From Verrucomicrobiia bacterium (GTDB lineage: Bacteria > Verrucomicrobiota > Verrucomicrobiia > Limisphaerales > Pedosphaeraceae): DNA of 52,035 bases. The position numbers and the translations under genes are program-made. Under the pieces are notes generated by a model, which saw only the letters and a program-made list of their open reading frames with translations, was not told the DNA's origin and searched no databases. This document shows, piece by piece, positions 1 to 52,035 of the stretch. Position 1 is the first letter of the stretch. Each line of letters begins with the position of its first letter. The DNA is taken from assembly GCA_036268055.1 (NCBI GenBank), contig DATAUW010000022.1, positions 1 through 52,035 of the forward strand, written 5' to 3'.

Positions 1-2
1 TA

Positions 3-184
3 TTAGCCCAGCAATTTATTGCTGGGTTCCCATCCGTCGCAATTCAAGTCCCGCCAGGGACGAAAGAATTTTCCGCTTGGAACCAAATCTCACCCACTCA
101 CCCAACACTTCTCATTAACCCCCAACTTCAGTTGGGGGAAAACTCCAGACGCGCGTGCGCAAGAAACGGTTTTCAACCGTTTCT
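3..184. repeat. Chain of short hairpin repeats
   Basis: Three perfect or near-perfect hairpins follow each other. The first is an 8-bp stem CCCAGCAA/TTGCTGGG followed by a GTCCC-GCCA-GGGAC hairpin and the tail GACGAAAGAA. The second is an 8-bp CCCCCAAC/GTTGGGGG stem at 119-138. The third is a 10-bp AGAAACGGTT/AACCGTTTCT stem with a 3-nt loop at 162-184. The first unit recurs at 10114-10181 with compensating base changes in its stem. I see no coding sequence in 1-335, so this stretch is a repeat-filled intergenic region. Confidence 0.75.
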
Positions 185-335
185 CGAATTTACCATTCGC
201 CAACCGCCGGTTTTGCCCTCTGCTTGGCAGGACGCCGCCGCCGTCGGTTCAGTCTTGTTTTTGAAGCCCAACCCCGCCACTCTATTCAACGAAATTGCAC
301 GATTTAAAAAAACGGCACGTTCAACCTATCCAACC

Positions 336-530
336 ATGAAAGCGTATCTCATCACCACCGGCATCATTTTTGGACTCATTGCCTTCGCGCACGCCTGGCG
401 CGCCATCGCCGAACGCGACCTCCTGCGCACCAACCCCGGCGAATTCATTTCCATGGCCCTGCTCGGAGTCCTCGCCGCGTCGCTCTGTGTTTGGGCATTT
501 CGCCTCGTCGGCAAATCATCTCGCGCTTGA
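336..530 (+). CDS. Small two-helix membrane protein, unknown function
   Basis: A 64-residue protein with two hydrophobic segments, about residues 3-20 and 39-57, joined by a charged loop (AERDLLRTNPGE). It therefore looks like an inner-membrane protein. The ATG at 336 is preferred over the longer open frame because the upstream part lies in hairpin repeats. The gene converges on the FGE-domain gene (stop at 544) with a 13-nt gap. I do not recognise the family. The two clean membrane spans and the compact reading frame favour a real gene, but nothing points to a function. Confidence 0.55.
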   Translation: MKAYLITTGIIFGLIAFAHAWRAIAERDLLRTNPGEFISMALLGVLAASLCVWAFRLVGKSSRA

Positions 531-543
531 CCCGCTCAATCGG

Positions 544-2094
544 TCAATCGTGCTCCACGCCGCTGTCCCAAAAATTTTTCAATTCTTCCGCCGTCGGAAC
601 CGTCAATGGCCGTACGATGCGGAAGCCCAAAAATTGCGCGTCCGTGTGATACCAAATACTCTTGGGTAATTGCGGGTCCTGCATCTTCCACGACGGATCC
701 GACCCGCGCCGCGCTGCACTCCGCAATAATTCAGGATCATCCTGCCACGAACCACCGCGAACCGCCTGCGGATAAGGCGTCGTGGCTTTCACCCACGGAT
801 CGGCGATCACTCCCGCCGCCGCCGCGCCATAACCTTGCGCCGAATATTGATCGAGCGTCCATTCCGCGACGTTTCCGTGCATGTCGAACAAGCCCCACGG
901 ATTCGGTTTTTTCTGGCCGACCTTCTGATATTTCCCGTCGCTGTTTCCCGCGAACCACGCGTAATCACCCAGCTTCGATACATCATCGCCAAAAGAATAC
1001 GCCGTCGTCGTGCCCGCGCGGCAGGCATATTCCCATTCCGCTTCCGTCGGCAACCGGTAAAAATGCCCCGTCTTCGCGCTCAGCCATTTGCAATAAGTAT
1101 TCGCCGCGTGCTGCGTCATGCTGATCGCCGGAAAACCGTCCTTGCCCATGCCGAAACTCATCTCCACATACGGCTTCGTCGGATGCGTCACCGCGTCCGC
1201 GATTTCCGGCGTATTCCCTTTTTTCATTTCGGGATACATGAACAACTCAAACTCATTCCAGGTCACCTCGCATCGCTCCATCCAAAATGGCGAGACACTT
1301 ATCTTGCGCTGCGGCCCTTCATCCGCCTTGCGCTTGGCTTCGCTCTCCGGACTGCCCATGACGAACGTCCCCGCCGGAATCGGAACCATGTCAAACGTCA
1401 CTCTCGTCCCGGGAATCGTCTCGGTATAACTTTTCATTTCCGCCGGCGACGCCGCGTTTCCCTGCGCGATTATTTTTTTGCGAATCTCGGAAATCGTCGC
1501 CACCTCGTCGTTCGTTTCCGCCACCACGATCTTCCGCGCAATCAGCGTCACGCCCTCCGGCCATTTCGCTCCCTGCAAAATCCATAATCGCAGCGTCTCG
1601 GTCTGCGCCTTCGTCAGCGATTCGTCCTTCGGCGGCATCTTTTTATCATCGTCTGCCGGCAGTTGCGTGGACGTGTAAAGCGGACTCTTCGCCGGGTCGC
1701 CGGGCACGATGTCAATCCCGTCTGCGCCGCCTTTGAACGCATCGGCGCGATTATCGAGACGCAGTTTGCTCTTGGCCTTTTCGGGATTATGGCAGCGGAC
1801 GCAGTTGTTCTCCAAAATCGGTTTTACCTGCGCATTGAAATCAATCGCGTCGTCCGCGTGGACGGCGCTCAAATCAAATCCGCCAGCGAATGCAAAAACC
1901 AAAACCATCGCCGTCCTTACAATAAGTTTATTTACCGCACGGAAGCCAAGTACCGGTTTTGCTCTGCGGCCCCCCCCCCATTCCCGCCGTTCAAAAACAA
2001 ACCGAAGTGGGTCTTGGGGAGCGCACGCGTCCCGCGTGCAGTGTTCGGCATCCTTGCCGAACACATTTCTCGTCTTTATTTCTGATGGCATCAT
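544..2094 (-). CDS. Planctomycete-type cytochrome c domain fused to formylglycine-generating-enzyme (sulfatase-modifying factor) domain
   Basis: A secreted two-domain protein. A hydrophobic signal-like stretch at residues ~56-80 ends in AVHA. It is followed by a PSCyt1-type haem domain with CVRCH at ~98-102, then an FGE/SUMF1-like domain from ~residue 230 to the end. The FGE signatures are IPAGTFVMGS, RLPTEAEWEYACRAG, GNVAEW, VRGGSW and GFRIVRP. In this group such fusions occur in the cell envelope; substrate and electron partner are unknown. ATG 2094 has GGAG five bases upstream and is preferred over ATG 2121; the next in-frame ATG is 1908. Oddly, some 55 residues precede the signal stretch and overlap a twin-hairpin repeat and a run of ten G. 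The coding start may therefore have been remodelled by repeat insertion, and 1908 remains possible. Confidence 0.85.
   Translation of the reverse strand: MMPSEIKTRNVFGKDAEHCTRDACAPQDPLRFVFERREWGGGRRAKPVLGFRAVNKLIVRTAMVLVFAFAGGFDLSAVHADDAIDFNAQVKPILENNCVRCHNPEKAKSKLRLDNRADAFKGGADGIDIVPGDPAKSPLYTSTQLPADDDKKMPPKDESLTKAQTETLRLWILQGAKWPEGVTLIARKIVVAETNDEVATISEIRKKIIAQGNAASPAEMKSYTETIPGTRVTFDMVPIPAGTFVMGSPESEAKRKADEGPQRKISVSPFWMERCEVTWNEFELFMYPEMKKGNTPEIADAVTHPTKPYVEMSFGMGKDGFPAISMTQHAANTYCKWLSAKTGHFYRLPTEAEWEYACRAGTTTAYSFGDDVSKLGDYAWFAGNSDGKYQKVGQKKPNPWGLFDMHGNVAEWTLDQYSAQGYGAAAAGVIADPWVKATTPYPQAVRGGSWQDDPELLRSAARRGSDPSWKMQDPQLPKSIWYHTDAQFLGFRIVRPLTVPTAEELKNFWDSGVEHD
1970..1979. repeat. Homopolymer run of ten C (G on the coding strand)
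   Basis: Ten consecutive C on the plus strand lie inside the 5' part of the FGE-domain gene, upstream of its signal-peptide-like stretch. As read, the run keeps ATG 2094 in frame with the body of the protein. A one-base change would disconnect them while leaving ATG 1908 usable. The run could be a slippage site or a sequencing artefact. Confidence 0.8.
2016..2063. repeat. Twin-hairpin intergenic repeat, copy 1
   Basis: A conserved GGGGAGC start leads to hairpin GCACGCG/CGCGTGC (2023-2039), then hairpin TGTTCGGCA-tcct-TGCCGAACA (2042-2063). The same architecture recurs at 2206-2255 with a different second stem. The repeat overlaps the 5' end of the FGE-domain reading frame. Confidence 0.8.
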
Positions 2095-2205
2095 GTTTTC
2101 TCCAAAACCAACTGATCTCATTATCTATCCGCCATAACCGACGCCCACCCCAGTTCGATTATTCGATTGCATCCATCCGCCGGGCGAACATCTCCATCTT
2201 GTCCC

Positions 2206-2255
2206 GGGGAGCGCACGCGCCCTCGCGTGCAGTGGCTGGCGCCCCCGCCGGCCAC
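2206..2255. repeat. Twin-hairpin intergenic repeat, copy 2
   Basis: This has the same layout as 2016-2063: GGGGAGC, hairpin GCACGCG/CGCGTGC (2213-2230), then hairpin GTGGCTGGCG-cccc-CGCCGGCCAC (2232-2255). The second stem differs from copy 1 in sequence but keeps its pairing. It lies in the 235-bp gap between the FGE gene start and the small ORF at 2330, where I see nothing else. Confidence 0.8.
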
Positions 2256-2329
2256 ATCTTTATCCGTTCAATAAATCCCACCCACTTTTCTTCAAAACGG
2301 TTCCCTGATTGGCACGTCGAAATCGCTTA

Positions 2330-2554
2330 ATGCCCGCAGTGTTGACGACCGCGATTTTTTTGTCAATCTGCACACGCGTGAACGCGGGCAAATTTCTCAA
2401 ATATTTTATCTTCGCGATGGTGGCCTCCAACCTCGCTCTCGCCGCGTGGGTGCTGATCGGCGGCATGACCACCAAAGAAAAACCCGCAACCGCAACACCC
2501 GCCGCTTCCACAAACTCCACCAACTCATCCGCCGCGCCCGAAAAAAACCCGTAG
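2330..2554 (+). CDS. Small membrane-anchored protein with Thr/Ala/Ser-rich tail
   Basis: A short protein of 74 residues from ATG 2330, or 58 from GTG 2378. One transmembrane segment (FIFAMVASNLALAAWVLIGG) is followed by a low-complexity polar tail rich in T, A, S and N (TPAASTNSTNSSAAPEKNP). Such tails are common in membrane-anchored envelope proteins of this phylum. It converges on queD with a 5-nt gap. No family is recognised. An overlapping open frame exists on the opposite strand, but it lacks sensible protein features. Confidence 0.5.
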   Translation: MPAVLTTAIFLSICTRVNAGKFLKYFIFAMVASNLALAAWVLIGGMTTKEKPATATPAASTNSTNSSAAPEKNP

Positions 2555-2559
2555 CCTCG

Positions 2560-2916
2560 TCACTCCCCGCGATAGACACACTTCGCCGTGCAAGTCTCCG
2601 CCACCACCACTTCACTCAACAACGGCAATTTCGGTTTCAACTTTTTCCAGATCCAGATCGCCACATTTTCGCTCGTGGGATTTTCCAGCCCGGGAATTTC
2701 ATTGAGATAATAATGGTCGAGCTTTTCCCAAAGCGGTTTGAACGCCGCCGAAATCTCCGCATAATCCATCACCCACCCCAGCCGCGGATCGCATTCGCCG
2801 CTCACCACGATCTCAGCCGTGAAGCTGTGGCCATGCAAACGCCGGCACTTATGATTCTTCGGCAAATGCGGCAACAAATGTGCCGCCTCAAATTGAAATG
2901 TTTTTCGTAGTTCCAT
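2560..2916 (-). CDS. queD: 6-carboxy-5,6,7,8-tetrahydropterin synthase (6-pyruvoyl-tetrahydropterin synthase family)
   Basis: A 118-residue cytosolic enzyme that converts 7,8-dihydroneopterin triphosphate to 6-carboxytetrahydropterin in queuosine/7-deazaguanine synthesis. Zinc ligands are visible as H13 in the FEAAH motif and H28/H30 in CRRLHGH. The catalytic Cys is C24. The pterin-binding segment [11 protein letters not shown] and the C-terminal [12 protein letters not shown] fit the family, as does the length. The start ATG is followed directly by the usual [12 protein letters not shown] strand. No other queuosine genes are nearby, so the gene appears to stand alone. Confidence 0.93.
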
Positions 2917-2927
2917 CTTCGTTTGAA

Positions 2928-3034
2928 TTAAAAATTAAAAATGCAAAATCAAAAAAAGCAAAGTGAGTTTTCAGGGGCATATCTTATCACCGCCTCCGAT
3001 GGTAGGGCCGCGCCGCCGCGCCGCCGGTAAGGCA
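2928..3034. repeat. AT-rich repeat tail and GC-rich palindrome
   Basis: Upstream of queD lies an inverted copy (2928-2950) of the AT-rich 3' end of the repeat units at 3155 and 3457. It is followed at ~3001-3030 by GGTAGGGCCGCGCC and a GC-rich imperfect palindrome. That palindrome belongs to the family also seen at 9997-10026 and 10061-10089. Confidence 0.6.
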
Positions 3035-3154
3035 TTCGTACGCCAGCAAAAGCAATCCAGCCGACCGGCCGCGACCAAACGTGGTTGAACGTGGCCAAAC
3101 CCAATCTCACATGGCCGACGATGGCGTGCGTAGCCGCGCGTGCTAAACCCTGCA

Positions 3155-3376
3155 AAAAATTCTTCTCCCTCTCCGCCGCTTGCGGGGGAGAGGGCCGGGG
3201 AGAGGTGGTCCCACCCATTTTTTTCAGAGGTGAATACCAGTAACTTGTTTGGGGCGTTGCGTGCGGGAACTTCGGTAAACCCACCCTCTCCCCCACCCCT
3301 GACGGACGCAATGTATTTACCCCCAGCTTCAAACGCACATTCCAAATTTTGCATTTTAATTTTAAATTTTTAATTT
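3155..3376. repeat. Interspersed repeat unit A (about 220 bp)
   Basis: About 80 bp at the left end (CTCTCC...GGAGAG palindrome, then GGTGGTCCCA and CAGAGGTGAA) and about 40 bp at the right end (AT-rich, ATTCCAAATTTTGCAT then TTTAATTTTTAA-like sequence) match unit B at 3457-3688. The middle differs. The conserved ends with a variable centre suggest a small mobile cassette or repeat-flanked decay product. Open frames over it are repeat-derived and not genes. Confidence 0.75.
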
Positions 3377-3456
3377 CTGACGACGCTTCACGGAAAGCTT
3401 CATGAAGAAATTCCACGAGCGCCAATCGTTCACGGACTATACCGATGAATCGTGAA

Positions 3457-3688
3457 AAAAATTCTTCTCCCTCTCCGCCGCTCGCGGGGGAGAGGGCCGG
3501 GGAGAGGTGGTCCCATCCATTTCTTTCAGAGGTGAAATACATGGCAATTCAGGCAATTTGTTTGAAGAACTGCGTCCGGGAATTTTGAGAAACGCACTCC
3601 CCTCGCCCGCACTTAATGGTGCACACGTACCCAACTCCAAAAGCACATTCCAAATTTTGCATTTTTAATTTTAAATTTTTAATTTTTA
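3457..3688. repeat. Interspersed repeat unit B (about 230 bp)
   Basis: This is a direct repeat of unit A (3155-3376) with nearly identical left ~80 bp and right ~40 bp and a divergent centre. It ends right at the luxC stop region. Together the two units fill the 777-bp gap between queD and luxC, in which I see no genuine gene. Confidence 0.75.
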
Positions 3689-3693
3689 TTTCC

Positions 3694-5058
3694 TCAATCC
3701 TGCTCCCAATCCGCCCACGTAACCAAATCCCCCAGCGCCGGCCGCCCATCGTGACGCCACAGCAGCGGCGGATTCTGCATCTTGCCGAGCGGACAAACGC
3801 GCGTGATACCCCAGCGCGCCAACTGCGTCGCGAAATGCTGCGCGCGATCTTCCGTCGCCGCCAAACCCACCGTCGAAACCTTGCCGATCACGCTGTCCGC
3901 CCCCTGCAATGCCTCGGTCAAATTCGCCACGCCTTTCACGTAAATAAAACGGTTGAGACAGGACAGTTGAAACCGCGGATCGCTCTCGTAGATCACCGTC
4001 CACGCCGTGGAATTTTCGCTGTGCCACATCAGCGTGTCCGGCGAATGCGCCGCGCGAATCTCATAGAAGGCGCGTTTGGATGCGATCACCGCCGCCGTCT
4101 CCGCTGGCAGCGCCCCGCGCGGCTGCTCGCTTTCCAGCCGCGCCAATTCTTCCGCGATCATTTTGGCGAATAATTCGCCGGTCAATTCCCCGCCGTGTTC
4201 CACATAAATAACATGCGGCGAAAGACAACCCTGCTGGTCCCACGCGATCACATCCATCGCCGCCCGCGTCGCAATTTTTTTGGGATTAAACCCGGACAAC
4301 ATTTCGTGCGCGACATAACCAAAACTCACGCGATGCCCATATCCCACGAACCGCGTCTTCACCGGCAAATGATACCGTATCTCGCTGAGCGTTTCGTCGC
4401 TGCCCGTCGCGGTCACGCAATCCGCCTCTTTGAACAGCGGCATCTCCAAATTCATCGAACCGCCGCGCCACTCGGCGACTTCCAGGCACGCGCCCAGTTT
4501 CCCATCCGCTTCATAAAGCGAATGCGCGAACATTCGCGGCAGAAACGAACATCCGCTCGCGCACTTCACAAATTGCGCCGACTTGGTGAGCAACCCCAAA
4601 ATGATGCTCATAAAAATCGGATTCGGCAGCGTGCCGCCCGCGATCTGCACCAGCAATTCCGGCCCGCGCGCCAGTGCCGCGCGTTGGGCTGAAGTTTCAG
4701 CCGCCGTCGCGCTGAACACATCGAGGCGGTCCACCGTTCCCAATTCCTGCATCATCAATGCGCGCAAATTTTCCGTTGTGATCTGCCGGAAAAAAGTGTC
4801 CAACCCATGCGCCAAAGTTTGCCGCGAAAAACCGGTCGCCGCCGGCCCCTGCGCCAGCGCGAACTGGCGAATGGGATATTCCGAGTCCAGCCAATTCTCC
4901 GTGACTTTTGCGATCAGCCGGATCAGCGATGCCGCCGTCCGCTCCGCCAGGTAACGCTCGCGATTGCGTTTCAAGGTTTGGCACGCGTCGGCAATGATGG
5001 TCTGCGTCAGCGCCGCTTCCGGCGGCAGGTCGGCTAAAAAATAATTCGGCAGGTTCAT
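3694..5058 (-). CDS. luxC: Acyl-CoA/acyl-enzyme reductase, LuxC family
   Basis: A 454-residue LuxC-type reductase, a diverged aldehyde dehydrogenase relative. It reduces a fatty acyl thioester to an aldehyde with NADPH. The predicted acyl-accepting Cys is C278 in the segment WDQQGCLSPH. The ending RPALGDLVTWADWE is the usual LuxC C-terminus. Length fits the family. It follows a 49-residue small ORF (gap 23 nt) and the LuxE-like gene, so the three form a minus-strand operon. No luxA/B luciferase or luxD thioesterase is present in the window. A role in making aldehydes or alcohols for envelope lipids is therefore more likely than light, but this is inference. Confidence 0.88.
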   Translation of the reverse strand: MNLPNYFLADLPPEAALTQTIIADACQTLKRNRERYLAERTAASLIRLIAKVTENWLDSEYPIRQFALAQGPAATGFSRQTLAHGLDTFFRQITTENLRALMMQELGTVDRLDVFSATAAETSAQRAALARGPELLVQIAGGTLPNPIFMSIILGLLTKSAQFVKCASGCSFLPRMFAHSLYEADGKLGACLEVAEWRGGSMNLEMPLFKEADCVTATGSDETLSEIRYHLPVKTRFVGYGHRVSFGYVAHEMLSGFNPKKIATRAAMDVIAWDQQGCLSPHVIYVEHGGELTGELFAKMIAEELARLESEQPRGALPAETAAVIASKRAFYEIRAAHSPDTLMWHSENSTAWTVIYESDPRFQLSCLNRFIYVKGVANLTEALQGADSVIGKVSTVGLAATEDRAQHFATQLARWGITRVCPLGKMQNPPLLWRHDGRPALGDLVTWADWEQD

Positions 5059-5081
5059 CTAAGCGTGATTGCGGCCGCCCC

Positions 5082-5231
5082 TCATTGTCTGTGGGTCGCC
5101 GTCGCAGGAAAATTCGTTTCGTCCACCGCCGCGTGCGGCAGCGTCGTGCGATTATGCACGCCCTCCCAAATCCAGAACAGCAGCGTCGCCAGTGGAAACA
5201 AAAGAATGAACAGGAGCAAAATGCGTTTCAT
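5082..5231 (-). CDS. Micro membrane protein between luxE and luxC
   Basis: A 49-residue protein starting with MKRILLLFILLFPLATLLFW, a single strongly hydrophobic N-terminal span, then a short polar tail. ATG 5231 lies four bases after the luxE stop, so translation is probably coupled. luxC begins 23 nt after its stop. The position inside the operon suggests that it anchors or assists the LuxE/LuxC enzymes at the membrane, but no family is recognised. It is too short for homology to be judged by eye. Confidence 0.6.
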   Translation of the reverse strand: MKRILLLFILLFPLATLLFWIWEGVHNRTTLPHAAVDETNFPATATHRQ

Positions 5232-5235
5232 AAAA

Positions 5236-6324
5236 TCATGCGCTTTGGAGTGAGCAGCCGCGCGATTCCGCGAGCGCCACGCGTCCGAGCAATTCAAACC
5301 CGTCGCCGCGTCGCGCGCCCAGGTCTTCCATCTGAATCGCCATCACGGAATAAACATTCGCCAAATCAAAAATGCGAATCAATCCCGTTTCTCCCTCGGC
5401 AGCCTCGCGCCCGGTTTCCGGCGAAACAATCTGCACCCGCGCCCACGGTGGAAAATGAAATCGCCTCGCTTGTCCGTTTCCAACCACCCCGTCATAAGCC
5501 TGCGAACTCAATTCACTCATGCCGTATTCGCAAATGATGTTCGCCGGAGAAATACCCAGCGAGTGCGAAATAAACGCGTGCAATTCCGTCTTGGCCATCT
5601 CCCGCGAACGCCCTTTGTAACCACCCGTTTCCATCGCGCGCGAACCCACCGGCAATTTCAAACGCAAATTGTCTCCCTGCATCCGATCCGTCAGATGCAC
5701 AAAATTAAACGCCGTGCCCAACACAATCAACGGACGATTGGAAGCGATGGCATTCTCCAACGACGTGCGCGTAAGCTCCCAATCCAATTCCCACGCCCCA
5801 TCACTCAGCGCCATCCCGCAAAAAAGTGCTTCACCCAAACCAAATTCACGGCTCACCGTTTCAAACATGTGTACCAGCGAAGAATTCGGCGACTGCTCCG
5901 GCGAAGGCGTCAAAAATAAAAAATCCGCGCGCCCGGCCTCAGGCAGCAAATGTTGACGAAACCACGGCAACAGCGAAGCCTCATAAATCGCCAGCGAATC
6001 CGCGTTGTGAAAATGGCGGCTGGGCCGTTGCGCCGTCGTGCCGCTCGAATGAAACGCGCGTGCGCGTTGTTCAACCGGCAAACTCGTCACTTCCAATTCC
6101 TTGAACGCCGCCGTCGGCATCGCCGGAATCTGCCGCCAATCGCTAATCTTATCCGGCGAGATTCCCCGCGCCTCGCAAAATCGCCGATACGCCGCATTGT
6201 GCGTGAATTGAAGTCTGAAAAGTTCGCCCGCCAGATGATTGAACCGTTCATCGCCGGAAACTCCGGCGCGGATGAACTCGCGCAACTGCGCGGCGTAGCC
6301 TGAAAATGTCGCTGAATGTGTCAT
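5236..6324 (-). CDS. luxE: Acyl-protein synthetase, LuxE family
   Basis: A 362-residue adenylating enzyme of the LuxE family. It activates a fatty acid with ATP and hands the acyl group to the LuxC-type reductase. Visible motifs are the phosphate-binding FHSSGTTAQRPS at ~100-112 and YGMSELSSQAYDG at ~265-277, with FDLANVYSVMAIQMEDLG near the end. ATG 6324 (MTHSATFSGY) is chosen because the upstream extension is a frame shadow of a tiny membrane ORF whose stop overlaps this ATG as ATGA. It is the first large gene of the luxE-small ORF-luxC operon. Confidence 0.87.
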   Translation of the reverse strand: MTHSATFSGYAAQLREFIRAGVSGDERFNHLAGELFRLQFTHNAAYRRFCEARGISPDKISDWRQIPAMPTAAFKELEVTSLPVEQRARAFHSSGTTAQRPSRHFHNADSLAIYEASLLPWFRQHLLPEAGRADFLFLTPSPEQSPNSSLVHMFETVSREFGLGEALFCGMALSDGAWELDWELTRTSLENAIASNRPLIVLGTAFNFVHLTDRMQGDNLRLKLPVGSRAMETGGYKGRSREMAKTELHAFISHSLGISPANIICEYGMSELSSQAYDGVVGNGQARRFHFPPWARVQIVSPETGREAAEGETGLIRIFDLANVYSVMAIQMEDLGARRGDGFELLGRVALAESRGCSLQSA

Positions 6325-6434
6325 GCGGTTTTTGGTAAAACACGGCTGGTTTTCCGCAACAGCCGTCCGCCACTGTCCGCCGAATCCCCCAAATTGTCGA
6401 GCGCGAAGAAAACGGCGATGGTCATTACAACCAT
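6321..6434 (-). CDS. Putative 37-residue membrane peptide overlapping luxE start
   Basis: A short open frame with one transmembrane-like stretch (MVVMTIAVFFALDNLG) followed by a basic tail (RLLRKTSRVLPKTA). Its TGA overlaps the luxE ATG (ATGA), a classic coupling arrangement. It sits 35 nt after the peroxiredoxin stop. It has no recognisable homology and is short. The case for it rests on hydrophobicity, basic tail and overlap. It may be a leader for luxE or a chance frame. Confidence 0.4.
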   Translation of the reverse strand: MVVMTIAVFFALDNLGDSADSGGRLLRKTSRVLPKTA

Positions 6435-6469
6435 CGCCGCCAAATACCAGCCACTTCGCCAAATGAATT

Positions 6470-7006
6470 TTACTTCTTCGGCACGGTCGCAATCGCCTGC
6501 TTCATTTCATCGAGATGCACATCAGCGGAGGGATTGTCCGTGACGTGAACAATTTTCCCATCCAGCCCGATCAAAAAGCTCACGCGCCGATCCATGTTTC
6601 TACCCGGCATCCGAACGCCATAAACATCGGCGATCTTCCCATCCGTATCCGCGATCAACGGAAAATTCAGCGTGTACTTGCTGATGAATTGTTGATGGCT
6701 CGCCGCCGAATCAAAACTAACCCCCACCACCTCAACATTGTCCTTGCCCAGGTCGCCCATGCGATCCCGAAGCCCACAAGCCTCCTTCGTGCAACCCCTG
6801 GTATCGTCCTTGGGATAAAAATAAAGCAGCACGACTTTCTTTCCAATGTCATCGGAAAGTTTCCAATTTTTACCATCCTGATTTTTACCTTCGACCAGCG
6901 GCGCAGCCTCACCCACCGCCGGCGCCTTGGCGGCATCGGCAAACGTGGTGGTCAAACTGGCAATCAAAGTGGCGGCGGTGAGAGATAATGCAAGTAAGGC
7001 TTTCAT
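6470..7006 (-). CDS. Exported peroxiredoxin, BCP/AhpC-TSA type
   Basis: A 178-residue thiol peroxidase that reduces hydrogen peroxide and organic hydroperoxides. The N-terminal signal peptide (MKALLALSLTAATLIASL...FADA) places it outside the cytoplasm, which is uncommon for BCP. The peroxidatic Cys is C72 in FYPKDDTRGCTKEAC and the probable resolving Cys is C77 in the same motif, the atypical 2-Cys pattern. The NFPLIADTDGKIADVYGV strand region is typical. ATG 7006 is chosen because it starts the signal peptide; the frame upstream lacks features. Confidence 0.88.
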   Translation of the reverse strand: MKALLALSLTAATLIASLTTTFADAAKAPAVGEAAPLVEGKNQDGKNWKLSDDIGKKVVLLYFYPKDDTRGCTKEACGLRDRMGDLGKDNVEVVGVSFDSAASHQQFISKYTLNFPLIADTDGKIADVYGVRMPGRNMDRRVSFLIGLDGKIVHVTDNPSADVHLDEMKQAIATVPKK

Positions 7007-7102
7007 AGATTCTCGGTTATATTTTTGTTCCCGATAAGAGTGACCCAACTTAACTGGGATAACCATAGTGTCAATGTCTTGATTACCCAATTTGCAGTGG
7101 AC

Positions 7103-8137
7103 TTATAACGAAACCACCGCACCCGTCCTGATGGATTTTTCCTCCGCCTCACAAATCTCAACCGCACTCAAGCCATCCGCCGCCGTCACAACGCTCGGCG
7201 CAACCCCCCTTTGAATGCAGTCAATAAAATAACGCGTCTCGCCCAGGTAACCATCCCCCGCCTCGCATGAAACAACACGCCCCGCCTGGCCTGGCTCATA
7301 AATCTTGAGCGACTCCACTCCACGCGACAAATCAAAGTCCACCGTCGCCCGCTCGAAATTCACCGTGTATTCCATTTTGAATCCAAACGAGTCCGCCATC
7401 AGCCAACTCGCCTCCGCCGTCACGGGAGTTCCGTCCGCCACCTGATACGACGTCACCACATGATCCGGCGCGCCGCTGAACCGCGTGATGCCCGTTGAGA
7501 AAACACTCCGCGGACGCCCAAAACAAAATTGCACGAAATCCGTATCGTGAATGTGAAAATCCAAAAGCGCGCCGCCGGAATCTTCTCCGTTAAAATAATT
7601 CGCATTGCCCCACGCCGGCGGCGGCGACACCCGGCGGAAGCGCGCGGCCAAAACTTTGCCGTACGTTTGCGCGTCAATGGTTTGTTTGAGCCACGTCCAT
7701 TCCGGCCAGAAACGCATCACCATCGCCGGCATAAAAAATCCTTTGGCGCTCGCCGCCGCTTCCACAATCTCCCGGCACAACGCCGGCGTCCGCGCCAGCG
7801 GTTTTTCGCACAAAACATGTTTGCCCGCACGCAACGCCGCAACCGCCAGCGGCACATGCCATCGCGTCGGCACGCACAGGTCAATCAAATCAACGCCGGG
7901 GTCCGCGAGCAGTTGCGCAAAATCCGTGTACGCCCTGACCTGCGCGAGGTCGAGCTTGAACGGTTGCGTATCGCCAATATTTCCACCCGCGCCAGACAGA
8001 TCGCCATCCGCCGGTAATTTTCTCGTGCTGCAAACCGCCGCCACGCGCGCGCCGGGAATTTTGTGATACGCCTTGATGTGCGTCGCGCCCATGAAACCCA
8101 CTCCCACTACGCCCACGCCCACGCTCACAGTTTTCAT
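7103..8137 (-). CDS. Gfo/Idh/MocA family NAD(P)-dependent oxidoreductase
   Basis: A 344-residue cytosolic oxidoreductase. The N-terminal Rossmann fold shows GVVGVGFMGATHIKAYH at ~7-23. The family lysine motif appears as CEKPLARTP at ~105. A C-terminal alpha/beta domain follows with GALLDFHIHDTDFVQF. It lacks a signal peptide, unlike the other four oxidoreductases of this window. Its ATG overlaps the stop of the TIM-barrel gene at 8134 (ATGA), so the two form an operon for oxidation and isomerisation of a sugar or polyol such as inositol. The substrate cannot be read from the sequence. Confidence 0.88.
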   Translation of the reverse strand: MKTVSVGVGVVGVGFMGATHIKAYHKIPGARVAAVCSTRKLPADGDLSGAGGNIGDTQPFKLDLAQVRAYTDFAQLLADPGVDLIDLCVPTRWHVPLAVAALRAGKHVLCEKPLARTPALCREIVEAAASAKGFFMPAMVMRFWPEWTWLKQTIDAQTYGKVLAARFRRVSPPPAWGNANYFNGEDSGGALLDFHIHDTDFVQFCFGRPRSVFSTGITRFSGAPDHVVTSYQVADGTPVTAEASWLMADSFGFKMEYTVNFERATVDFDLSRGVESLKIYEPGQAGRVVSCEAGDGYLGETRYFIDCIQRGVAPSVVTAADGLSAVEICEAEEKSIRTGAVVSL

Positions 8138-8961
8138 TGGGTGAAGCGCGCGAGATATTCGTGCGCCGCGCAAATGTCCGCCACGCGTTGTTCACCCGCC
8201 TCGCGTTCAATGCAAAAATTTCCGCTGAAGCGCAGTTGCTCGACCGTGCGAAAAAACGCGGCCCAATCCACCTGCCCCATGCCCACCACCACCTCCTGCC
8301 CCCACGTGCCGGGCTTCTTCGTCTTCACCGCGTCCTTGATGTGGCACTGCTTGAGCCACGGCCCCAGCGCGCGCAACGCCGCGATCGGATCTTCCATGTC
8401 ATACAAAATGATATTCGCCGGATCGTAATTCACGCCCACGTTCGGCTGGTTAAGCAGTCGCAAAAAAGTGCGCAGCGTCTCCGCCTTTTCCTGTCCCGTC
8501 TCAAAACCAAGTTCCATTCCTTTCGCCGCAAATAATTCCGCGATCAACGTGATTCGTTGAAGCAATTTCTGAAACGTGCGGTCGCTCGGATCATGCGGCA
8601 AAAATCCCGCGTGAAACGTCACCAGCTTGACGCCCAGTGCTCGCGCAATTTCCGCATCCGCCTGGATGTTGCGCCAATTTTCCTCCCACGTCGCATCCGG
8701 GACCACCCCGCCGGTTTGCGCGATGGATTCCATCGTCGAATAATCTTCGCCCACGGTCGCAATCATCGCCGACGCAAAAGTAATTCCATTTTTCGCGCAC
8801 AACTCCGGCAGAACTCCCCACACCGCCGGCTGCGAACGCAATGGATCGAGCGCGATCTGCACGCGTTGGATGCCGATGGTTTGCAGTTGCCGGATCAGGT
8901 CATCGGGATCAGCCGGACGCAATGACCAACTGCATACGGCGAGATTAGCGGCGGTGATCAT
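8134..8961 (-). CDS. Sugar phosphate isomerase/epimerase family TIM barrel
   Basis: A 275-residue xylose-isomerase-like TIM barrel (AP endonuclease 2 superfamily). The metal-site strands are visible: TFHAGF at ~153-158, GFETGQE at ~189-195, NYDPANIILYD at ~214-224, QCHIKD at ~241-246 and the final CIEREAG. It lacks a signal peptide and is cytosolic. Its stop overlaps the ATG of the oxidoreductase at 8137, so the products probably act in one sugar or inositol pathway. The exact substrate is unknown. Confidence 0.85.
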   Translation of the reverse strand: MITAANLAVCSWSLRPADPDDLIRQLQTIGIQRVQIALDPLRSQPAVWGVLPELCAKNGITFASAMIATVGEDYSTMESIAQTGGVVPDATWEENWRNIQADAEIARALGVKLVTFHAGFLPHDPSDRTFQKLLQRITLIAELFAAKGMELGFETGQEKAETLRTFLRLLNQPNVGVNYDPANIILYDMEDPIAALRALGPWLKQCHIKDAVKTKKPGTWGQEVVVGMGQVDWAAFFRTVEQLRFSGNFCIEREAGEQRVADICAAHEYLARFTQ

Positions 8962-8995
8962 GGTGAGTCCAAACGTCGTGCACGTGCAAAAATAA

Positions 8996-9538
8996 TTACT
9001 TCGTTTGAAACCGTTTCACGAACTCGATAAATCCTTCCGCCTGGGTTTTCAACCGGCCCACAATTTCCGCATTGCTCAACTTGCCTTCGCCATCCAGCGA
9101 ATTGCCCACGAGCGGCAGAAATACGCGCTCGGGAAAAATGTAGGCATTGCGATAGCCAAAAATTTGCTGAAGCTGTTCCACCGGTCGAAGCGCGCCCCAC
9201 ATGCCCGCCGCCAACCCGACAAAACAAACCGGGCGATGATGAAAGCTCTCGGGAAACTTCAACATGTCTATGAAGTATTTCAAGATACCCGGAATCCCGC
9301 CGTTATATTCCGGCGTCACGATGATCAACGCCGTGGACTTAAGAATGGCCTCGGAAAAAGGCGCAAACGCCGCCGGTTTTTCACCGTAGGAAGTCGGCGC
9401 AAAAATCTCCGGGGGCAATTCCGCCAGATCCACCACCTTCAGCGGCACCTGAAGCTGCTTATAAATTTCTTCGATCTGCCGGGCGACTTTGCGCGTATTG
9501 CTGCCCGGACGATTCGTGCCAACGAGTAGCGTCATCAT
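8996..9538 (-). CDS. NAD(P)H-dependent FMN reductase
   Basis: A 180-residue flavodoxin-like reductase. The FMN phosphate loop appears as GTNRPGSNTRKVA at ~7-19. The second FMN motif is PEYNGGIPGILKYFIDML at ~87-104. Length fits the NADPH-dependent FMN reductase family, which supplies reduced flavin or reduces quinones and azo compounds. The start is one of two adjacent ATGs, 9538 or 9535. It sits 34 nt upstream of the TIM-barrel gene on the same strand and could be cotranscribed with it. Confidence 0.88.
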   Translation of the reverse strand: MMTLLVGTNRPGSNTRKVARQIEEIYKQLQVPLKVVDLAELPPEIFAPTSYGEKPAAFAPFSEAILKSTALIIVTPEYNGGIPGILKYFIDMLKFPESFHHRPVCFVGLAAGMWGALRPVEQLQQIFGYRNAYIFPERVFLPLVGNSLDGEGKLSNAEIVGRLKTQAEGFIEFVKRFQTK

Positions 9539-9604
9539 GCGCGCAGCATGACGGCACGGAAATCGAGTTTCAAGATTTCAGTTTCAAACTTTTTCGCGAC
9601 AAAT

Positions 9605-9817
9605 CTATTGCCACGCTTTTTCAGATTTTGCGCCATAATGTTCAAACGCTGTGGAAAGCCCTTTCAGCACTTCAGCGGTCGTCTCAAACAGCGCCTGCGC
9701 TTTCGGCTCCTTGACCTTCTCAACGTCGGCGCGCAGATGCTCAACGAGTTCATCCAGGCGTTGGCGAATGTGAATGGCGTGAAAATTTGGGTCCGATGGT
9801 GTGGGAGTGGCATTCAT
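9605..9817 (-). CDS. Small helical protein of unknown function
   Basis: A 70-residue acidic/basic helical protein (MNATPTPSDPNFHAIHIRQR...). It is mostly one or two amphipathic helices with Glu/Lys/Leu repeats (LDELVEHLRADVEKVKEPK) and no membrane segment or signal. ATG 9817 is chosen over the longer frame because upstream residues look non-coding. It precedes the FMN reductase on the same strand by 66 nt. I do not recognise the family. Confidence 0.55.
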   Translation of the reverse strand: MNATPTPSDPNFHAIHIRQRLDELVEHLRADVEKVKEPKAQALFETTAEVLKGLSTAFEHYGAKSEKAWQ

Positions 9818-9996
9818 AAAATCATTCCGGTTGAAGTTACAAACAAACCTATGACCGGTTTTGGGCACTGTCAAATTCGAGCGTAATTTACATCCCATTT
9901 ATTCGATTTAATGGCTTGAACATCTATGACGCATCCGCGCAATGGTAAGATGACGCTCCCAATGCCGCCGCAAGGACAACTGATATTCTAGCGCAT

Positions 9997-10181
9997 GGTA
10001 GGGCTGCGCTGCCGCGCAGCCGCCCTAAGTCCCGCATGGACAACCGACAATCCAGGGCACGGTAGGGCGGAGCTGCTGCTCCGCCGTCCGCAGTCCCGCA
10101 GGGACGAAAGATCTTAGCCCAGCCATTTATGGCTGGGTTTTAGTTCGCTTCCAATTCGAGTCCCGCCAGGGACGAAAGAAT
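9997..10181. repeat. Cluster of hairpin repeats (two families)
   Basis: Two GGTAGGGC-type imperfect palindromes (9997-10026 and 10061-10089) are followed by GTCCC-GCA-GGGAC at 10093-10105. A second copy of the unit seen at position 3 lies at 10114-10181: stem CCCAGCCA/TGGCTGGG, then GTCCC-GCCA-GGGAC and GACGAAAGAA. An inverted TTTCGTCCCTGCGG lies near 10231-10245. The 9818-10429 gap otherwise shows no convincing gene; the one 73-residue frame there has no protein-like features. Confidence 0.75.
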
Positions 10182-10429
10182 CTAACGAAAACAAACACGG
10201 CGCGAGTCTGGATGATTTCAGAAATATTTCTTTCGTCCCTGCGGAACTGCGGCTATGTGGCACGACCCATCTTGCCACTTGGAGCTAGTGCGCGGATGCA
10301 CTCCGATCCAATTTCATGGATTCAATATGTGAATTGGAAAATTCTGCGCTATTTCAAAGTCTCTTGCCTTGCGCCAAGGTATGATTTAGCATCCGCTTGT
10401 TACGGCATCAATAGTTTCAAGATGATAGT

Positions 10430-11286
10430 ATGAGGTCTATACTTACCCGAGCAGGAGTTTTGACACCTCTGGCTTTATCTCTCGCGCTGGCGCACGCTTC
10501 CGCTCAGACAACGAATTATCAACTTCATTTCGTTGGCTATATCAATGTGGATTTCGTGGCCTCTTCTCGAACCCGCTTGAGGGGGTGAGCAACACACTGA
10601 GTGAGTTGTTTCACAATTATCCTAACCCGGCATATGGCCCGCCAGAAGGCGCGACGATTTATCTTTGGAATCCGGTCACTTTATCGTTTGATACCAACTC
10701 TACATTTACCCACGGCTCCTGGACGTTTGATTTCACCTTGCCTCCAGGGGTTGGCGCCATGCTTGTTACACCGGAGCCATTTTCAAACTCATTTTATGGC
10801 TATGTGATCAACTCTGATGGAACTCTTCCCATCCCTGATGGCCCTGCAATCTCGCCTTTCCCACCAGTTTTTACCGGGCCAAACGGGCTCTACCTCCTTG
10901 CTGATAAAGCACCTCAAATTGACACAGGTACAAACATTTTTCTGTCCATCCTGGGTCGGATTCCATTTGTGGGCGAACAGGTAATAACCTTCTCCAGCAC
11001 CAACACCTATCTTGGCAATGGCACTTGGGACTCGATTCCCACTTTGAAATATGGCCAGGCCGCTTTTTTGAACATCATGTCGGAGCCGTCGCCGCTATTG
11101 TCTATCATCTGCACTAATGGAAATATTATCGTCTCGTGGCCACTAACAGCACGCGATTGGATACTTGAAACCAACAGCGATCCGCTCTCACTTTCCTGGC
11201 AAAATTACCTTGGGCCGATCACCAATAATTGCGTAACGAACACGTTGTCAACCGGAAGCCTGTTCTACCGCCTCACGTATCCGTAA
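10430..11286 (+). pseudogene. Exported surface protein broken by a frameshift
   Basis: ATG 10430 opens a 52-codon frame with a signal peptide (GVLTPLALSLALAHASAQT) and the start of a mature domain (NYQLHFVGYINVDF), stopping at TGA 10588. The continuation GLFSNPLEGVSNTLSELFHNYPN lies in the next frame and runs to 11286. A shift near 10556-10560 has therefore split one gene. The C-terminal part ends in a Trp-containing ILETNSDPLSLSWQNYLG domain and FYRLTYP, the usual tail of secreted repeat proteins in this phylum. Function is unknown. The break could be a true mutation or a sequencing error. Confidence 0.7.
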
Positions 11287-11302
11287 AAATATCTTCAGCT
11301 TC

Positions 11303-11797
11303 TTACGGCCCAATCCAATCGCTGGTCCCGCCAACACTCAACCTCATGCCTTTAAGAAATCTCGGCACAAATGAATTGGCGCGTGCGCCCGGCCCATTCG
11401 GTCCCCACTGCCACTGATATATCCGGTCCCGCAATCCATTCCGTGCGCAGTAACAATTAAATCGCCAGCGCCCACTCATCGCCGTGGGCAAAACCGCCGT
11501 GATGATTTCCCCTTCTCCCGGACGCAAATGCTTCACGGCGGCGCGATAACCAACCGAGATGCTTCCGGGTTTTCCCAAAGTCTCGATTTTACCAAAGCCA
11601 AAAGCGGTGACGGCGGTTGAACCACCCACATTCGTGATCGCAAAGTTCGCACACCACGCGCCCGTGTCATTCGTGATGGATAAAAATTTGACCGTCAGTT
11701 TTGGTTCCCGCCCCGCCTTCAGGCACTCGAACAAAAGCGCGGCCGCAAAAAAGAACAGCAGCAAAAATAGAAATATTTTTCGACGCGAAGTTCCCAT
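11303..11797 (-). CDS. Membrane-anchored hypothetical protein
   Basis: A 164-residue protein. A basic start (MGTSRRK) and one long hydrophobic segment (IFLFLLLFFFAAALLFECL) anchor it, and a beta-rich outer domain follows (LTVKFLSITNDTGAWCANFAITNVGGSTAV). The pattern TVKFL..TND..G...A.F.ITN recalls a family of small envelope proteins common in this phylum, whose role is unknown. ATG 11797 is chosen because the longer frame begins with TTG and adds five residues without features. It converges on the frameshifted gene with a 16-nt gap. Confidence 0.65.
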   Translation of the reverse strand: MGTSRRKIFLFLLLFFFAAALLFECLKAGREPKLTVKFLSITNDTGAWCANFAITNVGGSTAVTAFGFGKIETLGKPGSISVGYRAAVKHLRPGEGEIITAVLPTAMSGRWRFNCYCARNGLRDRIYQWQWGPNGPGARANSFVPRFLKGMRLSVGGTSDWIGP

Positions 11798-12003
11798 AAA
11801 CCCATCATTCAAAATCCGCTTGCTGGTTCACAACCCGGCTCGCGATCGTCCTTCGCTCACCATAGGAAACCATGCCGCTGGCCCCGTCAATGACAGAGCG
11901 AAGCCAAAATGGAAAATTCTGCGCTTGCAATATCGCGCCTTTTGGCTAATTTCCACGGTTCCGCCGCTTGATACGCGGCACTAACATTTAACGAATATAT
12001 TTT

Positions 12004-12561
12004 ATGGCAACCGCAAACGACCTCCGCCGTGGCATGGCGATCAATTATAATGGCGACGTAGCCGTGGTGCTCGACAGTCAGCATCGCACCCCCGGCAACC
12101 TGCGCGCCTTCGTCCAGGCGACCATCCGCAGCATCAAGACCGGCAAATCTTCCGACGTGCGCTTCAGCTCCACGGAAAAGATCGAAGTCATCCCCATGAT
12201 GACGCGCAAGATGGAATACAGCTATAAGGACGGCGAGGATTATGTTTTCTCCGATCCCGAAACTTTTGAGACCGTGAACTTGACGGAAGAAATCGTCGGC
12301 GACGCCAAAAATTTCCTGGTCGAAAATTCTCAGGTCACCACCACGTTCGTCGAAGAAAAAGCCGTTTCCATCGAACTGCCCTCGAGTGTCGTGCTCACGG
12401 TCAAAGACGCGCCGGAAGGCATCCGCGGCGACTCCGCCAACAACATGCAAAAGCCCGTCATCATGGAAACCGGCATCACCGTCCAGGCCCCGCTCTTCAT
12501 CAAAACCGGCGAGAAGCTCAAGATTGATACTCGCACCGGTAAATACATGGAACGCGCCTAA
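12004..12561 (+). CDS. efp: Elongation factor P
   Basis: A 185-residue three-domain EF-P that relieves ribosome stalling at polyproline stretches. The N-terminal KOW-like domain, central OB domain and C-terminal domain with VQAPLFIKTGEKLKIDTRTGKYMERA are all present. The usual modified loop (PGKG in many bacteria, PGR in others) reads HRTPGNLRAF here, with N32 in place of the modified Lys or Arg. The factor may therefore work unmodified. No modification gene (epmA, earP, ymfI) is nearby. It is followed by a strong terminator at 12589, so it is probably transcribed alone. Confidence 0.95.
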   Translation: MATANDLRRGMAINYNGDVAVVLDSQHRTPGNLRAFVQATIRSIKTGKSSDVRFSSTEKIEVIPMMTRKMEYSYKDGEDYVFSDPETFETVNLTEEIVGDAKNFLVENSQVTTTFVEEKAVSIELPSSVVLTVKDAPEGIRGDSANNMQKPVIMETGITVQAPLFIKTGEKLKIDTRTGKYMERA

Positions 12562-12588
12562 CTCGCGAACCTCCAATTTATTCTCGCG

Positions 12589-12623
12589 CGGGCGGACCTA
12601 AAAAGTCCGCCCGTTTTGCTTTT
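12589..12623 (+). terminator. Rho-independent terminator after efp
   Basis: A perfect 9-bp GC-rich stem CGGGCGGAC/GTCCGCCCG with a 7-nt loop is followed by TTTTGCTTTT, 28 nt after the efp stop. Confidence 0.85.
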
Positions 12624-12852
12624 GGTGATACCGCCGCCTTGTAAAAACCCTTCTAAAACGCCCGTTTCATTGCCTGAAATCCCCCTCTTGACTAAAGCCC
12701 GTTCGCATTTATGTATCCCTTATGAAGCATACACAGAAAGATCAGTTATCTCTATCGTCTCATGATAGAAGTGGGGCTATATCATGGGTGGCGGGCCGGG
12801 CGAACCTGGCGGGTTTCAGCGATTTCAAATCTTCTGCAATCGGGAGGATCCC

Positions 12853-13092
12853 ATGAACAAAATGCCATATATTAAATCTGCTGTGTTCGGCCTCGCCGTG
12901 GCACTGATTGTCATTGTGACCGGTTGCGTGGGATACGTCGGTCCTGACGGTGGCGACGTATATGTTCCCGGGCCCGAAGTCACCGTGTTCGGTGGCGGCT
13001 TCGGTCGCGTCCATGACGTGCATGCTTATAGCCATCGCGGTTTTGTAAGCCGGGGTTATGCCCATGGCGGCGGCTTTCACGGACGGCGCTAA
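12853..13092 (+). CDS. Small glycine/histidine-rich lipoprotein
   Basis: A 79-residue lipoprotein. The signal peptide hydrophobic stretch (AVFGLAVALIVIV) ends in a TGC lipobox, giving a lipid-anchored N-terminal Cys. The mature part is rich in Gly, Val, Tyr and His and ends GYAHGGGFHGRR. ATG 12853 is preceded by GGAGG, a clear ribosome binding site, and displaces the longer frame. The DUF2950 gene follows 29 nt later, so the pair is likely an operon. In other bacteria DUF2950 genes neighbour DUF3300 genes whose products have similar GGGFHG tails, which makes a shared envelope role plausible. Confidence 0.75.
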   Translation: MNKMPYIKSAVFGLAVALIVIVTGCVGYVGPDGGDVYVPGPEVTVFGGGFGRVHDVHAYSHRGFVSRGYAHGGGFHGRR

Positions 13093-13121
13093 AACTTTTC
13101 CAACTTGAACTGCCCATCATT

Positions 13122-14087
13122 ATGAAATTCTCCAAACAAATTTTTCAACCTGCCACTCTCCTCGCCACCGTCGCCGCTCTGAGCATCGGCTTTAGTCCGC
13201 TCAATTCAGCCGCAGCGGACGATTCCTCCACCAAACCCGACGGCCGTAAATTCCCTTCGCCGGACGAAGCCATCCAGGCGCTCCGCACCGCCGCCGAAAG
13301 CAAAGACGAAGGCGCCCTGCGCGAAATCTTCGGCCCGCAATTCAAAGAGCTTCTCACTGGCGATAAAGTTCAGGACGCGCAAAACGCGCAGAAGTTCGCG
13401 AATGTGATGGCCGAAGGTTGCAGTCCCGTTACCGAGGGCGACAAGGTCACGCTCGAAATCGGCACCAATCATTGGCCCTTGCCCATTCCGCTCGTGAAGG
13501 TCAATGACCAATGGCAATTCGATACCGCCGCCGGCAAAGAAGAAATCATCAACCGCCACGTCGGCAAAGATGAGTTGAGCGCCATAGGCGTTTGCCGCGC
13601 GTATGTAAAAGCGCAGCAACAATTCGCCAGCGCCAATCAAAACACTTACGCCGAAAAATTCAAAAGTTCGGCTGGCAAAAAGGATGGCTTGTATTGGCAC
13701 GCTGCGGACGGCGAACCGGAAAGTCCGTTCGGCCCGCTCGTTGCGGAAGCGCATGCGGAAGGCTACACCTCACACCTGCGGCCGCATCCGTTTCACGGCT
13801 ATTACTTTCACATCCTGACGCGCCAGGGCGAGGCCGCGCCCGGCGGAAAAATGAACTATGTTTCTGATGGCAAATTGACCGGCGGCTTCGCGCTCATTGC
13901 CTATCCCGAAAAGTGGGACCAATCGGGCGTTATGACCTTCATCGTCAACCAGGACGGCAAAATCTATCAGCGCAACTTGGGTGAAGACACCTTGCATCTC
14001 GCGCGCGACATCAAGGAATACAATCCCGACAGCCAATGGACCCTCGTCGAAGACGAAGGCATCGCCGACGCCGCGACTGAGAAATAA
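13122..14087 (+). CDS. DUF2950 family exported protein
   Basis: A 321-residue secreted protein. The signal peptide ends at about residue 31 (SPLNSAAADD). The DUF2950 domain follows, with FPSPDEAIQALRTAAESKDEGALREIFG at ~43-70 and the conserved C-terminal HPFHGYYFHILTRQG and FALIAYPEKWDQSGVMTFIVNQDGKIYQRNLG. The family is widespread in Acidobacteria, Proteobacteria and Verrucomicrobia, but its biochemical role is unknown. Length and the ending with EYNPDSQW fit. It is cotranscribed with the lipoprotein upstream and closed by a strong terminator. Confidence 0.88.
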   Translation: MKFSKQIFQPATLLATVAALSIGFSPLNSAAADDSSTKPDGRKFPSPDEAIQALRTAAESKDEGALREIFGPQFKELLTGDKVQDAQNAQKFANVMAEGCSPVTEGDKVTLEIGTNHWPLPIPLVKVNDQWQFDTAAGKEEIINRHVGKDELSAIGVCRAYVKAQQQFASANQNTYAEKFKSSAGKKDGLYWHAADGEPESPFGPLVAEAHAEGYTSHLRPHPFHGYYFHILTRQGEAAPGGKMNYVSDGKLTGGFALIAYPEKWDQSGVMTFIVNQDGKIYQRNLGEDTLHLARDIKEYNPDSQWTLVEDEGIADAATEK

Positions 14088-14102
14088 CCTCAAAACCTAA
14101 TT

Positions 14103-14238
14103 GAACCGTGGAGACGCGGAGGTTGGAGAAGAATCATTTTCTCCAACCTCCTTTTCTTTTTAACCCGTAAATTATTTTTCAATCCATTCGCCACCTTTTA
14201 ATTTTTCAGACCTCCGCGCCTCCGCGTCTCCGCGGTTC
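14103..14238. repeat. Long inverted repeat of GGAGACGCGGAGG type
   Basis: The left arm at 14103-14123 (GAACCGTGGAGACGCGGAGGT) pairs with the right arm at 14210-14238 (ACCTCCGCG...CGCGGTTC), with an 8-base insertion in the right arm. The same purine-rich theme appears as CTCTGCGCCTCT repeats at 16577-16620. Confidence 0.65.
14119..14161 (+). terminator. Rho-independent terminator after DUF2950 gene
   Basis: A perfect 12-bp stem GAGGTTGGAGAA/TTCTCCAACCTC with an 8-nt loop is followed by CTTTTCTTTTT. It is nested in a larger inverted repeat (14103-14123 with 14210-14238) of the GGAGACGCGGAGG type. Confidence 0.88.
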
Positions 14239-14287
14239 AAAAGTATTTTCAGCTTCCCCTTGCCTTCGCCGAAAAAATAAAAATAAT

Positions 14288-14315
14288 TGTCCTGAACGGG
14301 GTAACATCGTTCGTC
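14288..14315 (+). promoter_or_regulatory. Candidate ECF42-type promoter upstream of the VOC gene
   Basis: TGTCCTGA at 14288-14295 and CGTTCGTC at 14308-14315. The same two blocks recur before the YciI gene at almost the same distance from its ATG (49 versus 48 nt). ECF42 factors are reported to use TGTCGA-like -35 and CGTC-like -10 elements, which fits. Confidence 0.6.
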
Positions 14316-14363
14316 ATTCCTTTGTTAGATTAACGAACGTCCATCAACAATAACGAAAATATT

Positions 14364-14759
14364 ATGAGCAAATCCACGAAACCATCGGCCAGCATCATCT
14401 GGTTTGAAATCCCGGCGGACGATATGAATCGCGCCAAGAAATTCTACAGCTCACTCTTCGGCTGGAAGATCAATCCCATCCCCAACATGGACAGCTACTG
14501 GCACATTGATACCGGCGGCCCCGACCCCACGCCCGACGGCGGCATGATGCAGCGCAAATGCCCCGAGCAATCCATCACCAATTACGTTCTCGTCCCCTCC
14601 GTCACCACCGCTGCCAAAAAAGTTACCAAACTCGGCGGCAAAGTGATCATGGAAAAAACCGTCGTCCCCAACATGGGCTGTTTTGCCGTCTGTCAGGACA
14701 CCGAGAACAACACCTTCGCCCTTTGGGAAATCGCCAAGGGCATGAAAAAGAAAAAATAA
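14364..14759 (+). CDS. VOC superfamily (glyoxalase-like) protein
   Basis: A 131-residue protein of the vicinal oxygen chelate fold: a paired beta-alpha-beta-beta-beta module. It starts SIIWFEIPADDMNRAKKFYSSLFGWKI and ends FAVCQDTENNTFALWEIAKG, the usual bleomycin-resistance/glyoxalase-like layout. A metal-binding Glu occurs near W-E-I at the end. The specific substrate is unknown. It opens the ECF module: VOC, YciI and sigma factor. Such small enzymes are common partners of ECF42 sigma factors. Confidence 0.85.
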   Translation: MSKSTKPSASIIWFEIPADDMNRAKKFYSSLFGWKINPIPNMDSYWHIDTGGPDPTPDGGMMQRKCPEQSITNYVLVPSVTTAAKKVTKLGGKVIMEKTVVPNMGCFAVCQDTENNTFALWEIAKGMKKKK

Positions 14760-14760
14760 A

Positions 14761-14787
14761 TGTCCTGATCGCGATCCTTCGTTCGTC
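14761..14787 (+). promoter_or_regulatory. Candidate ECF42-type promoter upstream of the YciI gene
   Basis: TGTCCTGA at 14761-14768, starting two bases after the VOC stop, and CGTTCGTC at 14780-14787. It matches the motif at 14288 in both blocks, with a spacer one base shorter. It implies autoregulation of the YciI-sigma operon. Confidence 0.6.
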
Positions 14788-14834
14788 GTCTCTATGAACG
14801 ATCGAATGGATCGCAACTTAACAAAAATAAAATT

Positions 14835-15230
14835 ATGAAAAATCAATACATCCTGTTCTTCCGCGACACTAGCTGGACCAAAGGCCTTTCGCCGGAGCAA
14901 ATTCAAACCGTTCTCGGCGAATGGAAAGGCTGGTTCGAAGGCCTGATGAGCGATGGCCGCGCCAAGGCCGGTCACCCCCTCGAAAACACCGGCAAAGTTA
15001 TCTCCGGCAAAAAAGGCCGCGTCGTCGCCGACGGTCCTTATGCCGAAGCCAAGGAAGCCGTCGGCGGTTTTTTCTTCCTCGAAGTCGAGAGCATGGACGA
15101 AGCCGTCGCCATCGCCAAGCAATGCCCCGGCCTCGATTACGGCGCCATCGTTGAAGTGCGCCCCGTCGCCGCGGAATGCCCCGCGATGCGGCACATGCAG
15201 GAAAACCAGCTCGCGCACGCCGCGGCTTGA
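14835..15230 (+). CDS. YciI/DGPF family protein of ECF42 module
   Basis: A 131-residue YCII-related protein with the DGPY signature (VVADGPYAEAKEAVGGFFFLEVES) at ~66-89, corresponding to the DGPF motif. These proteins form ferredoxin-like barrel dimers and are almost always encoded beside ECF42 sigma factors. Their function is poorly known. The gene is 18 nt upstream of the sigma factor, and its own start is preceded by a candidate ECF promoter. The C-terminal EVRPVAAECPAMRHM is typical. Confidence 0.9.
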   Translation: MKNQYILFFRDTSWTKGLSPEQIQTVLGEWKGWFEGLMSDGRAKAGHPLENTGKVISGKKGRVVADGPYAEAKEAVGGFFFLEVESMDEAVAIAKQCPGLDYGAIVEVRPVAAECPAMRHMQENQLAHAAA

Positions 15231-15248
15231 GTCTTCGCCGGGAACATC

Positions 15249-16550
15249 ATGCATGCTCCCGCAGCCGTAGATTCGCCACCATCCGGGGATATTTCCCGGG
15301 TGGTGGAACATCTTTTCCGCCATGAATCCGCCCGGCTCGTCGCCACGCTGACCGGCATCTTCGGCATCGAAAATCTGCAACTCGCCGAGGACGTCGTCCA
15401 GGAAGCGCTCGCGCGCGCCCTGCAAACCTGGCCGTATTATGGCGTGCCAAAAAATCCCGCCGCGTGGCTCATGCAAGTCTCGCGCAATCTCGCCCTCGAC
15501 GTCGTCCGGCGCGAAAAAAATTTCCGCAGCAAGGAGACCCAAATCGTCACGTTCATGGAGCGCAGTCCCGCGCCCGGCGGCGAATCTGCTTTTCAGGAAC
15601 AGGACCTCAAGGACGATCATTTGCGCATGATGTTCGTCTGCTGCCATCCGCTCGTTCCCGCCGACGCGCAGGTGGCGCTCGCGTTGAAGACGCTTTGCGG
15701 TTTCAGCATCGCCGAAATCAGCCGCGCGTTTTTGACCAGCGAAGCCGCCATCGCGAAACGCCTCACGCGCGCGCGTCAAAAAATTCGCGATGTCCAGGTG
15801 CCCTTTGAAATTCCCGCGCGCGGTGAATTATCCCGCCGCCTCGATGGCGTCCTGCAAACGCTTTATCTGCTTTTCAACGAAGGTTACAAGGCCTCCAGCG
15901 GCGAACGGCTCGTGCGCGAAGAGCTTTGCCACGAAGCGATCCGTCTCGCCACGCTGCTTTCCGAACACGCCGCGGGAAATTGCCCCCGTACACACGCTTT
16001 GCTCGCCTTGATGTTTTTGAACGCCGCGCGTTTGTCCACGCGCCTGGATGTCGCGGGAAATCTGCTGCGCCTTCAGGAACAGGATCGTCTGCAATGGGAC
16101 CAGCCGATGCTCGCGCGCGGCATGTTTCACTTCGCGCAATCCGCCGCCGGCGGCGAAGTGACGGAATACCATCTGCAAGCGGGCATCGCCGCCTGTCATT
16201 GCGCCGCGAGCGATTATGAATCCACCGACTGGCCGCAAATTCTTTCGCTCTACGATCATCTCATCGGCTTCGACGATTCCCCCGTCGTCGCCCTCAACCG
16301 CGCCGTCGCGCTGGCCAACGTCTGCGGCCCCGGGGAAGGCATCGCCGCCATCAACGCCATCGCCGATCGCCGGTCGCTCGAAGATTATTATCTCCTCTAC
16401 GCCGTGCTGGGCGAGTTGGAATTCCGCTGCGAACATTTCGCCGCCGCCGCCGCGCATCTAAAAAAATCCATCACCCTCGCCGAAATCAAATCCGAAAAAA
16501 TCTTCCTCACCCGCCGCCTCCACACCTGCGAAAAACAACTCCAGCCATAA
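15249..16550 (+). CDS. ECF sigma factor with C-terminal TPR extension (ECF42-like)
   Basis: A 433-residue ECF sigma factor. Sigma region 2 is at ~18-85 (VEHLFRHESARLVATLTGIFG...QEALARALQTWP, NPAAWLMQVSRNLALDVVRR). Region 4 is at ~125-180 (ALALKTLCGFSIAEISRAFLTSEAAIAKRLTRARQKIR). A long helical, TPR-like C-terminal domain follows from ~190 with LFNEGYKASSGERLVREELCHEAIRLATLL. This architecture defines group ECF42, in which the extension rather than an anti-sigma factor controls activity. It follows yciI in an operon. Two matching promoter motifs upstream suggest that it regulates this locus. Confidence 0.93.
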   Translation: MHAPAAVDSPPSGDISRVVEHLFRHESARLVATLTGIFGIENLQLAEDVVQEALARALQTWPYYGVPKNPAAWLMQVSRNLALDVVRREKNFRSKETQIVTFMERSPAPGGESAFQEQDLKDDHLRMMFVCCHPLVPADAQVALALKTLCGFSIAEISRAFLTSEAAIAKRLTRARQKIRDVQVPFEIPARGELSRRLDGVLQTLYLLFNEGYKASSGERLVREELCHEAIRLATLLSEHAAGNCPRTHALLALMFLNAARLSTRLDVAGNLLRLQEQDRLQWDQPMLARGMFHFAQSAAGGEVTEYHLQAGIAACHCAASDYESTDWPQILSLYDHLIGFDDSPVVALNRAVALANVCGPGEGIAAINAIADRRSLEDYYLLYAVLGELEFRCEHFAAAAAHLKKSITLAEIKSEKIFLTRRLHTCEKQLQP

Positions 16551-16576
16551 TTTCCTCTTCCAAAATCCCTTATCGT

Positions 16577-16620
16577 TCCGCCTCCTCTCTGCGCCTCTTC
16601 CGCCTCTGCGCCTCTGCGTC
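16577..16620. repeat. CTCTGCGCCTCT short tandem-like repeat
   Basis: A pyrimidine-rich stretch repeats the 12-base theme CTCTGCGCCTCT with small changes. It lies in the 158-bp gap between the sigma factor and the PAS-AraC gene. It is related in character to the repeat at 14103-14238. No gene is visible in the gap. Confidence 0.6.
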
Positions 16621-16708
16621 AAACCTCCTTCCGAATACCCACCGTCCACAAATTCACCCCCACATACCTCTTGCCGTAATCCCCCATTTAGCCAAAATTC
16701 CTCACCGC

Positions 16709-17482
16709 ATGACACGCGAAGCGCCATTCGATCTCGTCTCACTTTTTGATTTCGTCGAGGACGTCCTCGCCTGGGTCAAAGACCGCGAAGGCCGCTACCT
16801 CTGGGTCAACCGCACCTTTCTACTGAACCACACCCTCGCCCATCCCGAACTCGATGCCGGCGCTTCCGAGAAAAACATCCTCGGCAAAACCGATTACGAT
16901 CTTTCACCTGGCTTTCTCGCCGACCAATTCCGTCTCGATGACGAATACGTTCTCGCCGGCAACCGCATCGTCAATCGCATCGAACGCGTCGGCGAATCTC
17001 CCGATGCCCCCGCGTGGAACGTCACCAATAAAATTCCCGTCCGCGATGCCAAAGGAAAAATCGTCGGCACCGCCGGCATCACGCGCGTGCTCAATCAACC
17101 CGCCCCGCAATCCGGCGCCAATGCCGGTTTCAGCCGCGTGCTCGAATACATTCGCGAGCATTACGCCTCGCCCATCACCAATGAGGAACTCGCCAAGGTT
17201 TCCGGCATGTCCCTGCGCGCCTTCGAGCGGCAGTTCCTCGCCAGCTTTCATCTCACGCCGCAAAAATATTTGCGCAAACTTCGCCTGCGCATCGCCACGC
17301 GCGCGTTGATCTACACCGAGGATTCATTGTCTGAACTCGCGTTGAATTGCGGGTTCGCCGACCAGAGCCATTTCGCGCGCGAGTTCCGCCGTCAATTCGG
17401 CCGCACCCCGCGCGAATACCGCCGTCATTACAAAAACTCCGCTGCCGTTCCTGGCACAAAGTCTGCCGCTTCCGCGCAATAA
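16709..17482 (+). CDS. PAS-domain AraC-family transcriptional regulator
   Basis: A 257-residue regulator. The N-terminal PAS sensor spans ~5-130 (LVSLFDFVEDVLAWVKDREGRYLWVNRTFL, NILGKTDYDLSPG, IPVRDAKGKIVGTAGITRV). The C-terminal AraC-type DNA-binding domain spans ~148-245 with two helix-turn-helix units (ITNEELAKVSGMSLRAFERQF, LSELALNCGFADQSHFAREFRRQFGRTPREYRR). It is cytosolic. It lies 48 nt upstream of the TIM-barrel sugar operon on the same strand, which it probably controls. The PAS ligand is unknown. Confidence 0.92.
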   Translation: MTREAPFDLVSLFDFVEDVLAWVKDREGRYLWVNRTFLLNHTLAHPELDAGASEKNILGKTDYDLSPGFLADQFRLDDEYVLAGNRIVNRIERVGESPDAPAWNVTNKIPVRDAKGKIVGTAGITRVLNQPAPQSGANAGFSRVLEYIREHYASPITNEELAKVSGMSLRAFERQFLASFHLTPQKYLRKLRLRIATRALIYTEDSLSELALNCGFADQSHFAREFRRQFGRTPREYRRHYKNSAAVPGTKSAASAQ

Positions 17483-17530
17483 TCCTTTTGCCCGCCGCGC
17501 TACCTTCAGAGGCGAATTGCAAAATGATTT

Positions 17531-18514
17531 ATGAAAATCGGACTCTATAGCATCACTTACCTCGGCTGCTGGTACAACGGCGAAGCCCTCACCCTGCCTG
17601 AACTCATCGTCACGGCAAAAAAATTTGGCTACGACGGCGTCGAGATTGACGGCAAACGTCCGCACGGCAACCCGCTCGATTGGCCGAAAGCCAAGTGCCA
17701 GGATTTGCGCCGCTTCGCCGACAACACCGGAGTCGAAATTCTCGGAGTTGCCGCCAACAACGATTTCAGCAGTCCGGTTCCCGAGGTGCGCGAGGCCCAG
17801 ATTTGTTTCATGCGCGAATTGATCCGCATGACCGCCGACATGGGCGCAAAAGACCTGCGCGTATTTCTCGCGTGGTGGGGAATCACGCGCCACCCGAAAC
17901 TTGCGAGCTACGACATTCCCGAAAATAATTGGCCCGTGCTGCACGAAAAATTTACCGAAGAGGAAATTTGGGGTTGGTGCCGCGAAGCTTTGATCGAGAG
18001 CGCACAATACGCCCGCGAAATGGGTGTCACCCTCGCGCTGCAAAATCACAAGCCGCTCATCCGTGATCACAGCGACGTCCTGCGGATGGTTCGCGAAGTA
18101 AATTCACCGCATCTCAAAGTTTGTCTCGATGCCCCGCTCATGCCCGACAAGAGTCTCGCCGCGATGCGCGAAGCCGCGCGTGCTGTCGGCAAGCTGCAAG
18201 TGATGTCGCATTTCGGCGGCGAGTTCGACCGCAATCCCGATGGCAGCATCACGGGCGTGGATCGTATTGACGGCGTGGTCACGGGTGAAACCAATCAATA
18301 TTACCGCGACTTCGCGAAGGCCATGCGCGAAATCGGTTATCACGGTTACACCAGTTACGAACTCTGCCATCAACTGCCCGTTGTTAATGGAAAAACGGTG
18401 GGCATCGAATTCGCCGACAAGAATGCGCAACTCGCCGCCGAGTTCATGCGCACGATCATCAAGGAAGAATACGCGAAGAAACCCGCCCAGGTTTTGCAAC
18501 CGGTCGGAGCGTGA
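17531..18514 (+). CDS. Sugar phosphate isomerase/epimerase family TIM barrel
   Basis: A 327-residue cytosolic xylose-isomerase-like TIM barrel. The start MKIGLYSITYLGCWYNGEALTLPE is followed by FGYDGVEIDG at ~33-42. Metal-site strands are LALQNHKPL at ~175-183, KVCLDAPLMPD at ~203-213 and SYELCHQLP at ~285-293. It opens a three-gene plus-strand operon with an exported TIM barrel (4-nt gap) and a Tat-exported oxidoreductase. The substrate is unknown. The operon suggests oxidation and isomerisation of a sugar or cyclitol. Confidence 0.88.
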   Translation: MKIGLYSITYLGCWYNGEALTLPELIVTAKKFGYDGVEIDGKRPHGNPLDWPKAKCQDLRRFADNTGVEILGVAANNDFSSPVPEVREAQICFMRELIRMTADMGAKDLRVFLAWWGITRHPKLASYDIPENNWPVLHEKFTEEEIWGWCREALIESAQYAREMGVTLALQNHKPLIRDHSDVLRMVREVNSPHLKVCLDAPLMPDKSLAAMREAARAVGKLQVMSHFGGEFDRNPDGSITGVDRIDGVVTGETNQYYRDFAKAMREIGYHGYTSYELCHQLPVVNGKTVGIEFADKNAQLAAEFMRTIIKEEYAKKPAQVLQPVGA

Positions 18515-18518
18515 CGCC

Positions 18519-19400
18519 ATGAAACTCCGGCAGGTTTTTCTCGCTTCGTTTTTGGTGGTGGCGATGGCGCTTAGCGCTCGCGCCGCTGAACCGCTCGGCC
18601 CGGAATATCGCGTCGGTGGTTTCGTGGTCGGTTGCCAGGCTTACATGTTTCATCGCTTCACCGCTTTTGAAGCGATGGACAAAACCGTCGCGGCTGGCGG
18701 CAAGGTGATCGAGTTGTATCCCGGGCAAATGCTAAGTCCCGATGAGCCTACGACCAAGGTGCTGCCCACCGCTTCGGACAAGACGATTGAGAAATTAAAA
18801 ACGAAAGCGAAACAGTGCGGCTTGCTCATCGTCAACTTCGGCGTGGTGGATATTCCGAAGGACGAAGCAGGCGCGCAGCAGGTGTTTGAATTCGCCAAAA
18901 AACTTGGCGCGCGCGCGATCACTATCGAGCCCACGGCCGACCAGATGGACATGATCGAAAAGCTCGTCAAAGAATACAATATTTCCGCTGGAATTCATTG
19001 CCATCCGCATCGCGCCGCGCATCCTGATTATAAATTATGGGATCCGAATTATGTGTTCTCGCTCGTCAAAGGCCGGGATCCACGTTTTGGCGTGTGCGCG
19101 GACGTCGGACATTGGACGCGTTCCGGCGTGGACGCCGTCGCCGCGTTGAAACTTTTTGAAGGCCGCGTCATCAGCGTGCATTTGAAGGATATTCCCGAAT
19201 CCGGCAATCCCGATTCTCCCGACGTCGTGCTCGGCCTCGGCGTGACGAATGTCCGCGGCATCCTCCGCGAATTGCATCGCCAAAAATTCGACGGCAATAT
19301 TTCCATCGAATACGAACGCGACTGGGCCAACAGCGTGCCCGACATCGCGCAATGCATCGGCTACGTTCGCGGCTTTGCCGATGCGGAGGACAGCAAGTGA
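18519..19400 (+). CDS. Exported sugar phosphate isomerase/epimerase-like TIM barrel
   Basis: A 293-residue secreted member of the same TIM-barrel superfamily. The signal peptide is MKLRQVFLASFLVVAMALSARAAEP. Barrel strands include GGKVIELYPGQM, GLLIVNFGVVDI, ITIEPT, AGIHCHPHRA, GVCADVGHWTRSG and SVHLKDIPESG. The His/Asp/Glu metal ligands HCH, DVGHW and HLKD are intact, so it is likely catalytic outside the cytoplasm. ATG 18519 starts the signal peptide four bases after the previous stop. Its TGA overlaps the GTG start of the oxidoreductase. Confidence 0.87.
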   Translation: MKLRQVFLASFLVVAMALSARAAEPLGPEYRVGGFVVGCQAYMFHRFTAFEAMDKTVAAGGKVIELYPGQMLSPDEPTTKVLPTASDKTIEKLKTKAKQCGLLIVNFGVVDIPKDEAGAQQVFEFAKKLGARAITIEPTADQMDMIEKLVKEYNISAGIHCHPHRAAHPDYKLWDPNYVFSLVKGRDPRFGVCADVGHWTRSGVDAVAALKLFEGRVISVHLKDIPESGNPDSPDVVLGLGVTNVRGILRELHRQKFDGNISIEYERDWANSVPDIAQCIGYVRGFADAEDSK

Positions 19401-20818
19401 ACCAATCTCGCAGCAAAACCAAAAGCGGCCTCACGCGCCGTTCGTTCATTCGCCGTACGTCCGCCACCGTTGCCGGCTTCTCCATCATTCCGCGTTATGT
19501 GCTGGGCGGCGTGGGTTTTGTTCCGCCGAGCGAAAAGGTGAACATCGCCATCATCGGTTGCGGCGGCCAAGGCCGCACAAATGTGCGCGCGCTATTTGAA
19601 TTGCCCGACGCCCAAATCATTGCCGTCGCCGACCCCGTCGAGACGCAGGACTTGAGCGATTTTTATTTCAAAGGCAACGCGGGCCGTATTCCCGTCAAAG
19701 ACGAGATCGAAAAACATTTTTCCGCTAAAACACCGAATTACAAAGTCACGCCCTACGTGGATTTTCGCGACTTGCTCGCCAAAGAAAAATCCGTGGACGC
19801 CATCCTCTGCGCGACACCCGATCATCTGCATGCCTATGTCACAGTCACGGCGATGCGCCAGGGCAAACATGTCTATTGCGAAAAACCACTGACGCACAAT
19901 GTTTGGGAAGCGCGGCACGTCGCCAAAGTTGCGGCGGAAACCGGCGTCGCCACGCAAATGGGTAATCAGGGACACTCCGGCGATTTCATCCGCCAGACTT
20001 GCGAAATGATTTGGGACGGCTGCATCGGCGATGTCCGCGAAGTCCATGCCTGGACTGCCGCGACGCGTTGGAATAAAGGCCTCACTGGCCGTCCCGCGGA
20101 TGACCCCACGCCCGCAGGTGTGGATTGGGATTTATGGCTCGGGCCACGCGCCGTCCGCGGTTACAGCCACGCGCTCAATCCGGTTCGCTGGCGCGATTTT
20201 TGGGATTTCGGCACCGCGCCTATCGGCGATTTTTTCTGCCACAACTTCGACTCCGCCTGTTGGGCGCTCGATCTAAAAAAACCGTCGAGCATCGAAGCGT
20301 CCTCCGCTGGCCCGGTGGATGATTACATCGCTCCCGCCGCGGGAATTTACACGTATCATTTCGGCGCGCGTGGCAAAATGCCGCCGGTAAAATTCATGTG
20401 GTACGAAGGCGGCTTGAAACCATCGCGCCCTGAAAGCATGGACCTCGACGATCAATTTGAGGGCAACGGAATTCTTTTCATTGGCGACAAAGGCGCGATG
20501 ACCAGTCCCGGCTGGGGCGGCCGCTCACGCCTGCTTCCCGAAAGCGCAGACGAAGCTTACAAACGTCCCGCGCCAACCTTGAAACGCTCGAAAGGCCACC
20601 ATCGCGAATGGCTCGACGCCTGCAAAGGCGGCCCGCAGGCGGGCTCGAACTTCGCCTATGGCGCGGCCTTGACCGAAGTCGGTTTGCTGGGCCTTGTCGC
20701 CATGCGTGTCGGCAAAAAAGTCGCGTGGGATTCCACCGCGATGAAATGCACCAACGCCCCCGAAGCCGATAAATATCTCAAGGAAACCTATCGCGCCGGC
20801 TGGGAAGTGCCCGCGTAA
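19397..20818 (+). CDS. Tat-exported Gfo/Idh/MocA family oxidoreductase
   Basis: A 473-residue oxidoreductase. It starts at GTG 19397, overlapping the previous stop (GTGA), with a Tat signal TRRSFIRRTSATVAGFSII at ~12-30. The Rossmann fold is at ~45 (VNIAIIGCGGQGRTN). The EKP motif appears as HVYCEKPLTHNVWEARH at ~155, and the C-terminal domain includes HNFDSACWALDLKKPSSIEA. Tat export implies folding with the nicotinamide cofactor before transport, as known for glucose-fructose oxidoreductase. Its substrate is probably a glycoside or sugar processed by the preceding TIM barrel. Confidence 0.9.
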   Translation: MNQSRSKTKSGLTRRSFIRRTSATVAGFSIIPRYVLGGVGFVPPSEKVNIAIIGCGGQGRTNVRALFELPDAQIIAVADPVETQDLSDFYFKGNAGRIPVKDEIEKHFSAKTPNYKVTPYVDFRDLLAKEKSVDAILCATPDHLHAYVTVTAMRQGKHVYCEKPLTHNVWEARHVAKVAAETGVATQMGNQGHSGDFIRQTCEMIWDGCIGDVREVHAWTAATRWNKGLTGRPADDPTPAGVDWDLWLGPRAVRGYSHALNPVRWRDFWDFGTAPIGDFFCHNFDSACWALDLKKPSSIEASSAGPVDDYIAPAAGIYTYHFGARGKMPPVKFMWYEGGLKPSRPESMDLDDQFEGNGILFIGDKGAMTSPGWGGRSRLLPESADEAYKRPAPTLKRSKGHHREWLDACKGGPQAGSNFAYGAALTEVGLLGLVAMRVGKKVAWDSTAMKCTNAPEADKYLKETYRAGWEVPA

Positions 20819-20847
20819 ATTCCGCCGGGCTTGCCCACCTGCTGCGT

Positions 20848-21942
20848 TTACTTGGACGCAGGTTCCCCAGAGTTTGCCGATTGGACATCATTCACCGTCG
20901 CCTCCGGCCAGCCGTCCGCATTCCATTTCAAAGGCATGATCGCCAGCGTGGCTTTGCCATTCATTCGAATATCGCCTTCAAAATCCGAAGTGAACCAATT
21001 TCTGCCTTCCGCGTTCAGAGTGCCCGCATGTCCCGGTCCGATTAACGGCCCGTTGTCCGTATCCAGAAATACGCTGCCGCCGCTATGCAACATATCCACG
21101 CCAGCTTTGTCCAGGTACGGCCCGGTGATCTTCTTGCTCCGCCCGATGCGAATATTGTAAGTACTCCTGGGACCCTGGCAGCAGGAACCCCAATTCACAA
21201 AAAGATAATAGTAGTCATCATGCTTGCACAGATAAGAAGCCTCGATGGATTCGTTGTAAGCCAGTGAATACATCCGCGAATCCGGCACGATGCGTTTGCC
21301 GGTTTTAGGATCTAGTTGAATCAGTTTGATACCGCTCCAATACGAACCAAATGTCAGCCACAAGGCGCCGTCCGTATCGAGAAACACCGATGGATCAATC
21401 GCGTTGTAGTCGTCACCCTTTTGCGTCCGCACGACGACACCTTCATCCGTCCAATGATACGCCGGATCGCTTGGGTCCAAGGTCGCATTCGTGGCAAGAC
21501 CGATGCCGGAAGTTATTTTTCCCATCGTCGAAACGGCATAATAAAGCAGATACCGATTGCCGACTTTCATGATGTCGGGCGCCCAGCAGGACAGGTTGTG
21601 GTTTTCGGGAACCGTGGTGGCGATCCATTCCGGCGCCGTTTTGAATACCGCCGGCCCGCGTTCCCACTTCACCAAATCCTTGGAATGATAAGACGGCACG
21701 CCCCGCCCCGTGTAAAAGACCCAATATTCATCCTTGCACTGGACGATGTCGGACGGATCGCGCGTGACAATGCCCCGGCTCGCCGATTTTTCCAGAGGCA
21801 AAACCGCAGTCAAGTTTCCCGACTCCCGTTTCACGGCATTGGTCTGCGCATTGGCCACGGACGAAAGCGCCATCACGGCGACGAACACCAAAAACAGCGC
21901 GCGTTGGTATGGATGAATATTTCGGCTGAATCTCATACGCAT
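20848..21942 (-). CDS. Secreted GH43 family glycoside hydrolase, arabinanase-like
   Basis: A 364-residue five-bladed beta-propeller enzyme. The N-terminal signal peptide (ALFLVFVAVMALSSVANAQ) ends near residue 33. The three GH43 catalytic acids are visible: base Asp in VTRDPSDIV at ~62-65, pKa-modulating Asp in NAIDPSVFLDTDG at ~183, and acid Glu in YNESIEASYLCKHDDYYYLF at ~230. SYWSGIKL and NWGSCCQGPRSTYNIRIGRS fit arabinan endo-1,5-arabinosidases, so arabinan side chains are the best-guess substrate. It converges on the oxidoreductase with a 29-nt gap. Start ATG 21942 begins the basic n-region. Confidence 0.9.
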   Translation of the reverse strand: MRMRFSRNIHPYQRALFLVFVAVMALSSVANAQTNAVKRESGNLTAVLPLEKSASRGIVTRDPSDIVQCKDEYWVFYTGRGVPSYHSKDLVKWERGPAVFKTAPEWIATTVPENHNLSCWAPDIMKVGNRYLLYYAVSTMGKITSGIGLATNATLDPSDPAYHWTDEGVVVRTQKGDDYNAIDPSVFLDTDGALWLTFGSYWSGIKLIQLDPKTGKRIVPDSRMYSLAYNESIEASYLCKHDDYYYLFVNWGSCCQGPRSTYNIRIGRSKKITGPYLDKAGVDMLHSGGSVFLDTDNGPLIGPGHAGTLNAEGRNWFTSDFEGDIRMNGKATLAIMPLKWNADGWPEATVNDVQSANSGEPASK

Positions 21943-22188
21943 TAGTGTGGACGAATCCAAGCTGATTTCAAGGCAGTCTAAATCAAGAATTCATTCGCGA
22001 GCCCTTATGCAAAAAGCAACTTTGCGTAAGTATTGCAATTTGCTTTTTCATATTGCGAATCCCTTGGCCGTACGCGACTGCATATCGCACCAATCAAAAT
22101 ATCGGGCCCATTTTCGGATTTTTTCCATCAAAATCACGGAAATGGCCTCACTTTTTCTGCGGTACACTTCAAGCTCCTAAACCAGAGC

Positions 22189-22635
22189 ATGAAAACTAAA
22201 AACACAAACATTATAAAATCAATCACCCTGGCGGCCGGTATTTCGACGCTCGCCGCGTTGCCTCTATTGGCAGGGGTTGGGGTCGGAGTAAACATAAATG
22301 TGCCTGCTCCGGTGGTCGTGGCGCCAGCGCCGCCGCCGGTCGTTGTCACCACTGTGCCGGACAGTTATGTGTGGGACGGTACCGAGTATGTTGGAGTCGT
22401 TGGCTCACAATACTACTATCTGGGTGCCGGCAATGTTTGGCTGACAATGGATGGACCGCGCCTTGAGCGATGGCATAAATGGGAAGCAGGTCACGGAGAC
22501 TGGCGCACCCACACGATTCGCAACGAGCGCTACCGCCACGACGCTCATGGCCATGAAGTTCCTTTCCATGAAAATCACGGCCATGATGATCACAATGATC
22601 ACGGCCATGACAATGATCATGACCATAATCATTGA
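22189..22635 (+). CDS. Exported His/Asp-rich protein, possible metal binder
   Basis: A 148-residue secreted protein. The signal peptide (ITLAAGISTLAALPLLAGVG) is followed by a Val/Pro/Ala-rich linker (VPAPVVVAPAPPPVVVTTVP) and a compact aromatic domain (YVWDGTEYVGVVGSQYYYLGAGNVWLTMDGPR). It ends with a His/Asp/Asn tail (HENHGHDDHNDHGHDNDHDHNH-type) covering the last ~35 residues. The tail would bind divalent metals such as zinc, nickel or copper. ATG 22189 starts the basic n-region. The domain recalls small YXWDG...YYLG proteins common in this phylum; the function is unknown. Confidence 0.78.
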   Translation: MKTKNTNIIKSITLAAGISTLAALPLLAGVGVGVNINVPAPVVVAPAPPPVVVTTVPDSYVWDGTEYVGVVGSQYYYLGAGNVWLTMDGPRLERWHKWEAGHGDWRTHTIRNERYRHDAHGHEVPFHENHGHDDHNDHGHDNDHDHNH

Positions 22636-22650
22636 TTCTACTGATAAAAT

Positions 22651-22712
22651 GCACGGGGCCGAACTTGGGAATGCGCCGGAATCTGGCGTAAATTTCTGGG
22701 TCGGCCCCGTGC
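22651..22712 (+). terminator. Long-loop inverted repeat after the His-rich gene
   Basis: A perfect 12-bp stem GCACGGGGCCGA/TCGGCCCCGTGC has a 38-nt loop holding a smaller GCGCC/GGCGT pair. Only a weak T-stretch (ATTAATTTTCT) follows. It lies between the His-rich gene and the integrase scrap, so it could be a terminator or an edge of the mobile island. Confidence 0.5.
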
Positions 22713-22747
22713 CATATTAATTTTCTCCCATTTCCGCATTTAGGAAA

Positions 22748-22960
22748 CTATTTCAGAGTCACCCATTGGAGTCCCTTTATGCTCCAGTTGTTTTCAACGA
22801 TGATGCGAGCGATGAGCTTCCCATTACGTTTCCAAATACCAACTGCGTGCTTGCGGCGGTTGGTTACCTTGGTATATCTGTACCGGAGCGACTTCGGCTT
22901 TGCCTCAGTTTTGCTTGACGTTGATTGAGTTTCATTCCGCAACATTGTGGCAACTGTCAT
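22748..22960 (-). pseudogene. N-terminal fragment of a tyrosine integrase
   Basis: The last ~70 codons of a longer minus-strand frame encode MTVATMLRNETQ..., then RYTKVTNRRKHAVGIWKRNGKLIARIIV. This resembles the N-terminal arm-binding region of phage-type tyrosine recombinases in this phylum (a VTNRR...GLWKR pattern, from memory). It stops abruptly after WVTLK, with no core-binding or catalytic domain. It lies immediately beside a tRNA-Leu gene, where such integrases normally reside. It is probably the remnant of an element that integrated into this tRNA. Confidence 0.5.
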
Positions 22961-22999
22961 GCGCGGCCCAGTTTCGCTGGTAAATGGTTCATAAAGAAT

Positions 23000-23083
23000 G
23001 CGCGAGTGGTGAAATGGCAGACACGCCAGACTTAGGATCTGGTCCCGCAAGGGGTGGAGGTTCAAGTCCTCTCTCGCGCACCA
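23000..23083 (+). tRNA. tRNA-Leu, anticodon TAG
   Basis: The acceptor stem GCGCGAG (23000-23006) pairs with CTCGCGC (23073-23079), followed by discriminator A and an encoded CCA. The anticodon arm CCAGA-CTTAGGA-TCTGG gives anticodon TAG. A long variable arm and the T-arm GGAGGTTCAAGTCCT are present, so it is a class II leucine tRNA. Antisense translation of this gene is fused into the recombinase reading frame (segment CAREDLNLHPLRDQILS), which is spurious. The tRNA is flanked by integrase and recombinase fragments, marking an integration site. Confidence 0.95.
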
Positions 23084-24304
23084 TTTAATACTCCACCAGT
23101 TTTGTTCGCCGAGAGACGATGGCTGGTGGGGTGAGGAAACTCTCGCGGAAGCCAATAACGACGGGATTAAATCGTAATCTGGCAACACCGAAAAGGTGAC
23201 GTTTTTGCGCGAAATAAGGTGGTTCGTTCCAACTTTTTGAACAATTTTCGATATTTCGGAAATTGTCACGGTTGCCTCTAATTTCCCCAATGTTTCCAAT
23301 GTGTTTACGCGGTCGAGCGATGGTTCGATCCACGAAACTTGGTGGCTTCTTTGAAGCCTTTGTTTTTCATGCTTCAGACGTGTTTTTTCAGTGATGATTT
23401 CGTCCTTAGCCATGCGGTAGGTTTCCTCGTCAACAACTTCATCCAGCAAGCAACGCGTTAGCCTGCGGAGTTTTTCTTCAAGCGATTGGAGGGAAGCATC
23501 CGTTTTAATAATTTCACCTTTGAATGACGCTTGGCTTGATTGGCGTTCCGCCTCGATGACCTCGCGAAGCTCTTTTGCTTCCGGCGCGGAGATTCCCAAC
23601 GGCTTGAGCCGCGTCAAACACTGCGTGAGCAGGTTGGCTTCCAGGAGGTAAGGCTCGTTACATGGCCGGTGCGCCTTACGAGAACAGCGATAGTAGCGAT
23701 ACGTACCACCGTTGCCCTTGGCCCATTGCGCGGTCATCATCGCGCCACAGGAACAACGAAAAATGCCGCAGAACGGAAAATCGTGGCCTTTGCGGACTTT
23801 TCGAGGCTTACTGCGAACTTTTATCATTTTCTGAACTGCCTCAAACAGTTCAATCGGAATGATCGCAGGGCACTTGTCTTCAAAAGTTTCACCCCTCCAT
23901 TCCATAATTCCCACATACCGGCGATTGCTGAGAAGGATTTTCATTTTTGATTTGGAGAACGGCTTGCTGCTGAATATCGAAATCACTCCTTGTTGTGCCA
24001 GCCAAGCCGAAGCCGCTTCAAAGCCCAGACGGTCGCCTAAAACCTTCTCGTAAAGTTCCCTCAAAATCTTCGCCTCTTCAGCATGTTGGATATACATTTT
24101 GGTGCGGTGGTCAAAGGTAAAACCAAAAGTCTTGCCGCCCGGCCACTGCCCGCGCTTGAGCTTGAGTTCATGGGTGCGCTTATGTGCTCTACGCCACCTT
24201 GGCTGCACTTCTTCAATGCGATAACACCAGCCTATTAGGTGTGTCGAGAATGCTTTATGACGAAGAATACCGGGCATGGGTGGTAAGGCAAGTGAAGGAT
24301 CCAA
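23084..24304 (-). pseudogene. Large serine recombinase lacking its catalytic N-terminal domain
   Basis: The frame carries a recombinase domain (ELKLKRGQWPGGKTFGFTFD...ILRELYEKVLG..., LSNRRYVGIMEWRGETF), a zinc ribbon (FRCSCGAMMTAQW...YRYYRCSRK) and a long coiled coil (LQSLEEKLRRLTRCLLDEVVDEE). These belong to large serine recombinases (phiC31/transposon type). The ~150-residue resolvase domain with the catalytic Ser is absent. The first ~40 codons are only antisense to the conjugation gene. The frame has no own stop and reads through the tRNA-Leu complement. It is a deletion remnant joined head-to-head with the conjugation ATPase near 24180. Confidence 0.8.
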
Positions 24305-25050
24305 TGGTGGCCTCTTTTTGGAACAATGAATTTTCGCGATACGACAAATCGTTTCAGCAAGAAGTTGTCAGCCCGATTCAAAACAAGGTTGGCCAGTTAT
24401 TTCTCAATCCTGCGCTACGCAATATCCTCGGGCAGGTGGAAACGACAATCAATTTTCGTTCCATCATGGACCGCCGCCAGATTTTTATTGCCAACTTGAG
24501 CAAGGGTAAAATTGGTGAGATTCACAGCATTTTGCTCGGCTCGCTCCTGACAACAGGTTTTGAGGTGGCGGCGCTCTCTCGGACCGATATTTGTGAAGAA
24601 GAACGCGAAGATTTTTTCCTGTACGTTGATGAGTTTCAGAACTGCGCAACGGAATCCTTCGCGAGCATTCTGTCGGAGGCGCGCAAATATCGCCTCTCCC
24701 TTACCCTGGCGCATCAATATTTAGATCAAATTCCGCAACCCATCCAAAAGGCTGTTTTTGGAAATGTTGGCTCAATGATTTCATTTCGGATTAGTGAAGC
24801 CGACGGCGCTTTGCTTGAACGCCAATTTGGTGGAGATTTTGCTGCTTCTCGATTCACTGGGCTCGCAAATTTTGAATTCTGCGCCCGCCTGTTTCATCAG
24901 GCACCGTTTATCGCGAAAAGCTTTGCGCCATATCAAAAGCGAAGATCCCACAGCGAGGCAATCCTTCGCCGATCGCGACAGCGGTATAATACCAAACGGA
25001 AAAAAGTCGAACGGCGGATTGAAACGTGGCTCAAAAGGAGGTATGTCTAG
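24184..25050 (+). pseudogene. Conjugation/type IV secretion ATPase (TraG/TraD-HerA-like), N-terminally truncated
   Basis: A 288-residue C-terminal part of a conjugative DNA-transfer ATPase. Recognisable pieces are ILGQVETTINFRSIMDRRQIFIANLSKGKIGE, Walker B as FFLYVDEFQNCATESF at ~140, the sensor/arginine-rich region SILSEARKYRLSLTLAHQYLDQIP, and VFGNVGSMISFRISEADGALLERQF. The Walker A P-loop half is missing, because the gene starts abruptly at the junction with the serine recombinase. It cannot be active as such. It is followed by a small membrane protein and a primase fragment, which points to a decayed integrative conjugative element. Confidence 0.8.
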
Positions 25051-25079
25051 TCGCGCCGATTGCACGAAAGGATACTGCC

Positions 25080-25526
25080 ATGAACGATGTGACCTATGTC
25101 AATAATCCAAGAGAAACCAGAGCCGAGTATTTGTCGCGTCAACCCTTTCCCTTTGTCATTGCGAGTTTAGCGAGCTTGTTCCTTCTTTGCTTAGTCGGAA
25201 TTGTTTTTGGGGCTTCCATCCCCACATTTTTCTGCTTTCTGATTTTCGCTGGTGCGACAGTGCTGGCAAAAATGAATAGTATCCCGGTAAAGCCATCAAA
25301 TCTCTATTGCCTCTCTTGCGACACACCCATACGCACAAATACAGTCTGGCGATGTGGGTACTCTTATCATTGTGGAGGGTTTCGCTTCGGTCTGGTGGCT
25401 TACCCAAATGGGATTTCCCAATGTAGTAGCTCTCATGGGCTGGGTCATGAGCGAAGAACAAGCCACAATAATCAAAAAGCTTGTTCTTCCTGGCGGACGA
25501 GTATTTGCCATTCCAGATGGAGATGA
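25080..25526 (+). CDS. Small membrane protein downstream of the conjugation ATPase, 3' part doubtful
   Basis: ATG 25080 follows GAAAGGA. Residues ~25-65 form two transmembrane spans (FPFVIASLASLFLLCLVGIVFG, IPTFFCFLIFAGATVLA), then SNLYCLSCDTPI, a partial zinc-knuckle-like segment. Beyond about 25340 the frame overlaps the Toprim fragment in another frame and turns into low-quality sequence (HERRTSHNNQKACSSW). The genuine product therefore probably breaks off there, by frameshift or fusion. I do not recognise the family. Position suggests a conjugation or element-maintenance protein. Confidence 0.5.
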   Translation: MNDVTYVNNPRETRAEYLSRQPFPFVIASLASLFLLCLVGIVFGASIPTFFCFLIFAGATVLAKMNSIPVKPSNLYCLSCDTPIRTNTVWRCGYSYHCGGFRFGLVAYPNGISQCSSSHGLGHERRTSHNNQKACSSWRTSICHSRWR

Positions 25527-25662
25527 TTCAGGCCGGCGATGCGCTCTGAGCTTATTTGAGCACGATCTGGGCGCAGAGCGATTCCTTCAATGGTTGAAGC
25601 TCGATGAGGGAAAACAGCCGACCGACTATCCTGGTGGGTGGTATCGAGAAAAAATCGGGTAA
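25354..25662 (+). pseudogene. Toprim-domain fragment of a DNA primase
   Basis: The frame, open from before GTG 25354, reads GDVGTLIIVEGFASVWWLTQMGFPNVVALMGW...LVLPGGRVFAIPDGDDSGRRCALSLF. This is the Toprim signature with the catalytic Glu in VEGF and the acidic pair in PDGDDSGR. The CHC2 zinc finger and N-terminal primase core expected upstream are missing; that region encodes a membrane protein in another frame. It is the remnant of an element-encoded primase. A stem-loop follows directly at 25672. Confidence 0.65.
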
Positions 25663-25671
25663 AACCCGTTT

Positions 25672-25703
25672 CGCGGACACGATGGTGTCCGCGATTTTGA
25701 TTT
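25672..25703 (+). terminator. Island hairpin copy 1 (GGACAC-GATG-GTGTCC)
   Basis: A perfect 9-bp stem CGCGGACAC/GTGTCCGCG with loop GATG is followed by ATTTTGATTT, 9 nt after the primase fragment. Near-identical hairpins occur at 34013 and 35391. It probably terminates transcription. The rest of the 187-bp gap to 25850 shows nothing else. Confidence 0.7.
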
Positions 25704-25849
25704 CAAACAAAATACAGCAGAGCCCATTAACCAAACAACTTTCATGACACTGCTATAATTATATAAAAAATAATCAAACATTCAAACAATAAGTTTGACA
25801 CTTATTTAAGGGCAAGACATACATTGCGGCTTTCTTACCAGACGAGGCT

Positions 25850-26857
25850 TCAAGGCCGATCTATATTCTCATCTGCAGTCAATCTTTTAAAGAGATTCTG
25901 CTTTGGATCAAATTCAACATTGCGTGAATTTGCAGTAGGATTAATATAGTAATCAAAAAAAATCTTAACAGTTTTTGAATTTATCGGATCTAAGGCAAAG
26001 TCGCCGTGCATTTTACCATACAGTGCGCTTTTAACATTTCCGTTTTCATCTAATTTAGTGCGAATTCGCAAATAGTAGTTCTGGTCCTTATTTCCTTCAC
26101 GTTCGTCATCTTTCCAACCATTCGCGGGCGTATGGCTTAAGTTTTTTTTGACTTGCTGAAGGTAACCTTCTGCAGGGGCAGTCGCACCCATTCGCATTTG
26201 ACTGGCTTGTTGTAAAGGTACATGAACTGAAATAATCCCATCCCCTTTATTTGGAAAGGATATCTCAACAGAAGAATCGAAATCCTTGCGGCTAATCCAT
26301 CGCTTTTGAGCCTCAAATACCATATCACTACTTTTACCTTTTCCATATGGTGCAACCCAATCCGCCTGGATTAAATCGTATCCGATTTTTACATTTATTT
26401 CTGGAATCTCAGTCTTAGCGTGTCGGGCGTACATTGCGATGGGATGGCCGATTTTTTTTATAACCAAAGTTAAATTAGGATTTCGATTAGCAAATACCTG
26501 TTGCCCGTCAAATTGGCTTGGCAAATATAGCGGATAATCCAAGGCGCTTGAATAATAACCATCATCTTCAATACGAATTCTCAAGCCGTGGCTCGAATCC
26601 GTGTGCCCTCCGCTAAATGCCCCATACTTGTCGGTTAAGCCGGTGATCGCCCATCCCGTCGCTTGCGAGAGATCAGAAGAAGCCCCATTTCGAGAGGTTC
26701 CGTATTCGAGCCACACTTTCGCTGCAACAACAGGGCTTCCACTTTCATCGACGATGTTCAAATTTATTTTCCATGGATTTTCTCTAGGTTGCGCTTGCCC
26801 TATAACGTAATACAAGCTGAACCATAATGTAAATACCGACAAGGTTAATGCTCTCAT
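25850..26857 (-). CDS. Exported protein with carboxypeptidase-regulatory-like domain
   Basis: A 335-residue secreted protein. The signal peptide is MRALTLSVFTLWFSLYYVIGQAQ. A beta-sandwich resembling carboxypeptidase regulatory (CarboxypepD_reg) domains follows at ~30-115 (KINLNIVDESGSPVVAAKVWLEY, ITGLTDKYGAFSGGHTDSSHGLRIRIEDDGYY). The rest is unassigned, with a C-terminal YYLRIRTKLDENGNVKSALYGKMHGDFALD region. The ATG lies two bases after the stop of the 2247-residue protein, so the two are translationally coupled and may act together at the cell surface. The base composition is AT-richer than the flanking chromosome. Confidence 0.75.
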   Translation of the reverse strand: MRALTLSVFTLWFSLYYVIGQAQPRENPWKINLNIVDESGSPVVAAKVWLEYGTSRNGASSDLSQATGWAITGLTDKYGAFSGGHTDSSHGLRIRIEDDGYYSSALDYPLYLPSQFDGQQVFANRNPNLTLVIKKIGHPIAMYARHAKTEIPEINVKIGYDLIQADWVAPYGKGKSSDMVFEAQKRWISRKDFDSSVEISFPNKGDGIISVHVPLQQASQMRMGATAPAEGYLQQVKKNLSHTPANGWKDDEREGNKDQNYYLRIRTKLDENGNVKSALYGKMHGDFALDPINSKTVKIFFDYYINPTANSRNVEFDPKQNLFKRLTADENIDRP

Positions 26858-26859
26858 AA

Positions 26860-29800
26860 TTATTTCAGTTCACCAGACGTAACTATTTTATTGAATAATC
26901 TAAATACAAAAGGATAGGCCACATAATCAAAGTCGGAATGGTGCCATTTAAATGCCTCCAAACCAGTTGTTCTTGACAACGGATACCCGGATGTAAAACT
27001 ATTCTGCATATCAATATTATGGTCAGCCCCTAAAACAGCTGAAAAATTCGCCCCGATAGGCAGCGTACGTGACGGGATGGCATCAGACAAAATTCGATCA
27101 CGATTTGCGGCAGCATACGTCGAACCAGTTGTTAACTCCAAAGCACTGTCCACTGCAAACGGAAAATCCGAATCCGGATCACTAACAAAACTAAAAAAAG
27201 CTTGGGTGCTTAATTGAGAATCCGATAAAGATGCCGCCGTATTAGTGTCCAGAAGTTGGGCCACATCGCCGTTTGTTGTATCGTAAAATGCGTTAAATTT
27301 CCAACCACCATGGTTACTGCTAACAAAATCGTTTCCGTCCATCCTGCCTTTATTTTTTTCTTGCCAAACCCAAGCATAGGCCGCTTGATCGACGCCAATC
27401 GCCATATCACTCAGAATCACTCCGATAGAATCTGTTAGATCTTCAGGAGGCGTTCCCGGGAATTCACGTAAAACCTCCTCGCCACTTGAGTAAAAATTAA
27501 AAATCTCAGTCGTAAAATTGAGATTTGCCAAACGATCTTTCCATGTTAGTAAACTCCTAGCGTCATTTGTCGCATACAAATTGTGCCACTCAGTAGCCCA
27601 TAAACGATTATCGTAGTTGCTCCATGATGGCAGCACCATTCCAGGATCAGTTTCGAGAGTCCCATCAATTGCCTCAAGTGCAACTGCACTATCAAGCATA
27701 AAATACTTATCAGGCGAGGCGCCATGATCACTTATAGCACTAAGCGCAAGCATATTTCCAAGGCTATGGGCTACAACTACGGTTTGACCCGTTAAATTCA
27801 GGTTGCTGAGAATAATAGCAAGATACGGAGACGTCAAAAACGCGTTCACAATATTCGTTTGCAGATTGCCTGAAACATTTTTGATTATTGCGCCTTGAGA
27901 GACACTCGCATTCCATGTGAGCCCGTAGAAATGTGCGTGTGAGTCAGACCAAAAAAATCTTTTAAACATCTCACTTTCGACGCCGCGTGCCTGTTGTTCG
28001 TTTACGTTGTAGCCATGGATGAACACAAGATTCTTATTGTTGGTGCTGATTGGCTCATTCGGCGCAAGCGCCCTTGCCGGCACGGCGTTGGAACCAGCAG
28101 TAACATAAGCTAGATTTACATGTCGGAACATTTGCTCAACGCCGGTCAGGCTCAAATAAAAGGGCACGCTCAAAAGTTTGCTTCCGTTCTGCCATATTTC
28201 GAGCATTAGCGGATTGCTAGTCGACTTTAGACCTTCCACAAGTATTAGTCCTATTCCATCATTTGTCATCGCATAATTTAGAAAATTGGTGCTTAAAGTC
28301 AACGATCCTGCCCCACTTATCGGAATCGTGTCCGCAAGGCTCGGACCATTGCCGAATGTGCCATAACGAGCATCACTTGAAGAATTCGTTAAGTAATCAA
28401 ATGAATCGTTGAGCGGCAAGCTGGTATAAACAATTGCGATAGCTTCGTCCGATTGACTTAAGCGATACTCATAGCCGTTTGTTGGAGACAGTTTTTCCAA
28501 TGTATCACCAAAGTTTATCGCGATAGGAAAGAAATTTACGAGATCATTTCTGCCATTTACTGCCGAGTTAGCACTATTTGGCGATATAGATCCCGGAATT
28601 TGATCATCAGACCCTGACGTGATGTCACCGCTCTCCTGAGAATCATCAATCCAAAACCGCCACGGGTTGGCTTGAGTATTAACGTCTGACCCATCGAATG
28701 AGATTAAACCATCTTTATTTCCATCACTCACCATTTGCAATGGAATCTCTTCTGCCGTCACATAAAAACCATAATCTGTCGAAAGCGCGTTCCCAGAGTC
28801 GAATACACGTATCGGCACATCTTGGGTAGATCCGGCAGGGAACGACATAAAAAGTTCACCAACATATGCGTTGGTCGCAGTGGCAGTGAGCGATTGTCCA
28901 AAAAGCTCAATCTGATTTGCGGGAATATCTCCGTAGGCATCGTAAGCGTATGCAAGCAAGCGAACAATCCGTTGCACTCCGGGTTGAGCCACGCCTCCCG
29001 TTGAAAGTTGAATTTTTGTCCGATTTTCAATAGTTATTGTGCTCGTATTTCGAGACGCTCCAGGCAAACAATCTTCTTCCGGGCCAGACCCTGTCCTTTG
29101 AGTTTCATACGAAGTAAAACCCCAACCATCATCGGTCGGAGTGGCTTCAGAATAGGGGTCAGACGTGGAGCCGCACATTTGAGTTCCGTCAAGAACAGCA
29201 CCATCGGGCCAGTTGGTTGGCCATACCACTGCAGAACTACAATCTCCGCTTGAACTTACACTTGACCCGCTTATATAGGTGCTGATGCCACCAAATCCAA
29301 GACTCCAAGATTGATAGTAATTATTATAGAAAGAACTTTCAAAACTAGGGCCAGCACAAAAAGAATCATGGGTTTGCGTCTGGTTTAGGATCCACCCACT
29401 TGCACGCACTATTGGAGGCATTGACGCGAGAACAGGTAGATCACCCACCGGAGACGATAGGCTGGTTCCCGCCTGGACTACTGCACTGAGCGTGTTCCCA
29501 CCGGGAGCGGTCACAGTTGCACTCCAACTCGTTCCAGTGACGGTAGCAGCCACGCCATTTACCCACACACTTTGAGACCCGTCGCTGATGGTGCCGGTCA
29601 TGGTAACGGTGCTGCCACTCAATTGGCTGGATGAAAGTGGATTTACTGTCAGCACTAACGAACCTTTCAATACGGAAAGCGTATTTGTTGTCGAATTCCC
29701 CGCACCATCAGTGGCGATCACAGTAAAAATGTTGGTAACGTCAGTCAAGGCGAGCCCAAGCACCGAAAACCCGCCATTTCTATCAATGACGGCGCTTTGA

Positions 29801-32800
29801 GTCGCATTTGTGCTCTTCACCACGATAGCAACGGTGTCCAAATCAACATTTCCAATCAGAGTAAAATTGGAACTCGCGACCATGCTGTTGGACAGCGGAT
29901 ACGATATCGTAATCGTTGGCGGCGTTACGTCGCCCGTGTAATCCAATACATAATTTATGTTTGTAGAGGTTATATTTCCAGCTCGATCAATCGCGTGAAT
30001 AGTTATTGCGTTTGTGCCGCTCGCTAAAAATATGTCATATCCGTGGAAATAATTTGTGGTGAATGCACTCGTTGAGGCGTCAGCATATTGGCCGGTGATG
30101 TATATTTGTTGATTAGACAAGACGCCCACTGCGTTGCTCAGATCATAAGTCAGCTGAGCCACTTCCTTTGATACATACCCCTCAAGCTGAATCACAGAGT
30201 TCGACACGCCGGAACTGATGGGATTGGTCACCGCAATTACCGGCAGGACGGTGTCGCGAACAACGGAAATTCCCAAAAAAATTTGCTCCATATTCGTGGT
30301 CAAACCTTCCAGACCGATTTGAATGTCGTATTCACCATCGTTGGTTCCCAAAGGAACCGTCACAGTCGAATTGGTGTATGGAAGCCAAACCGCAGATGCA
30401 AAATTTGAATTTACGACGACTGAAATGGATGACGGCACGCCACCGGAAATATTCAATTGCACCGGCACGATGTCTGAATTGACCAAGTTGTTTGAAACGC
30501 TGAGAGAAAAGCTTATCTGGTTTGGGTCGGTTCCATTGATATATTCCGTGATATTGTTCGTTCCATCGTTATCATAATCTGCATAGGGATCGACGCCAGT
30601 GTGGCCAAAATATTTGATTTGCCATTTGGTCAAATTCGTAACTCCGTCACCATTAGTATCCACCAAATAATCCGGTATACCTAACCAAAGAGTGGAAAGA
30701 GGAGAACCATTCGTGTCGGTTGCAACATAATGGTAGCCGATGCTCACAATATTCGTTCCGTCTTTTACTTCATTCGTTGTTACCGTATATTCGTAAAGCC
30801 CAAGCAAATTGGCATTGGTGCTTCCGTCATTTATGAGACTGCTTGTGCCATATTGATAAAAAGAGCCCAAAGGTCCCACCTCATATCCCGGGGAATTGCT
30901 CAACATTACCGAGTTAAAGAAAAGCGGATCGAAATTGGAAAAATTATTGGAATTTGCAAAAGCATTATGATCAAGGCTATTCGTTGGAGAAATGGCAAGA
31001 GCGCTCCGATCAAAAAGATTATTTTGAATTGAAAGCCCTGTTGCGTATTCGTTGTAAAAGAAGAATGCCCCGCCATAAACTGTATTGTTTTTTGCGGCTG
31101 AGGTGGCGCTCACAAAGAATTCTATGTCAGTGCGATCAAACAGGCAATTTATGATATTTACAGCCGATGACAATCCGCCTTCAAGGGCTCCAGAATGAAA
31201 TTGGCAATCACGCAAATTAAATGTCCCGCCATTATCAAACCAGTCTATAAACCAAGTTTCTCCAGCCAGGCAAGACCAGTCGGCGAAGCGGAAATCTGCA
31301 GTTGGAAAATAGACTTGGCCATTAAAGACAAAAACATAATCTGAAGTGTTTACTGTCCAGTTTGTGTCAGCCTCCTCTTGAACAGTGTCATAAGTAACGA
31401 AATGTGCCAAATTTGTTGGCTGGCCCAAGCAATTAAGTTGCGCCGCTCCGTCGATCAAAATGCTATTGGGGCCAATAAAAAAATAGGAAGGATCGCTCTT
31501 GAGGCCAAATCCGCCGACAACGGTTCCCGGTTGCACTGACAATATCGCGTTTGTAACATAGACAGTTCCGCAAAGATAATCAATCGCATCATAGTGGTAT
31601 CCTGCGTCAGGCGTATTGTTCGTATCGCGTGCCACCTGGGGAGAGAAAATCGTGTTATTGGAAATCACTTGGTCCAATACAAGTTCCGGAGAAAACGTCG
31701 TCTTTTGTTCGATGTCACGAAGCGTAATGGGATTGATATTCGGCGTGCCAAAAGAGCGGGCGGCGCTGTTTGTGGAAAGGTAGAAGCTGCCAACGCCTAG
31801 TTGATAAAATAGTCCGCTGCCGTTGGTAATGCTATGATCGGTGGAGACACCCGTCTGATCAGTCACGCCTGCGATGATACAATTTGTGAGGAAAGCGCCT
31901 GAATAACCCAACGGGCAAAAGGTTTGCGCTTGTCCCACGGTGACCTGTTCGCCAGTAACTGTTCCGGTGGTTGCAGCACAGTTCGTTGCCTGGGTGATGA
32001 GAACATTATGCAGGTTGATTGTTTGGCCCGCTCCGGCGGCAACAGCCGTGCCGCATTTCACAAATTGACAATCCCAAACATTGACCGGGCCGGACGAATT
32101 CGTTATTCCCGTTCCGGCATACACAATGCGAAGATATCTATAGTCATTCGTCTGACCGGCGCCGCCAAAAATATAGGCCCCAGCATTGAGATTTGTGGGA
32201 TGTGCCGAGCCGGAGTAAATAATTTGCCCTACTGAATTGTCCTGAACCTGAGTCAATATGGCAGGCCGATAAGGGCCAGTTGTGCAGACCAACGGGCCAT
32301 TCAAAGTGATTTGCGCGGTTGGGGAATTGGTGTATTTGATCACCGCTCCTCCCTCAATGGTTGTAGTTCCGTTCAGCGTCACCGGGCCACTAACATAATA
32401 GGTTGTGTCAGCCTGAAAGGTAAAATTCGACATGGTGTTTACGATGATGTAATCCAAAACAAATCCAGTGACGGGTTTTACGTTTTTAGCGGCTGTCATC
32501 GGCACCGGCTTGGCATTTACAGATTTAGCAGCCAACAGGACGGGGTGTTTTGAAGCCCGGTGAAGTTGTGCTCCGTCCTTGCTGTTCGTTGAGGGAGTTG
32601 ACGAACCCGTGCCATTGGTGGTCGCTGGCAATGGCAAGCTGGCGAGTTGTGACGAAATTGACGAGAACGGAATCTCTTCTACGAGAAATTTTCGGCCACT
32701 TTCAGGAAATGTTCGCCAATGCTTAAATACCGGCGTCAAATTGCTCTGGCCATCAAGGCTGAATGCCTTGCCCTCACCCATTTCCATGAGTCCAAAATCC

Positions 32801-33603
32801 AACTGTTCATCCTGATAACCGGATATTTGATTCGTGCGTATAAAGGGATCAGGACATTGCGTAAATTCCGTCCAAATTTGCAAAAAAGTGGTTTGTGGAT
32901 TTAAGTTCCATTCAGCGGGCGACGGTGGTTGTTGCCGCAAAATAACATCCTGTTCCAAACCTTGTTTGGTGTAGGTATATCGGACATCGGCTTGAAAATC
33001 GGTGAACGCATTCGTGTAAAGGGCTTGATTGAGCGTCGGCAGGAGCTGACCGACTGAATCCTGCAATTCAGCGATTAGAACATTGGTTCCAGTTGATGCG
33101 TCATAATAACCGATGCCCATTATGCGACTGCTCATCGCTTCACCGTCGGATTCAACCAAGTGGATTCCTCCGGTAGTGTTGATATTTCCTGCAAAATAGA
33201 TCTGATGTTGCCCGTTGGTAGCGGCGGCGCCGCCAGACGTTATTTCAATATTCTCGGACGATTCAATCCACTGACCGCCAACCAAATGATGCATTCCCGT
33301 AGAAAGCTCCTTAACAAAATTTGTTCGAGACGAAATGCGTCTCGCATTGTCCGATCGTGCTTCAATCCGCTGCCACACACGATCATTTGCTCCCTTTGCC
33401 CCTAAGTTATACGCGGAGAGTAGCCCCGGCGTGGAATTGCTACCTTGAGATTGCGCGTAGCTAGAACAGCAAAATAAACTGAAGATGGCAAACCCAAGAA
33501 TTGCTCTAAGCGTCCGCCAGGTTGATTCGGTGTTGAAATTGCTAATGCTAGAGAGCAAAGAAATTGGATTAGATTTTAAAAGGACAAACCTCGGTGTGCG
33601 CAT
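26860..33603 (-). CDS. Giant secreted multidomain protein with C-terminal alpha/beta-hydrolase
   Basis: A 2247-residue exported protein. The long n-region and hydrophobic core (LRAILGFAIFSLFCCSSYAQ) end near residue 51. About 350-900 look like parallel beta-helix repeats (NAGAYIFGGAGQTNDYRYLRIVYAG, NVWDCQFVKCGTAVA). About 980-1030 hold EF-hand/thrombospondin-type calcium motifs (DTNGDGVTNL, DYDNDGTNN). About 1040-1400 are Ig-like modules with DTVLPVIAVTNP and GDVTPPTITISYP. The end carries an alpha/beta-hydrolase: oxyanion region NLVFIHGYNVNEQQARG at ~1864 and nucleophile elbow VVAHSLGNML at ~1948. Esterase or lipase activity is plausible. It leads a two-gene operon, AT-rich and within the mobile island. 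Confidence 0.85.
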   Translation of the reverse strand: MRTPRFVLLKSNPISLLSSISNFNTESTWRTLRAILGFAIFSLFCCSSYAQSQGSNSTPGLLSAYNLGAKGANDRVWQRIEARSDNARRISSRTNFVKELSTGMHHLVGGQWIESSENIEITSGGAAATNGQHQIYFAGNINTTGGIHLVESDGEAMSSRIMGIGYYDASTGTNVLIAELQDSVGQLLPTLNQALYTNAFTDFQADVRYTYTKQGLEQDVILRQQPPSPAEWNLNPQTTFLQIWTEFTQCPDPFIRTNQISGYQDEQLDFGLMEMGEGKAFSLDGQSNLTPVFKHWRTFPESGRKFLVEEIPFSSISSQLASLPLPATTNGTGSSTPSTNSKDGAQLHRASKHPVLLAAKSVNAKPVPMTAAKNVKPVTGFVLDYIIVNTMSNFTFQADTTYYVSGPVTLNGTTTIEGGAVIKYTNSPTAQITLNGPLVCTTGPYRPAILTQVQDNSVGQIIYSGSAHPTNLNAGAYIFGGAGQTNDYRYLRIVYAGTGITNSSGPVNVWDCQFVKCGTAVAAGAGQTINLHNVLITQATNCAATTGTVTGEQVTVGQAQTFCPLGYSGAFLTNCIIAGVTDQTGVSTDHSITNGSGLFYQLGVGSFYLSTNSAARSFGTPNINPITLRDIEQKTTFSPELVLDQVISNNTIFSPQVARDTNNTPDAGYHYDAIDYLCGTVYVTNAILSVQPGTVVGGFGLKSDPSYFFIGPNSILIDGAAQLNCLGQPTNLAHFVTYDTVQEEADTNWTVNTSDYVFVFNGQVYFPTADFRFADWSCLAGETWFIDWFDNGGTFNLRDCQFHSGALEGGLSSAVNIINCLFDRTDIEFFVSATSAAKNNTVYGGAFFFYNEYATGLSIQNNLFDRSALAISPTNSLDHNAFANSNNFSNFDPLFFNSVMLSNSPGYEVGPLGSFYQYGTSSLINDGSTNANLLGLYEYTVTTNEVKDGTNIVSIGYHYVATDTNGSPLSTLWLGIPDYLVDTNGDGVTNLTKWQIKYFGHTGVDPYADYDNDGTNNITEYINGTDPNQISFSLSVSNNLVNSDIVPVQLNISGGVPSSISVVVNSNFASAVWLPYTNSTVTVPLGTNDGEYDIQIGLEGLTTNMEQIFLGISVVRDTVLPVIAVTNPISSGVSNSVIQLEGYVSKEVAQLTYDLSNAVGVLSNQQIYITGQYADASTSAFTTNYFHGYDIFLASGTNAITIHAIDRAGNITSTNINYVLDYTGDVTPPTITISYPLSNSMVASSNFTLIGNVDLDTVAIVVKSTNATQSAVIDRNGGFSVLGLALTDVTNIFTVIATDGAGNSTTNTLSVLKGSLVLTVNPLSSSQLSGSTVTMTGTISDGSQSVWVNGVAATVTGTSWSATVTAPGGNTLSAVVQAGTSLSSPVGDLPVLASMPPIVRASGWILNQTQTHDSFCAGPSFESSFYNNYYQSWSLGFGGISTYISGSSVSSSGDCSSAVVWPTNWPDGAVLDGTQMCGSTSDPYSEATPTDDGWGFTSYETQRTGSGPEEDCLPGASRNTSTITIENRTKIQLSTGGVAQPGVQRIVRLLAYAYDAYGDIPANQIELFGQSLTATATNAYVGELFMSFPAGSTQDVPIRVFDSGNALSTDYGFYVTAEEIPLQMVSDGNKDGLISFDGSDVNTQANPWRFWIDDSQESGDITSGSDDQIPGSISPNSANSAVNGRNDLVNFFPIAINFGDTLEKLSPTNGYEYRLSQSDEAIAIVYTSLPLNDSFDYLTNSSSDARYGTFGNGPSLADTIPISGAGSLTLSTNFLNYAMTNDGIGLILVEGLKSTSNPLMLEIWQNGSKLLSVPFYLSLTGVEQMFRHVNLAYVTAGSNAVPARALAPNEPISTNNKNLVFIHGYNVNEQQARGVESEMFKRFFWSDSHAHFYGLTWNASVSQGAIIKNVSGNLQTNIVNAFLTSPYLAIILSNLNLTGQTVVVAHSLGNMLALSAISDHGASPDKYFMLDSAVALEAIDGTLETDPGMVLPSWSNYDNRLWATEWHNLYATNDARSLLTWKDRLANLNFTTEIFNFYSSGEEVLREFPGTPPEDLTDSIGVILSDMAIGVDQAAYAWVWQEKNKGRMDGNDFVSSNHGGWKFNAFYDTTNGDVAQLLDTNTAASLSDSQLSTQAFFSFVSDPDSDFPFAVDSALELTTGSTYAAANRDRILSDAIPSRTLPIGANFSAVLGADHNIDMQNSFTSGYPLSRTTGLEAFKWHHSDFDYVAYPFVFRLFNKIVTSGELK

Positions 33604-34072
33604 ATGGGTAGCTAGAGTATAATCGGCGATGCTTTTGACAGTGCGAAAGCCCTGATGGCAGGCGTGTGCCCCTGCCTTTCAAGTAGGCCAATCAATTGTC
33701 GAAAATGTATTTGCACAAAAAAACAGACATCAGATTGCATGGGTGCCCTTCAAAATCTCCTTGAAAACAGTCTGCATCAGACTGGCCAAGTTACAGATTG
33801 GCCGCATGGTAAACTCGCATGCCTAACTGACAAGACATTTCTTAATTATTTTAAAAAGTATAACGGATTCTTAAAGATACTAATCTATAGATGTCTAATA
33901 TTAGTGCGCCTTACGACCGTTAGAGCGTAATATGGCCGCTCTATATAACAATAATAAGACATTTTTTTCTGAGGGTCTTCTCATGGGGATGAGTTAAGGA
34001 AATACCCCTTTACCGGACACGATAGTGTCCGGAAATGTTTTTGATCTGCTCGCCAAGCCAGTCTCGGGAGCA
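33604..34072. other. Intergenic region upstream of the giant gene
   Basis: A 469-bp AT-rich stretch between the giant gene's start and the replication-relaxation gene's stop. It should contain the promoter of the giant gene and holds island hairpin copy 2 at 34013-34032. One 91-codon plus-strand frame here has scattered Cys and no protein-like features. I see no convincing gene. Confidence 0.6.
34013..34046 (+). terminator. Island hairpin copy 2
   Basis: A perfect 8-bp stem CCGGACAC/GTGTCCGG with loop GATA is followed by AAATGTTTTTGA. It is homologous to the hairpins at 25672 and 35391. It lies 40 nt from the stop of the replication-relaxation gene, so it may also act on the minus strand. 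Confidence 0.65.
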
Positions 34073-34951
34073 TTATGATTTAATACATTTGACTATCCTC
34101 GCCCCTCCATCCGCGCTCGGTTTTTTCAAACAGAAGCATGCCTTTATGTTACCCAGAGCGTCATTTCTTATTTCATCTAAGGTTGAAAGACATACCTGAT
34201 TGGGTAAGTGTCGGACATCAAGAAGTTGTTTGGCCGTGTTATTACGCCGCTCGTGATTTAAGAGCACGATAAGCAGCCGAAAGGGAAATTGCTTAAAATC
34301 GCTGCGTTTGCCTCCGCACTTTACGGCAAAGTCGCCGGACGTGTAATGACTAGAGTAGTCGGCGACGCGTCTCACAAGTTTGTCCTGGCTTTCAGTGCTG
34401 CGGTCAACTTCCAAAAAGAACACCCGTTCCGACAACCCTTCGGATTCCTTTTCGTGAATGCGAATGAATCCGTCCGGCTTTACGAGCGGAGTTTTACTTC
34501 CCGATCCAGGCCGATTTGGCTCAAACTGGCAGAGGAGCGGCCACGTTATAAATTCTGCGACTGAAAAGCGCGGATGTTTCTGAAGTGCTATATGAAAGGC
34601 GGCTTTTACATCCATCACGTCAATCTCGTGTGCCACGGTCGAATCGCCTACGTCAGCCCGTCGTTCAAGGGAACGCAGGGGCATGTGTGGATACATTTCC
34701 AAACGGCCTGATTCAGCGAGAGTCTGGATGCCCTTTTTTAAAAGAAAAAGAACCGATTTTTCTGTAACAGCTCTTTCGCGCTCGGCGATGAGCCGGGCCG
34801 CTTTAAGCTTTTGAACCCGCTTTTTCGCTGCTTCACGGCTTCCTTCGAAGTGCAAATGCGCGACCTGAAGGGAAGTCATGATGCGGGACTCAAACAAGCT
34901 CTGCAAAAAATCGAGATCGCGAGGGGTGATTTGGATTCCGTCGAATTTCAT
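34073..34951 (-). CDS. Replication-relaxation family protein
   Basis: A 292-residue protein of the replication-relaxation family, found in plasmids and integrative elements. The N-terminal winged-helix-like region (ITPRDLDFLQSLFESRIMTSLQVAHLHF, GSREAAKKRVQKLKAARLIAERERAV) spans ~8-65. A nuclease-like core follows with LVKPDGFIRIHEKE at ~155-168 and RVFFLEVDRSTESQDKLVRRVADY at ~178-201, the D...E.D pattern of PD-(D/E)XK folds. Relatives help start plasmid replication or relax DNA. It is the best-preserved element gene in the island and marks its right part. Confidence 0.82.
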   Translation of the reverse strand: MKFDGIQITPRDLDFLQSLFESRIMTSLQVAHLHFEGSREAAKKRVQKLKAARLIAERERAVTEKSVLFLLKKGIQTLAESGRLEMYPHMPLRSLERRADVGDSTVAHEIDVMDVKAAFHIALQKHPRFSVAEFITWPLLCQFEPNRPGSGSKTPLVKPDGFIRIHEKESEGLSERVFFLEVDRSTESQDKLVRRVADYSSHYTSGDFAVKCGGKRSDFKQFPFRLLIVLLNHERRNNTAKQLLDVRHLPNQVCLSTLDEIRNDALGNIKACFCLKKPSADGGARIVKCIKS

Positions 34952-34978
34952 TTCACCATATTACCATGAACGATAATT

Positions 34979-35269
34979 TTAACTGATTCTACGTTTGACC
35001 GCGATCTTTTCGGCCGTTTTGCCGATGAGATTTGTCTCGAGGCTCGCCTTACGTTCATCAATCATTTTGGAGGCGTCCGAACTGCGAAACATGAATGGCA
35101 ACTTTTGGTAGATTTTTTTGAGATAGGACTTTTGCATTGCTGCGGTTGCCGGTGTTCGTTTGATGGTGGGAGTTGCCAGCATCGCGGGTTGTCTTTCGCC
35201 AGCGAGCTTCACCACAAAATGGCGGTGCTGAAGATCGTGGAGAGCTGCCATGGCTTTGAATATTGCCAA
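34979..35269 (-). CDS. Element-encoded protein, probable C-terminal fragment
   Basis: A 96-residue frame starting at TTG. The reading frame is open further upstream to a stop near 35386 and reads FFYLPEAYTTGILRLKNPETLAIFKAM. The real protein, or its remnant, therefore extends beyond this start. The tail (HFVVKLAGERQPAML...YLKKIYQKLPFMFR...IDERKASLE) resembles in layout the C-terminal ends of conjugation ATPases, but this is weak. It lies 27 nt upstream of the replication-relaxation gene. Function is unknown. Confidence 0.4.
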   Translation of the reverse strand: MAIFKAMAALHDLQHRHFVVKLAGERQPAMLATPTIKRTPATAAMQKSYLKKIYQKLPFMFRSSDASKMIDERKASLETNLIGKTAEKIAVKRRIS

Positions 35270-35390
35270 AGTCTCGGGGTTTTTGAGCCTAAGGATGCCT
35301 GTCGTATAGGCTTCCGGCAGGTAAAAAAACTGTGAGTCTTTGGCAAGGCACCCGTCCCTCCCTCGGTCGCTCCCGCACCCGTTTTACCCG

Positions 35391-35645
35391 TAAAGGACAT
35401 GATGTCCTTTATGAGTTTTCTTGTCCGTGGGTGAACACGTTCTTGGTCGCGTGAGCGACCCGAGCGCGGCGCGATAGCGCACGCGCGAGGATGACTCCCC
35501 GATCATCCAATACAATAGGATGTCGGGGGTGGACACTGTGGGGAAAACTTTAAAATATGTCGTCAATACGGCCTGCATTTGGATTACGACCCTTCCCCAC
35601 AGCGGGGAAGGGTGTGGGGAACCCCTTACGGGTTCGAATCCTTGC
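35391..35645. other. Hairpin-dense non-coding segment at the right edge of the island
   Basis: Five stems lie in 255 bp. They are TAAAGGACA/TGTCCTTTA at 35391-35411 (island hairpin copy 3) and GGTCGC-gtga-GCGACC at 35445-35460. Next is CCCCGA-t-CATCC/GGATG-TCGGGG at 35497-35528. The last two are CCCTTCCCC-acagc-GGGGAAGGG at 35590-35612 and GAACCC-cttac-GGGTTC at 35619-35635. Such clusters are typical of transfer origins, replication origins or attachment regions. No gene is visible in 35390-35771. Confidence 0.6.
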
Positions 35646-35771
35646 ACACGCACGTTCGTATATGGTTCAGTAGCGTGCACCATGTTTCCATCCGCGTCTT
35701 TTTTTTGTTTGGATTACCCTTATGGTCGGCGCGCCTGTCGTCGCGGCTGAAACTTGTGACGGCGCTACCGG

Positions 35772-37013
35772 TCACGTTTTCAACCCGCGGAGGTCGGCCT
35801 CAAGGTGCTCGGGATGCCGCATCATTTGCTCCCACGTGACGTTGGTTTTCCGGTAGGCCGCCATCCGGCCCAAAATCGTTGCCAATGTGCTCCGCACACT
35901 GGGCGGGACGGTTGGATTGGCAACATTGCCGGTGGTGATGTTTTCGTAGAAAGCGGCAATATTCGCCTCTGCGCCGGTGCGGTAAAGGTCTGTCGGATCC
36001 GCGATCAACACTTCATCCCTGCTGCGCAGCGTGCACTTGCTGTAATAGTGAGTGTCCGCAGTGCCGTCAGTGCCAAAAACCCTGCACATGATTTCTTCAA
36101 AGCCATAACCGACCTGTTTGGCGCTGAAGGTCAATAGAATCTCTTTCGGAAACTGATACATCACCGAAACATGGTCCAGGTTATCCCCAATGAAATCACG
36201 GAATTTGCCGCCCGAGCCATGGGCGCTTATCGGAGCGTCGTCGAGCAGCCAGCACGCCAGGTCAATGGAGTGAATGTCTTGTTCGGTGATGATGCCGCCG
36301 GAAAGCGCCAGGTCGGTGATCCATCCGCGCAACCGCAGCTCCGGGTCCTTTGGGTTGGCGCGTCGTCCATCATCCGCGATTTTGCCGACTTCGCCGGTCT
36401 GATATCCGGCCTCCGCCGAAACAATCCGGCCAAGGCCGCCCTGATGAACATAGTTGACAATCTTTTGAATATCGGGATGGGTGCGTGTCTGAAAATCCAC
36501 TAGGAAGCACAGCTTGTTTTCTGTCGCGCGACGGGCGCTGGCTTCCACGGTCAGGCAGCCCGGCACGTCCACAGCGATGGGTTTGGCCAGATAGACATGT
36601 TTGCCCGCCGCCACCGCTGCCGCCGCGTGTATCGGATGAAAGTAGGCCGGGCATATAATGGCCACCGCATCGAGTTTTTGCTCCAACAGGCGCTGGTACG
36701 CCGAAAGGCCCGTGAACCGGCGCTCCGCCGGAACGCCCAGCTTCTCGCCTCCCGCGTCCGCTTTGTCCTGAAAATAATCCGCAACGGCCACAAAATTGTA
36801 GCCGCCTTGTTTGCGGAAAAGATCGGCAATCCAGACGCCACGCGTGCCGCACCCGATAAGGCCGATGTTTATTTTGTTCCTGGCGGGAGCTTCGGCGCCC
36901 AGGCCGGAGGGTAGAATGGCAAACGTCGCTGCGGATACGCCGGCGGCGGCTATAAAACGCCTGCGGCTGATGTTGGATGCCTCAGATGCTATCTTGCTGC
37001 TCAATGGGTTCAT
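35772..37013 (-). CDS. Tat-exported Gfo/Idh/MocA family oxidoreductase
   Basis: A 413-residue oxidoreductase with a Tat signal (NISRRRFIAAAGVSAATFAILPS) at ~14-36. The Rossmann fold is at ~48 (INIGLIGCGTRGVW). The family motif is AKPIAVDVPG at ~140, where the usual EKP reads AKP. A C-terminal GGIITEQDIHSIDLACWLLDDAP segment carries the substrate-binding His/Asp. ATG 37013 begins the Tat signal. It is the last gene of a minus-strand operon with DUF1080 and a second oxidoreductase. In this arrangement these enzymes probably oxidise glycosides at C3 before DUF1080 cleaves them, as described for 3-keto-glycoside pathways. Confidence 0.9.
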   Translation of the reverse strand: MNPLSSKIASEASNISRRRFIAAAGVSAATFAILPSGLGAEAPARNKINIGLIGCGTRGVWIADLFRKQGGYNFVAVADYFQDKADAGGEKLGVPAERRFTGLSAYQRLLEQKLDAVAIICPAYFHPIHAAAAVAAGKHVYLAKPIAVDVPGCLTVEASARRATENKLCFLVDFQTRTHPDIQKIVNYVHQGGLGRIVSAEAGYQTGEVGKIADDGRRANPKDPELRLRGWITDLALSGGIITEQDIHSIDLACWLLDDAPISAHGSGGKFRDFIGDNLDHVSVMYQFPKEILLTFSAKQVGYGFEEIMCRVFGTDGTADTHYYSKCTLRSRDEVLIADPTDLYRTGAEANIAAFYENITTGNVANPTVPPSVRSTLATILGRMAAYRKTNVTWEQMMRHPEHLEADLRGLKT

Positions 37014-37099
37014 AGAATTGCGGAGTTTGATGCGGTTGATTTCTGGTGGAGGCGTTTCAGCCAGGTGATGTCTAAATGGCCTGAGTCGGCGGCGCGGAG

Positions 37100-37948
37100 C
37101 TAAAGTGGCCGCACCCAGATTTCCCGGAAACGCACCGGGCAATTATGAGCGCCAAGGACCAGCGGGCCTTTGCCTGCCACCCGTCCAGTCTCTGGAATAT
37201 CGCGCGGCCGGCGTTGGTCATGAATTTCGGTTTCCAGATGCACCAGCACACCGTTGTGCAACATCGTAACCCGGCCCGGTCTGACAACTTTGCCGTCTTC
37301 AAAAACCGGGACCGTGAAAAAAATGTCATAGGTCTGCCATTCCCCCGGCGGACGCGTAACATTGACCAATGGAGGCGTCTCACCATATATCGCCGCAGCC
37401 TGGCCATCCGGATAGATCTTCTCGTTGTACGAATCGAAAATCTGAATTTCATAACGGCCCATCAGCAGGACACCGTTATTGCCGCGCTCATCCCACGGAG
37501 CGACAAATCCCGCGGGCGCCATCCACTCGACATGGATTTGGACACTGCCGAACTCCTGCTTCGAGGTAAGCATGCTTTTGCTCTTGACCGGAGCCACCAG
37601 AAAACCGTCCTGAATCGTATGATCCGTGGGTTGCCATTGATCGAGGTTCTTTCCATCGAACAGCACAATGGCGTCGGCTGGAATGGGGGCAGGCGGACCG
37701 GCTTTGCCCGGATCAATGCGCCGGGGCGCCGGACGGTCGGGATCATGCAATCGCCATTCGCACCATGAAAGTTTCGGGGAGTCCTTGTGCCCGTACACGC
37801 CGGAGCCGTCCTTGGCGTAAACCAGGAAATCAGGGAGATCATTGATCGCTCCCCGAACAGATGAACCGAAAAAGCCAAGACCGAGCAGAACCACCGCGGC
37901 CAGGAGAGCCGCAGAATTCATTTTCATCGAGATTTCAGTGGGTTTCAT
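37100..37948 (-). CDS. Exported DUF1080 protein (3-keto-disaccharide hydrolase-like)
   Basis: A 282-residue secreted beta-sandwich. The signal peptide (MNSAALLAAVVLLGLGFFGSSVRG) is followed by a linker with LHDPDRPAPRRIDPG and the DUF1080 domain: AIVLFDGKNLDQWQP at ~80, DGFLVAP, FGSVQIHVEWMAP, GNNGVLLMGRYEIQIFDSY, PGEWQTYDIFF and PVRFREIWVRPL. Members act on 3-keto-glucosides and related oxidised glycosides. It sits between two Tat-exported oxidoreductases in one operon (gaps 65 and 86 nt), consistent with oxidation followed by cleavage. ATG 37948 is chosen; a TTG at 37981 is an alternative. Confidence 0.88.
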   Translation of the reverse strand: MKPTEISMKMNSAALLAAVVLLGLGFFGSSVRGAINDLPDFLVYAKDGSGVYGHKDSPKLSWCEWRLHDPDRPAPRRIDPGKAGPPAPIPADAIVLFDGKNLDQWQPTDHTIQDGFLVAPVKSKSMLTSKQEFGSVQIHVEWMAPAGFVAPWDERGNNGVLLMGRYEIQIFDSYNEKIYPDGQAAAIYGETPPLVNVTRPPGEWQTYDIFFTVPVFEDGKVVRPGRVTMLHNGVLVHLETEIHDQRRPRDIPETGRVAGKGPLVLGAHNCPVRFREIWVRPL

Positions 37949-38013
37949 TGTTTTGGATTTCAGAGATTGTGAAGTGGTCAAAATTTTTCACACGATGCCG
38001 GTTGAAGAGAAAA

Positions 38014-39291
38014 CTAAGCGAGTGTCCACGGTTTGCGCATCGGGCGGTCAATCATGGCATTCGCCTGAACGTCGTTTTCAAACCGCTCGGCCGCCGGATC
38101 CCACTTGAGCTTGCGCCCCAGCCGGAGCGAGAAATTGGCCAGGTGGCATACAGTCGCCACCCGGTGGCCGACATCCACTGGGAAATAAGGGTCCTTGCGG
38201 CTCTTCATGCACTTGAGGAAATCATCGTGTTCTCCTTCGGGATTTGTGTAGAGATGAATCTCGTTCGGGCCGATGACGGAATCAAGGATTTCGGTGGAAC
38301 TGGCTTCGAGCGGAGCGCGCCATCCGCGGTTGCCAATCCAGCCGTCGCTGCCGATGAACTTGAGGCTTGGACTGCCCGGAGCGCAGGTCATGATGACGCC
38401 GTTGGCGTAGCGAAAAGTCACATTATAATCGTTGGGCGTGTTGTAGAGTCCGCCTTCCCAAAGCGTGCCGGTGCTTTCGACCTCGACCGGCCCGCTGCGT
38501 TCAGTATCATTTGCCCATTGTGCGGTATCAAAGAGGTGCGCACCCCAATCTACGATCACTCCTCCGGAATAGTCCCAGATGTATCGGAAATTGCCAAAGC
38601 AACGGTCTTTGGTATAAGGCGCGTCCGGAGCGGGGCCGAGCCACATATCGTAGTCGAAATCCGGCGGCACCGGTTGCGGGGTTGGATCGCCGGCCGTCTT
38701 GGGCGCCTTGGGCAGGAGGACTTCAATCTTCTGCAACTTGCCAATGCGTCCGTTGCGCACCAATTCCGCCATGCGATGGTACATCGGCAGTGAGCGGTCT
38801 TCGGTGCTCGTCTGAAATACGCGGCCATATTTCCGGATCGTTTCGACGAGAATCCTGCCTTCGCCAATCGTTAAAGTGGGCTTCTCGCATTGAATGTCTT
38901 TGCCAGCCCGCGCGGCCTGAATGCTGATGAGGGTGTGCCAGTGGTCCGGCGTCGAGATCATCACCGCATCTATGTCCTTCCGGGCGATCACATCCCGGAA
39001 ATCCTTGCTCATCGCGCAATCCTCATTATCGTAGCGTGCGTCCACGAATTTCTTGGCCCGGCGCATACGATGGCCGTCAACGTCGCACACCATCAAGACC
39101 CTCGCATCATACCTTTTGAGATAGTCTATCAGATTCCATTCAACCCCATGAGTGCCCATGCCGATGAAGCCGATATTAATCCGCTTGCTCGGCGCGGCCG
39201 CCCCCAGCACGGACGCAGGAATGAAAGTGGGAAGCGCCAACCCTGCGGCGGCAGTCCGGATAAAGCGGCGCCTGGAAATGGATTTTTTCAT
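38014..39291 (-). CDS. Tat-exported Gfo/Idh/MocA family oxidoreductase
   Basis: A 425-residue oxidoreductase with a Tat signal MKKSISRRRFIRTAAAGLALPTF at its start. The Rossmann fold is at ~37 (INIGFIGMGTHGVEWN). The STPDHWHTLISIQAARAGKDIQCEKPTLT segment is at ~113-142. The C-terminal domain includes GGVIVDWGAHLFDTAQWAND at ~250. It is the first gene of a three-gene minus-strand operon. Upstream at 39451-39484 lies a 20-bp-spaced direct repeat suited to an AraC/XylR-type regulator, which is encoded just upstream. The substrate is probably a glycoside. Confidence 0.91.
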   Translation of the reverse strand: MKKSISRRRFIRTAAAGLALPTFIPASVLGAAAPSKRINIGFIGMGTHGVEWNLIDYLKRYDARVLMVCDVDGHRMRRAKKFVDARYDNEDCAMSKDFRDVIARKDIDAVMISTPDHWHTLISIQAARAGKDIQCEKPTLTIGEGRILVETIRKYGRVFQTSTEDRSLPMYHRMAELVRNGRIGKLQKIEVLLPKAPKTAGDPTPQPVPPDFDYDMWLGPAPDAPYTKDRCFGNFRYIWDYSGGVIVDWGAHLFDTAQWANDTERSGPVEVESTGTLWEGGLYNTPNDYNVTFRYANGVIMTCAPGSPSLKFIGSDGWIGNRGWRAPLEASSTEILDSVIGPNEIHLYTNPEGEHDDFLKCMKSRKDPYFPVDVGHRVATVCHLANFSLRLGRKLKWDPAAERFENDVQANAMIDRPMRKPWTLA

Positions 39292-39450
39292 TTTGTCATG
39301 AAATTTTGGGATAACAGTTTCCTCCGCTGATAAAATCGGCGCGCCTCGCGTTGGACTGTTTCACGAACGTCAATTCTGACCTCTTGCATTACCACTCCAT
39401 GGTGAAGGGGAACAAAGTATGGGTCAATTTAATTGAACACTTTACGCCAA

Positions 39451-39484
39451 AACTGATATGATAACAGGTGAACTGATATGATAA
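39451..39484 (-). promoter_or_regulatory. Direct repeat, candidate operator for the XylR-type regulator
   Basis: AACTGATATGATAA occurs at 39451-39464 and again at 39471-39484, exactly 20 bp apart, so both sit on one face of the helix. It lies ~160-190 bp upstream of the first gene of the oxidoreductase-DUF1080 operon. A palindromic TCAATTTAATTGA lies beside it near 39424. AraC-type regulators usually bind such repeats. The 296-bp gap shows nothing else. Confidence 0.55.
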
Positions 39485-39587
39485 AAACGCGTGGATGTGC
39501 CCCGCCCATGGGGTGGCTGTCTGCCTGAAGCCGTATCGCGCAGATCACGGTAACGGTATAATCATTTTCTGCGAATGCTTCTCCCCG

Positions 39588-40733
39588 CTAAGCATCCTCC
39601 CTTTTCAACTTCCGGAACTGGCTTGGGGACATACCCAGCTCCTGGCGAAAAACCACACTCAAATAATCGGCCCTCCGAAGGCCGGAGCGCACCGCGACCT
39701 CTTTAAGCGGCAGAACAGTCGTTGCCAAAAGATCCTGCGCCGTCTCAAAGCGCACGCGGAAAATCTCCTCGTGAATCGGCAGGCCGACTACCTCGCGAAA
39801 GCGCTTTTCCAGGAAGCGGCGCGACACATGGACTTGCGCCACCACATCGTCAACATGAATGCCGCGCGTGGCGTGGCCTAATATAAAACGAAGCGCCTGG
39901 CTCACATGCCAGTCTTCCACAGCGGCAGCATCGGTGGACTGCCGGCATCGCACTGTCAACGGTTTGACCTGCCGGGTTATTTTGCCCGGATGCCCTCCTT
40001 GCATCAATTCATGCAATGTTTGCGCTGCCAGGTAGCCAATGCCCTCCGTATCAGGAGCGATGCTCGAGAGCTGCGGGCGGCACAGAGTGCAGATAATCTC
40101 ATCGTTATCCACCCCCAGCACTGCCACGGACGACGGCACTTCCAAGCCGGCTTGAGCGCATGCTTCCAGTACCGCGTGACCGCAAAGATCGTTGGCGGTG
40201 AACAAGCCGACTGGCTTGGGCAGCTTTTCCAGCCACGCGCGAAGCTGGTCCCGGCTCCGGGCTGATCCTGATAATTGGAACGTGGCGCAGACCATCCGCT
40301 CCGCTGCCAAAAGACCGGAGAAAAACTGCTGGCGCCAGCCGGACCATTCGAACTGTGGATTGCCGCAATAGGCGAAATGGCGGAAGCCGCGCTGGCGAAA
40401 GTGATTGACCGCCAATTCGCAGACCGTCTTATTGTCCGTATCCACGCGGTGCACACCAGCGGGCGAAGTGCGTCCGGCAACATTGACCAGAGGGATTTGC
40501 TTTTCTATCAGGCCGCGCGCGATGCGGGGCGTCTCAATGCGTGCGATGATGCCATCCCCCTTCCAACTTTTGATCCAGTCCGGCAGCGTTCGGATCGGCC
40601 CCGTCTCCTCAAAGTGCAACATCCACTGCGTTTTTTCCTGCACATATTCCGCAATCCCCCGCATCAGCCCGCGCCCATGCGCGCCGGACATTTCAACCAT
40701 TACGGCCACATTGGAACAAGTCGAGGTGCGCAT
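39588..40733 (-). CDS. XylR-type transcriptional regulator (LacI-like sensor plus AraC DNA-binding domain)
   Basis: A 381-residue regulator. The N-terminal type-1 periplasmic-binding-protein-like sugar sensor spans ~8-270 (NVAVMVEMSGAHGRGLMRGIAEYVQEK, VHRVDTDNKTVCELAVNHFRQRGFRHFAYCG, VAVLGVDNDEIICTLCRPQLSSI). The C-terminal AraC domain spans ~285-380 (ATRGIHVDDVVAQVHVSRRFLEKRF, AVRSGLRRADYLSVVFRQELGMSPSQFRKL). This order is that of XylR from Enterobacteria, which senses xylose; here the sugar is unknown. It is divergent from the SIS-HAD-PfkB genes and upstream of the DUF1080 operon, so it may control both. ATG 40733 is used because upstream residues are not protein-like. Confidence 0.9.
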   Translation of the reverse strand: MRTSTCSNVAVMVEMSGAHGRGLMRGIAEYVQEKTQWMLHFEETGPIRTLPDWIKSWKGDGIIARIETPRIARGLIEKQIPLVNVAGRTSPAGVHRVDTDNKTVCELAVNHFRQRGFRHFAYCGNPQFEWSGWRQQFFSGLLAAERMVCATFQLSGSARSRDQLRAWLEKLPKPVGLFTANDLCGHAVLEACAQAGLEVPSSVAVLGVDNDEIICTLCRPQLSSIAPDTEGIGYLAAQTLHELMQGGHPGKITRQVKPLTVRCRQSTDAAAVEDWHVSQALRFILGHATRGIHVDDVVAQVHVSRRFLEKRFREVVGLPIHEEIFRVRFETAQDLLATTVLPLKEVAVRSGLRRADYLSVVFRQELGMSPSQFRKLKREDA

Positions 40734-40990
40734 GTGAAAGTGACTCGTGACAAGTTTGCCGTCATAAGTCAAGCCGTTCAATGCGCCAATTCCTGGATGG
40801 AGACGGGTTCTCGCGGTTCGTGCGCAAAAACCCAATGTGCTGTGCGCCGAGCGTCAAGTCTTATGGGTTTAAATCGCGGGACGAAACACAGGAACCTGAT
40901 CGTAATATGGCGCTTGAAAATGTGCGCCTGCTTTTGCGCGGCGGCAGCGGCTCAAAGTTTTACAAACCGCGAAGTGTCCGAAATTAAATT

Positions 40991-41635
40991 ATGATTCAAG
41001 AGCCCGACCTCCAGGAGTGGATAGTTGAATACCTGACCCATCAAAGCAGTTTAATGCGGTCACTGCCGGTCGCAACCATCGCGCGCGTGGTCGAGTGCAT
41101 ACGTCAAGCCGGTTTGAAAGATAAAAACATCTTCGTCATCGGCAATGGCGGCAGCGCCGCGAGCGCCTCCCATTTCGCCACCGATCTCGGCAAGGGGGCT
41201 TCCGACCGCTGCCCATCACGATTTCGCGTGCTGTCGCTTGCGGACAATGTCCCCTGGCTTACTGCCTTGGGGAATGATTATTCATACGCTGACGTTTTCG
41301 TGCGGCAGTTGATTAATTTCGGACGGCCCGGAGATGTCCTTATTGCGGTCAGCGTCAGCGGTAATTCGCCAAACCTGGTCAAAGCCGTGCGATGGGCCAA
41401 TAAACACGGATTGGAAACTGTAGCTCTCGTGGGCGCCAAACGGGGTCTTCTTGCGTCCCTGGCCAAACAAACCATCGTGGTGAAGGACCACCACTACGGA
41501 CGGGTTGAGGATCTTCACATGACAATTCTTCACCTATTGTGTTACTCGGTCATGGAAGAAGCGTCTCCAGCTCGTAGACTCACTTCCAAAAAATCAGTTG
41601 CCCGTGGACGCATCAAGGAAGGAGCCGGCAAATGA
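40991..41635 (+). CDS. SIS-domain sugar isomerase, GmhA-like
   Basis: A 214-residue cytosolic protein of the phosphoheptose isomerase (GmhA)/SIS family. The phosphosugar-binding loops are VIGNGGSAASASHFATDLGKG at ~49-69 and VSVSGNSPNLVKAVRWA at ~118-134. A SLADNVPWLTALGNDYSYADVF segment and the helix EDLHMTILHLLCYSVME fit GmhA. GmhA converts sedoheptulose 7-phosphate to heptose phosphate. Here it precedes a HAD phosphatase and a PfkB kinase, so a parallel sugar pathway is possible. It is divergent from the XylR-type regulator across a 257-bp gap. Confidence 0.85.
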   Translation: MIQEPDLQEWIVEYLTHQSSLMRSLPVATIARVVECIRQAGLKDKNIFVIGNGGSAASASHFATDLGKGASDRCPSRFRVLSLADNVPWLTALGNDYSYADVFVRQLINFGRPGDVLIAVSVSGNSPNLVKAVRWANKHGLETVALVGAKRGLLASLAKQTIVVKDHHYGRVEDLHMTILHLLCYSVMEEASPARRLTSKKSVARGRIKEGAGK

Positions 41636-41749
41636 TTTTTTTCTTTGGATGTGCTTCAAAACCGCAAATTTCTCCCACTAAAAAACGATCGGTTTAAACG
41701 AATTAAAATCATGTTTCCGCTATACCTGGATTAGGAAAATCCCTTTCGC

Positions 41750-42595
41750 ATGCCACAAAAATTATTATTCAGCGGGTTGGTTGAATTTGCAGATAACTTC
41801 GCGCCACGGCCGGGCATCACTCATGTCTTGTTTGATTTTGACGGCACGTTGTCGCTCATTCGCCAGGGCTGGCCGGACGTGATGATTCCGTTGTTCGTCG
41901 AGATGATTCCACCGCGTGACGGCGAGACGGAGGCCGATCTGCGCAAGCTTGTGTTCGACGACATCATGCGCCTCAACGGCAAGCAAACGATCTATCAGAT
42001 GATCCAACTCGTGGAGCGCATTCGAGAACGCGGCGGTCAACCGCGCGAACCGCTGTGGTACAAACACGAATACTTGTACCGGCTTGATGCTCGCATTGGC
42101 TCGCGCCTCGAAGGATTGCGGACCGGTTTGATCTCCGCCGATGAACTGCTGGTTTGGGGCGCGCGCGCCTTGCTCGAGGATTTATCGCGGCGCGGGATGA
42201 AGCTCTATCTGGCCAGCGGCACCGACGAGATTTTTGTGAAGCAGGAGGCTGCGTTGTTGGATGTGGCGCGCTACTTTGGTCCGCACATTTACGGCGCACA
42301 AGATGACTATAAAACATTTTCCAAGAAAATGGTCATTGAACGAATTCTGTGTGAGAACCAGATCAAAGGCGCACACCTGCTGGCGTTTGGCGATGGCTAC
42401 GTCGAGATCGAGAACACGAAGGAAGCCGGCGGATTGGCGGTGGCGGTCGCCAGTGACGAAGCCAATAATGGCTCGGGCCGCATGGATGAGTGGAAGCGGC
42501 AACGATTAGCCGGCGTCGGCGCCGATGTGACGATTCCGGATTTCCGCGATGCCGGCGCGTTGCTGGCACGCATTCTCAACGAAGATTCAAAATGA
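41750..42595 (+). CDS. HAD-superfamily phosphatase
   Basis: A 281-residue haloacid dehalogenase-type hydrolase. Motif I is FDFDGTLS at ~28-35 with Asp29 as nucleophile and Asp31 as acid/base. Motif II is LASGT at ~150. Motif IV is AFGDGYVEIENTKEAGG at ~211-227. A helical cap lies between I and II, as in the phosphoglycolate phosphatase class. It probably dephosphorylates a sugar phosphate. Its TGA overlaps the ATG of the PfkB kinase (ATGA), so the two are translationally coupled. It follows the SIS gene by 114 nt. Confidence 0.85.
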   Translation: MPQKLLFSGLVEFADNFAPRPGITHVLFDFDGTLSLIRQGWPDVMIPLFVEMIPPRDGETEADLRKLVFDDIMRLNGKQTIYQMIQLVERIRERGGQPREPLWYKHEYLYRLDARIGSRLEGLRTGLISADELLVWGARALLEDLSRRGMKLYLASGTDEIFVKQEAALLDVARYFGPHIYGAQDDYKTFSKKMVIERILCENQIKGAHLLAFGDGYVEIENTKEAGGLAVAVASDEANNGSGRMDEWKRQRLAGVGADVTIPDFRDAGALLARILNEDSK

Positions 42596-43656
42596 ACCTG
42601 CCGCCGTTTGCCACGCCTATGAATCGGGACCGCTTCCAGCAATTGGCCCAAAAGTATCCGGCATTGCGTGTGGGTGTGGTTGGAGATTTTTGTCTCGATC
42701 GTTATCTGGAAATAGATCCCGCGCGAACCGAAACATCCATCGAGACAGGCTTGCCGGTCAACAACGTAATCAAAGTGCGCGCGCAACCCGGCGCGGCGGG
42801 CACCATTCTTAACAACCTGGTTGCTATTGGCGTAGGTGAAATTTATCCCATCGGTTTTTGCGGCGAAGATGGCGAAGGCTACGAATTACGGCGGGCGTTG
42901 GCCGCTCTCAGTGTCGTGCGTCTGGATGGTTTTCTCCAAACGAAGGATCGTTGCACGCCTGCTTATTGCAAGCCGCTGGTGATCGAGCCGGGAAAACCGC
43001 CGCGCGAACTCAATCGCCTCGATACCAAGAACTGGACGCCCACACCGGCAGCCATCCAAGAAACCATTGTAGCATCCTTGATGGGACTTGCGCCAAAACT
43101 TGACGCGATCATCGTGCTCGATCAGGTGGACGTGGCAGAAACTGGCGTCGTAACCCGGCGTCTGCTCCAAGCGATCGGGCAACTCGCGAAGGACCGGATG
43201 GAGCAGCTCATCATCGCGGACAGCCGGCGCGGCCTGAGAGACTGGCCCGCGACGACATTCAAGATGAACGCGGCAGAACTGGGAGCATTGAGCGGAGTGG
43301 CGGCCAACGCGGATCTGGATGAACTGAAGCAAAGCGCGAGCTTCCTGGCGCGGCAGCGTGATCGGTTAATGTTTGTGACGCTGGCCGAACGGGGCATGAT
43401 AGCCGCAATGCCAGATGGCCACGTGGAACACCTGCCTTCCCTGCCCTTGCGCGGACCCATTGACATCGTGGGCGCGGGAGATTCGGTGACAGCGAATTTG
43501 ACGGCAGCCCTTGCTGCCGGCGCCACCGCGCGAGAAGCAATCGAAGTTGCCAGCGTCGCTGCTTCGATCGCGATTCACCAACTCGGCACGGCAGGCGCGG
43601 CCTCGTGTGATGCCATCTCTGAATTACTGGCGGCCATGGAAACTAATGGAAAATAG
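42592..43656 (+). CDS. PfkB-family sugar kinase, RfaE/HldE-like without nucleotidyltransferase domain
   Basis: A 354-residue ribokinase-fold kinase. The start YPALRVGVVGDFCLDRYLEIDP, the substrate region VRAQPGAAGTILNNLVAIGV, a central TFKMNAAELGALSG segment and the signature PIDIVGAGDSVTANLTAALAAGA at ~288-310 identify PfkB; the catalytic base is Asp in GAGD. This resembles the kinase half of HldE, but the C-terminal nucleotidyltransferase half is missing. Together with the GmhA-like SIS and the HAD phosphatase this mirrors the enzyme set of ADP-heptose synthesis. A catabolic role in a sugar pathway is equally possible. ATG 42592 overlaps the HAD stop. Confidence 0.87.
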   Translation: MNLPPFATPMNRDRFQQLAQKYPALRVGVVGDFCLDRYLEIDPARTETSIETGLPVNNVIKVRAQPGAAGTILNNLVAIGVGEIYPIGFCGEDGEGYELRRALAALSVVRLDGFLQTKDRCTPAYCKPLVIEPGKPPRELNRLDTKNWTPTPAAIQETIVASLMGLAPKLDAIIVLDQVDVAETGVVTRRLLQAIGQLAKDRMEQLIIADSRRGLRDWPATTFKMNAAELGALSGVAANADLDELKQSASFLARQRDRLMFVTLAERGMIAAMPDGHVEHLPSLPLRGPIDIVGAGDSVTANLTAALAAGATAREAIEVASVAASIAIHQLGTAGAASCDAISELLAAMETNGK

Positions 43657-43765
43657 ACGGCATAAAAATGTCTGGAATACCATTCCAATTTGCGGACACT
43701 ATTGAAATCCTGGAAACATCCTTCAGCTTTATATTAGGCGGAAGCTTTTGAAAAAATCCAAAATT

Positions 43766-44581
43766 ATGCGCATCAAATTATTGACCCTCACCACTCTGGC
43801 CGCGATTGCTTCGGCCAGCTTTGTTTATCAAACCGCTGCCGCCGACCGGCCCGGCTACACCGATACTCCAATGCTCCCGGCAGGCAAATGGCACGTGCAT
43901 GATCCGAACCGGCCGGTGCCACCCATAGTCGCGCCCGGCAAAACATTCAGCGACGGCGCGCCACCACCGTCCGATGCTGTCATTCTTTTTAACGGCCAGG
44001 ACCTTTCCAAATGGCAGGGAACCAAAGGCCCCGCGCCCTGGAAAGTTCAGGATGGTTATATGGAGGTCGTGCCCCATTCGGGAAGTATCCGGTCACGGGA
44101 CAAGTTCGGCAGTTTCCAGATGCATTTGGAATTTGCGGAGCCAACTCATCTTCGTGGCACCAGCCAGGAGCGCGGCAACAGTGGAGTGATTATTTTCGGA
44201 CTATACGAAGTTCAGGTGCTCGATAACTTCAATAATCCGACCTATCCGGACGGCCAGTGTGGCGGACTTTACGGACAGTCTCCACCATTGGTGAACGCTT
44301 GCCGGCCCCCGGGCGAATGGCAAACTTACGACATCCTATTCGAGTCGCCGCGATGGGATGCGGATAACCATCTGACCCGCCCGGCCAGCGTCACCGTAAT
44401 CCAAAACGGTTTGGTGTTGCACCATAAGCAAGCGTTGCTGGGACCCACCGCTCATCGCGCGTACGGCGACTATAAACGCAATACCGGCTCAGAAGGAGCA
44501 ATCGAGTTGCAGGAGCATGAAAATCCTGTGCGCTTTCGTAATATCTGGATTCGCAATATTCCAGATGAAGAAAAACCGTAA
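43766..44581 (+). CDS. Exported DUF1080 protein (3-keto-disaccharide hydrolase-like)
   Basis: A 271-residue secreted protein with the signal peptide MRIKLLTLTTLAAIASASFVYQTAAA. The linker (KWHVHDPNRPVPPIVAPG) precedes the DUF1080 domain: AVILFNGQDLSKWQG at ~74, FGSFQMHLEFAEP, GNSGVIIFGLYEVQVLDNF, PGEWQTYDILFESP and PVRFRNIWIRNI. It shares the HDPxRPxPxxxxPG linker with the DUF1080 protein at 37100. It closes the plus-strand SIS-HAD-PfkB run (gap 109 nt). A TTG at 43748 is an alternative start, preceded by GGCGGAAG. Confidence 0.88.
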   Translation: MRIKLLTLTTLAAIASASFVYQTAAADRPGYTDTPMLPAGKWHVHDPNRPVPPIVAPGKTFSDGAPPPSDAVILFNGQDLSKWQGTKGPAPWKVQDGYMEVVPHSGSIRSRDKFGSFQMHLEFAEPTHLRGTSQERGNSGVIIFGLYEVQVLDNFNNPTYPDGQCGGLYGQSPPLVNACRPPGEWQTYDILFESPRWDADNHLTRPASVTVIQNGLVLHHKQALLGPTAHRAYGDYKRNTGSEGAIELQEHENPVRFRNIWIRNIPDEEKP

Positions 44582-44635
44582 GTCTCATCCTGTCATGGAA
44601 GCGCCATTTGACGCAAATCGATCCAATTCTCGGTA

Positions 44636-44948
44636 GTGTATCAGTTTGAATGGCGGAAGCTCGTTCCCGATCAAAGTCGCTTTGTCAACGGCGGAGAAAC
44701 CACAGGCAAGGTTCTCAACTTGGCGGCGAGGCATGAGGATGGTCGCTGGGTTTTGTTTTACCTGGCAAAGCGGAAAAAAATTACAGTGCGTCTTAACAAA
44801 TTGGGCGCGCCCATACACTGAATGCCTGCTGGATTGATCCCAGGGACGGCAACAAAGTGACAGTGGGAAGCATGCTGTCCGAGGGCGAAAAACCATTCTC
44901 CCGGAAAAGTGGGAAGATGCAATCCTGCTTCTGGAATCGGAGCCTTGA
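44636..44948 (+). pseudogene. Decayed C-terminal tail of a glycoside hydrolase (collagen-binding-like domain)
   Basis: Three successive frames encode parts of one domain. The first is LNLAARHEDGRWVLFYLAKRKKITVRLNKLG (frame of 44636), the second CWIDPRDGNKVTVGSMLSEGEKPF (from ~44824), and the third PEKWEDAILLLESEP with a stop at 44946. The pattern DGRWVLFYL...ITVRL...WIDPRDG...W.DAILLLE matches the beta-sandwich tail that follows DUF4038/DUF5060-type glycoside hydrolases. Two frameshifts and the lack of the catalytic part show that it is dead. The remainder to 45276 holds no gene I can support. Confidence 0.65.
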
Positions 44949-45276
44949 ACGTGAGTTGGGATTGGGAACGGCTATGTGCCTTCAGTTGGGACCGTCCAAC
45001 CTGGGTTATCAATCCCGCTTAAAAGCGGTTTCTATCAGCCGGTAATTTCCCTTCACGGCGATATTCCGCGAAGATTGGCCCACCAGAATTTTGAAGCCGC
45101 CCATACAGCGAGTTCTCCTCAGACTCGCGAAGCGATTTGCAGCGTGGCAGCGGATCTTAAGCAAGAGCATTCATCGCCATTTTAATTACACCTGTCCGTT
45201 ATGCTCAATCATTCACGCACTTACTCAATAAGGTATCTCGTGTTCACTTGACCGCGCTGAAAATAACCCAGGTCCG

Positions 45277-47583
45277 CTATAGCTGCTGGCTATCCAGCTT
45301 AAACACGCAGGGCGGCTGGCTCTGACCATCTGCGGGCGGTTGCAGACGCTTCGGAAGATTAATGACCGTGCCTTTGGCAGGGTCGTCATGCCAATTCAAA
45401 TTTTCACTGTCTCCCAGCATTCTGACGGTTGCTCCCGGTTGGAGTTTGACGGACTGAAGCGCCAGTTCATCACCGGGCCATTGCAAGGCGATGGCGTAGA
45501 TAACCGAGCCGGAATCGGCATGTGTGAAGCGAATATTACCGCCTTCTTTCCAGTCGGAACCAGATCGGGGATGGGTGTTGAAGATGGCTTCTCCGTTGGT
45601 CTTCAGCCATGTGCCGGCGTATTGGAGAGCGGCAATGGCCTTGGGATGAAAAAGGCCGGTGGCATCTGGCCCGATACCCACCATGAAACTGCCACCCTTG
45701 GCCACGGTATCAACCAGATTGGTCACGATCCAAACCCCATCCTTGTATTTGCTCGCGTCGGGTTCATAACTCCAGATGCCATCTCCTTTTACCAAAGGAT
45801 AAATCACCATCCATGGCATGTCGGTGTTCGCAGCCGCTCCGGGAACGAAACCTTCAGGCGTATAGTAGTCGCCATAATTGCCGATGCCGCGCGCGCGAAA
45901 CATGGTATCAGGCTGGATGCGCCGGACGATTTTCATGGTTTCCCGCAAATCCAGCCACGCGCTTTTGTCGAACCACATGTCCAGGCATACCAGATCTATC
46001 TTGCCATATTGAGTAAGCAACTCCGTCAACTGCTGGCGATGGCGTTGGACAAAATGGTTCCATTGGTCGGGGTGCTCGATCTTATCAACTTTCCCAGGGA
46101 AAGGATGCTGGTTAAAAGGTCGGAAGTCGGCGTCGTACCAATCAGGATGGGAAAAATAGAGATCAATTTTGATGCCGTGGCTATGGGCCGAATCGGTTAT
46201 TTCCTTGACGATGTCGCGGTGAAAGGGCGTGTCCATGATGCTGTAGGCAAAATCGCAGTCCTCGATTTTCGGCCCGCCGGGGGCGGTCCAGTTGACGCGG
46301 CGAACCACGCGCGTATGGGTATCAAACATGGAAAATCCGTCATGGTGTTTGGTGGTGAAGGCCACCACCTTGACGCCATTGGATTTGAAAAAATCCATCC
46401 AGGCATCGGCGTTAAAGTTGGTGGGATTGAAGGTTTTGTAAAAATCCTGATAGGCCTGGCGTCCCTGGTTGTCCAAGGCAGGATGGCCGTTGTCCGCCCG
46501 GACAAAAGGCCAGGAGGCGTTTTCGCCATAACCCAAATTGGCATAGACGCCCCAATGAATGCGCACACCATATTTCATTTCCCGGAAAGCGGCGCGGGCC
46601 GCATCGGAAGCCTGGCTATAGTCCGGATTAGGCGTGTCTTCGACATACGATTTGACCTGTTTGTAGTGTGAATCAGTGACCGGCAATTTTACATAGTTGC
46701 GGAATGTGCGCGGGGCGTTGGTATCCCCGGCGAATCGGAATGGCTTGCCGCCGATAATCTGGTCGCTGGTGATGGTGGGACACCAATATTTTTCAATGTG
46801 CCAGGCCATCAAGTCCGTGCCGGTGAAGTGATCCACATAAGGTTTCATTTGCGGGTTATACATGGTGTCCGTCAAATCACGCACCAGCACGACATTCTGA
46901 TGTTGATACACCATCTGGCGGATGGCGAAAGGGCGATTGACGATGCACATGTTTTCATGAACGCCCATGACAATGACGTTGGTGATGCCGCGCTGACGCA
47001 TGAGATAGAAGGCTTCCGTGCTGTCGGTTATCGCATCGCCTTCCTTGATCTGGAGAGTGTCAATTTCGTGAGTCCAAGGCGTGCCTTGCGGGCTTCCGTC
47101 CGTACAGCCCCCGTCTGAATCATCAATCGGCAAAGGAGCTTCCAGGGCGAGATTGACCGGGCAACTGTTTCGCAGCGGCGGCATGGTTTCAAAATGCGGA
47201 GCCGCCTGCGCAAGTTTGCGTCCCGGCGTCCCTTGGTAATATTTCATTGTGTCGCTGGGACAGTGGATGATCAAGACACCGCGCCGGCGCAATTCCGTGA
47301 TCAAGTCATTCATGCGCGGCGCCATTTCCGCCACGCGGGCTGTCGCATCGGCGCACCAGTGCTGGTTCCACATGTCGCAAATGACCACAGCCGTGTGTGA
47401 AGGGTCCCAACTGGCGTGCGTGTTTTTCTCCTCCCATTGATCCACGCCGGTGTCCTTTTTTTGCAACCGGCGCATATTCAGCTCAAGTGGCGAAGACGGC
47501 GGCGGTTGAGCAACGCCAAGAGATGGGATGATCATTGCCATGCACAAAACGATGAGCGGGCAAATGTTTTGAACTATTTTCAT
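45277..47583 (-). CDS. Secreted fusion of cysteine hydrolase (isochorismatase-like) and GH29 alpha-L-fucosidase
   Basis: A 768-residue secreted protein. The signal peptide (NICPLIVLCMAMIIPSLGVAQ) precedes an isochorismatase/nicotinamidase-like domain at ~55-265. That domain has the catalytic Asp in VVICDMWNQHWC at ~70 and the catalytic Cys in IVMGVHENMCIVNRPFAIRQM at ~209. From ~330 a GH29-like barrel follows: MKYGVRIHWGVYANLG, VAFTTKHHDGFSMFDTHT, KIDLYFSHPDWYD and the putative nucleophile region IDLVCLDMWFDKSAW at ~537. A C-terminal beta-sandwich with VIYAIALQWPG ends it. It would remove terminal fucose from glycans; the role of the amidase-like half is unknown. ATG 47583 starts the signal peptide. 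Confidence 0.85.
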   Translation of the reverse strand: MKIVQNICPLIVLCMAMIIPSLGVAQPPPSSPLELNMRRLQKKDTGVDQWEEKNTHASWDPSHTAVVICDMWNQHWCADATARVAEMAPRMNDLITELRRRGVLIIHCPSDTMKYYQGTPGRKLAQAAPHFETMPPLRNSCPVNLALEAPLPIDDSDGGCTDGSPQGTPWTHEIDTLQIKEGDAITDSTEAFYLMRQRGITNVIVMGVHENMCIVNRPFAIRQMVYQHQNVVLVRDLTDTMYNPQMKPYVDHFTGTDLMAWHIEKYWCPTITSDQIIGGKPFRFAGDTNAPRTFRNYVKLPVTDSHYKQVKSYVEDTPNPDYSQASDAARAAFREMKYGVRIHWGVYANLGYGENASWPFVRADNGHPALDNQGRQAYQDFYKTFNPTNFNADAWMDFFKSNGVKVVAFTTKHHDGFSMFDTHTRVVRRVNWTAPGGPKIEDCDFAYSIMDTPFHRDIVKEITDSAHSHGIKIDLYFSHPDWYDADFRPFNQHPFPGKVDKIEHPDQWNHFVQRHRQQLTELLTQYGKIDLVCLDMWFDKSAWLDLRETMKIVRRIQPDTMFRARGIGNYGDYYTPEGFVPGAAANTDMPWMVIYPLVKGDGIWSYEPDASKYKDGVWIVTNLVDTVAKGGSFMVGIGPDATGLFHPKAIAALQYAGTWLKTNGEAIFNTHPRSGSDWKEGGNIRFTHADSGSVIYAIALQWPGDELALQSVKLQPGATVRMLGDSENLNWHDDPAKGTVINLPKRLQPPADGQSQPPCVFKLDSQQL

Positions 47584-47636
47584 ATCATTAAACTTCAATA
47601 CTGGTGACGCTGGGATCCAATTAGGAATAGCTCCCA

Positions 47637-47678
47637 CAAAAAGAACTGGAAAATGCTAAAATCCAGCATTCTCCAGTT
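47637..47678 (-). terminator. Rho-independent terminator after the giant FN3 gene
   Basis: On the minus strand a 14-bp stem AACTGGAGAATGCT/AGCATTTTCCAGTT (one mismatch, 7-nt loop) is followed by CTTTTTG, ~20 nt after the stop at 47700. Confidence 0.7.
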
Positions 47679-47699
47679 TGATTGACGGAATTGAGTTGG

Positions 47700-50600
47700 T
47701 TATTGAACAAAATATCTCAAGAAAAGTCCCGATTTTGAAACGCTTATAGGCACCAGATTAGTGATCGTTCCACCGGTTCCGGCGGTGATGCTGTTGGTTG
47801 CCCAAACCACCGGCGGCGCCAGATTGGTCGTCGTCAACAGGTAGTAATTGAATCCACTAACCGTCGCAACATTGACCACCAGGTTTTTGCCGAGGCTGTC
47901 TATGCCAGGCGGCAGGATGGTCGGCGCGGGCGGGGCGATTATCCCCGTTGTAAGCGTCAAACTGGTGCTGCCGTCAGTTGCGCCAACCAGGGCCACCATG
48001 TCGCCGGCTGCGGAATAAGCAATCGGATAAGTGCCGGTCGCAAATCCGGTGGTGTCGAAGCTGATGCTGAAATCTCCCATCGCATCATTGACCGTCGTGG
48101 TCTGCGTGCTTCCGTTGATGGTCACGCTGACCACGGTGTTGCTGGCCAGAAATACCGGCGCGCTGTCCACCGTTGCGCTTACTTTGCCAGACAACGTCAC
48201 ACTGGTGCTGCCGCTGGCGATCGTGGGACTGGACAAACCGAAGAACGCTGGCGCCCATGCGGGAGCGCCGGTGAACGCGATATTGGCATACGATAAATAC
48301 ATTTCCGTTGCCACAAGGGTGTTGCCATCAAATACCGGGATTCCCAACGCCGTCAAATCGGCCAGATTAAATGCCCCCCAATTGGTCAGCGGAGCGATGT
48401 AATGCGTCCACTCGCCTCCGGTTCCAGCTTGGAAAAGCACGATATCAGGCCACGTTCCCCGTTGATAGCTCGGGTTGCCGCCGACAGGCAGTTGAAGGCT
48501 GAGTTGTATGGCCTGAACCTGGCCGAACTCGTCCCAACCGGCTTGGTTTTTTATGTCCATTTCGAGAGACTTGTATGTGCTGACATTCAAGTTTTGGCCA
48601 AATATTTTTTGGATTCCCTGGCTTGATCCGGTGCCCCCAGGACCAAATATGGCGTCCATGATCAGGCATTCGCTTGAGGGGCCGCTCGGGGGAGCGTCTG
48701 GGTAAGCATATATCTGCGGGGTGCCATTAAGCACAGACCACCCGTTGGTATCGCTGTCGGTATTGAAGACGCCAATATAATTGGTAAGGAAGGCCACCAC
48801 CGGAACGGCGCTAACCTGTCCTGAATTGGCGCTGGTGCCGAACCCGTTCACGGTACTTACCTCATAGTAATACCGCGTCCCGTCGGTTACCGATGTATCA
48901 ATAAAACTGTTCGTGTCTGAACTTCCGATTTCAGTGAAACCGCTGCCGCTGGTGGTTGAACGCAAGACATTGAAGCTGGTCGCGCCCAGTTGGTTGTTCC
49001 AACTTAAGTCCACTTGGTTGACATCCGCAGTCGCTGTCAAACCTGTCACCACCGTAGGCGGCCCCATTGCAACGGCACTGGCTTGCGCCGAAAACACGCT
49101 CGTGCCGCCAGAACCCACGGCCTGCACGACATAAAAATAAGGGTTCCAGTCTGTCACGCTGGTATCGGTGTAAGTGGTGGAAGCATTGCCGGTATTAGTA
49201 GCGATCACAGTGAAGCCGGTGCCACTCGTCGTCGAGCGCAGCACGATGTAGCCAGACGCTCCACCACCCGAACTGTCAGCCCATGTCAAATTAATCCGGT
49301 TCGTCTGCCCCGTCGCCGTCACGTTTATCGGGGCGGTCAAAACTATCAGCGGCGAGAATATCTCAGCCGCCTCATCCATGTGCGTGGAGCCTCCCGTGGC
49401 CACCGCCGATATGGTGGAGTCACCAGCCGCCAGATTAGTGACATAACCCATGGCGCACTGGTTGCCACCGGGACGGGGATTGATACTGGCTGTTTGCCCG
49501 CTTGTTGATGTGAAGGTGACGTTGTTCCCGCCGCCGCCGTTGTAATTTATGCTCATCAACGCCGCTGCAGAACCAACTACAGTGTCGGACGGCGTATCAA
49601 GAAACAGAGTTGTGCCGTCCTGGCCTATGCCGAGACCGGTCGGAATAACCGTCGTGTCAACCCCTCTAAAGGTATAGGCCTGCATGAACATGTTATTGTG
49701 GCTTGAGTTGGTATCCGTGCCAATAATGAAGCCGGTGCCTGGTAATGGATCCATGACATAATATAGAGTGGTCCAAATCCAAGTGAACTGACCGCTGTTC
49801 GTCGCAATGCCGACGCTGATAGGCTGGATAGTCCCAAAAGTCGCATTGCTCCACACCAGGTTTGCGCCCGGATACCCCGCGGGGCCGCTATTATCATTGT
49901 CTTGCACCGCAACCACCAGGACGCTGGCGCCTTGAGATACTGCGAAGGGCTGGACTATATTGCTGACGGCGCCCACGGTGGCAGTGGTATTTAGCGAACC
50001 ATCAAGCAGGGCGATTCCCGTGCCGATTGCCGGCATGAACACGGCGGCGGCGAGCGTGCATTTTGTTGCTCCGCCCGCATCGGACATGCCGATTGTCGTG
50101 GCGCCGGCTCCAAGGCCGCTCACAAAACCAAAAGACTGTTCCTGGTTATTAAGAACATTGTGTGTAGTTGAGGAACCGCTCGTGGAAGTCTGCGTTATAG
50201 CCTGGCCGGAATTTCCATCAAAACTGAGCGCCGCCGCCCACGCACCCGCCGGAGTCTTGGCTGAAGTAGTGACCGAAAGAGTCGTAGCAGACGCACTCGT
50301 GGTAGAGTAAGTGACAGGAGCGACGGTTGTATCCACGCCGGCAAGCGTGACTGGCATCATGGTCAGGCCCTGGACCAAACTAGTTCCATTAGTATCGGAG
50401 CCTGAAATAGTGCCACTGCCCGGAGCCGGGTTGAAGAGATAAAAGATATCGCAATCCGAGAATGTCGAGGTGCCACTCGCCTGCGAAATTGCCCGAACAA
50501 GAGTCTGAATAGTTCCAGTCGTGGCATTACTCCAGGTTATGGTTGAGGGTGAGGAGTTATTACTCTGCTGATTTCTATCCCATAGTTCGACTACCATCAC

Positions 50601-52035
50601 GCTGGCTCCCTGAGAGACTGCGAAGCTTGAACTGATATTGGATCCAGCCCCACTGGCAACAGTGGTTATTGAGTTGGTTCCGCCATCAAGCAGAGCAATG
50701 TTTCCCGACAAGCCGGTTAGCAAAGCAAAAAATGGTATCGCGCTGGCTTGCGTTGACGGGGAGCTGGTACCGCCCGAATCCACAGCTTCCACCACATAAA
50801 AGTAGGTCGTCCCGTCATACACGCTGGTATCTATGTAATTGGTGGAACCGATGCCGCTGAGAGTGGCCACCGCAATGTAGTTGCTGCCACTGGTGATCGA
50901 GCGCAGCACAATATAAGTGGTTGAAAACCCGCCCGAGGTATCAGACCACGACAAGGCAACCCGGTTAGTCTGCGCCGTTGCTGCCAAATTGATTGGCGCC
51001 GTCGGCGGCGGCAACGGAATGCTGCTGACCTGGGCTGACAAGGAACTTGTACCCGCCGCGTCCACGGCTTCCACCACATAAAAATAGGTGGTGGCACTGA
51101 TACCGCTGGTGTCGGTGAAACTGGTCGAGGCGTTTCCGGTATTGGTCACGATCGGGCCATAGCCGGTGCCGCTCGTCGTCGAGCGCAGCACAATATAACT
51201 GGTCGCGAGGCCGCCCGAACTATCAAGCCAGGACAAAGTTGTCCGGAGGTTTCCCGGCGTTGCAACTACGTTCGTCGGGGCCGATGGGATCGGCGGAGTA
51301 GCCGCGCCAGGAGACGGACCGAAGACGGCCACGCCCAGCGCCATCTTTTGATTGCCCGCGCCGGCGCCCGCGTTTGCCGTAATCGTACTGCTGCCGGCTG
51401 AGAGATCCGCCACATAGCCCAACACGGATGCGATCCCCGCATTGGTCTCGGCGTCCGTCACCGTGCCGCTTGATGCGGCAATATTCATGAGCAAATTGGC
51501 AGTGCCATAACTGCTGCTCAACACCGCCCAATCGGAGGCCTGAGTGCTGCTCGACAAAGTGACTGCAACGGAGGTGGTGGACCCATTATTGGTGGTGTAA
51601 GTGACGGGAAAAGAGTTGGTGTCAACGCCGCTCAGGGTATAAGCCTGCATGACCATCGCGGATGGGATGGTCCCCGACGTGTCCGTGGCCGTAATGTTGG
51701 TTGTGCCCGGTTCGGGATTGAAGAGATAATAAATATCACTATCTGCAAATGTGCTTGTCGTGTTATTGACGGAAATCGCCCGGATAAGGGCCTGAGCGCC
51801 ATGCCCAGGGGCGGTCCATGTCAAGATCGCAGGCGAGACATTTCCGGCGACATTATTCCTGTCCAACAGCGAGACGACCAGCACACTGGCTCCGGGCGTC
51901 ACTGTAAAACTCTTGCTGACACTGGCAACATTGGCGCTGGTCGCCAGACTCGTCGAACCATCATGGATGGCTATTTGCGCGCGCGCGCTGCCGCAAAACA
52001 GAAGACCAGCCAGAGCCAAGCCGGCCACGACGCTT
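47700..52035 (-). CDS. Giant secreted fibronectin-III surface protein, N-terminus at window edge
   Basis: At least 1442 residues. The N-terminal signal core (AGLALAGLLFCGSARAQ) is visible, but its start codon may lie beyond the right edge. Three copies of a ~220-residue beta-rich module follow, each with SVLVV.L.DRN, F.D.DIYYLFNP-like sequence and a final GA..I...G.......A..VF.P. FN3 domains with the theme SYIVLRSTTSGTGY...TYFYVVEAVDAAGTSS lie between and after them, at least four. A carbohydrate-binding-like region (WPDIVLFQAGTGGEWTHYIAPLTNWG) and an Ig-like module close the protein. It ends GLFLRYFVQ, the usual surface-protein tail here. A role in adhesion or polysaccharide capture is likely. 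Confidence 0.8.
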   Translation of the reverse strand, partial: SVVAGLALAGLLFCGSARAQIAIHDGSTSLATSANVASVSKSFTVTPGASVLVVSLLDRNNVAGNVSPAILTWTAPGHGAQALIRAISVNNTTSTFADSDIYYLFNPEPGTTNITATDTSGTIPSAMVMQAYTLSGVDTNSFPVTYTTNNGSTTSVAVTLSSSTQASDWAVLSSSYGTANLLMNIAASSGTVTDAETNAGIASVLGYVADLSAGSSTITANAGAGAGNQKMALGVAVFGPSPGAATPPIPSAPTNVVATPGNLRTTLSWLDSSGGLATSYIVLRSTTSGTGYGPIVTNTGNASTSFTDTSGISATTYFYVVEAVDAAGTSSLSAQVSSIPLPPPTAPINLAATAQTNRVALSWSDTSGGFSTTYIVLRSITSGSNYIAVATLSGIGSTNYIDTSVYDGTTYFYVVEAVDSGGTSSPSTQASAIPFFALLTGLSGNIALLDGGTNSITTVASGAGSNISSSFAVSQGASVMVVELWDRNQQSNNSSPSTITWSNATTGTIQTLVRAISQASGTSTFSDCDIFYLFNPAPGSGTISGSDTNGTSLVQGLTMMPVTLAGVDTTVAPVTYSTTSASATTLSVTTSAKTPAGAWAAALSFDGNSGQAITQTSTSGSSTTHNVLNNQEQSFGFVSGLGAGATTIGMSDAGGATKCTLAAAVFMPAIGTGIALLDGSLNTTATVGAVSNIVQPFAVSQGASVLVVAVQDNDNSGPAGYPGANLVWSNATFGTIQPISVGIATNSGQFTWIWTTLYYVMDPLPGTGFIIGTDTNSSHNNMFMQAYTFRGVDTTVIPTGLGIGQDGTTLFLDTPSDTVVGSAAALMSINYNGGGGNNVTFTSTSGQTASINPRPGGNQCAMGYVTNLAAGDSTISAVATGGSTHMDEAAEIFSPLIVLTAPINVTATGQTNRINLTWADSSGGGASGYIVLRSTTSGTGFTVIATNTGNASTTYTDTSVTDWNPYFYVVQAVGSGGTSVFSAQASAVAMGPPTVVTGLTATADVNQVDLSWNNQLGATSFNVLRSTTSGSGFTEIGSSDTNSFIDTSVTDGTRYYYEVSTVNGFGTSANSGQVSAVPVVAFLTNYIGVFNTDSDTNGWSVLNGTPQIYAYPDAPPSGPSSECLIMDAIFGPGGTGSSQGIQKIFGQNLNVSTYKSLEMDIKNQAGWDEFGQVQAIQLSLQLPVGGNPSYQRGTWPDIVLFQAGTGGEWTHYIAPLTNWGAFNLADLTALGIPVFDGNTLVATEMYLSYANIAFTGAPAWAPAFFGLSSPTIASGSTSVTLSGKVSATVDSAPVFLASNTVVSVTINGSTQTTTVNDAMGDFSISFDTTGFATGTYPIAYSAAGDMVALVGATDGSTSLTLTTGIIAPPAPTILPPGIDSLGKNLVVNVATVSGFNYYLLTTTNLAPPVVWATNSITAGTGGTITNLVPISVSKSGLFLRYFVQ

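Follow-up and report, generated by a model that had tools for sequence, protein, structure and literature searches.

A probably exported protein joining a cysteine-hydrolase-fold domain without the canonical lysine to a GH29 barrel with an altered sugar pocket in a Verrucomicrobiia bacterium

The cysteine hydrolases TrtA and BiuH depend in catalysis on a triad of Asp, Lys and Cys (PMC7948467, PMC5806882), and the lysine of BiuH was replaceable by arginine only, with an approximately 25-fold loss (PMC5806882). In glycoside hydrolases of family GH29, the tryptophan located two residues before the nucleophile lines the pocket for the C6 methyl group of fucose (PMC11189522, PMC9548408); in BaGH29 this residue is Trp216, the nucleophile being Asp218 (PMC9548408). 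The position of the acid/base was described as variable within GH29A (PMC9548408), and some GH29 enzymes were reported as alpha-galactosidases and alpha-glucosidases (PMC10154630). The exo-alpha-L-galactosidase BpGH29 (7ljj, 7lk7, 7lnp), which has the same GH29 fold, provides a precedent for the use of L-galactose over L-fucose. In planctomycetes and verrucomicrobia the cysteine-hydrolase-fold (CHL) domain also occurs in CHL-ThuA and CHL-ThuA-DUF7133-cytochrome c proteins, a family that has no name in the libraries searched. Our searches of the open-licence PMC literature listed neither a paper on fusions of CHL with GH29 or ThuA nor a description of the function of the CHL family lacking the lysine.

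We analysed a stretch of 52,035 nucleotides (the window; positions 1 to 52,035 of contig DATAUW010000022.1, assembly GCA_036268055.1). On its minus strand, a single ORF of 768 codons without internal stops runs from the ATG at 47583 to the stop at 45277. A longer ORF (45277..47637) would start from the GTG at 47637, but the ATG at 47583 is the likelier start. The features of the encoded protein are as follows.

45277..47583, minus strand: CHL-GH29 fusion protein, 768 aa (ORF, full-length homologues, model)
47509..47583, minus strand: probable signal peptide, residues 1-25 (read by eye; residues 1-24 have pLDDT <50)
46714..47508, minus strand: CHL domain, residues 26-290 (PF00857 and match of the model to RutB)
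47374..47376, minus strand: Asp70 (CDMW), general-base position of the CHL triad (Asp in 60/60 sequences)
47023..47037, minus strand: Asp183-Asp187 (DAITD), site of the canonical Lys loop, shortened (profile-profile alignment, column counts)
46945..46947, minus strand: Cys213 (ENMC), CHL nucleophile position (Cys in 60/60)
46618..46713, minus strand: linker, residues 291-322 (recognisable across six fusions)
45589..46617, minus strand: GH29 catalytic barrel, residues 323-665 (PF01120, E 4.6e-61; 9eu1_A, Z 37.7)
46561..46563, minus strand: Arg341, in place of the Phe of F-I/L-HWG (Arg in 16/16 subfamily genes)
45985..45987, minus strand: Cys533, in place of the Trp at nucleophile minus 2 (Cys in 13/16, Ser in 3/16)
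45979..45981, minus strand: Asp535, GH29 nucleophile, the Asp of C-L-D (15/15 rows; alignment)
45853..45855, minus strand: Glu577 (TPE), probable acid/base (15/15 rows; spacing as in TM0306)
45343..45537, minus strand: Fucosidase_C domain, residues 683-747 (Pfam)

The first-pass annotation had described this gene as one secreted chain carrying an isochorismatase-type amidase and a fucosidase barrel, and the structural analysis bore out the presence of both folds. Besides Alpha_L_fucos, the Pfam scan of the window protein returned Isochorismatase (PF00857) at residues 64-240 (33.5 bits, above the cut-off of 27) and no match to ThuA (PF06283); the bacterium's own genome (G000) contains one further PF00857 protein only, which is of the ordinary type. 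The AlphaFold model of the whole chain had a pLDDT of 88.1 and a pTM of 0.83, and the CHL half modelled alone reached 91.1 and 0.90, respectively. In VIA-align the CHL half matched RutB (8blm_D) with Z 17.2 (rmsd 2.1, 167 residues aligned), followed by TrtA (6xj4, Z 16.6) and BiuH (6xjm, Z 16.1), and Foldseek paired it with 8bkd (E 1.1e-8, TM 0.48/0.61). The barrel matched 9eu1_A (rmsd 2.8, 392 residues aligned), 6gn6 (Z 37.4), human FucA1 (Z 36.4) and 1hl9 of T. maritima (Z 34.4); BpGH29 matched at Z of about 30, below the GH29A fucosidases, and is not specially close to the window GH29 by sequence either. The N-terminus, MKIVQNICPLIVLCMAMIIPSLGVAQ, was judged by eye to be signal-peptide-like, and the protein is probably exported, as had been suggested. 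In its probable export and its fusion to a carbohydrate-active domain it differs from RutB, TrtA and BiuH, with which it has the fold and the Asp and Cys positions in common. From the GH29 alpha-L-fucosidases (9eu1/9eu4, 6gn6, FucA1 7pls, TM0306 1hl9), which possess the same barrel, C-terminal domain and Asp nucleophile, it differs by the N-terminal CHL domain.

An assembly join between two genes or a frameshift artefact as the source of such a chain was ruled out by the distribution of the fusion. Six of the 320 genomes of the order, including the bacterium's own, contain the full-length fusion (up to three candidates considered per genome), and the five other copies are co-linear with the window protein and 73% (G264), 66% (G268), 66% (G098), 64% (G265) and 62% (G015) identical to it. 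The linker, FRNYVKLP..D.HY..V.SYVE.TP.PDY, is recognisable in all six, which are spread over three families within the order (f1, f9 and f16). Thus, the fusion is real, since five other genomes have co-linear full-length copies with the same linker. No further fusions were detected elsewhere in the phylum at E 1e-100 in 387 genomes, among them G000 and G048 of the same order (up to two candidates per genome), and a scan of viral contigs for a viral origin gave no relative.

The history of the fusion is less simple. A quick tree built from 60 CHL domains grouped the six fused domains with five standalone CHLs, whose ORFs end at the CHL, in a clade of 11 rows with an SH-aLRT of 100, and monophyly of the six fused domains alone was rejected in this quick tree (AU p 0.027). 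The GH29 tree placed the six fusions on one side of a branch whose support was not strong (62/91). Both one fusion with later splits and more than one fusion fit the trees. The first-pass annotation had also proposed a survey for separate adjacent genes for the two domains; no adjacent CHL and GH29 pair was present at the five standalone CHLs, two of which lie on contigs just about 5 kb long, or at the non-fused subfamily GH29 loci fetched.

We then compared the CHL half with canonical members of its fold. The alignment comprised 60 of 63 kept rows (L095, L109 and one L092 piece were excluded, and the window sequence stands for L003); tblastn pieces that contained stops, covered fewer than 200 (CHL) or 330 (GH29) residues or were near-identical had been removed beforehand. 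The Asp and the Cys that the first-pass annotation had reported as intact are indeed invariant, and so are Trp72, His75, Arg83, Arg99, Asp183, Asn211, Arg217, Asp236 and Glu264. At the same time, no conserved Lys column exists at the canonical loop among the 60 sequences. When the profile of the family was aligned with that of 16 canonical CHLs from relatives (98% probability; 16 of 30 loci formed this comparison set), about 8 residues of the Lys loop were deleted, leaving DAITDS. The best Lys column anywhere in the family alignment is that of residue 265 (39/60). Lys180 of the window protein lies 33 residues before Cys213, the spacing found in TrtA and BiuH, but its column holds Lys in 12 of the 60 sequences only. 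Among the 16 canonical rows, taken as a control, 10 had Lys as aligned in the best column, several of the others having their Lys a few columns off, so this control is imperfect.

Judged from these alignments, the CHL half has the fold, the Asp and the Cys but an incomplete Asp-Lys-Cys triad, and it is not a standard amidase. With no conserved Lys to complete the triad, we do not name it an amidase, and in this respect the earlier assignment did not hold. Either the role of the Lys has passed to a conserved Arg or His, or the chemistry has changed; because the Lys of BiuH tolerates only Arg, a CHL without Lys may have altered chemistry or no catalysis. However, Asp and Cys in 60/60 sequences together with nine other invariant residues is the pattern expected of a functioning enzyme, and the many invariant polar residues suggest that the CHL half is not a dead domain.

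The CHL domain has relatives in many genomes of the order, mostly 45-67% identical. In one genome collection the family has at least 584 loci, and the best 80 of these belong mainly to Planctomycetota and Verrucomicrobiota, including Chthoniobacter flavus, and also to one Paenibacillus. The search of Paenibacillaceae (E 1e-30) revealed a CHL in 1 of 295 genomes, namely the Paenibacillus genome on which the search was centred. Among 20 ORFs scanned with Pfam, 19 had a CHL, and the remaining one (L034) was a GH29 without CHL; ThuA was found in 14 and DUF7133 in 6 of the 20. When 83 ORFs from the best 80 of the at least 584 loci were assigned by BLAST to reference domains, with open-ended ORFs included, 47 were CHL-ThuA, 22 CHL-ThuA-DUF7133-HEAT/cytochrome c, 11 CHL alone, 2 CHL with an unassigned C-terminus and 1 unassigned, and none of the 83 was a CHL-GH29 fusion. 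Some ORF starts of the relatives (e.g., L035, L034 and L101) are over-extended. The CHL family is large and chiefly planctomycete and verrucomicrobial, ThuA usually being the fusion partner. The CHL-ThuA proteins have the same CHL (mostly 45-61% identical) with the same loss of Lys, but at the C-terminus they carry ThuA, alone or together with DUF7133/HEAT/cytochrome c, where the window protein carries GH29.

In the GH29 half, the nucleophile and the probable acid/base are intact. Asp535 aligns with the Asp of WFDFS in 6gn6 and of WFDGW in 9eu4, and the distance of 42 residues between Asp535 and Glu577 equals that between Asp224 and Glu266 in TM0306 (numbering as given in PMC9548408). Both residues, as well as His343, His413, His414, Tyr476 and Arg565, are invariant in the 15 kept rows of the GH29 alignment; three more subfamily genes were read separately. 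The motif CLDMWFD, which the first-pass annotation had singled out as deviating from the usual WFDG pattern, is a meaningful deviation, with the correction that the nucleophile is its first Asp (Asp535) and not that of the later WFD.

The pocket that surrounds these residues is different. The subfamily comprises 17 genes in 14 of the 320 genomes of the order (E 1e-70, up to five candidates per genome), and 16 of them cover both pocket sites, the gene of G120 being a fragment without these sites. The Phe and the Trp that Arg341 and Cys533 replace are present in all eight solved GH29 sequences displayed (6gn6, 9eu1, 9eu2, 9eu4, 9s0x, 9rzx, 9rzy and 7pls). The Phe of F-I/L-HWG presumably belongs to the same C6-methyl pocket as the Trp, per the T. 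maritima structure. Two ordinary GH29 outgroup rows have Phe at the Arg341 site and Trp or Phe at the Cys533 site, and in G464, a genome from elsewhere in the phylum, the subfamily member carries Arg and Ser at the two sites. An insertion behind the HHD motif, TRV..RVNWT..GG, also sets the members nearest to the fusion apart from the GH29 fucosidases. A hydrophobic C6-methyl pocket, as judged by Trp at nucleophile minus 2, was not found in any of the 16 genes, and its residues mark the GH29 half as a subfamily of its own. Because the Trp of the C6-methyl pocket, and the Phe as well, are replaced, the fucosidase call is doubtful. The presence of Arg and Cys in the methyl pocket suggests a target whose C6 is more polar than that of fucose, with Arg341, to judge by the alignment, probably reaching the sugar. 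The second half of the protein is GH29 by fold and nucleophile, but the label "fucosidase" is not safe for it.

These data can be set against the possibility that the protein is an ordinary alpha-L-fucosidase with a broad pocket, in which the CHL half is a non-catalytic binding or scaffold module. The intact GH29 nucleophile and probable acid/base, the GH29A fucosidases as top structural matches, the lost Lys of the CHL triad and the FucU-family genes adjoining two GH29 relatives are in line with it. However, the invariance of Asp70, Cys213 and many polar residues over 60 diverse sequences would be unusual for a dead domain, and the replacement of the Phe and Trp of the solved enzymes in 16/16 genes speaks against an ordinary fucosidase, so that we regard this possibility as somewhat unlikely.

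The genomic context of the fusion is variable. None of its neighbours is conserved, as the genes on either side differ among the five other fusions, and no tblastn match to FucU-, AKR-, SDR-, ADH- or PhyH-type genes was obtained in the window. One weak AKR match (25%) lies beside the G098 fusion, and at the G264 fusion a C-N hydrolase fragment is present at a distance of about 3 kb. When 112 loci, 93 of them containing a CHL, were clustered (112 of 140 were kept after removal of overlaps), no conserved operon emerged; GFO/IDH/MocA oxidoreductases recurred in 10 loci, a second family in 9 and a third one, transporter-like by eye, in 4.

Overlapping gene sets were found beside a few relatives of each half. 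In G248, GH29, a 138-aa unassigned ORF, AKR, SDR, ADH, RbsD/FucU and AraC are co-directional, as are AKR, SDR, GH29, ThuA, ADH, a FucU-like gene, a second distant GH29 and an HpcH/HpaI aldolase in G079. In G053 the order is ADH-SDR-CHL; this standalone CHL is 65-67% identical to that of the window and starts just after the SDR, behind AAAGGAG (by eye). In Paenibacillus montanisoli, the genes are arranged as AP_endonuc_2-type TIM barrel, GFO/IDH/MocA, RbsD/FucU, AKR, PhyH and CHL. Sequence identity among G248, G079 and G053 is 82-84% for the SDRs (two pairs measured) and 69-71% for the zinc-ADHs, and the AKR of Paenibacillus shares 47-49% identity with the other two AKRs. Of the 17 GH29 genes in the subfamily, 2 have this set alongside, as does 1 of the 5 standalone CHLs in the fusion clade; none of the 6 fusions has it, in the window or in the flanks fetched. 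The FucU protein of Paenibacillus scored 124.5 bits for L-fucose mutarotase, under the cut-off of 141, and the FucU-like proteins of G248 and G079 scored about 40 bits for ribose pyranase, far under the cut-off, that of G079 giving about 40 bits, again far under the cut-off, for fucose mutarotase too. Since these proteins score below the cut-offs, the neighbours do not fix the identity of the sugar, and a general L-fucose pathway is not claimed.

Another possibility is that the CHL half is a sugar-lactone hydrolase acting after oxidation, the heme-linked DUF7133 fusions making the lactone in the same chain. The position of the CHL after ADH and SDR in G053 is in line with it. DUF7133 is in the chain of the 6 scanned ORFs mentioned above, and one of these (L042) matches PVC-type heme-binding models of NCBIfam. 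However, the window protein has no oxidase partner, the neighbours were not conserved in the 112-locus clustering, and we know of no lactonase with the CHL fold; this possibility appears very unlikely.

The first-pass annotation had proposed a true amidase combined with a true fucosidase that would attack fucosylated N-acyl sugars or glycan amides. The nearest structural neighbours of the CHL half, RutB, TrtA and BiuH, are amide hydrolases. Moreover, the three closest full-length non-fused GH29 relatives are those of G234, G041 and G079, and in the first two, but not in G079, the next gene on the same strand encodes a nitrilase-superfamily C-N hydrolase. An amide-type substrate is weakly supported because two of these three relatives adjoin a C-N hydrolase; however, this adjacency was noticed after the fact, and 15 of the 17 subfamily genes are without it. 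Given also the catalytic Lys that is not conserved and the altered fucose pocket, the proposal in its original form is distinctly unlikely.

Our preferred reading, to which we tentatively assign a probability of roughly 0.45, is a probably exported bifunctional enzyme that would scavenge a modified L-galacto-configured sugar in two steps. In this protein, a barrel with an intact nucleophile and a probable acid/base is fused to a CHL fold that has kept its Asp and Cys and has no conserved Lys. The barrel would be a retaining exo-glycosidase, with Asp535 as the nucleophile and Glu577 as the acid/base by homology, for an alpha-L-galacto-configured sugar whose C6 is more polar than that of fucose, such as L-galactose or else a relative that is charged or amidated. 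Cys213 of the CHL half would cleave an acyl bond, be it of an amide, an ester or a lactone, another residue replacing the Lys. This bond may lie in the substrate of the barrel or in the sugar that the barrel sets free, and the two steps could occur in either order. As a few relatives of each half adjoin FucU, ADH, SDR and AKR genes, the sugar could then be taken up and oxidised through a FucU-type mutarotase, zinc-ADH, SDR and aldo/keto reductase.

In favour of this two-step scavenging we counted the conservation of the fusion, both folds, the invariance of Asp and Cys, the pocket signature in 16/16 genes and the overlapping gene sets; against it we counted the rarity of the gene set (0/6 fusions), the lack of an operon, the loss of Lys, the low FucU scores and the fucosidases as top structural matches.

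A GH29 match is readily annotated as a fucosidase, and the two-residue signature defined here, Arg two residues before the His of IHWG and Cys or Ser two residues before the nucleophile, predicts a different sugar. The fusion also links the Lys-less CHL family of at least 584 loci to carbohydrate release through a concrete pair of domains. The broader proposal, that this exported family carries out a new kind of hydrolysis, of acyl bonds or lactones, during the oxidative catabolism of L-sugars alongside a GH29 retuned to a C6-polar L-galacto sugar, is one that we consider unlikely as it stands. If it were true, one chain would both unmask and release a sugar such as L-galactose, L-galactose-6-sulfate or an L-galacturonamide-like residue.

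The cysteine-hydrolase (CHL)-GH29 fusion lies among the following genes of the window:

38014-39291, GFO/IDH/MocA gene
40991-43656, consecutive SIS, HAD and PfkB genes
43748-44581, 3-keto-disaccharide hydrolase gene (PF06439), convergent with the fusion
47700-52028, minus strand as the fusion and about 117 bases upstream of it, 1442-aa protein with a fibronectin-type match
26860-34951, 2247-aa ORF near a replication-relaxation (Replic_Relax) gene

The fibronectin-type gene could be co-transcribed with the fusion. The SIS-HAD-PfkB row is arranged as in sugar-phosphate (heptose-like) synthesis genes. The region holding the 2247-aa ORF, for which no PHROG match was found, is perhaps a mobile element.

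Outside the window, CHLs were found at these loci (L handles, positions within each):

L104:3423-4601 and L116:2126-3688, DUF2961 proteins adjoining, or close to and divergent from, two standalone CHLs of the fusion's clade
L159:4248-6741, Planctomycetota MAG, two PhyH-family genes directly followed by a standalone CHL
L184:332-6780, Paenibacillus montanisoli, gene run with a FucU-type mutarotase, an aldo/keto reductase and a PhyH-type dioxygenase, ending in CHL

Since this CHL was detected in only one of 295 Paenibacillaceae genomes (E 1e-30), the P. montanisoli copy was probably acquired. CHL was also observed in very long proteins together with ThuA, DUF7133 and HEAT-like repeats (L037, L038, L039, L041 and L047), the repeats of L041 and L047 scoring below the cut-off; cytochrome c was additionally present in all of these chains except L038, which is truncated. 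We know of no pathway for several enzyme-like modules in such a single chain.

The GH29 relatives have partners of their own:

L100:7764-10738 and L034:5178-9320, same strand at each locus, subfamily GH29 (the GH29 subfamily of the fusion) adjoining a nitrilase-superfamily C-N hydrolase
L107:1-4773, at the start of the contig, 1590-aa ORF joining a GH29 fragment to glycoside-hydrolase-2-type domains
L248:223-7292, opposite strands, subfamily GH29 alongside a protein of 1523 aa carrying rhamnogalacturonan-lyase family 11 domains

The C-N hydrolases of L100 and L034 share only 27% identity. At L248, the neighbouring rhamnogalacturonan-lyase family 11 domains hint at pectin.
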